A stretch of DNA of 64,000 nt, from positions 1,575,253 through 1,639,252 of the forward strand of contig CANXME010000202.1 in NCBI GenBank assembly GCA_948144175.1. The letters are read 5' to 3'. The notes below the pieces were generated by a model that saw only the letters and a program-made list of their open reading frames with translations, made no database searches and had not been told where the DNA came from. This stretch comes from Closterium sp. NIES-65. Taxonomy: Eukaryota; Streptophyta; Zygnematophyceae; Desmidiales; Closteriaceae. Below are positions 1 through 64,000 of the stretch, one piece after another (the stretch's first letter is position 1; each line of letters begins with the position of its first letter). The position numbers and the translations under genes are program-made.

Positions 1-3000
1 CAACCAGGATGCATGAAACAATTACAACCAGGATGCATGAACCAATTACAACCAGGATGCATGAACCAATTACAACCAGGATGCATGAACCAATTACAAC
101 CAGGATGCATGAACCAATTACAACCAGGATGCATGAAACGATTACAACGACGATGCATGAACCAATTACAACCAGAATGCATGAACCAATTACAACCAGG
201 ATGCATGAACCAATTACAACCACGATGCATGAACCAATTACAACCACGATGCATGAACCAATTACAACCAGGATGCATGAAACAATTACAACCAGGATGC
301 ATGAAACAGTTACAACCAGGATGCCTGAACCAATTACAACCAGGATGCATGAACCAATTACAACCAGGATGCACGAACCAATTACAACCAGGATGCATGA
401 AACAATTACAACGACGATGCATGAACCAATTACAACCACGATGCATGAACCAATTACAACCACGATGCATGAACCAATTACAACCACGATGCATGAACCA
501 ATTACAACCAGGATGCATGAAACAATTACAACCAGGATGCATGAAACAATTACAACCAGGATGCATGAACCAATTACAACCAGGATGCATGAAACAATTA
601 CAACCAAGATGCATGAAACAATTACAACCAGGATGCATGAACCAATTACAACCAGGATGCATGAACCAATTACAACCAGGATGCATGAACCAATTACAAC
701 CACGATGCATGAACCAATTACAACCAAGATGCATGAACCAATTACAACCAGGATGCATGAAACAATTACAACCAGGGTGCATGAAACAATTACAACCAGG
801 ATGCATGAACCAATTACAACCAGGATGCATGAACCAATTACAACCAGGATGCATGAACCAATTACAACCAGGATGCATGAACCAATTACAACCAGGATGC
901 ATGAACCAATTACAACCAGGATGCATGAACCAATTACAACCAGGATGCATGAACCAATTACAACCAGGATGCATGAAACAATTACAACCAGGATGCATGA
1001 ACCAATTACAACCACGATGCATGAAACAGTTACAACCAGGATGCATGAACCAATTACAACCAGGATGCATGAACCAATTACAACCAGGATGCATGAACCA
1101 ATTACAACCACGATGCATGAACCAATTACAACCAGGATGCATGAACCAATTACAACCAGGATGCATGAAACAATTACAACAAGAATGCATGAACCAATTA
1201 CAACCAGGATGCATGAACCAATTACAACCAGGATGCATGAACCAATTACAACCAGGATGCATGAACCAATTACAACCAGAATGCATGAAACAATTACAAC
1301 CACGATGCATGAAACAATTACAACCAGGATGCATGAACCAATTACAACCACGATGCATGAACCAATTACAACCAGAATGCATGAACCAATTACAACCAGG
1401 ATGCATGAACCAATTACAACCAGGATGCATGAACCAATTACAACCAGGATGCATGAACCAATTACAACCAGGATGCATGAACCAATTACAACCAGGATGC
1501 ATGAACCAATTACAACCAGGATGCAAGAACCAATTACAACCAGAATGCATGAACCAATTACAACCAGGATGCATGAACCAATTACAACCAGGATGCATGA
1601 ACCAATTACAACCAGGATGCATGAACCAATTACAACCAGGATGCATGAACCAATTCCAACCATGATGCATGAACCAATTACAACCAGGATGCAAGAACCA
1701 ATTACAACCAGGATGCATGAACCAATAACAACCAGAATGCATGAACCAATTACAACCAGGATGCATGAACCAATTACAACCAGGATGCATGAACCAATTA
1801 CAACCAGGATGCATGAACCAATTACAACCAGGATGCATGAACCACTTACAACCAGGATGCATGAACCAATTACAACCAGAATGCATGAACCAATTACAAC
1901 CAGAATGCATGAACCAATTACAACCACGATGCATGAACCAATTATAACCAGGATGCATGAACCAATTACAACCAGGATGCATGAAACAATTACAACCAGG
2001 ATGCACGAACCAATTACAACCAGGATGCATGAACCAATTACAACCAGGATGCATGAACCAATTACAACCAGGATGCATGAACCAATTACAACCAGGATGC
2101 ATGAACCAATTACAACCAGGATGCATGAACCTGTTACAACCAGAATGCATGAACCAATTACAACCAGGATGCATGAACCAATTACAACCAGGATGCATGA
2201 ACCAATTACAACCAGGATGCATGAACCAATTACAACCAGAATGCATGAACCAATTACAACCAGAATGCATGAACCAATTACAACCAGGATGCATGAACCA
2301 ATTACAACCAGAATGCATGAACCAATTACAACCAGGATGCATGAACCAATTACAACCAGGATGCATGAACCAATAACAACCAGAATGCATGAACCCATTA
2401 CAACCAGGATGCATGAACCAATTACAACCAGGATGCATGAACCAATTACAACCAGGATGCATGAACCAATTACAACCAGGATGCATGAACCAATTACAAC
2501 CAGGATGCATGAACCAATTACAACCAGGATGCATGAACCAATTACAACCAGAATGCATGAACCAATTACAACCAGAATGCATGAACCAATTACAACCACG
2601 ATGCATGAACCAATTATAACCAGGATGCATGAACCAATTACAACCAGGATGCATGAAACAATTACAACCAGGATGCACGAACCAATTACAACCAGGATGC
2701 ATGAACCAATTACAACCAGGATGCATGAACCAATTACAACCAGGATGCATGAAACAATTACAACCAGGATGCATGAACCAATTACAACCATGATGCATGA
2801 ACCAATTACAACCAGGATGCATGAACCAATTACAACCAGGATGCATGAACCAATTACAACCAGGATGCATGAACCAATTACAACCAGGATGCATGAACCA
2901 ATTACAACCAGGATGCATGAACCAATTACAACCAGAATGCATGAACCAATTACAACCAGGATGCATGAACCAATTACAACCAGGATGCATGAACCAATTA

Positions 3001-4188
3001 CAACCAGGATGCATGAACCAATTACAACCAGAATGCATGAACCAATTACAACCAGGATGCATGAACCAATTACAACCAGGATGCATGAACCAATTACAAC
3101 CAGGATGCATGAACCAATTACAACCAGGATGCATGAACCAATTACAACCAGGATGCATGAACCAATTACAACCAGAATGCATGAACCAATTACAACCAGG
3201 ATGCATGAACCAATAACAACCAGAAAGCATGAACCCATTACAACCAGGATGCATGAACCAATTACAACCAGGATGCATGAACCAATTACAACCAGGATGC
3301 ATGAACCAATTACAACCAGGATGCATGAACCAATTACAACCAGGATGCATGAACCAATTACAACCAGAATGCATGAACCAATTACAACCAGAATGCATGA
3401 ACCAATTACAACCACGATGCATGAACCAATTATAACCAGGATGCATGAACCAATTACACCCAGGATGCATGAAACAATTACAACCAGGATGCACGAACCA
3501 ATTACAACCAGGATGCATGAACCAATTACAACCAGGATGCATGAAACAATTACAACCAGGATGCATGAAACAATTACAACCAGGATGCATGAACCAATTA
3601 CAACCACGATGCATGAACCAATTACAACCAGGATGCATGAACCAATTACAACCAGGATGCATGAACCAATTACAACCAGGATGCATGAACCAATTACAAC
3701 CAGGATGCATGAACCAATTACAACCAGGATGCATGAACCAATTACAACCAGGATGCAAGAACCAATTACAACCAGAATGCATGAACCAATTACAACCAGG
3801 ATGCATGAACCAATTACAACCAGGATGCACGAACCAATTACAACCAGGATGCATGAACCAATTACAACCAGGATGCATGAAACAATTACAACCAGAATGC
3901 ATGAACCAATTACAACCAGAATGCATGAACCAATTACAACCAGGATGCATGAACCAATAACAACCAGAATGCATGAACCAATTACAACCAGGATGCATGA
4001 ACCAATTACAACCAGGATGCATGAACCAATTACAACCAGGATGCATGAACCAATTACAACCAGGATGCATGAACCAATTACAACCAGGATGCATGAACCA
4101 ATTACAACCAGAATGCATGAACCAATTACAACCAGAATGCATGAACCAATTACAACCACGATGCATGAACCAATTATAACCAGGATGC

Positions 4189-7100
4189 ATGAACCAATTA
4201 CAACCAGGATGCATGAAACAATTACAACCAGGATGCACGAACCAATTACAACCAGGATGCATGAACCAATTACAACCAGGATGCATGAAACAATTACAAC
4301 CAGGATGCATGAAACAATTACAACCAGGATGCATGAAACAAGTACAACCAGGATGCATGAACCAATTACAACCAGGATGCATGAAACAATTACAACCAGA
4401 ATGCATGAACCAATTACAACCAGGATGCATGAACCAATTACAACCAGGATGCATGAACCAATTACAACCAGGATGCATGAACCAATTACAACCAGAATGC
4501 ATGAACCAATTACAACCACGATGCATGAAACAATTACAACCAGGATGCATGAACCAATTACAACCACGATGCATGAACCAATTACAACCACGATGCATGA
4601 ACCAATTTCAACCAGAATGCATGAACCAATTACAACCAGGATGCATGAACCAATTACAACCAGGATGCATGAACCAATTACAACCACGATGCATGAACCA
4701 ATTACAACCAGGATGCATGAACCAATTACAACCAGTATGCATGAACCAATTACAACCAGAATGCATGAACCAATTACAACCAGGATGCATGAACCAATTA
4801 CAACCAGGATGCATGAACCAATTACAACCAGGATGCATGAACCAATTACAACCAGAATGCATGAACCAATTACAACCACGATGCATGAAACAATTACAAC
4901 CAGGATGCATGAACCAATTACAACCACGATGCATGAACCAATTACAACCAGAATGCATGAACCAATTACAACCAGGATGCATGAACCAATTACAACCAGG
5001 ATGCATGAACCAATTACAACCAGGATGCATGAACCAATTACAACCACGATGCATGAAACAATTACAACCAGGATGCATGAAACAAGTACAACCAGGATGC
5101 ATGAACCAATTACAACCAGGATGCATGAAACAATTACAACCAGAATGCATGAATCAATTACAACCAGGATGCATGAACCAATTACAACCAGGATGCATGA
5201 ACCAATTACAACCAGGATGCATGAACCAATTACAACCAGAATGCATGAACCAATTACAACCACGATGCATGAAACAATTACAACCAGGATGCATGAACCT
5301 ATTACAACCACGATGCATGAACCAATTACAACCACGATGCATGAACAAATTTCAACCAGAATGCATGAACCAATTACAACCAGGATGCATGAACCAATTA
5401 CAACCAGGATGCATGAACCAATTACAACCACGATGCATGAACCAATTACAACCAGGATGCATGAACCAATTACAACCAGGATGCATGAACCAATTACAAC
5501 CAGAATGCATGAACCAATTACAACCAGGATGCATGAACCAATTACAACCAGGATGCATGAACCAATTACAACCAGAATGCATGAACCAATTACAACCACG
5601 ATGCATGAAACAATTACAACCAGGATGCATGAACCAATTACAACCACGATGCACGAACCAATTACAACCACGATGCATGAACCAATTTCAACCAGAATGC
5701 ATGAACCAATTACAACCAGGATGCATGAACCAATTACAACCAGGATGCATGAACCAATTACAACCACGATGCATGAACCAATTACAACCAGGATGCATGA
5801 ACCAATTACAACCAGGATGCATGAACCAATTACAACCAGGATGCATGAACCAATTACAACCAGGATGCATGAACCAATTACAACCAGGATGCATGAACCA
5901 ATTACAACCAGGATGCAAGAACCAATTACAACCACGATGCATGAAACAATTACAACCAGGATGCATGAAACAAGTACAACCAGGATGCATGAAACAATTA
6001 CAACCAGAATGCATGAACCAATTACAACCAGGATGCATGAACCAATTACAACCAGGATGCATGAACCAATTACAACCAGGATGCATGAACCAATTACAAC
6101 CAGAATGCATGAACCAATTACAACCACGATGCATGAAACAATTACAACCAGGATGCATGAACCAATTACAACCACGATGCATGAACCAATTACAACCACG
6201 ATGCATGAACCAATTTCAACCAGAATGCATGAACCAATTACAACCAGGATGCATGAACCAATTACAACCAGGATGCATGAACCAATTACAACCACGATGC
6301 ATGAACCAATTACAACCAGGATGCATGAACCAATTACAACCAGTATGCATGAACCAATTACAACCAGAATGCATGAACCAATTACAACCAGGATGCATGA
6401 ACCAATTACAACCAGGATGCATGAACCAATTACAACCAGGATGCATGAACCAATTACAACCAGAATGCATGAACCAATTACAACCAGAATGCATGAACCA
6501 ATTACAACCAGGATGCATGAACCAATTACAACCAGAATGCATGAAACAATTACAACCAGGATGCATGAACCAATTACAACCACGATGCATGAACCAATTA
6601 CAACCACGATGCATGAACCAATTTCAACCAGAATGCATGAACCAATTACAACCAGGATGCATGAACCAATTACAACCAGGATGCATGAACCAATTACAAC
6701 CACGATGCATGAACCAATTACAACCAGGATGCATGAACCAATTACAACCAGTATGCATGAACCAATTACAACCAGAATGCATGAACCAATTACAACCAGG
6801 ATGCATGAACCAATTATAACCAGGATGCATGAACCAATTACAACCAGGATGCATGAACCAATTACAACCAGAATGCATGAACCAATTACAACCACGATGC
6901 ATGAAACAATTACAACCAGGATGCATGAACCAATTACAACCACGATGCATGAACCAATTACAACCAGAATGCATGAACCAATTACAACCAGGATGCATGA
7001 ACCAATTACAACCAGGATGCATGAACCAATTACAACCACGATGCATGAAACAATTACAACCAGGATGCATGAAACAAGTACAACCAGGATGCATGAACCA

Positions 7101-9555
7101 ATTACAACCAGGATGCATGAAACAATTACAACCAGAATGCATGAATCAATTACAACCAGGATGCATGAACCAATTACAACCAGGATGCATGAACCAATTA
7201 CAACCAGGATGCATGAACCAATTACAACCAGAATGCATGAACCAATTACAACCACGATGCATGAAACAATTACAACCAGGATGCATGAACCTATTACAAC
7301 CACGATGCATGAACCAATTACAACCACGATGCATGAACAAATTTCAACCAGAATGCATGAACCAATTACAACCAGGATGCATGAACCAATTACAACCAGG
7401 ATGCATGAACCAATTACAACCACGATGCATGAACCAATTACAACCAGGATGCATGAACCAATTACAACCAGGATGCATGAACCAATTACAACCAGAATGC
7501 ATGAACCAATTACAACCAGGATGCATGAACCAATTACAACCAGGATGCATGAACCAATTACAACCAGAATGCATGAACCAATTACAACCACGATGCATGA
7601 AACAATTACAACCAGGATGCATGAACCAATTACAACCACGATGCACGAACCAATTACAACCACGATGTATGAACCAATTTCAACCAGAATGCATGAACCA
7701 ATTACAACCAGGATGCATGAACCAATTACAACCAGGATGCATGAACCAATTACAACCAGGATGCATGAACCAATTACAACCACGATGCATGAAACAATTA
7801 CAACCAGGATGCATGAAACAAGTACAACCAGGATGCATGAACCAATTACAACCAGGATGCATGAAACAATTACAACCAGAATGCATGAATCAATTACAAC
7901 CAGGATGCATGAACCAATTACAACCAGGATGCATGAACCAATTACAACCAGGATGCATGAACCAATTACAACCAGAATGCATGAACCAATTACAACCACG
8001 ATGCATGAAACAATTACAACCAGGATGCATGAACCTATTACAACCACGATGCATGAACCAATTACAACCACGATGCATGAACAAATTTCAACCAGAATGC
8101 ATGAACCAATTACAACCAGGATGCATGAACCAATTACAACCAGGATGCATGAACCAATTACAACCACGATGCATGAACCAATTACAACCAGGATGCATGA
8201 ACCAATTACAACCAGGATGCATGAACCAATTACAACCAGAATGCATGAACCAATTACAACCAGGATGCATGAACCAATTACAACCAGGATGCATGAACCA
8301 ATTACAACCAGAATGCATGAACCAATTACAACCACGATGCATGAAACAATTACAACCAGGATGCATGAACCAATTACAACCACGATGCACGAACCAATTA
8401 CAACCACGATGCATGAACCAATTTCAACCAGAATGCATGAACCAATTACAACCAGGATGCATGAACCAATTACAACCAGGATGCATGAACCAATTACAAC
8501 CACGATGCATGAACCAATTACAACCAGGATGCATGAACCAATTACAACCAGGATGCATGAACCAATTACAACCAGGATGCATGAACCAATTACAACCAGG
8601 ATGCATGAACCAATTACAACCAGGATGCATGAACCAATTACAACCAGGATGCAAGAACCAATTACAACCACGATGCATGAAACAATTACAACCAGGATGC
8701 ATGAAACAAGTACAACCAGGATGCATGAAACAATTACAACCAGAATGCATGAACCAATTACAACCAGGATGCATGAACCAATTACAACCAGGATGCATGA
8801 ACCAATTACAACCAGGATGCATGAACCAATTACAACCAGAATGCATGAACCAATTACAACCACGATGCATGAAACAATTACAACCAGGATGCATGAACCA
8901 ATTACAACCACGATGCATGAACCAATTACAACCACGATGCATGAACCAATTTCAACCAGAATGCATGAACCAATTACAACCAGGATGCATGAACCAATTA
9001 CAACCAGGATGCATGAACCAATTACAACCACGATGCATGAACCAATTACAACCAGGATGCATGAACCAATTACAACCAGTATGCATGAACCAATTACAAC
9101 CAGAATGCATGAACCAATTACAACCAGGATGCATGAACCAATTACAACCAGGATGCATGAACCAATTACAACCAGGATGCATGAACCAATTACAACCAGA
9201 ATGCATGAACCAATTACAACCAGAATGCATGAACCAATTACAACCAGGATGCATGAACCAATTACAACCACGATGCATGAAACAATTACAACCAGGATGC
9301 ATGAACCAATTACAACCACGATGCATGAACCAATTACAACCACGATGCATGAACCAATTTCAACCAGAATGCATGAACCAATTACAACCAGGATGCATGA
9401 ACCAATTACAACCAGGATGCATGAACCAATTACAACCACGATGCATGAACCAATTACAACCAGGATGCATGAACCAATTACAACCAGTATGCATGAACCA
9501 ATTACAACCAGAATGCATGAACCAATTACAACCAGGATGCATGAACCAATTATAA
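4189..9555. repeat. Higher-order duplication in satellite, 2,736-bp offset
   Basis: Variant monomers recur in the same order at fixed distances. The pattern over 5688-6206 reappears at 8424-8942, and the block ending at 6819 reappears ending at 9555; both offsets are 2,736 bp (114 monomers). A shorter internal offset of 744 bp (31 monomers) relates 7146-7340 to 7890-8084, and 1,992 bp (83 monomers) relates 5154-5348 to 7146-7340. All offsets are exact multiples of 24, as expected from unequal exchange in register. Confidence 0.85.
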
Positions 9556-9564
9556 CCAGGATGC

Positions 9565-12500
9565 ATGAACCAATTACAACCAGGATGCATGAACCAATTA
9601 CAACCAGAATGCATGAACCAATTACAACCACGATGCATGAAACAATTACAACCAGGATGCATGAACCAATTACAACCACGATGCATGAACCAATTACAAC
9701 CAGAATGCATGAACCAATTACAACCAGGATGCATGAACCAATTACAACCAGGATGCATGAACCAATTACAACCAGGATGCATGGACCAATTACAACCACG
9801 ATGCATGAAACAATTACAACCAGGATGCATGAAACAAGTACAACCAGGATGCATGAACCAATTACAACCAGGATGCATGAAACAATTACAACCAGAATGC
9901 ATGAACCAATTACAACCAGGATGCATGAACCAATTACAACCAGGATGCATGAACCAATTACAACCAGGATGCATGAACCAATTACAACCAGAATGCATGA
10001 ACCAATTACAACCACGATGCATGAAACAATTACAACCAGGATGCATGAACCAATTACAACCACGATGCATGAACCAATTACAACCACGATGCATGAACAA
10101 ATTTCAACCAGAATGCATGAACCAATTACAACCAGGATGCATGAACCAATTACAACCAGGATGCATGAACCAATTACAACCACGATGCATGAACCAATTA
10201 CAACCAGGATGCATGAACCAATTACAACCAGGATGCATGAACCAATTACAACCAGGATGCATGAACCAATTACAACCAGAATGCATGAACCAATTACAAC
10301 CACGATGCATGAAACAATTACAACCAGGATGCATGAACCAATTACAACCACGATGCATGAACCAATTACAACCACGATGCATGAACAAATTTCAACCAGA
10401 ATGCATGAACCAATTACAACCAGGATGCATGAACCAATTACAACCAGGATGCATGAACCAATTACAACCACGATGCATGAACCAATTACAACCAGGATGC
10501 ATGAACCAATTACAACCAGGATGCATGAACCAATTACAACCAGAATGCATGAACCAATTACAACCAGGATGCATGAACCAATTACAACCAGGATGCATGA
10601 ACCAATTACAACCAGGATGCATGAACCAATCACAACCAGGATGCATGAAACAATTACAACCAGAATGCATGAACCAATTACAACCAGAATGCATGAACCA
10701 ATTACAACCAGGATGCATGAACCAATAACAACCAGAATGCATGAACCAATTACAACCAGGATGCATGAACCAATTACAACCAGAATGCATGAACCAATTA
10801 CAACCAGGATGCATGAACCAATTACAACCAGGATGCATGAACCAATTACAACCAGGATGCATGAACCAATTACAACCAGAATGCATGAACCAATTACAAC
10901 CAGAATGCATGAACCAATTACAACCACGATGCATGAACCAATTCTAACCAGGATGCATGAACCAATTACAACCAGGATGCATGAAACAATTACAACCAGG
11001 ATGCACGAACCAATTACAACCAGGATGCATGAACCAATTACAACCAGGATGCATGAAACAATTACAACCAGGATGCATGAAACAATTACAACCAGAATGC
11101 ATGAACCAATTACAACCAGGATGCGTGAAACAATTACAACCAGAATGCATGAACCAATTACAACCAGGATGCGTGAAACAATTACAACCAGGATGCATGA
11201 AACAATTATAACCAGAATGCATGAACCAATTACAACCAGGATGCGTGAAACAATTACAACCAGGATGCATGAAACAATTACAACCAGGATGCATGAACCA
11301 ATTACAACCAGGATGCATGAACCAACTACAACCAGGATTCATGAACCAATTACAACCAGGATGCATGAACCAATTACAACCAGGATGCATGAACCAATTA
11401 CAACCAGGCTGCATGAACCAATTACAACCAGGATGCATGAACCAATTACAACCAGGATGCATGAACCAATTACAACCAGGATGCGTGAAACAATTACAAC
11501 CAGGATGCATGAAACAATTACAACCAGGATGCATGAACCAATTACAACCAGGATGCATGAACCAACTACAACCAGGATTCATGAACCAATTACAACCAGG
11601 ATGCATGAACCAATTACAACCAGGATGCATGAACCAATTACAACCAGGCTGCATGAACCAATTACAACCAGGATGCATGAACCAATTACAACCAGGATGC
11701 ATGAACCAATTACAACCAGAATGCATGAACCAATTACAACCAGAGTGCATGAACCAATTACAACCAGGATGCATGAACCAATTACAACCAGGATGCATGA
11801 ACCAATTACAACCAGGATGCATGAAACAATTACAACCAGGATGCACGAACCAATTACAACCAGGATGCATGAACCAATTACAACCAGGATGCATGAAACA
11901 ATTACAAGCAGGATGCATGAAACAATTACAACCAGGATGCATGAACCAATTACAACCAGGATGCATGAAACAATTACAACCAGAATGCATGAACCAATTA
12001 CAACCAGGATGCATGAACCAATTACAACCAGGATGCATGAACCAATTACAACCAGGATGCATGAACCAATTACAACCAGAATGCATGAACCAATTACAAC
12101 CACGATGCATGAAACAATTACAACCAGGATGCATGAACCAATTACAACCACGATGCATGAACCAATTACAACCACGATGCATGAACCAATTTCAACCAGA
12201 ATGCATGAACCAATTACAACCAGGATGCATGAACCAATTACAACCAGGATGCATGAACCAATTACAACCACGATGCATGAACCAATTACAACCAGGATGC
12301 ATGAACCAATTACAACCAGGATGCATGAACCAATTACAACCAGGATGCATGAACCAATTACAACCAGAATGCATGAACCAATTACAACCAGAATGCATGA
12401 ACCAATTACAACCAGGATGCATGAACCAATTACAACCACGATGCATGAAACAATTACAACCAGGATGCATGAACCAATTACAACCACGATGCATGAACCA

Positions 12501-15500
12501 ATTACAACCACGATGCATGAACCAATTTCAACCAGAATGCATGAACCAATTACAACCAGGATGCATGAACCAATTACAACCAGGATGCATGAACCAATTA
12601 CAACCACGATGCATGAACCAATTACAACCAGGATGCATGAACCAATTACAACCAGTATGCATGAACCAATTACAACCAGAATGCATGAACCAATTACAAC
12701 CAGGATGCATGAACCAATTATAACCAGGATGCATGAACCAATTACAACCAGGATGCATGAACCAATTACAACCAGAATGCATGAACCAATTACAACCACG
12801 ATGCATGAAACAATTACAACCAGGATGCATGAACCAATTACAACCACGATGCATGAACCAATTACAACCAGAATGCATGAACCAATTACAACCAGGATGC
12901 ATGAACCAATTACAACCAGGATGCATGAACCAATTACAACCAGGATGCATGAACCAATTACAACCACGATGCATGAAACAATTACAACCAGGATGCATGA
13001 AACAAGTACAACCAGGATGCATGAACCAATTACAACCAGGATGCATGAAACAATTACAACCAGAATGCATGAACCAATTACAACCAGGATGCATGAACCA
13101 ATTACAACCAGGATGCATGAACCAATTACAACCAGGATGCATGAACCAATTACAACCAGAATGCATGAACCAATTACAACCACGATGCATGAAACAATTA
13201 CAACCAGGATGCATGAACCAATTACAACCACGATGCATGAACCAATTACAACCACGATGCATGAACAAATTTCAACCAGAATGCATGAACCAATTACAAC
13301 CAGGATGCATGAACCAATTACAACCAGGATGCATGAACCAATTACAACCACGATGCATGAACCAATTACAACCAGGATGCATGAACCAATTACAACCAGG
13401 ATGCATGAACCAATTACAACCAGGATGCATGAACCAATTACAACCAGAATGCATGAACCAATTACAACCACGATGCATGAAACAATTACAACCAGGATGC
13501 ATGAACCAATTACAACCACGATGCATGAACCAATTACAACCACGATGCATGAACAAATTTCAACCAGAATGCATGAACCAATTACAACCAGGATGCATGA
13601 ACCAATTACAACCAGGATGCATGAACCAATTACAACCACGATGCATGAACCAATTACAACCAGGATGCATGAACCAATTACAACCAGGATGCATGAACCA
13701 ATTACAACCAGAATGCATGAACCAATTACAACCAGGATGCATGAACCAATTACAACCAGGATGCATGAACCAATTACAACCAGGATGCATGAACCAATCA
13801 CAACCAGGATGCATGAAACAATTACAACCAGAATGCATGAACCAATTACAACCAGAATGCATGAACCAATTACAACCAGGATGCATGAACCAATAACAAC
13901 CAGAATGCATGAACCAATTACAACCAGGATGCATGAACCAATTACAACCAGAATGCATGAACCAATTACAACCAGGATGCATGAACCAATTACAACCAGG
14001 ATGCATGAACCAATTACAACCAGGATGCATGAACCAATTACAACCAGAATGCATGAACCAATTACAACCAGAATGCATGAACCAATTACAACCACGATGC
14101 ATGAACCAATTCTAACCAGGATGCATGAACCAATTACAACCAGGATGCATGAAACAATTACAACCAGGATGCACGAACCAATTACAACCAGGATGCATGA
14201 ACCAATTACAACCAGGATGCATGAAACAATTACAACCAGGATGCATGAAACAATTACAACCAGAATGCATGAACCAATTACAACCAGGATGCGTGAAACA
14301 ATTACAACCAGAATGCATGAACCAATTACAACCAGGATGCGTGAAACAATTACAACCAGGATGCATGAAACAATTATAACCAGAATGCATGAACCAATTA
14401 CAACCAGGATGCGTGAAACAATTACAACCAGGATGCATGAAACAATTACAACCAGGATGCATGAACCAATTACAACCAGGATGCATGAACCAACTACAAC
14501 CAGGATTCATGAACCAATTACAACCAGGATGCATGAACCAATTACAACCAGGATGCATGAACCAATTACAACCAGGCTGCATGAACCAATTACAACCAGG
14601 ATGCATGAACCAATTACAACCAGGATGCATGAACCAATTACAACCAGGATGCGTGAAACAATTACAACCAGGATGCATGAAACAATTACAACCAGGATGC
14701 ATGAACCAATTACAACCAGGATGCATGAACCAACTACAACCAGGATTCATGAACCAATTACAACCAGGATGCATGAACCAATTACAACCAGGATGCATGA
14801 ACCAATTACAACCAGGCTGCATGAACCAATTACAACCAGGATGCATGAACCAATTACAACCAGGATGCATGAACCAATTACAACCAGAATGCATGAACCA
14901 ATTACAACCAGAGTGCATGAACCAATTACAACCAGGATGCATGAACCAATTACAACCAGGATGCATGAACCAATTACAACCAGGATGCATGAAACAATTA
15001 CAACCAGGATGCACGAACCAATTACAACCAGGATGCATGAACCAATTACAACCAGGATGCATGAAACAATTACAAGCAGGATGCATGAAACAATTACAAC
15101 CAGGATGCATGAACCAATTACAACCAGGATGCATGAAACAATTACAACCAGAATGCATGAACCAATTACAACCAGGATGCATGAACCAATTACAACCAGG
15201 ATGCATGAACCAATTACAACCAGGATGCATGAACCAATTACAACCAGAATGCATGAACCAATTACAACCACGATGCATGAAACAATTACAACCAGGATGC
15301 ATGAACCAATTACAACCACGATGCATGAACCAATTACAACCACGATGCATGAACCAATTTCAACCAGAATGCATGAACCAATTACAACCAGGATGCATGA
15401 ACCAATTACAACCAGGATGCATGAACCAATTACAACCACGATGCATGAACCAATTACAACCAGGATGCATGAACCAATTACAACCAGGATGCATGAACCA

Positions 15501-18230
15501 ACTACAACCAGGATTCATGAACCAATTACAACCAGGATGCATGAACCAATTACAACCAGGATGCATGAACCAATTACAACCAGGCTGCATGAACCAATTA
15601 CAACCAGGATGCATGAACCAATTACAACCAGGATGCATGAAACAATTACAACCAGAATGCATGAACCAATTACAACCAGGATGCATGAACCAATTACAAC
15701 CAGGATGCATGAACCAATTACAACCAGGATGCATGAACCAATTACAACCAGAATGCATGAACCAATTACAACCACGATGCATGAAACAATTACAACCAGG
15801 ATGCATGAACCAATTACAACCACGATGCATGAACCAATTACAACCACGATGCATGAACAAATTTCAACCAGAATGCATGAACCAATTACAACCAGGATGC
15901 ATGAACCAATTACAACCAGGATGCATGAACCAATTACAACCACGATGCATGAACCAATTACAACCAGGATGCATGAACCAATTACAACCAGGATGCATGA
16001 ACCAATTACAACCAGGATGCATGAACCAATTACAACCAGAATGCATGAACCAATTACAACCACGATGCATGAAACAATTACAACCAGGATGCATGAACCA
16101 ATTACAACCACGATGCATGAACCAATTACAACCACGATGCATGAACAAATTTCAACCAGAATGCATGAACCAATTACAACCAGGATGCATGAACCAATTA
16201 CAACCAGGATGCATGAACCAATTACAACCACGATGCATGAACCAATTACAACCAGGATGCATGAACCAATTACAACCAGGATGCATGAACCAATTACAAC
16301 CAGGATGCATGAACCAATTACAACCAGAATGCATGAACCAATTACAACCACGATGCATGAAACAATTACAACCAGGATGCATGAACCAATTACAACCACG
16401 ATGCATGAACCAATTACAACCACGATGCATGAACAAATTTCAACCAGAATGCATGAACCAATTACAACCAGGATGCATGAACCAATTACAACCAGGATGC
16501 ATGAACCAATTACAACCACGATGCATGAACCAATTACAACCAGGATGCATGAACCAATTACAACCAGGATGCATGAACCAATTACAACCAGAATGCATGA
16601 ACCAATTACAACCAGGATGCATGAACCAATTACAACCAGGATGCATGAACCAATTACAACCAGGATGCATGAACCAATCACAACCAGGATGCATGAAACA
16701 ATTACAACCAGAATGCATGAACCAATTACAACCAGAATGCATGAACCAATTACAACCAGGATGCATGAACCAATAACAACCAGAATGCATGAACCAATTA
16801 CAACCAGGATGCATGAACCAATTACAACCAGAATGCATGAACCAATTACAACCAGGATGCATGAACCAATTACAACCAGGATGCATGAACCAATTACAAC
16901 CAGGATGCATGAACCAATTACAACCAGAATGCATGAACCAATTACAACCAGAATGCATGAACCAATTACAACCACGATGCATGAACCAATTCTAACCAGG
17001 ATGCATGAACCAATTACAACCAGGATGCATGAAACAATTACAACCAGGATGCACGAACCAATTACAACCAGGATGCATGAACCAATTACAACCAGGATGC
17101 ATGAAACAATTACAACCAGGATGCATGAAACAATTACAACCAGAATGCATGAACCAATTACAACCAGGATGCGTGAAACAATTACAACCAGAATGCATGA
17201 ACCAATTACAACCAGGATGCGTGAAACAATTACAACCAGGATGCATGAAACAATTATAACCAGAATGCATGAACCAATTACAACCAGGATGCGTGAAACA
17301 ATTACAACCAGGATGCATGAAACAATTACAACCAGGATGCATGAACCAATTACAACCAGGATGCATGAACCAACTACAACCAGGATTCATGAACCAATTA
17401 CAACCAGGATGCATGAACCAATTACAACCAGGATGCATGAACCAATTACAACCAGGCTGCATGAACCAATTACAACCAGGATGCATGAACCAATTACAAC
17501 CAGGATGCATGAACCAATTACAACCAGGATGCGTGAAACAATTACAACCAGGATGCATGAAACAATTACAACCAGGATGCATGAACCAATTACAACCAGG
17601 ATGCATGAACCAACTACAACCAGGATTCATGAACCAATTACAACCAGGATGCATGAACCAATTACAACCAGGATGCATGAACCAATTACAACCAGGCTGC
17701 ATGAACCAATTACAACCAGGATGCATGAACCAATTACAACCAGGATGCATGAACCAATTACAACCAGAATGCATGAACCAATTACAACCAGAGTGCATGA
17801 ACCAATTACAACCAGGATGCATGAACCAATTACAACCAGGATGCATGAACCAATTACAACCAGGATGCATGAAACAATTACAACCAGGATGCACGAACCA
17901 ATTACAACCAGGATGCATGAACCAATTACAACCAGGATGCATGAAACAATTACAAGCAGGATGCATGAAACAATTACAACCAGGATGCATGAACCAATTA
18001 CAACCAGGATGCATGAAACAATTACAACCAGAATGCATGAACCAATTACAACCAGGATGCATGAACCAATTACAACCAGGATGCATGAACCAATTACAAC
18101 CAGGATGCATGAACCAATTACAACCAGAATGCATGAACCAATTACAACCACGATGCATGAAACAATTACAACCAGGATGCATGAACCAATTACAACCACG
18201 ATGCATGAACCAATTACAACCACGATGCAT
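9565..18230. repeat. Higher-order repeat, three copies (3,168 and 2,880 bp offsets)
   Basis: A long ordered set of monomer variants is present three times. The stretch 10944-12182 matches 14112-15350 (offset 3,168 bp, 132 monomers) and 16992-18230 (offset 2,880 bp, 120 monomers). The flanking stretch 10392-10934 matches 13560-14102 and 16440-16982 at the same offsets. Within them a 288-bp (12-monomer) sub-block is doubled at 15864-16148 and 16152-16436. The translated variant strings of the three long copies appear identical, which points to recent amplification. Confidence 0.88.
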
Positions 18231-20012
18231 GAACCAATTTCAACCAGAATGCATGAACCAATTACAACCAGGATGCATGAACCAATTACAACCAGGATGC
18301 ATGAACCAATTACAACCACGATGCATGAACCAATTACAACCAGGATGCATGAACCAATTACAACCAGGATGCATGAACCAATTACAACCAGAATGCATGA
18401 ACCAATTACAACCAGGATGCGTGAAACAATTACAACCAGGATGCATGAACCAATTACAACCAGGATGCATGAACCAATTACAACCACGAAGAAAGAACCA
18501 ATTACAACCAGGATGCATGAACCAATTACAACCAGGATGCAAGAACCAATTACAACCAGAATGCATGAACCAATTACAACCAGGATGCATGAACCAATTA
18601 CAACCAGGATGCATGAACCAATTACAACCAGGATGCATGAACCAATTACAACCAGGATGCATGAAACAATTACAACCAGAATGCATGAACCAATTACAAC
18701 CAGAATGCATGAACCAATTACAACCAGGATGCATGAACCAATAACAACCAGAATGCATGAACCAATTACAACCAGGATGCATGAACCAATTACAACCAGG
18801 ATGCATGAAACAATTACAACCAGAATGCATGAACCAATTACAACCAGAATGCATGAACCAATTACAACCAGGATGCATGAACCAATAACAACCAGAATGC
18901 ATGAACCAATTACAACCAGAATGCATGAACCAATTACAACCACGATGCATGAAACAATTACAACCAGGATGCATGAACCAATTACAACCACGATGCATGA
19001 ACCAATTACAACCACGATGCATGAACCAATTTCAACCAGAATGCATGAACCAATTACAACCAGGATGCATGAACCAATTACAACCAGGATGCATGAACCA
19101 ATTACAACCACGATGCATGAACCAATTACAACCAGGATGCATGAACCAATTACAACCAGGATGCATGAACCAATTACAACCAGAATGCATGAACCAATTA
19201 CAACCAGGATGCATGAACCAATTACAACCAGGATGCATGAACCAATTACAACCAGGATGCATGAACCAATTACAACCAGAATGCATGAACCAAATACAGC
19301 CACGATGCATGAAACAATTACAACCAGGATGCATGAACCAATTACAACCAGGATGCATGAACCAATTACAACCAGGATGCATGAACCAATTACAACCAGG
19401 ATGCATGAACCAATTACAACCAGGATGCATGAACCAATTACAACCAGAATGCATGAACCAATTACAACCAGAATGCATGAACCAATTACAACCACGATGC
19501 ATGAACCAATTATAACCAGGATGCATGAACCAATTACAACCAGGATGCATGAAACAATTACAACCAGGATGCACGAACCAATTACAACCAGGATGCATGA
19601 ACCAATTACAACCAGGATGCATGAAACAATTACAACCAGGATGCATGAAACAATTACAACCAGGATGCATGAACCAATTACAACCAGGATGCATGAACCA
19701 ATTACAACCAGGATGCATGAACCAATTACAACCAGAATGCATGAACCAATTACAACCACGATGCATGAAACAATTACAACCAGGATGCATGAACCAATTA
19801 CAACCACGATGCATGAACCAATTACAACCACGATGCATGAAACAATTACAACCAGGATGCATGAAACAAGTACAACCAGGATGCATGAACCAATTACAAC
19901 CAGGATGCATGAAACAATTACAAGAAGACCTACTAGCGCCCATACCAGGCCATCCTAGCAAGAAGACCTACTTGTGCTCCCTCCTGCCGCCCATGGCAGA
20001 TTGTTAAGCCGA

Positions 20013-20747
20013 CTACGCCGCCGTGCTGTCCTTGCCCGCTCTGCCCTTCTTCCCCTTCTTCCCCGAGCTGTCCTTGCCCTGCTTGCCCCTCGGCCTCTTC
20101 CTCCCCCTGTGTTCGATGTCGTACTCCATCTGCGCGTCAAGCGGCACCGCGATGCCGATCTTCCTGTGTTTCGGCCCATCCACGGGGCACATTCCCCAGA
20201 ACGCGAGGGTTTCCACCGTCGCTCGTGCGATCAGTTTGGCCTCGGCTTCAACATCCAACCCCGGATAGGCTTTGGCCAGAGCGGTGGACTCCAGCGCCGG
20301 TGCGACGTTGTGCGCAACCTCCCCAAGGGGTTGCTGCCTGCTGATCGCGGCCTCCAGCACCGCCGTCATGACCTTCTTGAACTCGGCGGCGGTAGTCTCG
20401 CTGGCGCCGACCAACATCGCCGCCGCCTTCCCTTCGCGGACGGCATCAGCCACCTGGGCGCCGTCGCCATCGACTAAGCACCACAGGGCGCAAGCGGAGG
20501 CCGACAGCGCCTGTGCGACCTTCGCCGTCTTCTGATCCGTGTCGCCCTCCATTCTCGCCGCGGATGCAGCGACCATCCCATACGCCGCGCACATGGACAC
20601 GCGATCAATCATGGCCGACATCATTGCATCCGACTTGTCGGCATCGACGGGGAACCAGATCGCGGGCAAAAGCGCATCGTGGTGCGCATTGCCTGATGTC
20701 TTGTATGCTCGATACTTCCCGAGGATATCATTGAACCTGTCACGCAA
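20013..20747 (-). CDS. Unrecognised protein with lysine/arginine-rich C-terminus, probably a partial exon
   Basis: An open frame of about 244 codons ending at TAG (20013-20015). I do not recognise a family. The first two thirds are alanine-rich and helical-looking, with segments such as ALSASACALWCLVDGDG and EAKLIARATVETLAFWG. The last about 35 residues are very basic with repeated KKGK/GKDS runs, like a nuclear-localising or nucleic-acid-binding tail. The frame has no ATG at its 5' end: an in-frame stop lies just upstream and the first codon is TTG at 20747. A GACAG sequence there could be a splice acceptor, so it may be an internal exon or gene fragment. It lies antisense to and upstream of the gag in the same spacer. 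It could be host sequence captured by a transposon or a lineage-specific retroelement ORF. Confidence 0.4.
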   Translation of the reverse strand: MRDRFNDILGKYRAYKTSGNAHHDALLPAIWFPVDADKSDAMMSAMIDRVSMCAAYGMVAASAARMEGDTDQKTAKVAQALSASACALWCLVDGDGAQVADAVREGKAAAMLVGASETTAAEFKKVMTAVLEAAISRQQPLGEVAHNVAPALESTALAKAYPGLDVEAEAKLIARATVETLAFWGMCPVDGPKHRKIGIAVPLDAQMEYDIEHRGRKRPRGKQGKDSSGKKGKKGRAGKDSTAA

Positions 20748-21240
20748 TCACACGAAACTGGTCGTTAGGAACGCCGACGTCGACATCATAGCTTGGCCGA
20801 CGTTTATCCGACTTACCGTGTCTTGGGGAGGAACGCGCCCCGTGCCCATATCACCGTCCACATCCCAGTCGGCAAGAACCGGACTTCGATTCATTGCACC
20901 CGTAACAAGGTTCCTTTTCCAAGTACCGTACCTAGTTTGATTCCAATCATTTCAGAATACAAGCTGCCCCCCCGCGTAAGCGTTCCCATGCTCCCGTACG
21001 CGTGTTGGGCACGTAGAAAGGATGGATCCAGATGTGTACTTCCACCAACTCGTCACACTTGCTATTTAGAGCCCCTTTCTTTCGGACCATGCATCTCCGC
21101 ACCCCAGGTAATCAACTTTTGATTTTTCACTCGAAGGGACTCACGTACCTTAGCACCTAGGAGCCGTTTTCCTCGCGTTCTCTCGTAAACGCGTGCAGCC
21201 ACGACTGCGCCTAGACTAAGACGAGGCGACGCCCTTTGAA
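20748..21240. other. Spacer sequence with no recognised feature
   Basis: About 490 bp between the minus-strand ORF and the gag start. I looked for an LTR end, a tRNA primer-binding site and splice-linked exons, and found nothing convincing. It may be the leader of the gag-bearing element or promoter sequence shared by two diverging frames. Confidence 0.5.
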
Positions 21241-22238
21241 ATGGCTGAACATATCGACATCACGACTCTCGCGCAGGAGCACTTGAACAATCTGTTGCGA
21301 CAAATCCGCGAGAGCGTCGAGGAAATCGCGACGTTGACGGCAGAACGCTCGTCCCTGCAAAACGACCTCACACGGGCACAATCCCAAGCACCTAGCACTC
21401 TGATTCAGCCCGCACCACAGACATCACAGCACGGAAGTGTGGGGCAACCCGCAAGCGCCGCAAGTGATGGCGTCGTCCGCCATGACGGAGACGACGACCA
21501 CGGCACGACACACCCCGACGCGACGAATGTGGCCACGACTCAGCCTCGAGTCACGATTTCGGTGCCGGCCAGCGAATTATTTCTTCCGTTGCCGATGCCG
21601 CTAAAGCCGCAGCGTCCGCCATGCTTTGACCCAAGTCAGCGGGGTGGTCCTACCGTTCAGGCGTGGCTCTTCACGTTGAACGTCTTCTTCGACGCCAACT
21701 ACGTCTCGGAGGATACGGCGAAGATTCTCTACGCCGTGTCGTTGCTGCGAGGACCCGCCATGGACTGGTGGCGCGTCATCATCACGAAGCCGGTGGACTA
21801 CGCGACTCTACCGACATGGGAAGGACAAACCGGACCCTGGGCGCCGTCGTATTTCGTGGAGGTGCCCCAGTATCGCACGTGGGACGCGTGGTGCGCAGGT
21901 CTGCGCGCTCGTTTTGAGCCAATCGCGGCTTCGATCGCGGCGCGAGAGAAGCTCCGCACTTGGCGCCAACTCGGTTCCGTCCAAGATTACACGAGCGGAT
22001 TTCTGGCGCTGTGCGAGCAAGTGGGATATATGCACGAGAGCGAGCGCATCGACCGCTACATCGGCGACCTGAAGCAGGACATCGCTCAGGAAATCCAGCT
22101 TCGCGGCGTCACCGACTTTCAAGAAATTCTCGCTATGGCGGAGAAACTTGACTTCTTTCGCCGACCGAGACCGGGGTCCTACGGAAGCAGCCATTGGGGA
22201 CATCGGCCTTGTGGGGCGAAAGAGGGCGCCATGATACG
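21241..22238 (+). pseudogene. Ty3/Gypsy-type gag (Retrotrans_gag), truncated at 3' by satellite
   Basis: About 332 gag codons from an ATG at 21241. The first 50 residues form a probable coiled coil (LNNLLRQIRESVEEIATLTA), followed by a Thr/His/Asp-rich linker and then the Gag core. Core landmarks are VQAWLFTLNVFF, LLRGPAMDWWR, the aromatic/basic stretch around AWCAGLRARFEPIAA, then REKLRTWRQLGSVQDYTSGF and RIDRYIGDLKQDIAQEIQLRG, a layout typical of Ty3/Gypsy capsid proteins. There is no zinc knuckle, protease or polymerase. The frame is cut just after FFRRPRPG..., where satellite sequence begins at 22239, and it closes on a TGA inside the first monomer. This is an orphan fragment; the rest of the element is not in the spacer. 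Confidence 0.8.
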
Positions 22239-24353
22239 TGCATGAAACAATTACAACCAGGATGCATGAAACAATTACAACCAGAATGCATGAACCAATT
22301 ACAACCAGGATGCGTGAAACAATTACAACCAGAATGCATGAACCAATTACAACCAGGATGCGTGAAACAATTACAACCAGGATGCATGAAACAATTATAA
22401 CCAGAATGCATGAACCAATTACAACCAGGATGCGTGAAACAATTACAACCAGGATGCATGAAACAATTACAACCAGGATGCATGAACCAATTACAACCAG
22501 GATGCATGAACCAACTACAACCAGGATTCATGAACCAATTACAACCAGGATGCATGAACCAATTACAACCAGGATGCATGAACCAATTACAACCAGGCTG
22601 CATGAACCAATTACAACCAGGATGCATGAACCAATTACAACCAGGATGCATGAACCAATTACAACCAGGATGCGTGAAACAATTACAACCAGGATGCATG
22701 AAACAATTACAACCAGAATGCATGAACCAATTACAACCAGGATGCATGAAACAATTACAACCAGGATGCATGAACCAATTACAACCAGGATGCATGAACC
22801 AACTACAACCAGGATTCATGAACCAATTACAACCAGGATGCATGAACCAATTACAACCAGGATGCATGAACCAATTACAACAAGGCTGCATGAACCAATT
22901 ACAACCAGGATGCATGAACCAATTACAACCAGGATGCATGAACCAATTACAGCCAGAATGCATGAACCAATTTCAACCAGAATGCATGAACCAATTACAA
23001 CCAGGATGCATGAACCAATTACAACCAGGATGCATGAACCAATTACAACCACGATGCATGAACCAATTACAACCAGGATGCATGAACCAATTACAACCAG
23101 GATGCATGAACCAATTACAACCAGAATGCATGAACCAATTACAACCAGGATGCGTGAAACAATTACAACCAGGATGCATGAACCAATTACAACCAGGATG
23201 CATGAACCAATTACAACCACGATGCATGAACCAATTACAACCACGATGCATGAACCAATTACAACCAGGATGCAAGAACCAATTACATCCAGAATGCATG
23301 AACCAATTACAACCAGGATGCATGAACCAATTACAACCAGGATGCATGAACCAATTACAACCAGAATGCATGAACCAATTACAACCAGGATGCATGAAAC
23401 AATTACAACCAGAATGCATGAACCAATTACAACCAGAATGCATGAACCAATTACAACCAGGATGCATGAACCAATAACAACCAGAATGCATGAACCAATT
23501 ACAACCAGGATGCATGAACCAATTACAACCAGGATGCATGAAACAATTACAACCAGAATGCATGAACCAATTACAACCAGAATGCATGAACCAATTACAA
23601 CCAGGATGCATGAACCAATAACAACCAGAATGCATGAACCAATTACAACCAGAATGCATGAACCAATGACAACCACGATGCATGAAACAATTACAACCAG
23701 GATGCATGAACCAATTACAACCACGATGCATGAACCAATTACAACCACGATGCATGAACCAATTTCAACCAGAATGCATGAACCAATTACAACCAGGATG
23801 CATGAACCAATTACAACCAGGATGCATGAACCAATTACAACCACGATGCATGAACCAATTACAACCAGGATGCATGAACCAATTCCAACCAGAATGCATG
23901 AACCAATTACAACCACGATGCATGAAACAATTACAACCAGGATGCATGAACCAATTACAACCACGATGCATGAACCAATTACAACCACGATGCATGAACC
24001 AATTACAACCAGGATGCATGAACCAATTACAACCAGGATGCATGAACCAATTACAACCAGGATGCATGAACCAATTACAACCAGGATGCATGAACCAATT
24101 ACAACCAGGATGCATGAACCAATTACAACCAGGATGCAAGAACCAATTACAACCAGAAAGCATGAACCAATTACAACCAGGATGCATGAACCAATTACAA
24201 CCAGGATGCATGAACCAATTACAACCAGGATGCATGAACCAATTACAACCAGGATGCATGAAACAATTACAACCAGAATGCATGAACCAATTACAACCAG
24301 AATGCATGAACCAATTACAACCAGGATGCATGAACCAATAACAACCAGAATGC

Positions 24354-27300
24354 ATGAACCAATTACAACCAGGATGCATGAACCAATTACAACCAGGATG
24401 CATGAACCAATTACAACCAGGATGCATGAACCAATTACAACCAGGATGCATGAACCAATTACAACCAGGATGCATGAACCAATTACAACCAGAATGCATG
24501 AACGAATTACAACCAGAATGCATGAACCAATTACAACCACGATGCATGAACCAATTATAACCAGGATGCATGAACCAATTACAACCAGGATGCATGAAAC
24601 AATTACAACCAGGATGCACGAACCAATTACAACCAGGATGCATGAACCAATTACAACCAGGATGCATGAAACAATTACAACCAGGATGCATGAAACAATT
24701 ACAACCAGAATGCATGAACCAATTACAACCAGGATGCGTGAAACAATTACAACCAGAATGCATGAACCAATTACAACCAGGATGCGTGAAACAATTACAA
24801 CCAGGATGCATGAAACAATTATAACCAGAATGCATGAACCAATTACAACCAGGATGCGTGAAACAATTACAACCAGGATGCATGAAACAATTACAACCAG
24901 GATGCATGAACCAATTACAACCAGGATGCATGAACCAACTACAACCAGGATTCATGAACCAATTACAACCAGGATGCATGAACCAATTACAACCAGGATG
25001 CATGAACCAATTACAACCAGGCTGCATGAACCAATTACAACCAGGATGCATGAACCAATTACAACCAGGATGCATGAACCAATTACAACCAGGATGCGTG
25101 AAACAATTACAACCAGGATGCATGAAACAATTACAACCAGAATGCATGAACCAATTACAACCAGGATGCATGAAACAATTACAACCAGGATCCATGAAAC
25201 AATTACAACCAGGATGCATGAACCAATTACAACCAGGATGCATGAACCAACTACAACCAGGATTCATGAACCAATTACAACCAGGATGCATGAACCAATT
25301 ACAACCAGGATGCATGAACCAATTACAACCAGGCTGCATGAACCAATTACAACCAGGATGCATGAACCAATTACAACCAGGATGCATGAACCAATTACAA
25401 CCAGAATGCATGAACCAATTACAACCAGAATGCATGAACCAATTACAACCAGGATGCATGAACCAATTACAACCAGGATGCATGAACCAATTACAACCAG
25501 GATGCATGAAACAATTACAACCAGGATGCACGAACCAATTACAACCAGGATGCATGAACCAATTACAACCAGGATGCATGAAACAATTACAACCAGGATG
25601 CATGAAACAATTACAACCAGGATGCATGAACCAATTACAACCAGGATGCATGAAACAATTACAACCAGAATGTATGAACCAATTACAACCAGGATGCATG
25701 AACCAATTACAACCAGGATGCATGAACCAATTACAACCAGGATGCATGAACCAATTACAACCAGAATGCATGAACCAATTACAACCAGGATGCATGAACC
25801 AATTACAACCAGGATGCATGAAACAATTACAACCAGAATGCATGAACCAATTACAACCAGAATGCATGAACCAATTACAACCAGGATGCATGAACCAATA
25901 ACAACCAGAATGCATGAACCAATTACAACCAGAATGCATGAACCAATGACAACCACGATGCATGAAACAATTACAACCAGGATGCATGAACCAATTACAA
26001 CCACGATGCATGAACCAATTACAACCACGATGCATGAACCAATTTCAACCAGAATGCATGAACCAATTACAACCAGGATGCATGAACCAATTACAACCAG
26101 GATGCATGAACCAATTACAACCACGATGCATGAACCAATTACAACCAGGATGCATGAACCAATTACAACCAGGATGCATGAACCAATTACAACCAGAATG
26201 TATGAACCAATTACAACCAGGATGCATGAACCAATTACAACCAGGATGCATGAACCAATTACAACCAGGATGCATGAACCAATTACAACCAGAATGCATG
26301 AACCAATTACAACCGCGATGCATGAAACAATTACAACCAGGATGCATGAACCAATTACAACCACGATGCATGAACCAATTACAACCACGATGCATGAACC
26401 AATTACAACCAGGATGCATGAACCAATTACAACCAGGATGCATGAACCAATTACAACCAGGATGCATGAACCAATTACAACCAGGATGCATGAACCAATT
26501 ACAACCAGGATGCATGAACCAATTACAACCAGGATGCAAGAACCAATTACAACCAGAATGCATGAAACAATTACAACCAGGATGCATGAACCAATTACAA
26601 CCAGGAAGCATGAACCAATTACAACCAGGATGCATGAACCAATTACAACCAGGATGCATGAAACAATTACAACCAGAATGCATGAACCAATTACAACCAG
26701 AATGCATGAACCAATTACAACCAGGATGCATGAACCAATAACAACCAGAATGCATGAACCAATTACAACCAGGATGCATGAACCAATTACAACCAGGATG
26801 CATGAACCAATTACAACCAGGATGCATGAACCAATTACAACCAGGATGCATGAACCAATTACAACCAGGATGCATGAACCAATTACAACCAGAATGCATG
26901 AACGAATTACAACCAGAATGCATGAACCAATTACAACCACGATGCATGAACCAATTATAACCAGGATGCATGAACCAATTACAACCAGGATGCATGAAAC
27001 AATTACAACCAGGATGCACGAACCAATTACAACCAGGATGCATGAACCAATTACAACCAGGATGCATGAAACAATTACAACCAGGATGCATGAAACAATT
27101 ACAACCAGAATGCATGAACCAATTACAACCAGGATGCGTGAAACAATTACAACCAGAATGCATGAACCAATAACAACCAGGATGCGTGAAACAATTACAA
27201 CCAGTATGCATGAAACAATTATAACCAGAATGCATGAACCAATTACAACCAGGATGCGTGAAACAATTACAACCAGGATGCATGAAACAATTACAACCAG

Positions 27301-29724
27301 GATGCATGAACCAATTACAACCAGGATGCATGAACCAATTACAACCAGGATGCGTGAAACAATTACAACCAGGATGCATGAAACAATTACAACCAGAATG
27401 CATGAACCAATTACAACCAGGATGCGTGAAACAATTACAACCAGGATCCATGAAACAATTACAACCAGGATGCATGAACCAATTACAACCAGGATGCATG
27501 AACCAATTACAACCAGGATGCATGAACCAATTACAACCAGGCTGCATGAACCAATTACAACCAGGATGCATGAACCAATTACAACCAGGATGCATGAACC
27601 AATTACAACCAGGATGCGTGAAACAATTACAACCAGGATGCATGAAACAATTACAACCAGAATGCATGAACCAATTACAACCAGGATGCGTGAAACAATT
27701 ACAACCAGGATCCATGAAACAATTACAACCAGGATGCATGAACCAATTACAACCAGGATGCATGAACCAATTACAACCAGGATGCGTGAAACAATTACAA
27801 CCAGGATGCAAGAAACAATTACAACCAGAATGCATGAACCAATTACAACCAGGATGCGTGAAACAATTACAACCAGGATCCATGAAACAATTACAACCAG
27901 GATGCATGAACCAATTACAACCAGGATGCATGAACCAACTACAACCAGGATTCATGAACCAATTACAACCAGGATGCATGAACCAATTACAACCAGGATG
28001 CATGAACCAATTACAACCAGGCTGCATGAACCAATTACAACCAGGATGCATGAACCAATTACAACCAGGATGCATGAACCAATTACAACCAGAATGCATG
28101 AACCAATTACAACCAGAATGCATGAACCAATTACAACCAGGATGCATGAACCAATTACAACCAGGATGCATGAACCAATTACAACCAGGATGCATGAAAC
28201 AATTACAACCAGGATGCACGAACCAATTACAACCAGGATGCATGAACCAATTACAACCAGGATGCATGAAACAATTACAACCAGGATGCATGAAACAATT
28301 ACAACCAGGATGCATGAACCAATTACAACCAGGATGCATGAAACAATTACAACCAGAATGTATGAACCAATTACAACCAGGATGCATGAACCAATTACAA
28401 CCAGGATGCATGAACCAATTACAACCAGGATGCATGAACCAATTACAACCAGAATGCATGAACCAATTACAACCACGATGCATGAAACAATTACAACCAG
28501 GATGCATGAACCAATTACAACCACGATGCATGAACCAATTACAACCACGATGCATGAACCAATTTCAACCAGAATGCATGAACCAATTACAACCAGGATG
28601 CATGAACCAATTACAACCAGGATTCATGAACCAATTACAACCACGATGCATGAACCAATTACAACCAGGATGCGTGAAACAATTACAACCAGGATGCATG
28701 AAACAATTACAACCAGAATGCATGAACCAATTACAACCAGGATGCATGAACCAATTACAACCAGGATGCATGAACCAATTACAACCAGGATGCGTGAAAC
28801 AATTACAACCAGGATGCATGAAACAATTACAACCAGAATGCATGAACCAATTACAACCAGGATGCGTGAAACAATTACAACCAGGATCCATGAAACAATT
28901 ACAACCAGGATGCATGAACCAATTACAACCAGGATGCATGAACCAATTACAACCAGGATGCGTGAAACAATTACAACCAGGATGCATGAAACAATTACAA
29001 CCAGAATGCATGAACCAATTACAACCAGGATGCGTGAAACAATTACAACCAGGATCCATGAAACAATTACAACCAGGATGCATGAACCAATTACAACCAG
29101 GATGCATGAACCAACTACAACCAGGATTCATGAACCAATTACAACCAGGATGCATGAACCAATTACAACCAGGATGCATGAACCAATTACAACCAGGCTG
29201 CATGAACCAATTACAACCAGGATGCATGAACCAATTACAACCAGGATGCATGAACCAATTACAACCAGAATGCATGAACCAATTACAACCAGAATGCATG
29301 AACCAATTACAACCAGGATGCATGAACCAATTACAACCAGGATGCATGAACCAATTACAACCAGGATGCATGAAACAATTACAACCAGGATGCACGAACC
29401 AATTACAACCAGGATGCATGAACCAATTACAACCAGGATGCATGAAACAATTACAACCAGGATGCATGAAACAATTACAACCAGGATGCATGAACCAATT
29501 ACAACCAGGATGCATGAAACAATTACAACCAGAATGTATGAACCAATTACAACCAGGATGCATGAACCAATTACAACCAGGATGCATGAACCAATTACAA
29601 CCAGGATGCATGAACCAATTACAACCAGAATGCATGAACCAATTACAACCACGATGCATGAAACAATTACAACCAGGATGCATGAACCAATTACAACCAC
29701 GATGCATGAACCAATTACAACCAC
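24354..29724. repeat. Higher-order duplications in right array (2,400 and 1,176 bp offsets)
   Basis: The variant string at 24354-24560 recurs at 26754-26960 (offset 2,400 bp, 100 monomers). The string at 27952-28548 recurs at 29128-29724 (offset 1,176 bp, 49 monomers). An 84-residue translated string at 24570-24824 is identical to those at 10957-11211, 14125-14379 and 17005-17259, linking this block to the left array across the spacer. Confidence 0.82.
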
Positions 29725-31649
29725 GATGCATGAACCAATTTCAACCAGAATGCATGAACCAATTACAACCAGGATGCATGAACCAATTACAACCAGGATT
29801 CATGAACCAATTACAACCACGATGCATGAACCAATTACAACCAGGATGCATGAACCAATTACAACCAGCATGCATGAACCAATTACAACCAGAATGCATG
29901 AACCAATTACAACCAGGATGCGTGAAACAATTACAACCAGGATGCATGAACCAATTACAACCAGGATGCATGAACCAATTACAACCACGATGCATGAACC
30001 AATTACAACCAGGATGCATGAACCAATTACAACCAGGATGCAAGAACCAATTACAACCAGAATGCATGAACCAATTACAGCCAGGATGCATGAACCAATT
30101 ACAACCAGGATGCATGAACCAATTACAACCAGGATGCATGAACCAATTACAACCAGGATGCATGAAACAATTACAACCAGAATGCATGAACCAATTACAA
30201 CCAGAATGCATGAACCAATTACAACCAGGATGCATGAACCAATAACAACCAGAATGCATGAACCAATTACAACCAGAATGCATGAACCAATTACAACCAG
30301 AATGCATGAACCAATTACAACCAGGATGCATGAACCAATTACAACCAGGATGCATGAACCAATTACAACCAGGATGCATGAACCAATTACAACCAGAATG
30401 CATGAACCAATTACAACCAGAATGCATGAACCAATTACAACCACGATGCATGAACCAATTATAACCAGGATGCATGAACCAATTACAACCAGGATGCATG
30501 AACCAATTACAACCAGGATGCATGAACCAATTACAACCAGGATGCATGAAACAATTACAACCAGGATGCATGAACCAATTACAACCACGATGCATGAACC
30601 AATTACAACCAGGATGCATGAAACAATTACAACCAGAATGCATGAACCAATTACAACCAGGATGCGTGAAACAATTACAACCAGGATGCATGAAACAATT
30701 ACAACCAGAATGCATGAACCAATTACAACCAGGATCCATGAAACAATTACAACCAGGATGCATGAACCAATTACAACCAGGATGCATGAACCAATTACAA
30801 CCAGAATGCATGAACCAATTACAACCAGGATGCATGAACCAATTACAACCAGAATGCATGAACCAATTACAACCAGGATGCATGAACCAATAACAACCAG
30901 AATGCATGAACCAATTACAACCAGAATGCATGAACCTATTACAACCAGAATGCATGAACCAATTACAACCAGGATGCATGAACCAATTACAACCAGGATG
31001 CATGAACCAATTACAACCAGGATGCATGAACCAATTACAACCAGGATGCATGAACCAATTACAACCAGGATGCATGAAACAATTACAACCAGAATGCATG
31101 AACCAATTACAACCAGGATGCATGAACCAATTACAACCAGGATGCATGAACCAATTACAACCAGGCTGCATGAACCAATTACAACCAGGATGCATGAACC
31201 AATTACAACCAGGATGCATGAACCAATTACAACCAGAATGCATGAACCAATTACAACCAGAATGCATGAACCAATTACAACCAGGATGCATGAACCAATT
31301 ACAACCAGGATGCATGAACCAATTACAACCAGGATGCATGAAACAATTACAACCAGGATGCACGAACCAATTACAACCAGGATGCATGAACCAATTACAA
31401 CCAGGATGCATGAAACAATTACAACCAGGATGCATGAAACAATTACAACCAGGATGCATGAACCAATCACAACCAGGATGCATGAAACAATTACAACCAG
31501 AATGCATGAACCAATTACAACCAGGATGCATGAACCAATTACAACCAGGATGCATGAACCAATTACAACCAGGATGCATGAACCAAGTACAACCACGATG
31601 CATGAAACAATTACAACCAGGATGCATGAACCAATTACAACCATGATGC

Positions 31650-34286
31650 ATGAACCAATTACAACCACGATGCATGAACCAATTTCAACCAGAATGCATG
31701 AACCAATTACAACCAGGATGCATGAACCAATTACAACCAGGATGCATGAACCAATTACAACCACGATGCATGAACCAATTACAACCAGGATGCATGAACC
31801 AATTACAACCAGGATGTATGAACCAATTACAACCAGAATGCATGAACCAATTACAACCAGGATGCGTGAAACAATTACAACCAGGATGCATGAACCAATT
31901 ACAACCAGGATGCATGAACCAATTACAACCACGATGCATGAACCAATTTCAACCAGAATGCATGAACCAATTACAACCAGGATGCATGAACCAATTACAA
32001 CCAGGATGCATGAACCAATTACAACCACGATGCATGAACCAATTACAACCAGGATGCATGAACCAATTACAACCAGGATGCATGAACCAATTACAACCAG
32101 AATGCATGAACCAATTACAACCAGGATGCGTGAAACAATTACAACCAGGATGCATGAACCAATTACAACCAGGATGCATGAACCAATTACAACCACGATG
32201 CATGAACCAATTACAACCAGGATGCATGAACCAATTACAACCAGGATGCATGAACCAATTACAACCAGAATGCATGAACCAATTACAACCAGGATGCATG
32301 AACCAATTACAACCAGGATGCATGAACCAATTACAACCAGGATGCATGAACCAATTACAACCAGGATGCATGAAACAATTACAACCAGAATGCATGAACC
32401 AATTACAACCAGAATGCATGAACCAATTACAACCAGGATGCATGAACCAATAACAACCAGAATGCATGAACCAATTACAACCAGAATGCATGAACCTATT
32501 ACAACCAGAATGCATGAACCAATTACAACCAGGATGCATGAACCAATTACAACCAGGATGCATGAACCAATTACAACCAGGATGCATGAACCAATTACAA
32601 CCAGAATGCATGAACCAATTACAACCAGAATGCATGAACCAATTACAACCACGATGCATGAACCAATTATAACCAGGATGCATGAACCAATTACAACCAG
32701 GATGCATGAACCAATTACAACCAGGATGCATGAACCAATTACAACCAGGATGCATGAACCAATTACAACCAGGATGCATGAACCAATCACAACCAGGATG
32801 CATGAAACAATTACAACCAGAATGCATGAACCAATTACAACCAGGATGCATGAACCAATTACAACCAGGATGCATGAACCAATTACAACCAGGATGCATG
32901 AACCAAGTACAACCACGATGCATGAAACAATTACAACCAGGATGCATGAACCAATTACAACCATGATGCATGAACCAATTACAACCACGATGCATGAACC
33001 AATTTCAACCAGAATGCATGAACCAATTACAACCAGGATGCATGAACCAATTACAACCAGGATGCATGAACCAATTACAACCACGATGCATGAACCAATT
33101 ACAACCAGGATGCATGAACCAATTACAACCAGGATGTATGAACCAATTACAACCAGAATGCATGAACCAATTACAACCAGGATGCGTGAAACAATTACAA
33201 CCAGGATGCATGAACCAATTACAACCAGGATGCATGAACCAATTACAACCACGATGCATGAACCAATTTCAACCAGAATGCATGAACCAATTACAACCAG
33301 GATGCATGAACCAATTACAACCAGGATGCATGAACCAATTACAACCACGATGCATGAACCAATTACAACCAGGATGCATGAACCAATTACAACCAGGATG
33401 CATGAACCAATTACAACCAGAATGCATGAACCAATTACAACCAGGATGCGTGAAACAATTACAACCAGGATGCATGAACCAATTACAACCAGGATGCATG
33501 AACCAATTACAACCACGATGCATGAACCAATTACAACCAGGATGCATGAACCAATTACAACCAGGATGCATGAACCAATTACAACCAGAATGCATGAACC
33601 AATTACAACCAGGATGCATGAACCAATTACAACCAGGATGCATGAACCAATTACAACCAGGATGCATGAACCAATTACAACCAGGATGCATGAAACAATT
33701 ACAACCAGAATGCATGAACCAATTACAACCAGAATGCATGAACCAATTACAACCAGGATGCATGAACCAATAACAACCAGAATGCATGAACCAATTACAA
33801 CCAGAATGCATGAACCTATTACAACCAGAATGCATGAACCAATTACAACCAGGATGCATGAACCAATTACAACCAGGATGCATGAACCAATTACAACCAG
33901 GATGCATGAACCAATTACAACCAGAATGCATGAACCAATTACAACCAGAATGCATGAACCAATTACAACCACGATGCATGAACCAATTATAACCAGGATG
34001 CATGAACCAATTACAACCAGGATGCATGAACCAATTACAACCAGGATGCATGAACCAATTACAACCAGGATGCATGAACCAATTACAACCAGGATGCATG
34101 AACCAATTACAACCAGGATGCATGGACCAATTACAACCAGGATGCATGAAACAATTACAACCAGGATGCATGAACCAATTACAACCAGGATGCATGAACC
34201 AATTACAACCAGGATGCATGAAACAATTACAACCAGAATGCATGAACCAATTACAACCAGGATGCATGAACCAATTACAACCAGGA
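31650..34286. repeat. Higher-order repeat of 1,320 bp (55 monomers) at the gene-proximal edge
   Basis: Variant strings at 31650-32453, 31685-31939 and 32466-32672 reappear at 32970-33773, 33005-33259 and 33786-33992, each shifted by 1,320 bp. The second copy continues to within about 300 bp of the array edge. The duplication therefore reaches the boundary with the CENP-B-like gene, showing that exchange occurs right up to the edge. Confidence 0.85.
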
Positions 34287-37200
34287 AGGGAGGAGGTGGG
34301 GTGGGTGAGGGTAGCAAGGAGTCCAACACAACGCACCTGGCGCCAACACAACGCACCTGGCGCCAACAGCGCGGGCGATGGCCCGGGAGGGGAGGGAGGG
34401 GAGGGCGCGGGCGAGGGCGCACATTGCGAGCTTCACAGCGGGCGGCACCACTGTGTGGCGCCACCGCCGCTGCCTGCCGCCCGCCCCCTCCCCTGTGCGC
34501 CCATGCGCCTGCCCCTCCCCTGTGCGCCCATGCGCCTGCCCCGCCGTGCGTGCCTCAGCCGCCCACTGCTCCGCCAGGCGCTGCAGTCGGTCCAGCGGCC
34601 CCTCCTGCTGCTCCTCTCCCCCCGCTGCCCCCCCTGCACGCCCGGCAGCAGCAGCAGCAGCAGCAGGAGCGGCAGCGGCAGCAGGGCGGTCAGAGTGCAG
34701 TGAGTGGCGCCCCTCCTCCCTCTCCTCGTCCGTCCCTCCACCGTCACTGCTCTGCCCGTCGAAGGTGTTTCCATCTGTCGTGTTACCATCAGTGGTGTTA
34801 CCATCAGTGGTGCTACCATCAATCCACATCTCTCCCCCATCTCCTCTCTCCTTCCCCTTCTTCTTCCGACCGCCCCGCTCCACCTGCTTGCCCCAGTTAC
34901 TCCCCAGCCCATGCCGCAGCAGCGCCTTGCGAGCCCAGTGGTAGCTGTACCGGAAGCCCTCCGGCACGCCCATGTGCGGCCCCACTTGCCGGGCATAGTC
35001 CAGAATGTCATCCCACCGCACCGCCTCTCGCCCGTACCGTGCCTCCATGGCGCGCACCCACGCCGCCACGGCCGCCTGCACCTGGGGGTGGGCGCCGCTG
35101 CTGTGGCGGATGCGGAAGGCGCTGTGGGCGGGCAGGGCGAGGTACACGTGGCTCTTCCTCAGGATGCGCCTCACCGCCGCCACGTCCAGCGCCGCCACTC
35201 CCGCCGCCTCCACGCCCGCCGCCGCCACTCCCCCCGCTGCCAAGCTCGCTGCCCTGCCAGCAGCAGCGGCGGTGGCAGAGGCGGCAGAGGGTGGGGCGGT
35301 GCCTTGGGGAGGGCGGGCGGCGGCGTGGAAGGCGCGGTGCAGGAGGCGGTGGATGTCTTTGGGCGCCATGTCGGGGCGGGCCGCCCTCAGCATGCAGATC
35401 ACTCGCTTCACCCGCACACTGATTGCCGCCCGCTGCTTGCCCTTCCCGCCCGGCGCCCGCTTCTCCCTCGCTGCAGCAGGCTGCCTCTCCACGTGCCGCC
35501 TACCAGCATCACCACCATCACCAACGTGGGTGTGGCCACCACTGGAGTCATCGCTTGGGGGGTCCAGGCGGAGGTCTCCTGCTGCTGCCACTGCCGCCTC
35601 CACATCCACCAACGTCCCTCCCACTGCCGCTGCACCAGCTGCTGCTGCTGCACCCCTCACCGCTGCCCCTGCTGGCGGCGCTGCCCGTCTGATTCCCTCT
35701 GCTAAATCATCCAAGTCAGACCCACCTGCTCCCTGCATGCCGGCACCCGCCTGCTCCCCGTCCACGCCAGCCTCTGCCAGTGCCAGCGCCAGCAGCTCTC
35801 GACTCGGCTGCACCGCGCGTACCGCCCTGCCTGCTGCCTTCTTCCTCGCCCGATCCCTTGCGGCGCCTCTTGCCGTGCCTGCCAGCAAGTCCACTCCTCC
35901 AGCCCATCCACCCGCCTCTGCTGCCGCCTCTCCTCCATCGCCCTCCTCGCCTGCCCCCCCACCTGCCTGTTCCCTGCCCTGCTGTGACTGCTCCTCTGAC
36001 CCGCCCTCGCCCCTCCGCCGCCGCTGCAGCCTGTCGCCCCCCTCACCCCCCTCACCCCCCTCGACCCTCTCCCCCCCCTCACCGCCCTCTAGGTCGATCA
36101 CCTCCCTGCCAGCAGTCAGTGACGTCTCCCGTCCTACCACCCTCATCCCTCCCTTCCACGCACCTCCCCTGCCACGCCCCCTTCCCACTACTCCCCGCCC
36201 TCCCCTCCCTCCCCTCCCTTTCCTCCCTCCCCTTCCTCCCCTCCCATCCCCACCCCTTCCATCCTCCTCATCCTCGTCCTCATCATCCTCCTCACTGCCC
36301 TCCTCATCCCCCTCTTCCCCCTCCTCCCCCTCCCCCTCCTCCTCACCACCATGCGTGCGTGCCACCAGGATCTGGGCGCCAAAGATCTCATCAGCCAGCT
36401 CCACCAGCGACGGCTCCGCACTGCCCGCAGCGGCGGCGGCGGCAGCAGCAGGGTCGTCATTGAAGTACGCCTCCCTCTCCTCCTCCACATGCCGCTTTGA
36501 GAACCCCCACCGCTCCTGGAAGCGACACGCCCACCCAATGCTGTACCTGCAAGGGCAGGGCGAGGGTAGGCTCACTGAGAAGTGTTGAGACGCGGCAGTA
36601 AGGGGAGAGGTAAGGGCCAGATGGAGCAGAGGAAGCAGCAAGCGAAGGACACATGGCACAGTACCCCGCCTCATGGCACAGTACCCCGCCTCATGGCACA
36701 GTACCCCGCCTCATGGCACAGTACCCCGCCTCATGGCACAGTACCCCACCTCCCCTGCCATCAACCCTGGCAGCACCTGAAGGAGGGCGACACCCCAAAC
36801 GACGGGCCCAGCTCGCGGCCCTTGGCGCAGATCTGCTGCAGCTGCACCTTGGTGGCGCCCGGGCCGCCCTTCATGTCCCTCAGCCACGCCACGAGCGCCT
36901 CCTCCAGCGCCATGCTCTCGGGCGCGCGCACCCGCTTGCTGCTGCGCTGCGCCAAGGTGGAGCTCCAGTGGGGCGCCTTGGTGAGGATGCGGCGCACGTG
37001 CGAGGGGATGAGGCGCATGTGCGGGTACTTGGCGCGGCACACACGCATGATCCCCCCCACCGTGATGCCCGGGCGCACACGCCGCAGCTCACAGATGTCG
37101 CGCTTCACACTCACGTCCACGTGCCGCCGCCGCCCGCTCCTGCTCCCTCCCCCGCCTCCCCCGCCTCCCCTGCCTCCCCCGCCGTGCCGCCTACTGCCGC

Positions 37201-38842
37201 CGCCGCCGCCTGCCTCTTCCTGCCCACCTGCGCCCCCACCTGCTGCGCCCCCCCCTGCTGCGCCCCCACCTGGTGCTGTGGGTGCTGCTGCGGTGGGCAC
37301 CTGAGAAGCATCCGGTGTGTGCAGGGCAGCTGCTGCGCTCGCTGGTGCTGCAGCGGGCGGGTGGTGAGGCAGCATGAGATCCATGCCGCCTCCTGCCGCA
37401 CCGCCTGCTGCCCCCTCAGCCCCACCCATGGAAGCAGCACCCCCAACAGCCACCCCGCCAGCACCGACACCTGCACGTGCAGCAGCAGTGGCGGCAGACG
37501 CTTGTCTGAGGGCCTCACGAGCAGCAGCCAGGCCGGCAGCATAGCCCAGCTCATAGTCCTCCCCCTCCCCTCCCTCTCCCCCCCACTCCTCCCCTTCCCC
37601 TCCCCCCCACTCCTCCCCTCCCTCTCCTCCCCACTCCCCTCCGTCTCCTTCCCAGTCCTCCTCTGCCGCTCCGACACCCTCCCCATCGTACCACTCCCCC
37701 CAAGCCCCATCCCCCCCACCGTCCACACCCACACCCACGTCGGTGCGCCCAAGCTCCTCCCCACCGCCGCCAAGCTGCCATGCGTGCTGCCGTCCACCCT
37801 CCGCCCACCCGCCTGCCGCACCACGAAACTGCCCCTCGCCGCCCCTTCCCTCCACCTGCTCTTGCTGCTCATACTGACGTTGCTGCTGCTGCTGCTGCTG
37901 CTGCTGCCATTGCTCCTCCTCCTCCGGCCGCTGCTGCTGCTGCTGCTGCAGGTGGGGCAGCAGCTGGTCACGGTGCATGCGCCCTGCACCCACCATCTGC
38001 TGCCTTGCGTTTGACTCCTCGCCCCCCCCATCCCACCGCTCCCCTTCCTCCTCGCCATCACCCCCCCATGCCATCTCCACTCTCCTACCCCTCGCTACAC
38101 CTCCGTACTCCTCCCAATCCACACGCCCCTGCTGCCCTTCCGCCGCTCCCAATGCCTCTCCACCACTCACCCGCCCATCGAGGTACCCCATTCCCCCGTC
38201 CGTGTCCCACCCCCTGCCGGCGTCCCCCCCTCTCATCCGCGCATTCCCACGCGCATGCGCGCCCGTCCCCGTCCAATCCTGTCCGCGCGCCACACCTGCG
38301 CCCCTCCCTCTGCGCGCCACCAACTCCCGCCCGCGACTGCCGTCCGCTTGCCCCGTTCCACCCCTCGTCCTCCCCCTCCCCGCGCCCTCGCTTACGCGTA
38401 CCGTACTCCCGCCTGCTCCGCCATCCGCGCCTCTCCCCCTACCTCCCCTGCGGCGGGATACGCGCCCCTCCGCGCCTCCCCCTGTCCATCCCTCCGCTGC
38501 ATTCGCTGCTCCCCCTCCTCCACCCACCGCTCCCACTCCTCCGCCCGTCCCTCCGCCCTCCCGCGCTGCCACTGCCGCTCCGCGCACGCTTGCGCCGACC
38601 TCCGCGCCCTCCCCCACGCCCCATCCCGTTCCTCTAGCCGCGATTCTTCCTGCTTCCCCCCCATCCGCATAGCCGCCCTCCGCGCCTCCCCCAATCGCCC
38701 ACCACGCCCCTGCAGTCCCCTCCGCCACCGCGCCCACCGCCTCCCCCCTCGCACTGCCTCTCCTCCCTCGTGCGCCTCCACCGCTTCTACCCCCCCTCGC
38801 CCCTTTTCTACCCCTCCCCCTTCCCCCTCCGCCTGACTCCAT
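34275..38842 (-). CDS. Protein with two CENP-B/Tigger-type helix-turn-helix modules (two exons)
   Basis: Exon 1 is 38842-36777 and exon 2 is 36546-34275, separated by a 230-bp intron with GT donor (AG|GTGCTG) and AG acceptor (TTGCAG|GTACAG). Splicing joins ...SPSFR to YSIGWACRFQERWGF and gives about 1,445 residues. The ATG at 38842 is the first after an in-frame TGA. Module 1 (about residues 574-710) has a first helix-turn-helix (VSVKRDICELRRVRPGITVG) and a CENPB-type second one ending in the W/RF/R-G signature. Module 2 (about 1062-1235) repeats the plan: ISVRVKRVICMLRAARP, then AVAAWVRAMEARYG and FRYSYHWARKALLRHG. The rest is Gly/Arg, Gln, acidic and Ala low complexity. CENP-B-type domains bind DNA in CENP-B and pogo/Tigger transposases. 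No DDE transposase domain is visible. The frame runs into the satellite, whose reverse strand supplies the TAA, so the original C-terminus may be lost. Domain call by eye; fold-level confidence is good, function inferred. Confidence 0.72.
34287..34400. other. Junction between satellite and gene, with a 20-bp direct repeat
   Basis: Purine-rich GGGAGGAGGTGGGGTGGGTGAGGG follows the last monomer (describing the plus strand only in part). It is followed by two copies of AACACAACGCACCTGGCGCC at about 34324-34363. On the minus strand it is still inside the open frame of the CENP-B-like gene, translated as repeated GARCV/APGALCW residues that resemble junk rather than domain. This may be the scar of the array meeting the gene. 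Confidence 0.5.
36547..36776 (-). other. Intron of the CENP-B-like gene
   Basis: Bounded by GT (36776-36775) and AG (36548-36547) on the minus strand. Removing it restores the conserved second helix-turn-helix across the junction with the arginine codon split AG|G. Without splicing exon 1 reads CCQG and stops, and exon 2 would begin with unrelated residues, so domain continuity supports the intron. Confidence 0.75.
36653..36752. repeat. 20-bp minisatellite, five copies, inside the intron
   Basis: Five tandem copies of CATGGCACAGTACCCCGCCT, the last with one change (CACCT). It lies between the donor and the middle of the 230-bp intron and so makes up nearly half of it. Confidence 0.93.
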
Positions 38843-38893
38843 CCGGTAGCGGAGGGAGAGGCGGCGCCACGAAGCGACGCGAGGCGGTCAGCC

Positions 38894-39041
38894 ACTGGCG
38901 GGGCTACGCGCGGGGAAGGGACTGCCGCACTGGCGGGGCTACGCGCGGGGAAGGGACTGCCGCACTGGCGGGGCTACGCGCGGGGAAGGGACTGCCGCAC
39001 TGGCGGGACTACGCGCGGGGAAGGGACTGCCGCACTGGCGG
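38894..39041. repeat. 35-bp tandem repeat upstream of the CENP-B-like gene
   Basis: Four full copies plus a partial one of a 35-bp unit starting ACTGGCGGGGCTACGCGC, at 38894, 38929, 38964, 38999 and 39034. It lies 52 bp upstream of the assigned start codon, so it could fall in the 5' leader or promoter of the gene. It is GC-rich with CpG-rich CGCGCGGGG cores. Confidence 0.9.
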
Positions 39042-39613
39042 GCGCAGCTCTGGCAACCGTAGCTGAGCGAAAAACGCGCTGCGCAGTCGCATTACCTCTA
39101 CTCACCTCGGGCGGCTCTAGAATAACGGCTGGGCAATTACCAAGTCGCGTGGTCGCGCGGCGCAACGCGCTTCGCGTGGCGAGGAAGCGGGAAAGCCTGG
39201 GTGGTGTGGGGCTGGTGGGACACGGGTGACCGCTGGCTCTCCGTTGCGCGCCACGTGGATGCTTCGGCCTACCAGAGAAAGAGAAAAGGCCTATTGGACG
39301 ATTCAGACAAGCACGGAACGGATGTACTTTTCTTTGAAATCTGATGGAAAATGAAGCGCACTTCATCTCGTGTCAGAAACGTGCGGAAACGAATATCCGC
39401 TTTACAAAATGGGGACGGGCAGGAGCAAAGTGCTACAGCTCAAAGGTAGGACGGCGTGAACCTAACACAAACATGCATTCTTGAAGAAGATTTATATGTC
39501 ACAAAGAATAATGGACAAAATGCATCTCAATGGGTCGACCTGTCAATGAACACTCATACGTTTGCGCACTTCGTTAGGCTAGGTTGAGTTGGTCTATCGA
39601 TGGTATAGTTTGT
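39042..39613. other. Intergenic sequence, nothing recognised
   Basis: About 570 bp, GC-rich near the gene and AT-rich toward the retrotransposon LTR. I see no ORF with family resemblance, no repeat and no clear core promoter. It is the probable 5' flank of the CENP-B-like gene. Confidence 0.5.
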
Positions 39614-40220
39614 TGTTAGAACCAAAGGATTGAATTGAAGTGGATATGATAAGTCTGCTGAGTTAAGAGGAAAAATATGTCTTGATAGTGACCTTGTTAA
39701 TAATAGTTTAAAGAAAACAAGATGATTGTAAGATAGGTATACAGATGTATATGTGAAAGTAAGGAATAGTTGAAAGTTTAGAATGAAGAAGGAAGGGGTT
39801 TCACTAGCAAAAGTTGGGATACATATAGCAAACCCTAGCAGGGTTGTACTCGCTATAGAGCACCCCACTACAGGCTAGATAAGAACATTCTGACAATATA
39901 AATAGCAAACTAGCTAGCCATGTACTCTGAGGGGTACATTCCTTTATTAATTGAATTACATTGCTATAGTAACCACGATTATTGCTCTTCTTAACAGTTA
40001 CCATGTTGCACCCTGTAACTACCAAGTGCAGTTACTGGACGGTCAAGATTCACGACCGTTGACTGTCTTTCGATTGTCGACCTTAGGGTGACTCTCGATC
40101 TTACGCATGCTCGATATGAGCTATTGCGGTATTGGTACAGACGCGTTGCTTCGTTATGGAGTGACGCGTGGATGGAGAGCCTTTGGGAATGTTACGATAA
40201 CCTTTTCAGTTATTCCAACA
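39614..40220 (-). repeat. Putative 3' LTR of Copia element E
   Basis: On the minus strand the sequence after the RNase H has a purine tract (GGAATGAAAAGGAG) directly followed by TGTTGGAATAAC, a typical Copia LTR start, at 40220. A TATA-like TATTTATA lies at about 39897-39905. The end is placed at CTAACA (39614) by its TG...CA rule only; no partner LTR is in the window, so the length of about 607 bp is tentative. Confidence 0.5.
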
Positions 40221-40335
40221 CTCCTTTTCATTCCTGAAGGTGAGCCACGTAGGATTTATTCGAGATCCCGCAGAGGTCGGTGCAGTGCTACAACTTCTGA
40301 CGTGACAACTTCTTGGTCAAGAAGTCTGCTGCCAT

Positions 40336-40343
40336 GTCACCGG
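40336..40343. repeat. Left 8-bp target-site duplication of the hAT element
   Basis: GTCACCGG, identical to 41382-41389. The unoccupied site would read CCAT-GTCACCGG-CTAAG within Copia RNase H sequence. Confidence 0.9.
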
Positions 40344-40875
40344 CAGGGCTGACGTTTCATTTTGGGCCTCCCTGATTTCGGGAAAAAAATCCCCCCTGTA
40401 TTATGAGGGCACATTTTTCAGAGGTTTGCTACTCTGATTGGTCAGTGTCCAACAACGTCTCACTCTGATTCGTCAGGGTTCAGAGCAAGAAATCAGTGTT
40501 GCAGTCAATCACACAAATTTCTCCCACGCGGATTATACATTTCCCACGCCTCACTTCCTAGCCGGTCAAAGTCAACAGAAAACGATATCGCGTGGTGTCT
40601 GCGACCCTCAGCACACGCGAAAGTACAGTGCACGTTCACCATCAACCACAGTTTGCAGTCGGTGAGCGAAACACCTCGAAACAACCCCCAAAAAAATTGG
40701 CGCCAAGAAAGGCGACAAAACAGCACATCGCACGAACTGGCGATGGTGTAACCCCCTTCCTTAGGAGAATTCCGCACGCATTGCAATCTGCAAACATTCA
40801 CTCCAGCCACCGCCATGAATGTCGTTCGATTGCTTTCGCGTGGGCGAATCTAAAGGCACATGAGATTCGCCCTGT

Positions 40876-40955
40876 CAGAGCAAATTTGCACAATAAATTT
40901 GCTCTGTCAAGGACAAGAGATTCCCTCTGACACAACAGATCTGCTGTGTCAGAGG
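40876..40955. repeat. Two hairpin-forming inverted repeats inside the hAT element
   Basis: CAGAGCAAATTT (40876-40887) pairs with AAATTTGCTCTG (40895-40906) across a 7-nt loop. Just after it, 40924-40955 is a 32-bp palindrome (CCTCTGACACA... TGTGTCAGAGG) with a single mismatched pair. Both carry the TCAGAG motif that recurs through the element. Confidence 0.85.
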
Positions 40956-41266
40956 TGTTATGCCGAAAATCCCCGCAACACGATGCGCCTCGCACGACAC
41001 CACAAACATCCACCCCACCCCACCTTCCCCCCAAACATCCACCCCACCTTCCCACATGGGTGTTACTTGTCAGTATTACTGTACAGAAAGGTACAAGCGA
41101 AATCATGATTACGCACATGGGGGGGTCATTGAGAGGAAATTTCCGGGAATCTTCGTCCCAATACCCTCGCATTCAGGGTCCACGGAACGCGTACTCTGCA
41201 TAGACAGACTCCGCAAGTACACTACTCTGAGCCTAGTTACAAGAATTCAGAGTCCGTTAAGTAGAT

Positions 41267-41285
41267 ACTCTGATAGGATCAGAGT
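41267..41285. repeat. Palindrome ACTCTGAT-AGG-ATCAGAGT in the hAT element
   Basis: Perfect 8-bp arms around a 3-nt loop, with a second palindrome ACCCTGA-AA-TCAGGGT at 41341-41356 nearer the right end. Clustered subterminal motifs of this kind often bind hAT transposase; that role is inferred. Confidence 0.8.
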
Positions 41286-41381
41286 TCACAAAATACAAAA
41301 CCTGTGTTTGCAGGGACCACCAAGTCAGAAGCCTGTAATCACCCTGAAATCAGGGTAATTACCCTGATATCGTCAGCCCTG

Positions 41382-41389
41382 GTCACCGG
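41382..41389. repeat. Right 8-bp target-site duplication of the hAT element
   Basis: GTCACCGG immediately after the right inverted repeat, a perfect match to the left duplication. Confidence 0.9.
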
Positions 41390-41818
41390 CTAAGCAGTAC
41401 TTTAGTTTGACCTTGCCTTTGCCGATTTCGTCCTTGACGAAAAAGTAACGGAGTGCGATGTGTTTCGTGCGGTTCACAAAGCCGGGCTTGTTCGCGATCT
41501 TGATCGCGCCCTAATTGACGCAGCGTAACGACAAGTGCCCGTTCATCGTCACTTTCGCTTCCTACAGGAGCTCCAGCATGTACAGTCCTTCGCGAACAAC
41601 TGCATTGGAGGCGATGAACTCAGCTTCGGCTGACTAAAGCGCGATGAGTCCCTCCTTCTGGGAATTCCAAGATTTGAGGTCAGCAGGTTGGAGCGGAAAA
41701 ATGAATCCTGTGCAGGAGCGTCTGTTGTCACTGTCTCCTGCGTGATTTGCATCTACGTAGCCGTGCAGTTGTAAGGTGGCGGTTAGGTTAGCTTCATATG
41801 TGAGTCCAACGTTAGGAA

Positions 41819-41945
41819 TGTCAAACTTATATGCTATAGTCTGTGTAGGCTGTAGTGGGGTAGATAATATAGGGTACAACACTTTTAGGTTTTCCTACTT
41901 GTACCCACCTGTTTCCTAGTGCATTCATTCCTCGTAATTCTCACA
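41819..41945 (+). repeat. 5' LTR of Copia A (127 bp)
   Basis: Starts TGTCAAACTTATATGC and ends TAATTCTCACA, immediately before the primer-binding site. It matches 55868-55986 with four mismatches. It is very short for a plant Copia LTR. Confidence 0.88.
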
Positions 41946-41959
41946 TGGTATAGAGCAGG
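41946..41959 (+). promoter_or_regulatory. Primer-binding site of Copia A
   Basis: TGGTATAGAGCAGG directly after the LTR. Compared with the plant initiator-Met site (TGGTATCAGAGCCAGG) it lacks two C residues, so priming tRNA identity is likely but imperfect. Confidence 0.7.
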
Positions 41960-42079
41960 TTCCCTAGTGGGAACGTTTCCTAGGGCCCACCACTGAAAAT
42001 CGAAATTTTTGTTTTCCTGCCCGGAGCGTGCTTCGCTCCTACCCGAGTCGCGCCGCGTATTCCTACCCTCCCGTCGCGT

Positions 42080-42425
42080 CCCCTGCCCTTAGCGGCCCGT
42101 CGCGCCCTCTTACGGCCCCAGGCGGCCCCTCCCACGGCCCCTCACGGCCCCTTCGCGGCTCCCTCGCGGCCCCTCCGCCGCCCTTCGTGGCCCCTCTCAC
42201 GGCCCCTTGCGGCCCCTTCACGGCCCCTCGTGGCCCCTTCGCGGCCCCTCACGGCCCCTCACGGCCCCTGGCGGCCCCTTCGCGGCCCCTCGCGGCCCCT
42301 TCACGGCCTCGTCACCGCCTTTCGCGGCCCCAGCGCGGCCCCTTCTCGGCCCCGTCGCCGCCCTTCACGACCCCTTCTCGGCCCCGTCGCCGCCCTTCGC
42401 GGCTCCTTCACGGCCCTGCCGCCCC
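42080..42425. repeat. GGCCCCTC-type degenerate tandem repeat in the leader of Copia A
   Basis: About 345 bp of loosely repeated CGGCCCCTCGCGGCCCCT units of 9-18 bp between the primer-binding site and the polyprotein. It occupies the leader/gag position. No gag domain is recognisable in any frame. Confidence 0.75.
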
Positions 42426-42890
42426 GCTGTCGTCGCCCCAGCAACAGCACCCGTCGCGCCGTCACAGCCGCCACCACCACTACCGGGGCCGCCGCCGCCG
42501 CCGCTGCCGACAGCAGGAGTCGCAGCCGCCGGTGCTGTGACAGGAGCAGCCGCCGCCGCCGCTGACAGCAGCAGCCGCAGCCGCCGCTGCCGTGACAGCC
42601 GCCGCGGCCGCTGCCGGAGCCGCGGCCGCTGCCGCCACCGCCCAAAGCAGCCGCCGCCGCCGCCGCTCCCGTGACAGCCGCCCCCGCCACTACCAGGGTT
42701 GCAGCAGCCGCCGCCGCCAACAGCAGGAGCAGCTGCAGCTGTCGCGGCCTTGCCCAGCCACTTGCGGCACTCTACCCACTCGCCACTGGTGAGCACTGCC
42801 CTGCCCGTACTGCTGTTACTGCTGCTCTTGCCGCTACTGCTCTTTCTACTGCTACTGCTGCTCCTGGCGTGGTTAGATCCAGCTCCAGCG
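42426..42890. repeat. GCC/CAG trinucleotide-rich region replacing gag in Copia A
   Basis: Dense GCCGCC, GCAGCC and CTGCTG triplets with no recognisable gag domain. It sits where element B has an intact-looking gag, so gag in A has either decayed or been lost. Confidence 0.6.
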
Positions 42891-45339
42891 CCGTCCACGT
42901 GAGTCCCTCGCCCCCCAACAGCTTCGTGAGTGGTACGCTAGTTGGGGTTGTAGGGGTGGCCGCGCTGCGACTACTGCTATTGCTACTGCTGCTGCTACTG
43001 CGGCTACCACTGCTCCTGGTGCTCCTGAGAGTGGCCAGATGCAGCTCGAGCGACGTCCGCGTGAGTCCCTCATGCCCCAGCAGCTTTGTGAGTGGTACGC
43101 TACTTGGGGTTGTCGGGGTGGCCGTAGTGGGAGTCGTCCTGGAGTGAGTAGTTCGGGAGTTGCCTGTAGTGGCCAGGTGCAGCTGCAGCGTCGTCCGCGC
43201 GCGGTCCTTTCGCCCCAGCAGCTTCGTGAGTGGTACGCTCAGAGTGGAGGGTCACGGAGTACTGCTCGCTGTCCGTACGTCATTCGCACTGGTGCTCCGA
43301 CTGGTCAGCCTTGCGGGACGTTCTGTCACACGGAGTCCCGCTGCTTCACCCGTCTGAGCGACGCCTGGCATACGGAGTTTGGCGACGCGGCTGAGCTCCC
43401 CGACTGGGTGCAGCTGCTAGGGCAGAGGGTAGATATCTATACTCTTGACTATGATGCTATCCTCACTACCATGTATGCATTGCCTACTAGTAATGAGGGT
43501 GACTGTTACCTGTGTGTTCCGCCAGACCCGGGGATTGAGGCTGCTGCTCCGGGTGCTGGTGAGGCAGCTGCTCTAGGAGCTAGTGCGTCTGCTAATCTAG
43601 GTGCTGGTGAGTCTGCTCCTCCAGGTACTGGTGAGTCTGCTGCCCTAGGTGCTGGTGAGTCTGCTCTCTCAGGCACCACGTCGGCTCCGGCCTCCCACAC
43701 CTTCACCCTTGACTCGGGTGCTTCCCGCTCCTTCTTTCGAGACCGCACCACAATCTTGCCGCTTAGTCGACCGGTCGCAGTCTCCCTGGCAGACCCCTCT
43801 GGGGGTCCTGTCCTTGCCCACTTCTCCACTATCGTACCGTGCCCGGCGGTCCCTTCTGGCACCCTGTCAGGTCTTTACCTCCCCTCGTTCTCTACGAACT
43901 TGGTGAGTCGTGCTGACCTCCAAGATAGAGGGGTTGACCAGTTCACTCCTGCGAGTCAGCGAGTGACCCACTGTACGTGTGCTCGGACGGGCCGACACTT
44001 GGCCACGTTTACCCGTCAGCCGGGGTCGAGCCTGTACACACTGACTACTGAGTCTCCTCCGGTTGCTGCGTCTGGTCAGGTAGCTGCGTCGGGTCAGGTG
44101 TTTGCTACAGTGTCCAGGTCTGGTCCTGAGTCTGCCCCCTGCTCGTGTCGTCTCCTGTCTCACGAGACTCTCCTCTGGCACCACCGCCTTGGTCACCCCT
44201 CCCTGCCTCGTCTCCAAGGCATGGCCTCTCGTGTCCTTGTCTCTGGTCTCCCCCGGTCCCTCCCTCCTCTTCCTCCGGGGCATGCCCCTACCTGCGTTCC
44301 CTGTGTTGAGGGGCGGCATCGCGCCGCTCCTCACTCCTCCGAGTTTCCGACGACAGAGGCTCCGCTGCAGACGCTTCACCTAGACGTGTGGGGCCCTGCC
44401 TGCGTTCGTGGACAAGGTCACGAGCGTTACTTCCTGCTGGTGGTTGACGACTACTCGAGTTACACCACGGTCTTCCCCTTGCGCAGCAAGGGTGAAGTCA
44501 CTGAGGTGTTGATCGACTGGATCCGCGCAGCTCGTCTCCAGCTCAGAGAGAGTTTCAGCTCGGACTTTCCTGTTCTGCGTCTGCACTCCGAGAGAGGTGA
44601 AGAGTTTTCCTCTGACCTTCTGCGAGCCTTCTGTCGTGCACAGGGGATCCGCCGGACGTTTACGCTTCTGGCCTCTCCACAGCAAAATGGGACTGCTGAG
44701 CGCCGCATTGGCATGGTCATGGACGTCGCTCGTACATCCATGATCCATGCAGCTGCTCCCCATTTTCTGTGGCCGTTCGCGTTTCAGTACGTGGCGCATC
44801 AGATCAACCTTCAACCCCGGGTCTCCATGCCGGAGACCTCCCCTACTCCGCGATGGATGGGGAAGGTTGGCGATGCGTCTGCGTTTCGTGTCTGGGGATC
44901 TCGGGCTTTTGTCCCTGACTTGTCTGCCGACAAGGTGTCCCCCCGTGCTTTTCCCTGCATCTTCCTTGGCTTCCCCCCAGACGCGCCTGGTTGGCAGTTT
45001 TACCACCCCACCTTGCGCCGTGTTCTGTCCTCCCAGGACGTCTTGTTTGACAAGTCGGTCCCCTTCTACTGTCTCTTCCCCTACCGCAATGCCCCGCTCC
45101 CCCCTCCGCCGATCTTCCTCACGTCAGGTGCTGCCTTGGTAGACCCCCTGCCTCCCCTGGGTCCTGGTCCCTCATGTGTTTCCCAGGTAGACCCGGTCGA
45201 GCCAGTCGAGGTAGCTGTCGACTCTGGTCCTGCGCGAGGTACTGCGCGTGCTGAGCATGAGCATGCTGAGCCTGGTGGTGCTAGGTCAGGGGGTACTGCG
45301 ACTCGGGGTGCTGAGCCTAGGAGCGGAGACTGGGGGTGA
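42885..45339 (+). pseudogene. Copia A polyprotein, part 1: REWY repeats, protease, integrase
   Basis: An open frame covers 43039-45339, and the same frame is open a little upstream. Three tandem units of about 46-54 residues each end in PQQLREWYA or PQQLCEWYA (42916, 43078, 43216). Then come a Cys/His cluster (CPYVIRTG... CGTFCHTESRCF) that may bind zinc, the protease active site in FTLDSGASRSFF, and the pre-integrase HHRLGHPSLPRL. The integrase core has LHLDVWGP, a second catalytic position reading LHSERGEEF, and PQQNGTAERR. The second catalytic Asp is replaced by Glu; B has LHSDRGGEF at the same place. The Copia-type C-terminal marker FLGFPPDAPGWQFY is present. The frame stops at 45337-45339. 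Confidence 0.85.
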
Positions 45340-47335
45340 TGGGCCTGGGGGTGCGGAGCCTGCGGGTGCTGAGCCTGGGGTTGCAGAGACTGCAGGTGCT
45401 GAGCCTAGGGGTGCTGTCCCTGGGCTGCGTCTGGAGGTCCTGAGCCTGGGGGTGCTGCGCGTGGGGGCGCTCTCTCTTCCCAGCAGCTGCGTGAGTGGTA
45501 CTCTCGGTACTGTCGCAACCTCTATAGTGCTGCTGGAGCTGGAGCTGAGGGAGCTGAGCCTACTGGAGTTGGTGTTGCTGCTGACCCTGGGGTCGGTGCT
45601 GGAGGTGGTGGAGCCACTGGTCCTGGAGGTGCTCGTAGTGGCGGTAGTGGAGCTGCTGGGACTGGGGGTGCTGCTGGAGCTGCTGGAGCTAGTCCTACTG
45701 GAGGTGCTGCTGGTGCTGCTGGAGGTACTGGAGCTGCTGGTGCTGCTGGGGGTACAGGAGCTGCTCGGTCTGGGGGTGCTCCTGGTGCTAGAGTTGCTGG
45801 CGGTGCTGGCGGTACTGGAGGAGTAGGTGCTGGTGGAGCTACTAGAGCTGGAGCTGCTGTGGGTGTTGGCGCTGGAGGTGCTACTGGCGATGGTACTTCT
45901 GAGGGTGCTGTAGTTGGCGCTGCTGGAGCTGGAGGTGCTACTCGCGCTGGTGCTGCCGCTGGGGGTACTGGTGCTGTCCCTGCTGGTTCTGGAGGCGCTG
46001 CGCGGCCGCGGCTGTACTTCGTTCCACTCCTTGAGCAGGATCTTTGTCTCCCGCCTTCTACTAGTCCTGCTCCTTCCTTAGAGTGTCCACCGCCTGTCCG
46101 GTTGCTGTCACAGTTACAGCCCGCCTCCCCACTGCCTGCTCCTTCTCCCTACACTGGTCCTACTGGAGGTCTTGCTGAGCGTTGTGAGCCTGAGTCTCAT
46201 CCTGAGTCGCCTGTTCGTGCTGCTCTCACTAGTCGTCGTGCTGCACGTCAGCGTCCTCCTGCGGTCCTGGGCACACACCAGATGGCGCTGCGTCCTTCCA
46301 CTTCTCCACTACGTGTCCCTTTGCCGTCTCCTCCAGAGTCCTCTCTTCCTTCTCTTGCTGGCCCGGAGTCTGACTCCCTTCATGCTGCAAGTCCTACTAT
46401 CACGCGTCTTCTTGCTACTGCTGACATTGACCCTTCATTTGAGTCCACTGCTGCGTCTGCCTTAGTTGCTGAGCTTGTCGACTTTGCTGCTCGCTGTCGT
46501 CTAGACTACGCTGCTAGTCTTGTTGCTGAGTCTGAGTCTGCCCATCCTCCGTCCGTCGGGGGTGAGTGTGCTCTTGGCACGGACGTCTTTGAGGCCAGGC
46601 AGGAGGAGTTCCAGTGTCTTGCTGCTGCTTTACCTCATCTCGTGTCCATGCTGATTGCCCCTGAGGGAGACCCGGATGCACCAGACATCCACACTCTTAC
46701 GCAGAGGCGATAGAGGGTCCCTACTTCACACTTGCAGTCAGCCATGGACGCAGAGATGGCTTCTTGGAAGTCCACAGGCACCTACGTCGACGAGGTTCCC
46801 CCACCTGGGGCGAACATCGTCAGTGGCATGTGGATTTTCAGGGTGAAGCGGCCACCGGGTTCTCCGCCTGTCTTTAAGGCACGTTACGTGGCTCGAGGCT
46901 TCAGTCAGCGGCAGGGAGTTGACTACTTTCAGACCCTCTCTCCCACCCCGAAGATGACCACTCTTTGGGTGCTGCTGCACATAGCCGCTCAGCGCGACTA
47001 CGAGCTTCACTCTCTTGACTTCAGCACAACTTTCTTGCAGGGCAGCTTGCACGAGGAGATCTGGCTGCGCCGCTCACCTGGCTTCACTGGGTCGTTTCCT
47101 CTTGGTACCTAGTGGAGCCTCCGGCGGCTAGTCTACGGTCTCCGCCAGGCGACCCGTGAGTGGCACGACACACTGAGGACTACACTTGCGACTCTTGGGT
47201 TTGCTCCCTCTATTGTCGACCCGTCGCTGTTTCTACGCACCGACACCTCTCTGGCGCCGTTCTGCATCCTCGTGTACGTCGACGACTTGGTCTTTGCCAC
47301 GACTGACACTGCTGGACTCGCCCACGTGAAGTCCG
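45340..47335 (+). pseudogene. Copia A polyprotein, part 2: Gly/Ala-rich linker and 5' half of RT
   Basis: Same frame as part 1 but with several stops near 45340-45430. It encodes a long low-complexity linker (GAAGAGGATRAG-like), another QQLREWYS motif (45481), then a Pro/Ser-rich stretch, and an open run from 45859 to 46713. RT begins near 46732 with AMDAEMASWKSTGTYV, passes a TAG at 47110-47112 where B has Gln, and reaches the active-site motif YVDDLVFA. It is cut at 47335 by the insertion of B and continues at 54733. Inactive because of stops and interruption. Confidence 0.83.
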
Positions 47336-47461
47336 TGTCAAACATTATATATGTTGTTGTAGTTGTTTAGGCTACAGTGGGTTAGCCTATAGGGGGTACA
47401 CATTTCTAGGTTTTCATACTTGTACTCATTTTAATGCTAGTTCATTCATCCTTGTTCAACA
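47336..47461 (+). repeat. 5' LTR of Copia B (126 bp)
   Basis: Starts TGTCAAACATTATATATG and ends TTGTTCAACA. It matches the 3' LTR at 123 of 126 positions by my alignment. Confidence 0.95.
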
Positions 47462-47475
47462 TGGTATAGATCAGG
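47462..47475 (+). promoter_or_regulatory. Primer-binding site of Copia B
   Basis: TGGTATAGATCAGG follows the LTR directly. It shares TGGTAT with the initiator-Met primer site and differs by one base from that of element A. Confidence 0.7.
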
Positions 47476-47508
47476 TCCTTCCTAGGACCGATTTTTTTAG
47501 GGCCCACC

Positions 47509-48262
47509 ACCTACCTACCTACCTACCTACGCCCTAGGGCGCCTCGGCTTTCACGCCCCTAGAGGCCCCGTCGGCCTCGCGCTCTAGCCCCTAGAGGCCC
47601 ATGTCGGCCCCGCGCTCGTCCTTAACGGCCTCGAAACGGCCCCGCGCTTACCCCTAGAGGCCCGCGTTGGCCCCGCGCTCGTCCCTTCCGGCCCCGATCG
47701 GCCCCGCGCTCGTCCCTCACGGCCCCGATAGGCCCCGCGCTAGCCCTTAGAGGCCCACGTCGGCCCCGCGCTCGTCCCTTACGGCCCTGATCGGCCCCGC
47801 GCTCGTCCCTTACGGCCCCGTTGGCCCCGCGCTCGTCCCTTACGGCCCCGTCGGCCCCGCGCTCGTCCCTTACGGCCCCGATCGGCCTCGATCGGCCCCA
47901 CGCTTGTCCCTCATGGCCCCAATAGGCCCCGCGCTCGCCCTTAGCGCCCACGTCGGCCTCGCGCTCGTCCCTCACGGCCCCACCCGCTCCCCGCGCTCGC
48001 CCTTAGCGGCCCCGAACGGCCCCACCCGGAACGAGCCGCCCGAACCGAGCAGCCCGAACCGAGCCGCCCCGAGCCGCCCAGCCCTAACGGAACCGAGCCG
48101 CCCGACCCGAGCCGCCAGCCCTAACCGACCCGAGCCGCCCGAACCGAGCCGCGCCGCCCGACCCGAGCCGCCCGAACCGAGCCGCGCCGCCCGACCCGAG
48201 CTGCGCCGCCCTACCTATACCGAGCTGCGCCGCCCTACCTGTACCGAGCCGCGCCGCCCTAC
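47509..48262. repeat. Leader repeats of Copia B: CCTA run, GGCCCCG and GAGCCGCCCGAACC types
   Basis: Three successive simple-repeat zones fill the leader. A short (CCTA)n run lies at about 47509-47530. About 460 bp of loosely repeated units around CGTCCCTTACGGCCCCG follow (roughly 30-bp period at 47760-47880). Then about 210 bp of GAGCCGCCCGAACC/GAGCCGCGCC repeats run up to 48262. No coding resemblance. Confidence 0.75.
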
Positions 48263-48302
48263 CTACCCTACTGCTCCTACTGCTTTTCCTACTACTGCTA
48301 CC

Positions 48303-49377
48303 ATGGCTAGCCCTCCTGTGCTAGCCTTCGATGCTGAGGGCCGCCCAGTGAAGTTCGACACCTGGCTTGATGACCTACACCTCTTCCTACAGCTCACTGC
48401 CAAGGAAGACATCTCGCCGTACGATCACGCCTTAGGCCACGCTACTGCTCCTGCTGCTACTGCTGACAACACTGCCCGCTCACAGTGGCAGACTCGTGAC
48501 GCCCATGCTCGCTTCGCTATTCGCAACTCTCTGCCGATAGATGAGCGCGAGCACTTTGGGCAGCACAAGACTGCACAGGCACTGTACACTGCTGTTGTTG
48601 CCCGCTACTCCTCACCGGCCTCTGCCGCTCTAGGCCGTCTCTCTCTTCCCTACCTCTTCCCCGACTTAGCTTCCTTCCACACTGTCGCTGATCTCATTAC
48701 CCACCTCCGCACTAGTGAGGCTCGCTTCCGCGCCACTATGCCTGATGAGTTCCTTGCCAAGAACCCACCCCCGCTCTGGCTCACTCTCTACCACCTAGTC
48801 ACGCGCCTCCCTGACACTCTGCGCTCAGTCAGGGACCACTTCCTAGCTCGCTGCCCCACCGAGCTCACCATTGCCCTCCTCGAGAAGGAACTCCTTGCAG
48901 CTGAGGCTAGCATAGTCGCTGTAGTTGCCTCTCGCGGTGACCCACATACCCCGTTCTTTGAGGGGTGTTCTCCCTCCCCCCTTCTTCCCTCTGTCGCCTC
49001 TGCTGCTGCTGTCGACCTCCTTGGTGCTGAGAAGGTCGGGACTGCGTCTGCTTCGAGTGGGCGCCGCAGCGGCAAGGGCAAGGGGGACAAGGGCGGTGGT
49101 GGTGACAGCGGGGGTGGCGGTGGTGGGGGAGGTGGTGGTGGCGGGGGGGGTGGCGCGGGTGGGGGAGGTGGCAGCAGTGGGGGGGGGTGGCGGCAGCGGC
49201 GGGGGAGGTGGCCGGGGCAGAGGAGGTGGTGGGGGTGGCGGTGGACGAGGCAGCGGCCGGGGTTGGGGTGGTCGAGGAGGTGGTAGCGGCGGTGGTGGTC
49301 GTGGAGGCACTGGCGGTGGCCAGGGCCAGCAGCACACTCCGTCGCCCCAGGAGGTCCGTGAGTGGTACTCTCAGCAC
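48303..49377 (+). pseudogene. Copia B gag
   Basis: Starts at ATG 48303 in a good context (ctaccATGG). The first 270 residues form a Copia-type Gag (UBN2-like): FDTWLDDLHLFLQL, then RFAIRNSLPIDEREHFG, RLSLPYLFPDLASFHTVADLITHLR, and a helix ending LLEKELLAAEASIVAV. A Gly-rich tail (RSGKGKGDKGGGG...) follows from about 49060. The frame shifts inside the G-rich tail, near 49180-49270. The original phase, if restored, continues GGQGQQHTPSPQEVREWYSQHG to a run of 15 Gs at 49378-49392. No classical CCHC knuckle is seen; the Cys/His cluster lies after the G run. Confidence 0.82.
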
Positions 49378-49392
49378 GGGGGGGGGGGGGGG

Positions 49393-51280
49393 TGGTGGCC
49401 TTAGCTGCACGTACGTCATTCGCACTGGTGACCGCACTGGCCCGCCGTGTGGGGAACCGCACGCCACAGAGCGTTTTTTCGCTCGTCTGACGACGCTTGG
49501 CGTGTTCAATTCCCTCAGGCCACTGAGCTGCCCCGCTGGATTGATCTCCTGAAGAAGGGGATTGATATCTATGCTCTAGACTTTGATGCTATTCTCACTG
49601 CCATGTATGTGATGTCTACTAGTGGAGAGGGTGCTGAGTACCTGAGTGTCCCGCCCGACCCGGGCATTAGGACTAGTGCGTCTGCTGCTCCAGGTACTCG
49701 CGTGTCTGCTACCCCAGGTGGTGGTGAGGCTGCTGCTCTAGGTGCTTGTACGTCTGCCCCCCCCTAGTACTGTGTCGACTGCAGCACTGCACACCTTCAC
49801 GCTGGATTCAGGTGCCTCTTGCTGTTTCTTTCGTGATCGCACTGCCCTTGAGCCCCTTGCTCGGCCAGTAGCTGTCTCCCTCGCTGACCCCTCTGGGGGT
49901 CCGGTCCTTGCGACCTCCTCCACTGTCCTTCCCTGTCCTGCGGTCCCGTCGGGCACACTGTCAGGTCTCCACCTCCCCTCGTTCTCTGCGAACTTGGTGG
50001 CAGGTTGTGCACTCCAGGACGCGGGTGTTCACCAGTTCACCCCTGCCTACGAGCGTGTCACACACTGCACGTGTGCCCGTACAGGCCGCCACTTGGCTAC
50101 CGTCACCCGGCAGCCGGGGTCGGACATGTATACACTGACTACTGCCCCCCCTCAGGTCGCTGCGTCTGCGTCTGCGTCCGCGTCAGGTCAGCTGTCCGCC
50201 CCCTGCTCGTGTCGCTCTCTAGCACACGAGACTGTCCTCTGGCACCGCTGACTAGGCCACCTGTCTGTGCAGCGCCTTCGTGCCATGCACTCCCGGTACC
50301 TTGTCTCTGGTCTTCCCAGGGTCCTCCCTCCCCTCCCACCCTCGCCTGCTCCTCCCTGTCTTCCCTGTGTCGAGGGGCGGCAGCGCGCCGCTCCTCACTC
50401 CTCCTCGTTTCCCCCGACGACTGCTCCTTTGCAGACGCTCCACATGGACGTGTGGGGCCCAGCCCGCGTCCGCGGTCAGGGTCAGGAGAGGTACTTCCTG
50501 ATCGTTGTTGACGACTCCTCACGCTACACCACGGTCTTCCCCTTGCGCACCAAGGGTGAGGTCCCTAATGTTTTGATCCCTTGGATCCGCAGAGCTCGTC
50601 TCCAGCTCAGCGAGCGTTTCCGCTCGGACTTTCCTGTCCTGCGCTTGCACTCTGACAGAGGTGGTGAGTTCTCCTCCGACCTCTTGGCAGCCTACTGTGC
50701 TGAGCACGGCATTGAGCAGTCGTTCACGCTTCCGGCCTCTCCACAGCAGAATGGGGTTGCGGAGCGCCGCATTGGCCTGGTCATGGAGGTCGCTCGTACC
50801 TCCTTGATCCATGCGGCTGCCCCCCACTTTCTGTGGCCGTTTGCGGTCCGGTACGCTGCGCATCAGCTCAACCTCTGGCCCCGTGTCTCCTTGCCGGAGA
50901 CCTCGCCCACACTGCTGTGGACGGGGGAGGTTGGCGATGCGTCGCGTTTCCGGGTCTGGGGATCTCGAGCTTTTGTCCGCGATTCGTCTGCGGACAAGCT
51001 CTCCTCTCGTGTTGTTCCCTGCGTCTTCCTCGGCTTTGTTCCGGACGCGCCTGGTTGGCAGTTTTACCACGCCACCTTGCGCCGGGTCTTGCCCTCTCAG
51101 GACGTCACTTTTGACGAGTCTCTCCCCTACTACCGCCTCTTCCCCTACCGCACTTCCCCGCTCCCACCCCCGCCTCTCTTCCTCGCGCCAGGTGCTGCTG
51201 TCGTAGATCCCCCTCCCCCCTCAGGGTGCCGCTCCCTTAGGTGTGTCTCAGGTAGACCCGGTCGAGCCTGTTGAGGTTGC
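49393..51280 (+). pseudogene. Copia B polyprotein: Cys/His cluster, protease, integrase
   Basis: After the G run one frame gives SCTYVIRTGDRTGPPCGEP and another continues RVQFPQATELPRWIDLL, so an indel lies between them. The protease motif is FTLDSGASCCFF near 49800. Pre-integrase reads WHR-stop-LGHLSVQRL with a TGA at 50249-50251. The integrase core is then open: LHMDVWGP, LHSDRGGEF and PQQNGVAERR keep all three catalytic acids. FLGFVPDAPGWQFYH and SLPYYRLFPYR mark the C-terminal end. A frameshift near 51230 separates this from the next part. Confidence 0.83.
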
Positions 51281-54200
51281 TGTCGACTCTCGTCCTCTTG
51301 GGGGTGCTGAGCCTGGGGGTGCGGACTCTGAAGGGTGCTGAGCCAAAGGGTGCGGACTCTGGGGGTGCTGAGCCTGGGGGTGCGGACTCTGAGAGTGCTG
51401 AGCCTAGGGGTACGGAGACTGGGGGTACTGAGCCTGGGGGTGCTGAGCCAAGGGGTGCGGTGCATGGGGGTGCTGAGCCTGGGGGTGCGGTGCCTGGGGG
51501 TGCTGAGCCTGGGGGTGCAAGGTCTGGGGGTTCTGACTCTGGCGGTGCTGGTCCTAAGGGTAATTCACCTGGCCGAGACCTCTCCTTGGAGCAGTTGCGT
51601 GAGTGGTACTTACAGTACTGCAGCCTCCGGAGAGGTACCTCTGGGACCAGGCGCACTACAAGGACTGGTGCTGGTACTTCTCCTCCTAGTCGGGAGCTCC
51701 CCTCTCGTGAGCGGATCCGTGAGTGGTACGAGCGCCGTTGCACACTTCGGAGTGGTGCGCCTCGTCTCACGGACCCGGCTGCTGCTGGTGCTCCGGACCC
51801 GGGCGTTGAAGCTGTGGCAGGTGCTGTGGACCCTGGTGTTGGAGGTGCTACTGGTGCTGAGGACCCGGGCGTTGGAGCTGCGGCTGGAGCTGTGGACCCT
51901 GGTGTTGGAGCTGCTGCTGGTGCTGTGGACCCGGGATTTGGAGGTGCTACTGGTGCTGAGGACCCGGGCGTTGGAGCTGCGGCTGGTGCTGTGGACCCTG
52001 GTGTTGGAGTCCCTACTGGTGCTGCGGACTCGGGCGTTGGTGCTGAGGCTGGTACTGAGGACCTTGGCGTTGGAGCTGCTACTTGTTCTGGTACTGCCGT
52101 TGGGGGTACTGGTCCTATCCCTCCTGTGTCTGGAGTCGCCGTGCGCCCTCAGCCGTACTTCGTTCCGCTCCTTCAGCAGGTTCTTGGTCTCTCGCCTCCT
52201 CCTGGTCCTCCTCCCTTAGCGTGTTCACGGCCTGTCCAGTCACAGTTACAGTTGCAGCCGGCCTCCCCACAGCCTGCTCCTTCTCCTTACACTGGTCCTA
52301 CTGGCGGTCTTACTGAGCGTTGTGAGTCTGCGTCTCGTCCTGTGTCGCCTGACAGTCCTGCTAGTGCTAGTGCTCGTACTTCGCGTCAGCGTCCTCCTCC
52401 CGTCACTGGCACGCACCGGATGTCTCTGCATCCGTCTACTGCTCCTCTGCGTGCCCCTTTGCCTTCACCTCCTGAGTCCTCTCTTCCTGTTCTTGCCGAC
52501 CCGGAGTCGGACTCTCTCCGTGCTGCCAGTCCTACTGTCACGCGTCTCCTTGCTACTGTCGTCACTGACCCTTCTTTCGAGTCTACTGCTGCGTCTGCCC
52601 TTGTTACTTAGCTCGTCGACTTTGCTGCTCACTGTCGTCTAGACTACGCTGCTAGTCTTGTCGCTGAGTCTGTCTGTCCTCCGTCCGTCGGGGGTGAGTG
52701 TGCCCTTGGCACGGACGTCCTTGAGGACAGGCAGGAGGAGTTCCAGTGTCTGGCCGCTGCTTCACCTCACCTCGTGTCCGTACTGCTTACCCCTGAGGGA
52801 GACCCGGATGCACTTGACATCCCGACTCCGCGCTCTTACGCGGAGGCGATAGAGGGTCCCTACTCCTCTCAGTGACAGGCAGCTATGGATGCAGAGATGG
52901 CTTCCTGGAAGTCCACAGGCACCTACGTTGACGCTGTTCCCCCTCCTGAGGCGAACATCGTTAGTGGCATGTGGATCTTCAGGGTGAAGCGGCCGCCGGG
53001 TTCTCCGCCTGTCTTCAAGGCACGTTACGTGGCTCGTGGCTTCAGTCAGCGGCAGGGAGTTGACTACTTTCAGACCTTCTCCCCCACCCCGAAGATGACC
53101 ACTCTTCGGGTACTGCTGCACGTTGCTGCTCACCGGGACTACGAGCTGCACTCGGTCGACTTCAGCACAGCTTTCTTGCAGGGCAGCCTGCACGAGGAGA
53201 TCTGGCTGCGCCGCCCACCTTGCTTCACTGGGTCTTTCCCTCCTGGTACCCAGTGGAGTCTCCGGCGTCCAGTCTACGGTCTCCGCCAGGCGCCACGTGA
53301 GTGGCACGACACACTAAGGACTACGCTTGCGGCTCTTGGGTTCGCTCCTTCTACTGCCGACCCGTCACTGTTTCTGTGCACCGACACCTCTCTGCCGCCG
53401 TTCTACATCCTCGTGTACGTCGACGACTTGGTCTTTGCCACAGCTGACACTACTGGACTCGCCTACGTGAAGTCCGAGCTGCAGAAGAGACACACGTGCA
53501 CTGACCTGGGTGAACTGCGCAGCTACCTTGGCTTGCAGATCACCTGGGACAGAGCACGCCGCACCATTACCCTGACTCAGTCACACATGGTGCAGCAGGT
53601 CCTTCAGCGCTTCAGCTTCACGTACTCCTCGCCTCAGGCCACTCCTCTGTCTTCTCGCCACTCGCTCTCAGCTCTGCCTTCGGATGAGTCCGTAGAGTCG
53701 AGTGGCCCGTACCCAGAGCTTGTTGGCTGTCTCAGGTACTTGATGACCTGCACACGACCTGACCTTGCTTACCCTCTTAGCAATCTTGCACGCTATGTTG
53801 CTCCTGGGAGACACCGACCAGAGCACATGGCTGCAGCGAAGAGGGTATTGTGCTACTTGTGCAGTACGTCGGGCATGGGACTAGTGCTTGGAGGGCGGAG
53901 TCCAGTGGTCCTCACTAGACACGCAGACGCTTCTTGGGCTGACGACCAGGCTACGCAGCGGTCGTCACAGGGTTACACCTTCAGTCTTGGTTCCGGCTCT
54001 GTTTCGTGGCGGGCTACTCGCTCGTCTTCTGTTCTCGGCTCCAGTTGTGAGGCTGAGATCTACGCAGGGGCCATGGCTGCTCAGGAGCTTCGCTGGCTCA
54101 CCTACCTGCTGACCGACCTTGGAGAGCCGCCTCGTTCTCCTCCAGTCCTGTACGTCGACAACAAGGCCATGCTGGCCTTGTGTCGAGAGCAGAGACTGGA

Positions 54201-54395
54201 GCACAGAACAAAGCACATTGCTCTCCGCTACTTCCTTGCTCGTGAGCCACAGCAGCGTGGACAGTTGCGACTTGCGTAGCTGGCCTCTGAGGCCAACACT
54301 GCTTATGTCTTCACCAAGGCACTTCCGCCTTGTGATCATCAGCGCTGCTGTACCCAGCTGGGTCTTGTGTCTGTCTTGCCTCACTTGCTCTCCTC
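51271..54395 (+). pseudogene. Copia B polyprotein: low-complexity linker, RT and RNase H
   Basis: Begins with GGAEPGGA-type and GVGAAAGAVDP-type repeats containing two REWY motifs (EQLREWYL at 51589, ERIREWYE at 51709). A stop at about 52609 and a TGA at 52873 precede RT. RT is open from 52885 to 54279 with MDAEMASWKSTGTYVD, KARYVARGFSQRQGVDYFQTF, catalytic YVDDLVFA and LGLQITWDRA. RNase H follows with TRHADASWADD, SCEAEIYAGA, LYVDNKAML and KHIALRYFLA. A TAG at 54277-54279 interrupts LRLA-LASEANTAYVFTKAL. RT and RNase H catalytic residues are all present, so B was recently functional. Confidence 0.86.
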
Positions 54396-54606
54396 TTGAC
54401 CCTCTTTGTACTGTTACATATATATATATCACTGCTCTTGCTTGTTTAGTCTTATATATATATGTACTCCTGCATGTGAATTGGCCTTGTGGCCTTGAAC
54501 TTGTGCTCGGACTGTGTGGTGACATTGTGATCCACCCTGAGCTTGCTTTGCTTTACTTGACTGGTCTTGTGACCCCTAGTTCTCCCCCACTTCGCCTATG
54601 GGGGTG
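54396..54606 (+). other. 3' untranslated region and polypurine tract of Copia B
   Basis: Contains two (TA)n runs (54417-54428 and about 54454-54464) and GTGACCCCTAGTTCTCCCCCACTTCGCC. The purine tract TATGGGGGTG abuts the 3' LTR. The matching stretch of element A (55690-55867) is similar, supporting common origin. Confidence 0.7.
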
Positions 54607-54732
54607 TGTCAAACATTATATATGTTGTTGTAGTTGTTTAGGCTATAGTGGGTTAGCCTATAGGGGGTACACATTTCTAGGTTTTCATACTTGTACTCAT
54701 TTCACTGCTAGTTCATTCATCCTTGTTCAACA
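54607..54732 (+). repeat. 3' LTR of Copia B (126 bp)
   Basis: Same TGTCAAAC... TTCAACA boundaries as 47336-47461, with three substitutions. Confidence 0.95.
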
Positions 54733-55690
54733 CTCCGAGCTGCAGAAGAGATACACGTGCACAGACCTGGGTGAACTTTGCAGCTACCTTGGCTTGCAGA
54801 TCATCCGGGACAGAGCACAGCGCACCATTACCCTGACTCAGTCACACATGGTCCAATAGGTCATTCAGCGCTTCAACTTTACGTACTCCTCGCCTCGGGC
54901 CACTCCTCTGTCTACTCGCCACTCGCTCTCAACTCTGCCTTCGGATGAGTCCGTAGAGTCGAGTGGCCTGTACCCAGAGCTTGTTGGCTGCCTCATGTAC
55001 CTGATGACCTGCACACGACCTGACCTTGCATACCCTCTTAGCATCTTGGCACGCTATGTTGCTCCTGGGAGACACCGACCAGAGCACATGGCTGCAGCGA
55101 AGAGGGTGTTGGGCTACTTGTGCAGTACGTCGGACATGGGGCTAGTGCTTGGAGGGCAGCGTTCAGCGGTCCTCACAGGTCTCACAGGTCACGCAGACGC
55201 TTCTTGGGCTGACGACCAGGCTACGCAGCGGTCGTCACAGGATTACACTTTCAACCTTGGTTCCGGCTCTGTTTCGTGGCGGTCTACCCGCTCGTCTTCT
55301 ATTCCCGGCTCCAGCTTTGAGGCTGAGATCTACGCGGGGGCCTTGGCTGCACAGGAGCTATGCTGGCTCACCTACCTGCTGACTGACCCAGGATAGCCGC
55401 CTCGTTCTCCTCCAGTTCTGTACGTAGACAACAAGGCCATGCTGGCCTTGTGTCGGGAGCACAGTCTGGAGCACAGAACGAAGCACATTGCTCTTCGCTA
55501 CTTCCTTGCTCGTAAGCTGCAGCAGCGTGGTCAGCTGCGCCTTGCTTACCTGGCCTCTCAGGCCAACACTGCTGATATCTTTACCAAGGCACTTCCGCCT
55601 TGTGATCATCAACGCTTTTGTACGATGCTAGCTCTTGCTCACTTCTTGACCTCACTTGCTCTCTTCTTGACCTTGCTTGTACTGTGATCT
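54733..55690 (+). pseudogene. Copia A polyprotein, part 3: rest of RT and RNase H
   Basis: Resumes exactly where part 2 was cut: SELQKRYTCTDLGELCSYLGLQI, then a stop at VQ-stop-VIQRF (54857-54859), TCTRPDLAYPL, and RNase H with HADASWADD, SFEAEIYAGA, VDNKAMLAL and RTKHIALRYFLARKLQQRG. It ends with ANTADIFTKALPP. A TAG at about 55394 breaks the frame before SPPVLYVDNKA. Close to element B throughout (most residues identical), so A and B are sister copies of one family. Confidence 0.85.
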
Positions 55691-55867
55691 TTCTATACCT
55701 GCACTTGCTTGTTTACCTTTTTATATAATCTTGCTTGTGAACTGGCCTTGTGGCCTTGAACTTGTGCTCGGAATGTGTAGCGATGTTGTGATCCACCCTG
55801 AGCTTACTGTGCTTTGCTTGACTGGTCTTGTGACCTCTTGTTCTCCCCCACTTTGCCTATGGGTGTG

Positions 55868-55986
55868 TGTCAAACTTATATGCAATAGTATGTGTAGGCT
55901 GTAGTGGGGTAGAAAATATGGGGTACAACACTTTTAGGTTTTCCTACTTGTACCCACCTGTTTCCTAGTGCATTCATTCCTCGTAG
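55868..55986 (+). repeat. 3' LTR of Copia A, end truncated
   Basis: Matches 41819-41937 with four mismatches, then departs after CTCGTA. The last 8 bp, including the CA terminus, are missing, so no target duplication can be scored. Confidence 0.85.
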
Positions 55987-56567
55987 ACGAAGTATTTGAG
56001 TGCTCGGCGTATTTCCAGTGATATTTTGTGACAATGAGTTGGATATGAAGCTTTGCTGACGAAGCATATCAGGCCTAATTGGCACTGTGTGAGGAGTCTC
56101 ATGGACAAGGAAGAGCGGTTGAAGAAAGTGAAGACCCATAAGAAGGTGGCTGATATTCTTACCAAGCGTCTGGCTGAACCTGAGCATTGGAAGGGCTTGA
56201 AGCTTGCTGGGATGAGCGTGCATTGAGGGTGCATGCTTGAGTTATGGCATGTGGGATGATTGTTGGCAGATAGAGGGAGAGTTTGCTGTGTGATGCAATC
56301 ATTTGCATTCACGTCTGTGTATCACCCATCTCATCTTTCTGTCTTGCATGCGTGATGTGCACGTGCGAAGGACTTTGCGTTTGGTGTATTTTTTACTTTT
56401 TGAGTGTGTGCAAATGGTATTGTGCTTGAGCAGATAACTGAGTGACTCCCCTTCCAATTTACAAAGGATTTCTTCGATCGGAGCACGACCAAGAAAGATA
56501 CGAACGGTTGAAGTGGTATTTTGTTGCTGCAACTTAGAAAATTCATGGGGTGACTCCATATGGGGTA
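55987..56567 (+). pseudogene. Copia element C: RNase H C-terminus and 3' leader
   Basis: In one frame CDNELDMKLC and, one frame away, LTKHIRPNWHCVRSLMDKEE followed by KTHKKVADILTKRLAEPEHWK and LAGMSVH-stop at 56224-56226. This is the standard end of a Copia RNase H (catalytic Asp, ...KHI..., VADI.TK), with a small deletion at the frame change. It differs from the A/B family. About 340 bp of 3' untranslated sequence ends in ATATGGGGTA before a TGTTGG LTR start at 56568. The upstream part of C is missing at the junction with the LTR of A. Confidence 0.75.
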
Positions 56568-57406
56568 TGTTGGTGCAACCTACGGTTTGCACTCGGCTTG
56601 TTGTCCGTGTGCGTGCATGCGTGTGTGCATGAGAAAATATATATTTCATGCTTATAATAATATGTGAATGATGAGTCGCGATGTCGAATGTGTGTGTGCC
56701 GATTCGATGGCGAGTCATCGCTAGTCGCGTGTCACGCGGTCGTTTGTGTCCCATGCACGGTTTCTATTTTGTCGTGTGTCTCGTGCGCACTTTCTATTTT
56801 GTCGTGTATTTCGTGCGCGGTTTCTATTTTGTCGCATGTATGCAACGTTCGGCGTGTCGCAGGTGTGTGTAGCAGACCCATACAAAACTCAAGGATGAGT
56901 TTATGATGAAGAGCCTTGGTTTCAAGTTTCAAGTGATCGCGAAGCCCGCGAAAAAAGGGTACACTTCAAGATACTGAGACTAGTTACATTACTTTGTGTA
57001 GTATAACATTTCACTTGGTGTAGACCCTTGGTGAAGGGTAGATTCGTGACCCTTCGTGGTTGGGGATAGTGTGGCACTGTTCCACATCACTGTACCTCGG
57101 TTCTTGGGGTTTGTAAGAGCTGGGAGTCATTCCCAACTCGCAACTCGTCCTAATTTGTGTTCTAAGGCTATAGTGGCTGCCATAGTGCCGTTCTTTCAAA
57201 CTGATGTTGCGACGTCATTCCTTAATGAAATCATGCGATCTAAATTGCCTATTGTAGGCAACGTTAAGACGCTCTAGATCAAATTTGAATCAGGTTATTT
57301 GAAGCCGTGACTAGGACGCTATGAACGTTTGAAGTTGATGTGCAGAAATCCGACAGTGCTCACTATCTTTCGTTTTAGGAACATTCGAGCCTATGTGACT
57401 ATAACA
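56568..57406 (+). repeat. Putative 839-bp Copia LTR between elements C and D
   Basis: Begins TGTTGGTGCAACC and ends TATAACA, two bases before a canonical plant primer-binding site, so it is the 5' LTR of element D. It equally follows a Copia 3' end, so it may also be the 3' LTR of C. No second copy is in the window, so boundaries rest on TG...CA, the purine tract and the primer site. It contains a 30-bp tandem repeat. Confidence 0.65.
56761..56840. repeat. 30-bp tandem repeat in the C/D LTR
   Basis: Two full copies and part of a third of a unit starting TTTCTATTTTGTCGTGT, at 56761, 56791 and 56821. Direct repeats in LTR U3 regions are often enhancer-like; that role is inferred. Confidence 0.85.
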
Positions 57407-57408
57407 AG

Positions 57409-57420
57409 TGGTATCAGAGC
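57409..57420 (+). promoter_or_regulatory. Primer-binding site of Copia D (initiator tRNA-Met)
   Basis: TGGTATCAGAGC, the classic plant Copia primer site complementary to the 3' end of initiator tRNA-Met, 2 bp after the LTR end. It is one of the better lineage clues in the window. Confidence 0.85.
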
Positions 57421-57523
57421 GCCTTGGAGCAGCTACGACGATGGCTGGACCTGAATAAAGGGGAGATAGAGGTGCTGGAGGTAGTGGAGGACCCCAAGCG
57501 GAAAGTCAACCCCGTGATTTAGC

Positions 57524-58455
57524 ATGGCGCCCGTGCAACCTACTCTTGGACCTTTTAGGGATGAACCAAGAGTGTTCAGGCTTGACAAGTTCAATGACGA
57601 CAACTTTGCTGAATGGTCCTTCAGAGTGGAGAATGTATTTGACCACTATCACCTGCTGGAGGTGATGGAAGGAACGGAGAAGAGCCCCGAGAACGACCCG
57701 GAGAAGAGCCCGTAGGTGCGGAAGAGCGCACAAGGCTATCTCCTACTTGGGCAAGCATTGGGGAGCAGCCAAATCCGTCACATCAAGCCATTCCAGTGTG
57801 AACCAGAGAAGGGACCAAAGGCATGGGCTGCTCTCAAGGGTGTACACACTCCTGTAACAGCGGCGGTAGCGGTGGTGTTAGAACGGCAAATGGCGACACT
57901 ACGAATTGAGGAAGATGAACCCGTGGAAGAAGGGGTGCGGAAATTCTTCAATTTGTTGACGCGGCTTGAAGGAGCGGATCTCAAATCTAGTGAGCTCCAG
58001 AAGAAGAACAAGTTCCTGACCTTACTCCCAGATTCATGGTCCTCGCTCATCATCAACATCAACTGTGATCTGCCCCGCCTCTTGCTCGAAGACGTGAAAC
58101 GAGCGATCTTTCAAGAGGACTTTCGCTGCCGTGAGTTGGCGGGTTCGGATGGCACCGGAGCAGCAAGCATCGGCCGTGGATATGGCCGTGGAAGGGGCAG
58201 AGGACGAGGATGAGGAAGGTTTGGAGGCAGCAACGTTTTTTTAGGCTGCGGGAATGGCGGATACGGCAACGACAACAAGAGCTACGGACGCAGTCGCGGC
58301 CGATTCAACGGCGAGTACCAATATTGTCACAAGAGCGGACACATGTGGCGCGACTGCTACAAGCTCCCTGATGTATGGACCCCTGCTCGAGACCAAGAGG
58401 TTAGACGAGTAGGAAGATGGAGAGGAAGAGGTCGTGCATGGACACGAGCTTGAAG
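57524..58455 (+). pseudogene. Copia D gag with zinc-knuckle remnant
   Basis: ATG at 57524. The UBN2-type Gag has FRLDKFNDDNFAEWSFRVEN near the start, then WAALKGVHTPVTAAVA, VRKFFNLLTRLEGADLKSSE and FLTLLPDSWSSLI. A TAG (57713-57715) and a TGA (58211-58213) interrupt it. The same frame continues through a Gly/Arg-rich stretch to YQYCHKSGHMWRDC, a CCHC knuckle in which the first Cys is Tyr. Non-functional as read. Confidence 0.82.
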
Positions 58456-61071
58456 GGAGCTAAGACTTACACCGCAACGCTTGGTGAGCGGATTCTATGG
58501 GACCCTCATGAGGATAAGGATGTCTACAATGAGATGTGGCAGATCCCTATGGTCCCAATGCCTAAGGATAGGCAAGTGGCAGCAAGCGTCAGCACCAAGG
58601 GTGAAGCGGTTGGTAGCGCTATGGTGCGAACGATGGAGCCAAGGAGAAAGAGTCAAAAGTGCAATCTTGGAGGGACTAACAAGCTTGGAGAAAACAAGGA
58701 GAGTGGTGCAACATCTAAGAAGCAGCACAAGGGTGAGCAGAGCCCTGAGGCAGCAGCGCAGGAGGAGTACGGAGAGAGCATGTGGGGCGCTATTGCGAGC
58801 GCGGCATTCTCCAATCCGACTTCGGCTACGGGGGTGTGTGATTGGATCACCTTGCATCGGCGCATGGGGCATGTGGCCTTGTCCATCTTGCAGCAGCTAG
58901 TGAAGAATGTGATGGTTGCTGGCATACGTGTGAAGGGGGAGCCCGTTGAGGTACTTTGCTGCCCAACGTGGATGCAAGCCAAGTTCACCCGTTTCCTGTT
59001 CTCTAGCTCAGAGGGAACGACTAAGGCACCGTTTGATAAGATGGTGATGGACGTGGTGGGCCCCTTGAAGCTTGGAGCTGCTGGAGCAGAGTATTTCTTC
59101 ACCATTGTCGACGTCTACACCCGCATGACTTAGGTGTACGTATTGTCAAAGAAGAGCGACGTGGCTGAAACAGTGAAGACCGATTGGTTGCCGATGGTGG
59201 AGCGGCAACAGGACTGGCTAGTGAAGTCAATCCGCACCGATCAAGGGGGAGAGTTCCTGAGCAAGGAGTTCTCATTCTGGCTGAACAAGAATGGCATAAG
59301 ACACTCCCTCACCATGCCATTCCCCCCTAAAATGAACGGCATTGCGGAGCGAACGAACCACACAATTTCGGAGACGGCAAGCGGGATGCTCATTGAAGCC
59401 GGGCTACCCGATTATTTTTTGTATGATGTGGTGCGGAGTGTGTGTGTTGCAAAGAACAGAACTTTGACTCATGTGGGAGCAGAAAAATGGGTGCCCTATG
59501 TGGAGTGGATCGGAAGGAAGCCAAAGGTGGATATGCTTCGGGTGTTCGGGTGCATGTGCATGGCTCTCGTACCTAAGCATCTTCGGCACAATAAGCTTGG
59601 TGCCAAGGTGATATGGGCTGTGCACTTGAGCATAGCTCAAAACAGCAAGGGGTGGCTTTTTTGGGACCCATTCACCAAGAAATTCTTGGTGAGCAGGGAT
59701 TGCAAGTTCATGGAGAACCTGATGGACAAGGACAGGAAGGCAGAGAATGAGGCGAAGATAGGCGTGCGGTCTGGGGAGGTGAAGAGTTCGTGTTTGGAGC
59801 ATGTGGAACTGCCTTTGGAGCTGAGCAGCACCACCACCACCACAAGACTATCTTCCCTTGTGAATGGGGGAGAGGAGGACATGGATGCAGAGTTAGAAGA
59901 GGAGGAGGTGCAGCAAGTGAGTGAGCCTGCACCGACACTTCCTTCCCGCACTACGAGTGCTCCACGGATTCGAGTCACCCCACAGCAACGCTAAGAGAGC
60001 CTTCATGTCCATGCAGTTGAGGAAGCAGGAAGGAGCAAGAGGAGAGTTCAACCTCCTAACAGGCTGACATATGATGCACCGGGAAAGCCGGTCTAGATAG
60101 CCTTAGCCGGAGCGGCGCTTGTGGTCGGAGATGACGAGGAAAGTGACTACGAGGAGTGTGCCTTCGCATTCTTCTCTCCGGTGGAGATGCTGGGAGAACC
60201 AGCAACTCTCAAGGAGGCCTTGGAGAGTAGTGATTCTGGGGAGTGGAAGAAGGTCATGGAGAATGAGCTGAAGAGCATTGAGGAGAATGACACATGGGGA
60301 TTGGTGGAGCTTCCGGAGGGACGTAAGGTGATAACGTCCCAGTGGCTCTTCAAGATCAAGTCCAATGTCGACGGCAAGATCGAGCGCTACAAGTCTAGGC
60401 TTGTGGCTAAGGGGTTCCAGCAGAAGGAGAAAGTGGACTACAAGGAGTTGTTTGCTCCCGTGGTGAAGCCGACAACGCTGCGAACCCTACTCGCGGGGGC
60501 TGCCATCAAAGGAAGGGTGGTGAAGCAGATGGATGTAACAACCGCGTTCCTGAACGGCATCGATGAGGAGGAGATTTCTATGGCGCAGCCAAAGGGGTTT
60601 GATGATGAGAGTGGCAGAGTATGAAGATGAAGAAAGGCCCTCTATGGGCTGAAGCAAGCCCCTATGCAATGATACTTGAAGCTGTGAGAAGTTTTGGAGA
60701 TCGGCTTCATTCCCTCAACGGCAGATCACTCCTTGTTCATGCTTGGCAAGGGGGAGAAGAGGAGCTTCATGGTAGTGCACGTGGGTGACATCCTCATAGT
60801 CTCACCCTCCTCTCACCTTGTTAAAGAGGTGATGCTTAAGCTTCAGGACAAGTTCAAGTGCAAAGCCCTTGGTGAAGTTAACTCTTACCTCAGGCTTCAT
60901 ATCGAGCGAGACATAGAGAAGCGGTGCATGTGGGTGCACCAACGAAAGTACCTGGAGGCCTTGGTTGCCAACTTTGGGCAGAGTGAAGGTCATGTGGCTA
61001 CTCCATTCCCTTCTCGGTTCAAGTGTGTGAAGGGACCAGAGGAGGAGAGCACCGATTTCACTCACTCGTAG
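58417..61071 (+). pseudogene. Copia D pol: integrase and RT with damaged active site
   Basis: One frame with stops at 59131, 59992, 60094 and several at 60622-60690. The pre-integrase is WITLHRRMGHVALSILQQL. Integrase has KMVMDVVGP, RTDQGGEF and MNGIAERTN, so the three acids remain. RT has DTWGLVELPEGRKVITSQWLF region landmarks, VAKGFQQKEKVDYKELFAPV and QMDVTTAFLNG. The catalytic YVDD motif reads HVGD (near 60778), so one catalytic Asp is gone. No protease motif (DTGA/DSGA) is visible between gag and integrase. The frame is lost at 61071. Confidence 0.82.
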
Positions 61072-61371
61072 GCAGAATTATGTACGCGGCAGTTAACACA
61101 CGATCAGACGTCATCTTTGCTACCGGGCAGCTGGCTTGGGTTGTGCAATGCCTAAATGAGGAGCAGATAGCAGCTGGAATGAGGGTGGCTAAGCATCCTG
61201 GCCAAACACCGACCCTTTGGCTGCAATACTCGGCAGCGCCGCAAAGGCGCCAAACGGGCGTGGATGGTGTAAAACCTGGGCGTTTGTTCCTCACCGCCTA
61301 CTCGGATGCTTCTTATGCATCAAAGTAAGAGGACATGACAAGTATGGGAGGCTTTATCTGCTTTGTGTGTG
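61072..61371 (+). pseudogene. Copia D RNase H start
   Basis: After a frame change: VGRIMYAAVNTRSDVIFATGQLA (end of RT region), then TAYSDASYASK with the first RNase H Asp, a stop at 61326-61328, and GGFICFVCGS. The remaining RNase H and the 3' LTR are absent. Confidence 0.72.
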
Positions 61372-61768
61372 GAAGCCTTGAGCCACGTAACGCGCCTTGA
61401 AGACAGGTGGAGAACCCGGCGGCCGCTTCACCCTGAAAATCCACATGCCACTGACAATGTTCGCCCCAGGTGGGGGAACCTCGTCGACATAGGTGCCTGT
61501 GGACTTCCAAGAAGCCATCTCTGCGTCCATGGCTGACTGCCACTAAGAGGAGTGACCCTCTATTGCCTCTGCGTAAGAGCGCGGGGTCAGGATGTTTGGT
61601 GCATCCGGGTCTCCCTCAGGGGCAAGCAGCATGGACACGAGATGAGGTAAAGGAGCAGCAAAACACTGGAACTCCTCCTGCTTGTCCTCAAGGACGTCTG
61701 TGCTAAGAGAACACTCACCCCCGACGGATGGAGGACGACAGACTCAGACTCAACAAGACTAGCGGCGT
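61372..61768 (-). pseudogene. A/B-family Copia fragment, minus strand, copy 1
   Basis: The minus-strand reading gives ASLVESESV, STDVLEDKQEEFQC, LAPEGDPDAPNILTPRSYAEA, MDAEMASWKSTGTYV, VSGMWIFRVKRPPGS and a KARYVA-like end. This is the linker-to-RT start seen at about 46510-46900 in A. Joined at both ends to unrelated elements: D on one side, a Ty3/Gypsy integrase on the other. Confidence 0.85.
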
Positions 61769-62950
61769 GAGAGAAAGACATTGCGGTAAAGAAGGGTTCA
61801 GGAAAGATTTGGGTACCGAACTTTGCCCCGCTCCGAGAGATCTTACCAGAGGAGTTTCATGACGTAGCATACGCGGGACATTGCGGGAGTGACAAGACGT
61901 TATCGGAGACTTGTCAGTAGCCCCGAATGGCAGCAGACATGCAGCAGTTCGTCACCTCATGCGACACGTGCCATTGGATGAAGAGTAGCATGAAAAAAAA
62001 GCGGGGTTATTTCAGTCTCCATCCGTACCGGAGCAGCCATCACAAGTCGTTAGCCTTGACTTCATTACAGGGCTACCTCACGAGGCCATGATGCTATACT
62101 CATGGTGATTGATAAAGTCTCTTAAATGGGACATTTCATCCCGACCAACGCCACAGCTATTGCTGAAGCAACCGTTCGCATTTTCTTCAACCTCATCATC
62201 ACTATCCACGTCATCCCCGCTACTCTCATATCGGACAGAGACCCAAAGTTCACCAGAAGTTCGGAAGGGAACTCGTGGGTTTGCTTGGGACAAAGCCTGC
62301 GATGAATTCGGCATACCACCCTCAGACAGACGGACAGACGGAGCGACTTAATCAAGTGGTTTCACGGTTACTGCACAGACCTTGCAAAGACGACATCAGC
62401 GACTGGGATCTACAGTTACCGACACTTGAGTTTGCTAACAACAACGCGTCACATGCGAAAATCTCCATTCTTCATGTGCTACCGACGAGAACCACTTACA
62501 CCACAGCAGCCAACCACACCGGCACACGTCCAAGCCGCACATGACTTCATCACCACCATTTTGCAGGTATGGGAGAAGACTCAGCAACCTCCCAATACAA
62601 TGCTGAACTCCCAGAAGCAGTATGTCGATCGACAGCGACAAGATCACTCGGTAGCAGTCGGGGATTCAGTTCTTCTAGGCACACGCAACTTGGACTCATC
62701 CCACCTTCCGTCCAAGCTCCGGCCTCGCTTCTGTGGTCCCTTTTCTGTCGAGGAGAAGGAGACACAAGTAACATCCCGCTTGCGCTTACCTACTACGTGG
62801 AAGCTTCACAACGCTTTCCATGTTCAGTTTTGAAGCCATACAAAACCCCAACCAGAAGTTCATGGATGAAAGCTACCGCCACTACCACCTGTTCTTGTAC
62901 AGGATGAACCATAGTATGAGGTGGAACACGTTCTTACTCATCCACACCAG
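61769..62950 (+). pseudogene. Ty3/Gypsy chromovirus integrase and start of chromodomain, copy 1
   Basis: Plus-strand readings across shifting frames. KIWVPNFAPLREILPEEFHD with the zinc-binding H...H (HDVAYAGHCG) and C..C (SCDTCH), then integrase core SLDFITGLP, LISDRDPKFTR and YHPQTDGQTERLNQV. After the core come LLGTRNLDSSHLPSKLRPRF and TWKLHNAFHVQF. The last codons read PVLVQDEP-stop-YEVEHVLTHPHQR, the beginning of a chromodomain. Several frameshifts and stops (after LSETCQ, after the LDFITGLP region, after DPKFTR) make it a dead fragment. No LTR, protease or RT present. Confidence 0.83.
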
Positions 62951-62956
62951 CGCATT

Positions 62957-63288
62957 CCACATGCCACTGACAATGTTCGCCCCAGGTGGGGGAACCTCGT
63001 CGACGTAGGTGCCTGTGGACTTCCAAGAAGCCATCTCTGCGTCCATGGCTGACTGCCACTGAGAGGAGTGACCCTCTATTGCCTCTGCGTAAGAGCGCGG
63101 GGTCAGGATGTTTGGTGCATCCGGGTCTCCCTCAGGGGCAAGCAGCATGGACACGAGATGAGGTAAAGCAGCAGCAAAACACTGGAACTCCTCCTGCTTG
63201 TCCTCAAGGACGTCTGTGCTAAGAGCACACTCACCCCCGACGGATGGAGGACAGACAGACTCAGACTCAACAACAAGACTAGCAGCGT
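62957..63288 (-). pseudogene. A/B-family Copia fragment, minus strand, copy 2
   Basis: Repeats 61441-61768 at an offset of 1,516-1,520 bp with a few substitutions and two small indels (a net 4 bp). On the minus strand it reads continuously from HAASLVVESESVC to ANIVSGMW, then enters the preceding chromovirus tail. The copy starts at CCACATGCC, directly after the truncated chromodomain. Confidence 0.85.
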
Positions 63289-64000
63289 GAGAGAAAGACA
63301 TTGCGGTAAAGAAGGGTTCAGGAAAGATTTGGGTACCGAACTTTGCCCCGCTCCGAGAGATCTTACCAGAGGAGTTTCATGACGTAGCACACGCGGGACA
63401 TTGCGGGAGTGACAAGACGTTATCGGAGACTTGTCAGTAGCCCCGAATGGCAGCAGACATGCAGCAGTTCGTCACCTCATGCGACACGTGCCATTGGATG
63501 AAGAGTAGCATGAAAAAAAAGCGGGGTTATTTCAGTCTCCATCCGTACCGGAGCAGCCATCACAAGTCGTTAGCCTTGACTTCATTACAGGGCTACCTCA
63601 CGAGGCCATGATGCTATACTCATGGTGATTGATAAAGTCTCTTAAATGGGACATTTCATCCCGGCCAACGCCTCAGCTATTGCTGAAGCAACCGTTCGCA
63701 TTTTCTTCGACCTCATCATCACTATCCACGTCATCCCCACTACTCTCATATCGGACAGAGACCCAAAGTTCACCAGAAGTTCGGAAGGGAACTCGTGGGT
63801 TTGCTTGGGACAAAGCCTGCGATGAATTCGGCATACCACCCTCAGACAGACGGACAGACGGAGCGACTTAATCAAGTGGTTTCACGGTTACTGCACAGAC
63901 CTTGCAAAGACGACATCAGCGACTGGGATCTACAGTTACCGACATTTGAGTTTGCTAACAACAACGCGTCACATGCGAAAATCTCCATTCTTCATGTGCT
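63289..64000 (+). pseudogene. Ty3/Gypsy chromovirus integrase, copy 2, runs off window
   Basis: Near-identical to 61769-62480 at an offset of 1,520 bp, with the same stops and the same frame losses, so the copies arose after decay. Differences such as CCGACCAACGCC/CCGGCCAACGCC show they are distinct copies. Confidence 0.85.

What the first reader, a model, noticed from the sequence alone, without database searches (positions are those of the whole stretch)
34275..38842. Duplicated CENP-B-type DNA-binding gene directly beside a large satellite
Seen: a spliced minus-strand frame encodes two separate modules, each with a first helix-turn-helix and a CENPB-type second one (FRYSIGWACRFQERWG and FRYSYHWARKALLRHG are the matching cores). 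The second core of module 1 is restored only by splicing across the 230-bp intron. Known: CENP-B and pogo/Tigger transposases carry this pair of domains, and CENP-B binds centromeric satellite. Inference: a protein with two such modules could bridge sites in repetitive DNA, and this gene abuts a 24-bp satellite of more than 32 kb. Physical proximity alone does not prove it binds that array.
Basis: partly seen in the sequence, partly recalled or inferred. Interest (0 to 1): 0.78.

Follow-up and report, generated by a model that had tools for sequence, protein, structure and literature searches.

The report
Satellite array inside a DNA-binding gene
A huge block of 24-letter repeats that looked like a neighbour of a DNA-binding gene in fact sits inside one of that gene's introns, was found as an array nowhere else in the assembled genome, and has about 1,400 copies in one copy of the gene, about 70 in another and a single one in two sister genes, so it may show how such repeats are born.

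Summary
The minus-strand gene is real: the 230-bp intron restores module 1 in frame, and both modules are CENP-B/pogo-type paired helix-turn-helices. But the gene does not end at 34275. Exon 2 ends at 34357 inside a third module. On the far side of the satellite, outside the window, the other half of that module resumes in phase (contig C202:1573151, downwards) and, as a fragment, scores 25.6 bits for PF03221 (cutoff 22.2). The satellite therefore lies inside intron 2 (36,457 bp, 1,411 units) of a predicted 2,270-aa, three-module gene.

Whole-genome pattern counts place every array copy in this intron: 415 of 415 exact 33-mers and 1,462 of 1,462 32-mers with up to 3 mismatches lie in C202 or its collinear second copy on C106, where the intron is 2,016 bp with 72 units. 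Two paralogs have 367- and 523-bp introns with one unit.

This is a private, hypervariable intronic VNTR, probably grown from a 24-bp seed, not a dispersed satellite for the protein to organise; the satellite-binding inference loses its support. Closest known case: the human CACNA1C intronic 30-mer. Transcription and splicing are untested.

The parts
36777..38842 (-). Exon 1 (predicted, from ATG at 38842): Gly/Ala/Arg-rich N-terminus, then most of module 1. Start codon and absence of upstream exons not verified.
36547..36776 (-). Intron 1, 230 bp, GT-AG; holds a 20-bp minisatellite at 36652-36752 (about 5 copies here, about 10 in the C106 copy).
   Evidence: same position and phase in L041
34357..36546 (-). 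Exon 2: end of module 1, all of module 2, first part of module 3; ends at CAG|GTGCGT.
36777..37120 (-). Module 1, exon 1 part (VDVSVKRDIC...GVSPSF); continues in exon 2 at 36546-36468 (RYSIGWACRFQERWGF).
34875..35423 (-). Module 2 (ISVRVKR...FRYSYHWARKALLRHG), with an Ala-rich insert in its first HTH.
34357..34455 (-). Module 3, first part (VVPPAVKLAMCALARALPSLPSRAIARAVGAR); the rest is exon 3 at C202:1573151-1570595, outside the window.
1..34356 (-). Window part of intron 2; the whole intron is C202:1573152-1609608, 36,457 bp.
1..19920 (.). 24-bp array, left block (continues to about 1.9 kb left of the window).
19921..22253 (.). 2,333-bp insert in the array with a retrotransposon gag fragment (21241-22245 +, PF03732 E=1.9e-7).
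22254..34286 (.). 24-bp array, right block, ending about 70 bp from the splice donor.
34323..34368 (-). 20-bp duplication that copies the splice donor of intron 2 (2.3 copies); a 26-bp relative varies in number in the paralogs.

Best explanation
One host gene of a photosynthetic eukaryote encodes a protein with three CENP-B/pogo-type DNA-binding modules and no recognisable transposase domain. Its intron 2, which splits the first helix-turn-helix of module 3, contains the whole 24-bp satellite. Shown by sequence: exon 3 lies on the far side, in phase, and is found beside exons 1-2 in all four copies of the gene; arrays of the repeat were found only in this intron; it has 1,411 units in the window copy, 72 in a second, collinear copy and one unit in each of two paralogs. 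Inferred: a single 24-bp intronic sequence was duplicated and then grew by slippage and by duplication of multi-unit blocks, separately or with heavy reshuffling in the two copies, and is tolerated because it is spliced out. The CENP-B-like nature of the host protein is then incidental to the array.
For: Exon 3 resumes in the same phase and gives PF03221 at 25.6 bits, E=1.2e-5, as a fragment. Exon 3 has 6 matches in the genome: the same four contigs as exons 1-2, same strand and order, plus two weak family hits. A stretch spanning intron 2 scores 18.3 bits only in the spliced protein. Array private: 407 + 8 = 415 exact hits and 1,399 + 63 = 1,462 hits at up to 3 mismatches, 0 reverse. Intron 2 lengths 36,457, 2,016, 367 and 523 bp; seed unit in a paralog matches 22 of 24 consensus bases between the same flanks. 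Exact repeats of up to 105 units (2,520 bp) within the array. dN/dS 0.38 (exon 2) and 0.48 (exon 3) against C729. Intron 1 shows the same behaviour in small.
Against: No RNA: neither intron is proven to be spliced. Direction (one unit to many) is inferred; a collapsed array would also leave one unit. C202 and C106 could be recent duplicates rather than haplotypes; the collinear flank pieces are themselves dispersed repeats, judged by being the best matches. Modules 1 and 2 are each below the Pfam cutoff, and module 3 falls to 21.7 bits when the whole exon 3 is scanned. The array length rests on the assembly. The search patterns exceed one unit, so single dispersed units would be missed.
Confidence: 0.82

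Rival explanations
1. One reading: a CENP-B-like protein encoded beside a satellite that it binds and bridges.
For: The module family includes CENP-B and Abp1, and several modules in one chain could bridge sites.
Against: The array is found only in this gene's intron, is about 20-fold smaller in the second copy and a single unit in paralogs; no CENP-B-box core in the window's part of it.
Confidence: 0.04
2. The long array breaks the C202 copy: the 36-kb intron is not efficiently removed, transcripts end or stop in its first part, and this copy makes only a two-module protein.
For: An in-frame stop lies about 80 nt into the intron in C202 and about 40 nt in C106.
Against: Exon 3 of C202 keeps an open 851-aa frame and shows dN/dS 0.48 against C729, but the array may be too young for decay to show; C202 against C106 in exon 3 has only 8 changes (ratio 0.59).
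Confidence: 0.2
3. The array is old and the paralogs collapsed to one unit.
For: Recombination between repeats leaves one unit, so the single unit is not by itself proof of an ancestral state.
Against: The single unit differs from the consensus at 2 bases; both introns of the paralogs lack the arrays of the other pair, so two collapses would be needed.
Confidence: 0.15
4. The length of the C202 array is an assembly artefact.
For: Exact blocks of up to 2,520 bp recur, and all units are in one register.
Against: 67 unit types, only 7 shared with C106, a retroelement insert inside, and the expected exons on both sides. Location in the intron is also supported by the small C106 array.
Confidence: 0.08

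Closest known systems
TRACT, the 30-bp VNTR in an intron of human CACNA1C (PMC13131567: abstract, Introduction and one Results section read)
   Same: Short unit, hundreds to thousands of copies in one intron, short and long alleles with different unit composition.
   Different: There: many human alleles and expression data. Here: one genome of another lineage, about 20-fold difference between two copies, single-unit paralogs in the same genome, longer array than most, and the intron splits a DNA-binding domain.
Satellite-filled gigantic introns of Drosophila Y genes kl-3 and kl-5 (PMC6508621: outline and abstract)
   Same: Satellite DNA inside an intron of a protein-coding gene.
   Different: Megabases there, 36 kb here; here the repeat is private to one intron and varies between copies; transcription not tested.
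CENP-B (1HLV) and fission yeast Abp1 (1IUF) DNA-binding domains
   Same: Paired HTH module: profile of 11 modules hits 1IUF at 9.4e-8 and 1HLV at 2.5e-7.
   Different: Three modules in one chain; no DDE_1 or CENP-B dimerisation domain among Pfam hits.
pogo/Tigger-type transposases of the same genome (e.g. L001, C1929)
   Same: Homologous module; L001 carries PF03221 (46.1 bits) and aligns with the window modules.
   Different: L001 has DDE_1; the window gene does not.
Other multi-module genes of this genome (C1052/C2001/C2159, C665/C1654)
   Same: Several such modules in one frame or neighbouring frames; intron-1 position shared by L041.
   Different: About 30-42% identity in the modules; the place homologous to intron 2 is uninterrupted in L038.

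Membership tests
CENP-B/Abp1/pogo paired-HTH DNA-binding domain | Second HTH (PF03221, HTH_Tnp_Tc5) | tested here: met
   Module 3 fragment 25.6 bits, above cutoff 22.2, 21.7 in the whole exon; modules 1 and 2 14.5 and 15.2, below; all three found by an outside profile.
CENP-B/Abp1/pogo paired-HTH DNA-binding domain | First HTH before it | tested here: inconclusive
   No Pfam hit for the first HTH of any window module; whole-module profile hits cover it for module 1 and match CENP-B and Abp1.
CENP-B | DDE_1-derived central part and C-terminal dimerisation domain | tested here: not met
   Neither among Pfam hits of exons 1, 2 and 3 at E up to 0.1.
CENP-B | Binds CENP-B boxes in centromeric satellite | not testable with these tools
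   Needs binding data; no box core in the window's part of the array (motif recalled).
pogo/Tigger transposase | DDE catalytic domain | tested here: not met
   Absent in the gene, present in L001.
Dispersed (for example centromeric) satellite | Arrays at several loci | tested here: not met
   415 of 415 and 1,462 of 1,462 pattern hits lie in C202 and C106 intron 2. Unassembled arrays are not excluded.
Intronic VNTR (minisatellite) | Array within an intron at one locus | tested here: met
Intronic VNTR (minisatellite) | Copy number differs between copies of the gene | tested here: met
   1,411, 72, 1 and 1 units; whether C202 and C106 are alleles is inferred from flanks.
Gigantic satellite intron (Drosophila Y type) | Transcribed through and spliced by a special programme | not testable with these tools
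   No RNA data here.

The most novel reading that the evidence does not exclude
Intron 2 is a copy-specific length switch. Read-through meets a stop about 80 nt (C202) or about 40 nt (C106) into the intron, giving a two-module protein; splicing across it gives three modules. Growth of the array from 1 to 72 to 1,411 units would shift the balance, so repeat number would set how many DNA-binding modules this regulator carries, possibly with the modules recognising their own intron.
Probability: 0.08. Interest if true: 0.85.

Novelty: new variant of a known kind. Interest (0 to 1): 0.6.

Why it matters
How satellite DNA is born is hard to study because the first steps are usually erased. Here one unit, 72 units and 1,411 units sit at the same intron position of homologous gene copies in one genome, with flanks intact and no other arrays found to confuse the picture. 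Seed, early and late stages can be compared directly, and it becomes testable whether a 36-kb repeat that splits a DNA-recognition domain affects splicing. It is also a warning against reading function into a gene 'next to' a satellite. Separately, proteins with several CENP-B-type modules in one chain form a small family in this genome.

Tried and rejected
Relatives in viral contigs and genome contigs: 60 and 19 pattern matches, 0 confirmed; genome contigs is prokaryotic. NCBIfam gave nothing relevant. PDB searches with module 1 alone, or with modules 1 and 2, gave only chance hits; with same-genome relatives added, Abp1 and CENP-B. Rfam and tRNA scans of the window were empty.

'The satellite ends the gene': rejected after fetching the left flank. 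'A genome-wide satellite': rejected by the counts. Lack of AG in the sense-strand consensus as a splicing adaptation: 41 AG in 33,864 bp, but by my own arithmetic a random 24-mer of this composition lacks AG about one time in three, so not claimed. The long frame MHEPITTR through the array: 24 bp is 8 codons, so an open frame comes easily; not treated as coding. One search landed in a dispersed repeat and said nothing on synteny. Naming the organism was not achieved: PF00504 has 146 matches (lower bound); after two very long fused LHC chains (9vfj), the best PDB hits of one of these proteins are 7xqp and 8htu (recalled as moss photosystem I), ahead of other plant and green-algal chains, which suggests a streptophyte.

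Points against, told in full: other dN/dS values were 0.28 (C202-C106, exon 2), 0.59 (same pair, exon 3, 8 changes), and 0.50 and 0.65 (C106-C729). The exon-2 pieces of C106, C729 and C2400 there also held intron 1 and the end of exon 1, so stops counted in them (4, 3, 3) and the C106-C729 and C729-C2400 exon-2 values include non-coding sequence; one search lists module 2 in open frames of 790, 836 and 888 aa without stops. In one search, 9 of 26 exon-2 indels are not multiples of 3; they compensate in clusters. Match of the module-3 start to module 1 or 2 alone is modest (0.6% and 0.9% of 2,000 shuffles reach it).
Full report
WHAT IS THERE. The minus-strand gene is real in its modular part. 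Exon 1 (38842-36777) and exon 2 (from 36546) are joined across a 230-bp GT-AG intron (36776-36547), in frame, restoring FRYSIGWACRFQERWG. Modules 1 and 2 align with each other (BLASTP 2e-11, 35% over 91 aa). For each the best Pfam hit is PF03221 (HTH_Tnp_Tc5), below its cutoff: 14.5 bits, E=0.035 and 15.2 bits, E=0.021, cutoff 22.2. The stop at 34275 is not the end of the gene. From about 34455 a third module begins (VVPPAVKLAMCALARALPSLPSRAIARAVGAR). It breaks off at CAG|GTGCGT (34357/34356), and the satellite starts about 70 bp further on. The ATG at 38842 and the lack of upstream exons are not verified; the N-terminal 570 residues are low-complexity.

THE FAR SIDE. The window's assembly is held: 874 Mb, 2,400 contigs, window = C202:1575253-1639252. 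I fetched 160 kb to the left and 40 kb to the right. The array ends about 1.9 kb left of the window (C202 about 1573326). Beyond it, on the minus strand, the missing half of module 3 follows an acceptor GGCAG|GTACGG in the same phase: RYGLRLTNVSLPAVLLREDDWRQL...VSVRAVQEYARRLAPLVGVGRGFTCSVGWVQQFMQRWGF. As a 136-aa fragment it scores PF03221 25.6 bits, E=1.2e-5, above the cutoff; within the whole 851-aa exon 3 it scores 21.7, just under. Intron 2 is 36,457 bp, C202:1573152-1609608 (one search printed the acceptor side one base off). The predicted protein has 2,270 aa. Exon 3 has 6 matches in the genome: beside exons 1-2, in the same order and strand, in all four copies of the gene (C202, C106, C729, C2400), and weakly in two other family genes.

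FAMILY. One single-module protein of this genome, L001, carries PF03221 (46.1 bits) and DDE_1, so it is a pogo-type transposase, and it resembles human CENP-B 1HLV (E=2.1e-5). A profile of five modules from other proteins of this genome (L001, L004, L045, L046, L047; only L001 tested for DDE_1) was searched against 264 kb of six-frame translation, the spliced protein and 400 shuffled copies. Its six best rows are the spliced protein (modules 1, 2 and 3; iE 4.8e-15, 1.1e-7, 0.0055) and its unspliced pieces; the next rows have E of 1.4 or more, and no shuffled copy is among the 14 rows printed. Splicing intron 1 lifts module 1 from 44.2 to 53.7 bits. With three multi-module relatives added, a stretch spanning intron 2 (aa 1393-1473, 18.3 bits) appears only in the spliced protein. 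A profile of 11 modules, the window's three included, hits Abp1 (1IUF, 9.4e-8) and CENP-B (1HLV, 2.5e-7). Pfam finds neither DDE_1 nor a CENP-B dimerisation domain in the gene at E up to 0.1. It belongs to the paired-HTH domain family; it is neither CENP-B nor a transposase. The genome has at least 149 PF03221 matches (150 of 579 candidates scored) and other multi-module genes (C1052/C2001/C2159 and C665/C1654). In L041 an intron sits at the position and phase of intron 1, and the place homologous to intron 2 is uninterrupted in L038.

CODING AND CONSTRAINT. Against paralog C729, exon 2 has dS 0.26 and dN 0.10 (ratio 0.38, 693 codons) and exon 3 has dS 0.20 and dN 0.10 (ratio 0.48, 216 codons); other values are in Tried and rejected. 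Differences are commonest at third positions (exon 2: 0.089, 0.081, 0.154; exon 3: 0.115, 0.083, 0.143). Exon 3 has no indels over the part compared; 17 of 26 exon-2 indels are multiples of three and the other 9 compensate in clusters. This is moderate purifying selection, the exon beyond the satellite included.

THE ARRAY. 1,411 units of 24 bp, 67 types, mean 0.74 differences from the consensus, and no break of register except one 2,333-bp insert at 19921-22253 that holds a gag fragment (PF03732, E=1.9e-7). Blocks of up to 105 consecutive units recur exactly (2,520 bp, lag 3,168 bp), so segmental duplication shaped it. It is private: an exact 33-mer has 415 hits in the assembly, 407 in this array and 8 in the C106 copy, none reverse. 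A 32-mer at up to 3 mismatches has 1,462 hits, 1,399 + 63, none reverse. These patterns are longer than one unit, so isolated units elsewhere would be missed, and unassembled DNA is not covered.

THE SERIES. Copy C106 is 99% identical in module 2. Its 5' flank matches in three pieces at 94-96%, better than any other place for those pieces, with about 1 kb extra in C202. On the 3' side a dispersed-repeat piece has its best other match (93%, against 87% or less elsewhere) on C106 in the same orientation, 51.6 kb from exon 3 there and 36.5 kb in C202. C106 is therefore most likely the other haplotype. Its intron 2 is 2,016 bp with 72 units in register, 22 types. The two arrays share 7 types and no common run longer than 4 units. 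Paralogs C729 and C2400 (82% identity in module 2) have introns of 367 and 523 bp holding one unit, 22 of 24 bases as the consensus, between the same flanks; they differ from each other in the number of copies of a 26-bp donor-spanning repeat. Intron 1 repeats the pattern in small: a 20-bp unit about 5-fold in C202 (230-bp intron) and about 10-fold in C106 (330 bp), and, read by eye, not arrayed in the paralogs. The simplest reading is local birth of minisatellites from single intronic sequences, one of which ran away. The direction is inferred; collapse in the paralogs is possible.

WHAT THIS MEANS FOR THE FINDING. The gene is near the satellite because the satellite is part of the gene. Since no other array was found and the other copies have a small array or one unit, nothing suggests that the protein organises it. 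No CENP-B-box core (motif recalled) is found in the window's part of the array at up to 1 mismatch. What is striking is the one, 72 and 1,411 series, and a 36-kb repeat intron that splits a DNA-recognition domain. If intron 2 is retained, translation stops about 80 nt into it in C202 and about 40 nt in C106, leaving a two-module protein. A switch between two- and three-module forms is conceivable and untested.

KNOWN RELATIVES OF THE PHENOMENON. The closest is the CACNA1C 30-bp intronic VNTR, 3-30+ kb, with short and long alleles of different unit composition (PMC13131567; abstract, Introduction and the section on perfect repeat tracts read). Satellite-filled gigantic introns are known from Drosophila Y genes (PMC6508621; outline and abstract). 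The genome is that of a photosynthetic eukaryote, probably a streptophyte (the source organisms of the best PDB entries are recalled).

Noticed in passing
L041 and L038 (C1052:43393-48349), L033/L034 (C665/C1654), L035-L037 (C1052/C2001/C2159): Further genes with several CENP-B-type modules in one long frame or in neighbouring frames, in two or three near-identical copies each; a small family of multi-module proteins.
   Followed up: partly
L001 (C1929:273654-276833) and similar loci: Pogo/Tigger-type transposases (PF03221 plus DDE_1) whose module is homologous to those of the window gene; likely source of the family.
   Followed up: partly
window 39500-41500 (C202:1614752-1616752): A stretch of about 1 kb is present in C202 and missing from the collinear place in C106 (93% match on C1697): probably a copy-specific insertion just upstream of the gene.
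   Followed up: partly
window 19921-22253: Insert in the array with a truncated Ty3-type gag frame (21241-22245 +) and a minus-strand frame (20013-20747) without a convincing Pfam hit.
   Followed up: partly
window 42000-61000: Several Copia-like polyprotein fragments with internal GC-rich minisatellites (for example 47554-48023, 51778-52079).
   Followed up: no
window 61455-61703 and 62971-63219: The same open frame occurs twice 1,516 bp apart, so a direct repeat lies at the right end of the window.
   Followed up: no
window 38893-39042: A 35-bp minisatellite (4.3 copies) lies just upstream of the predicted start codon.
   Followed up: no
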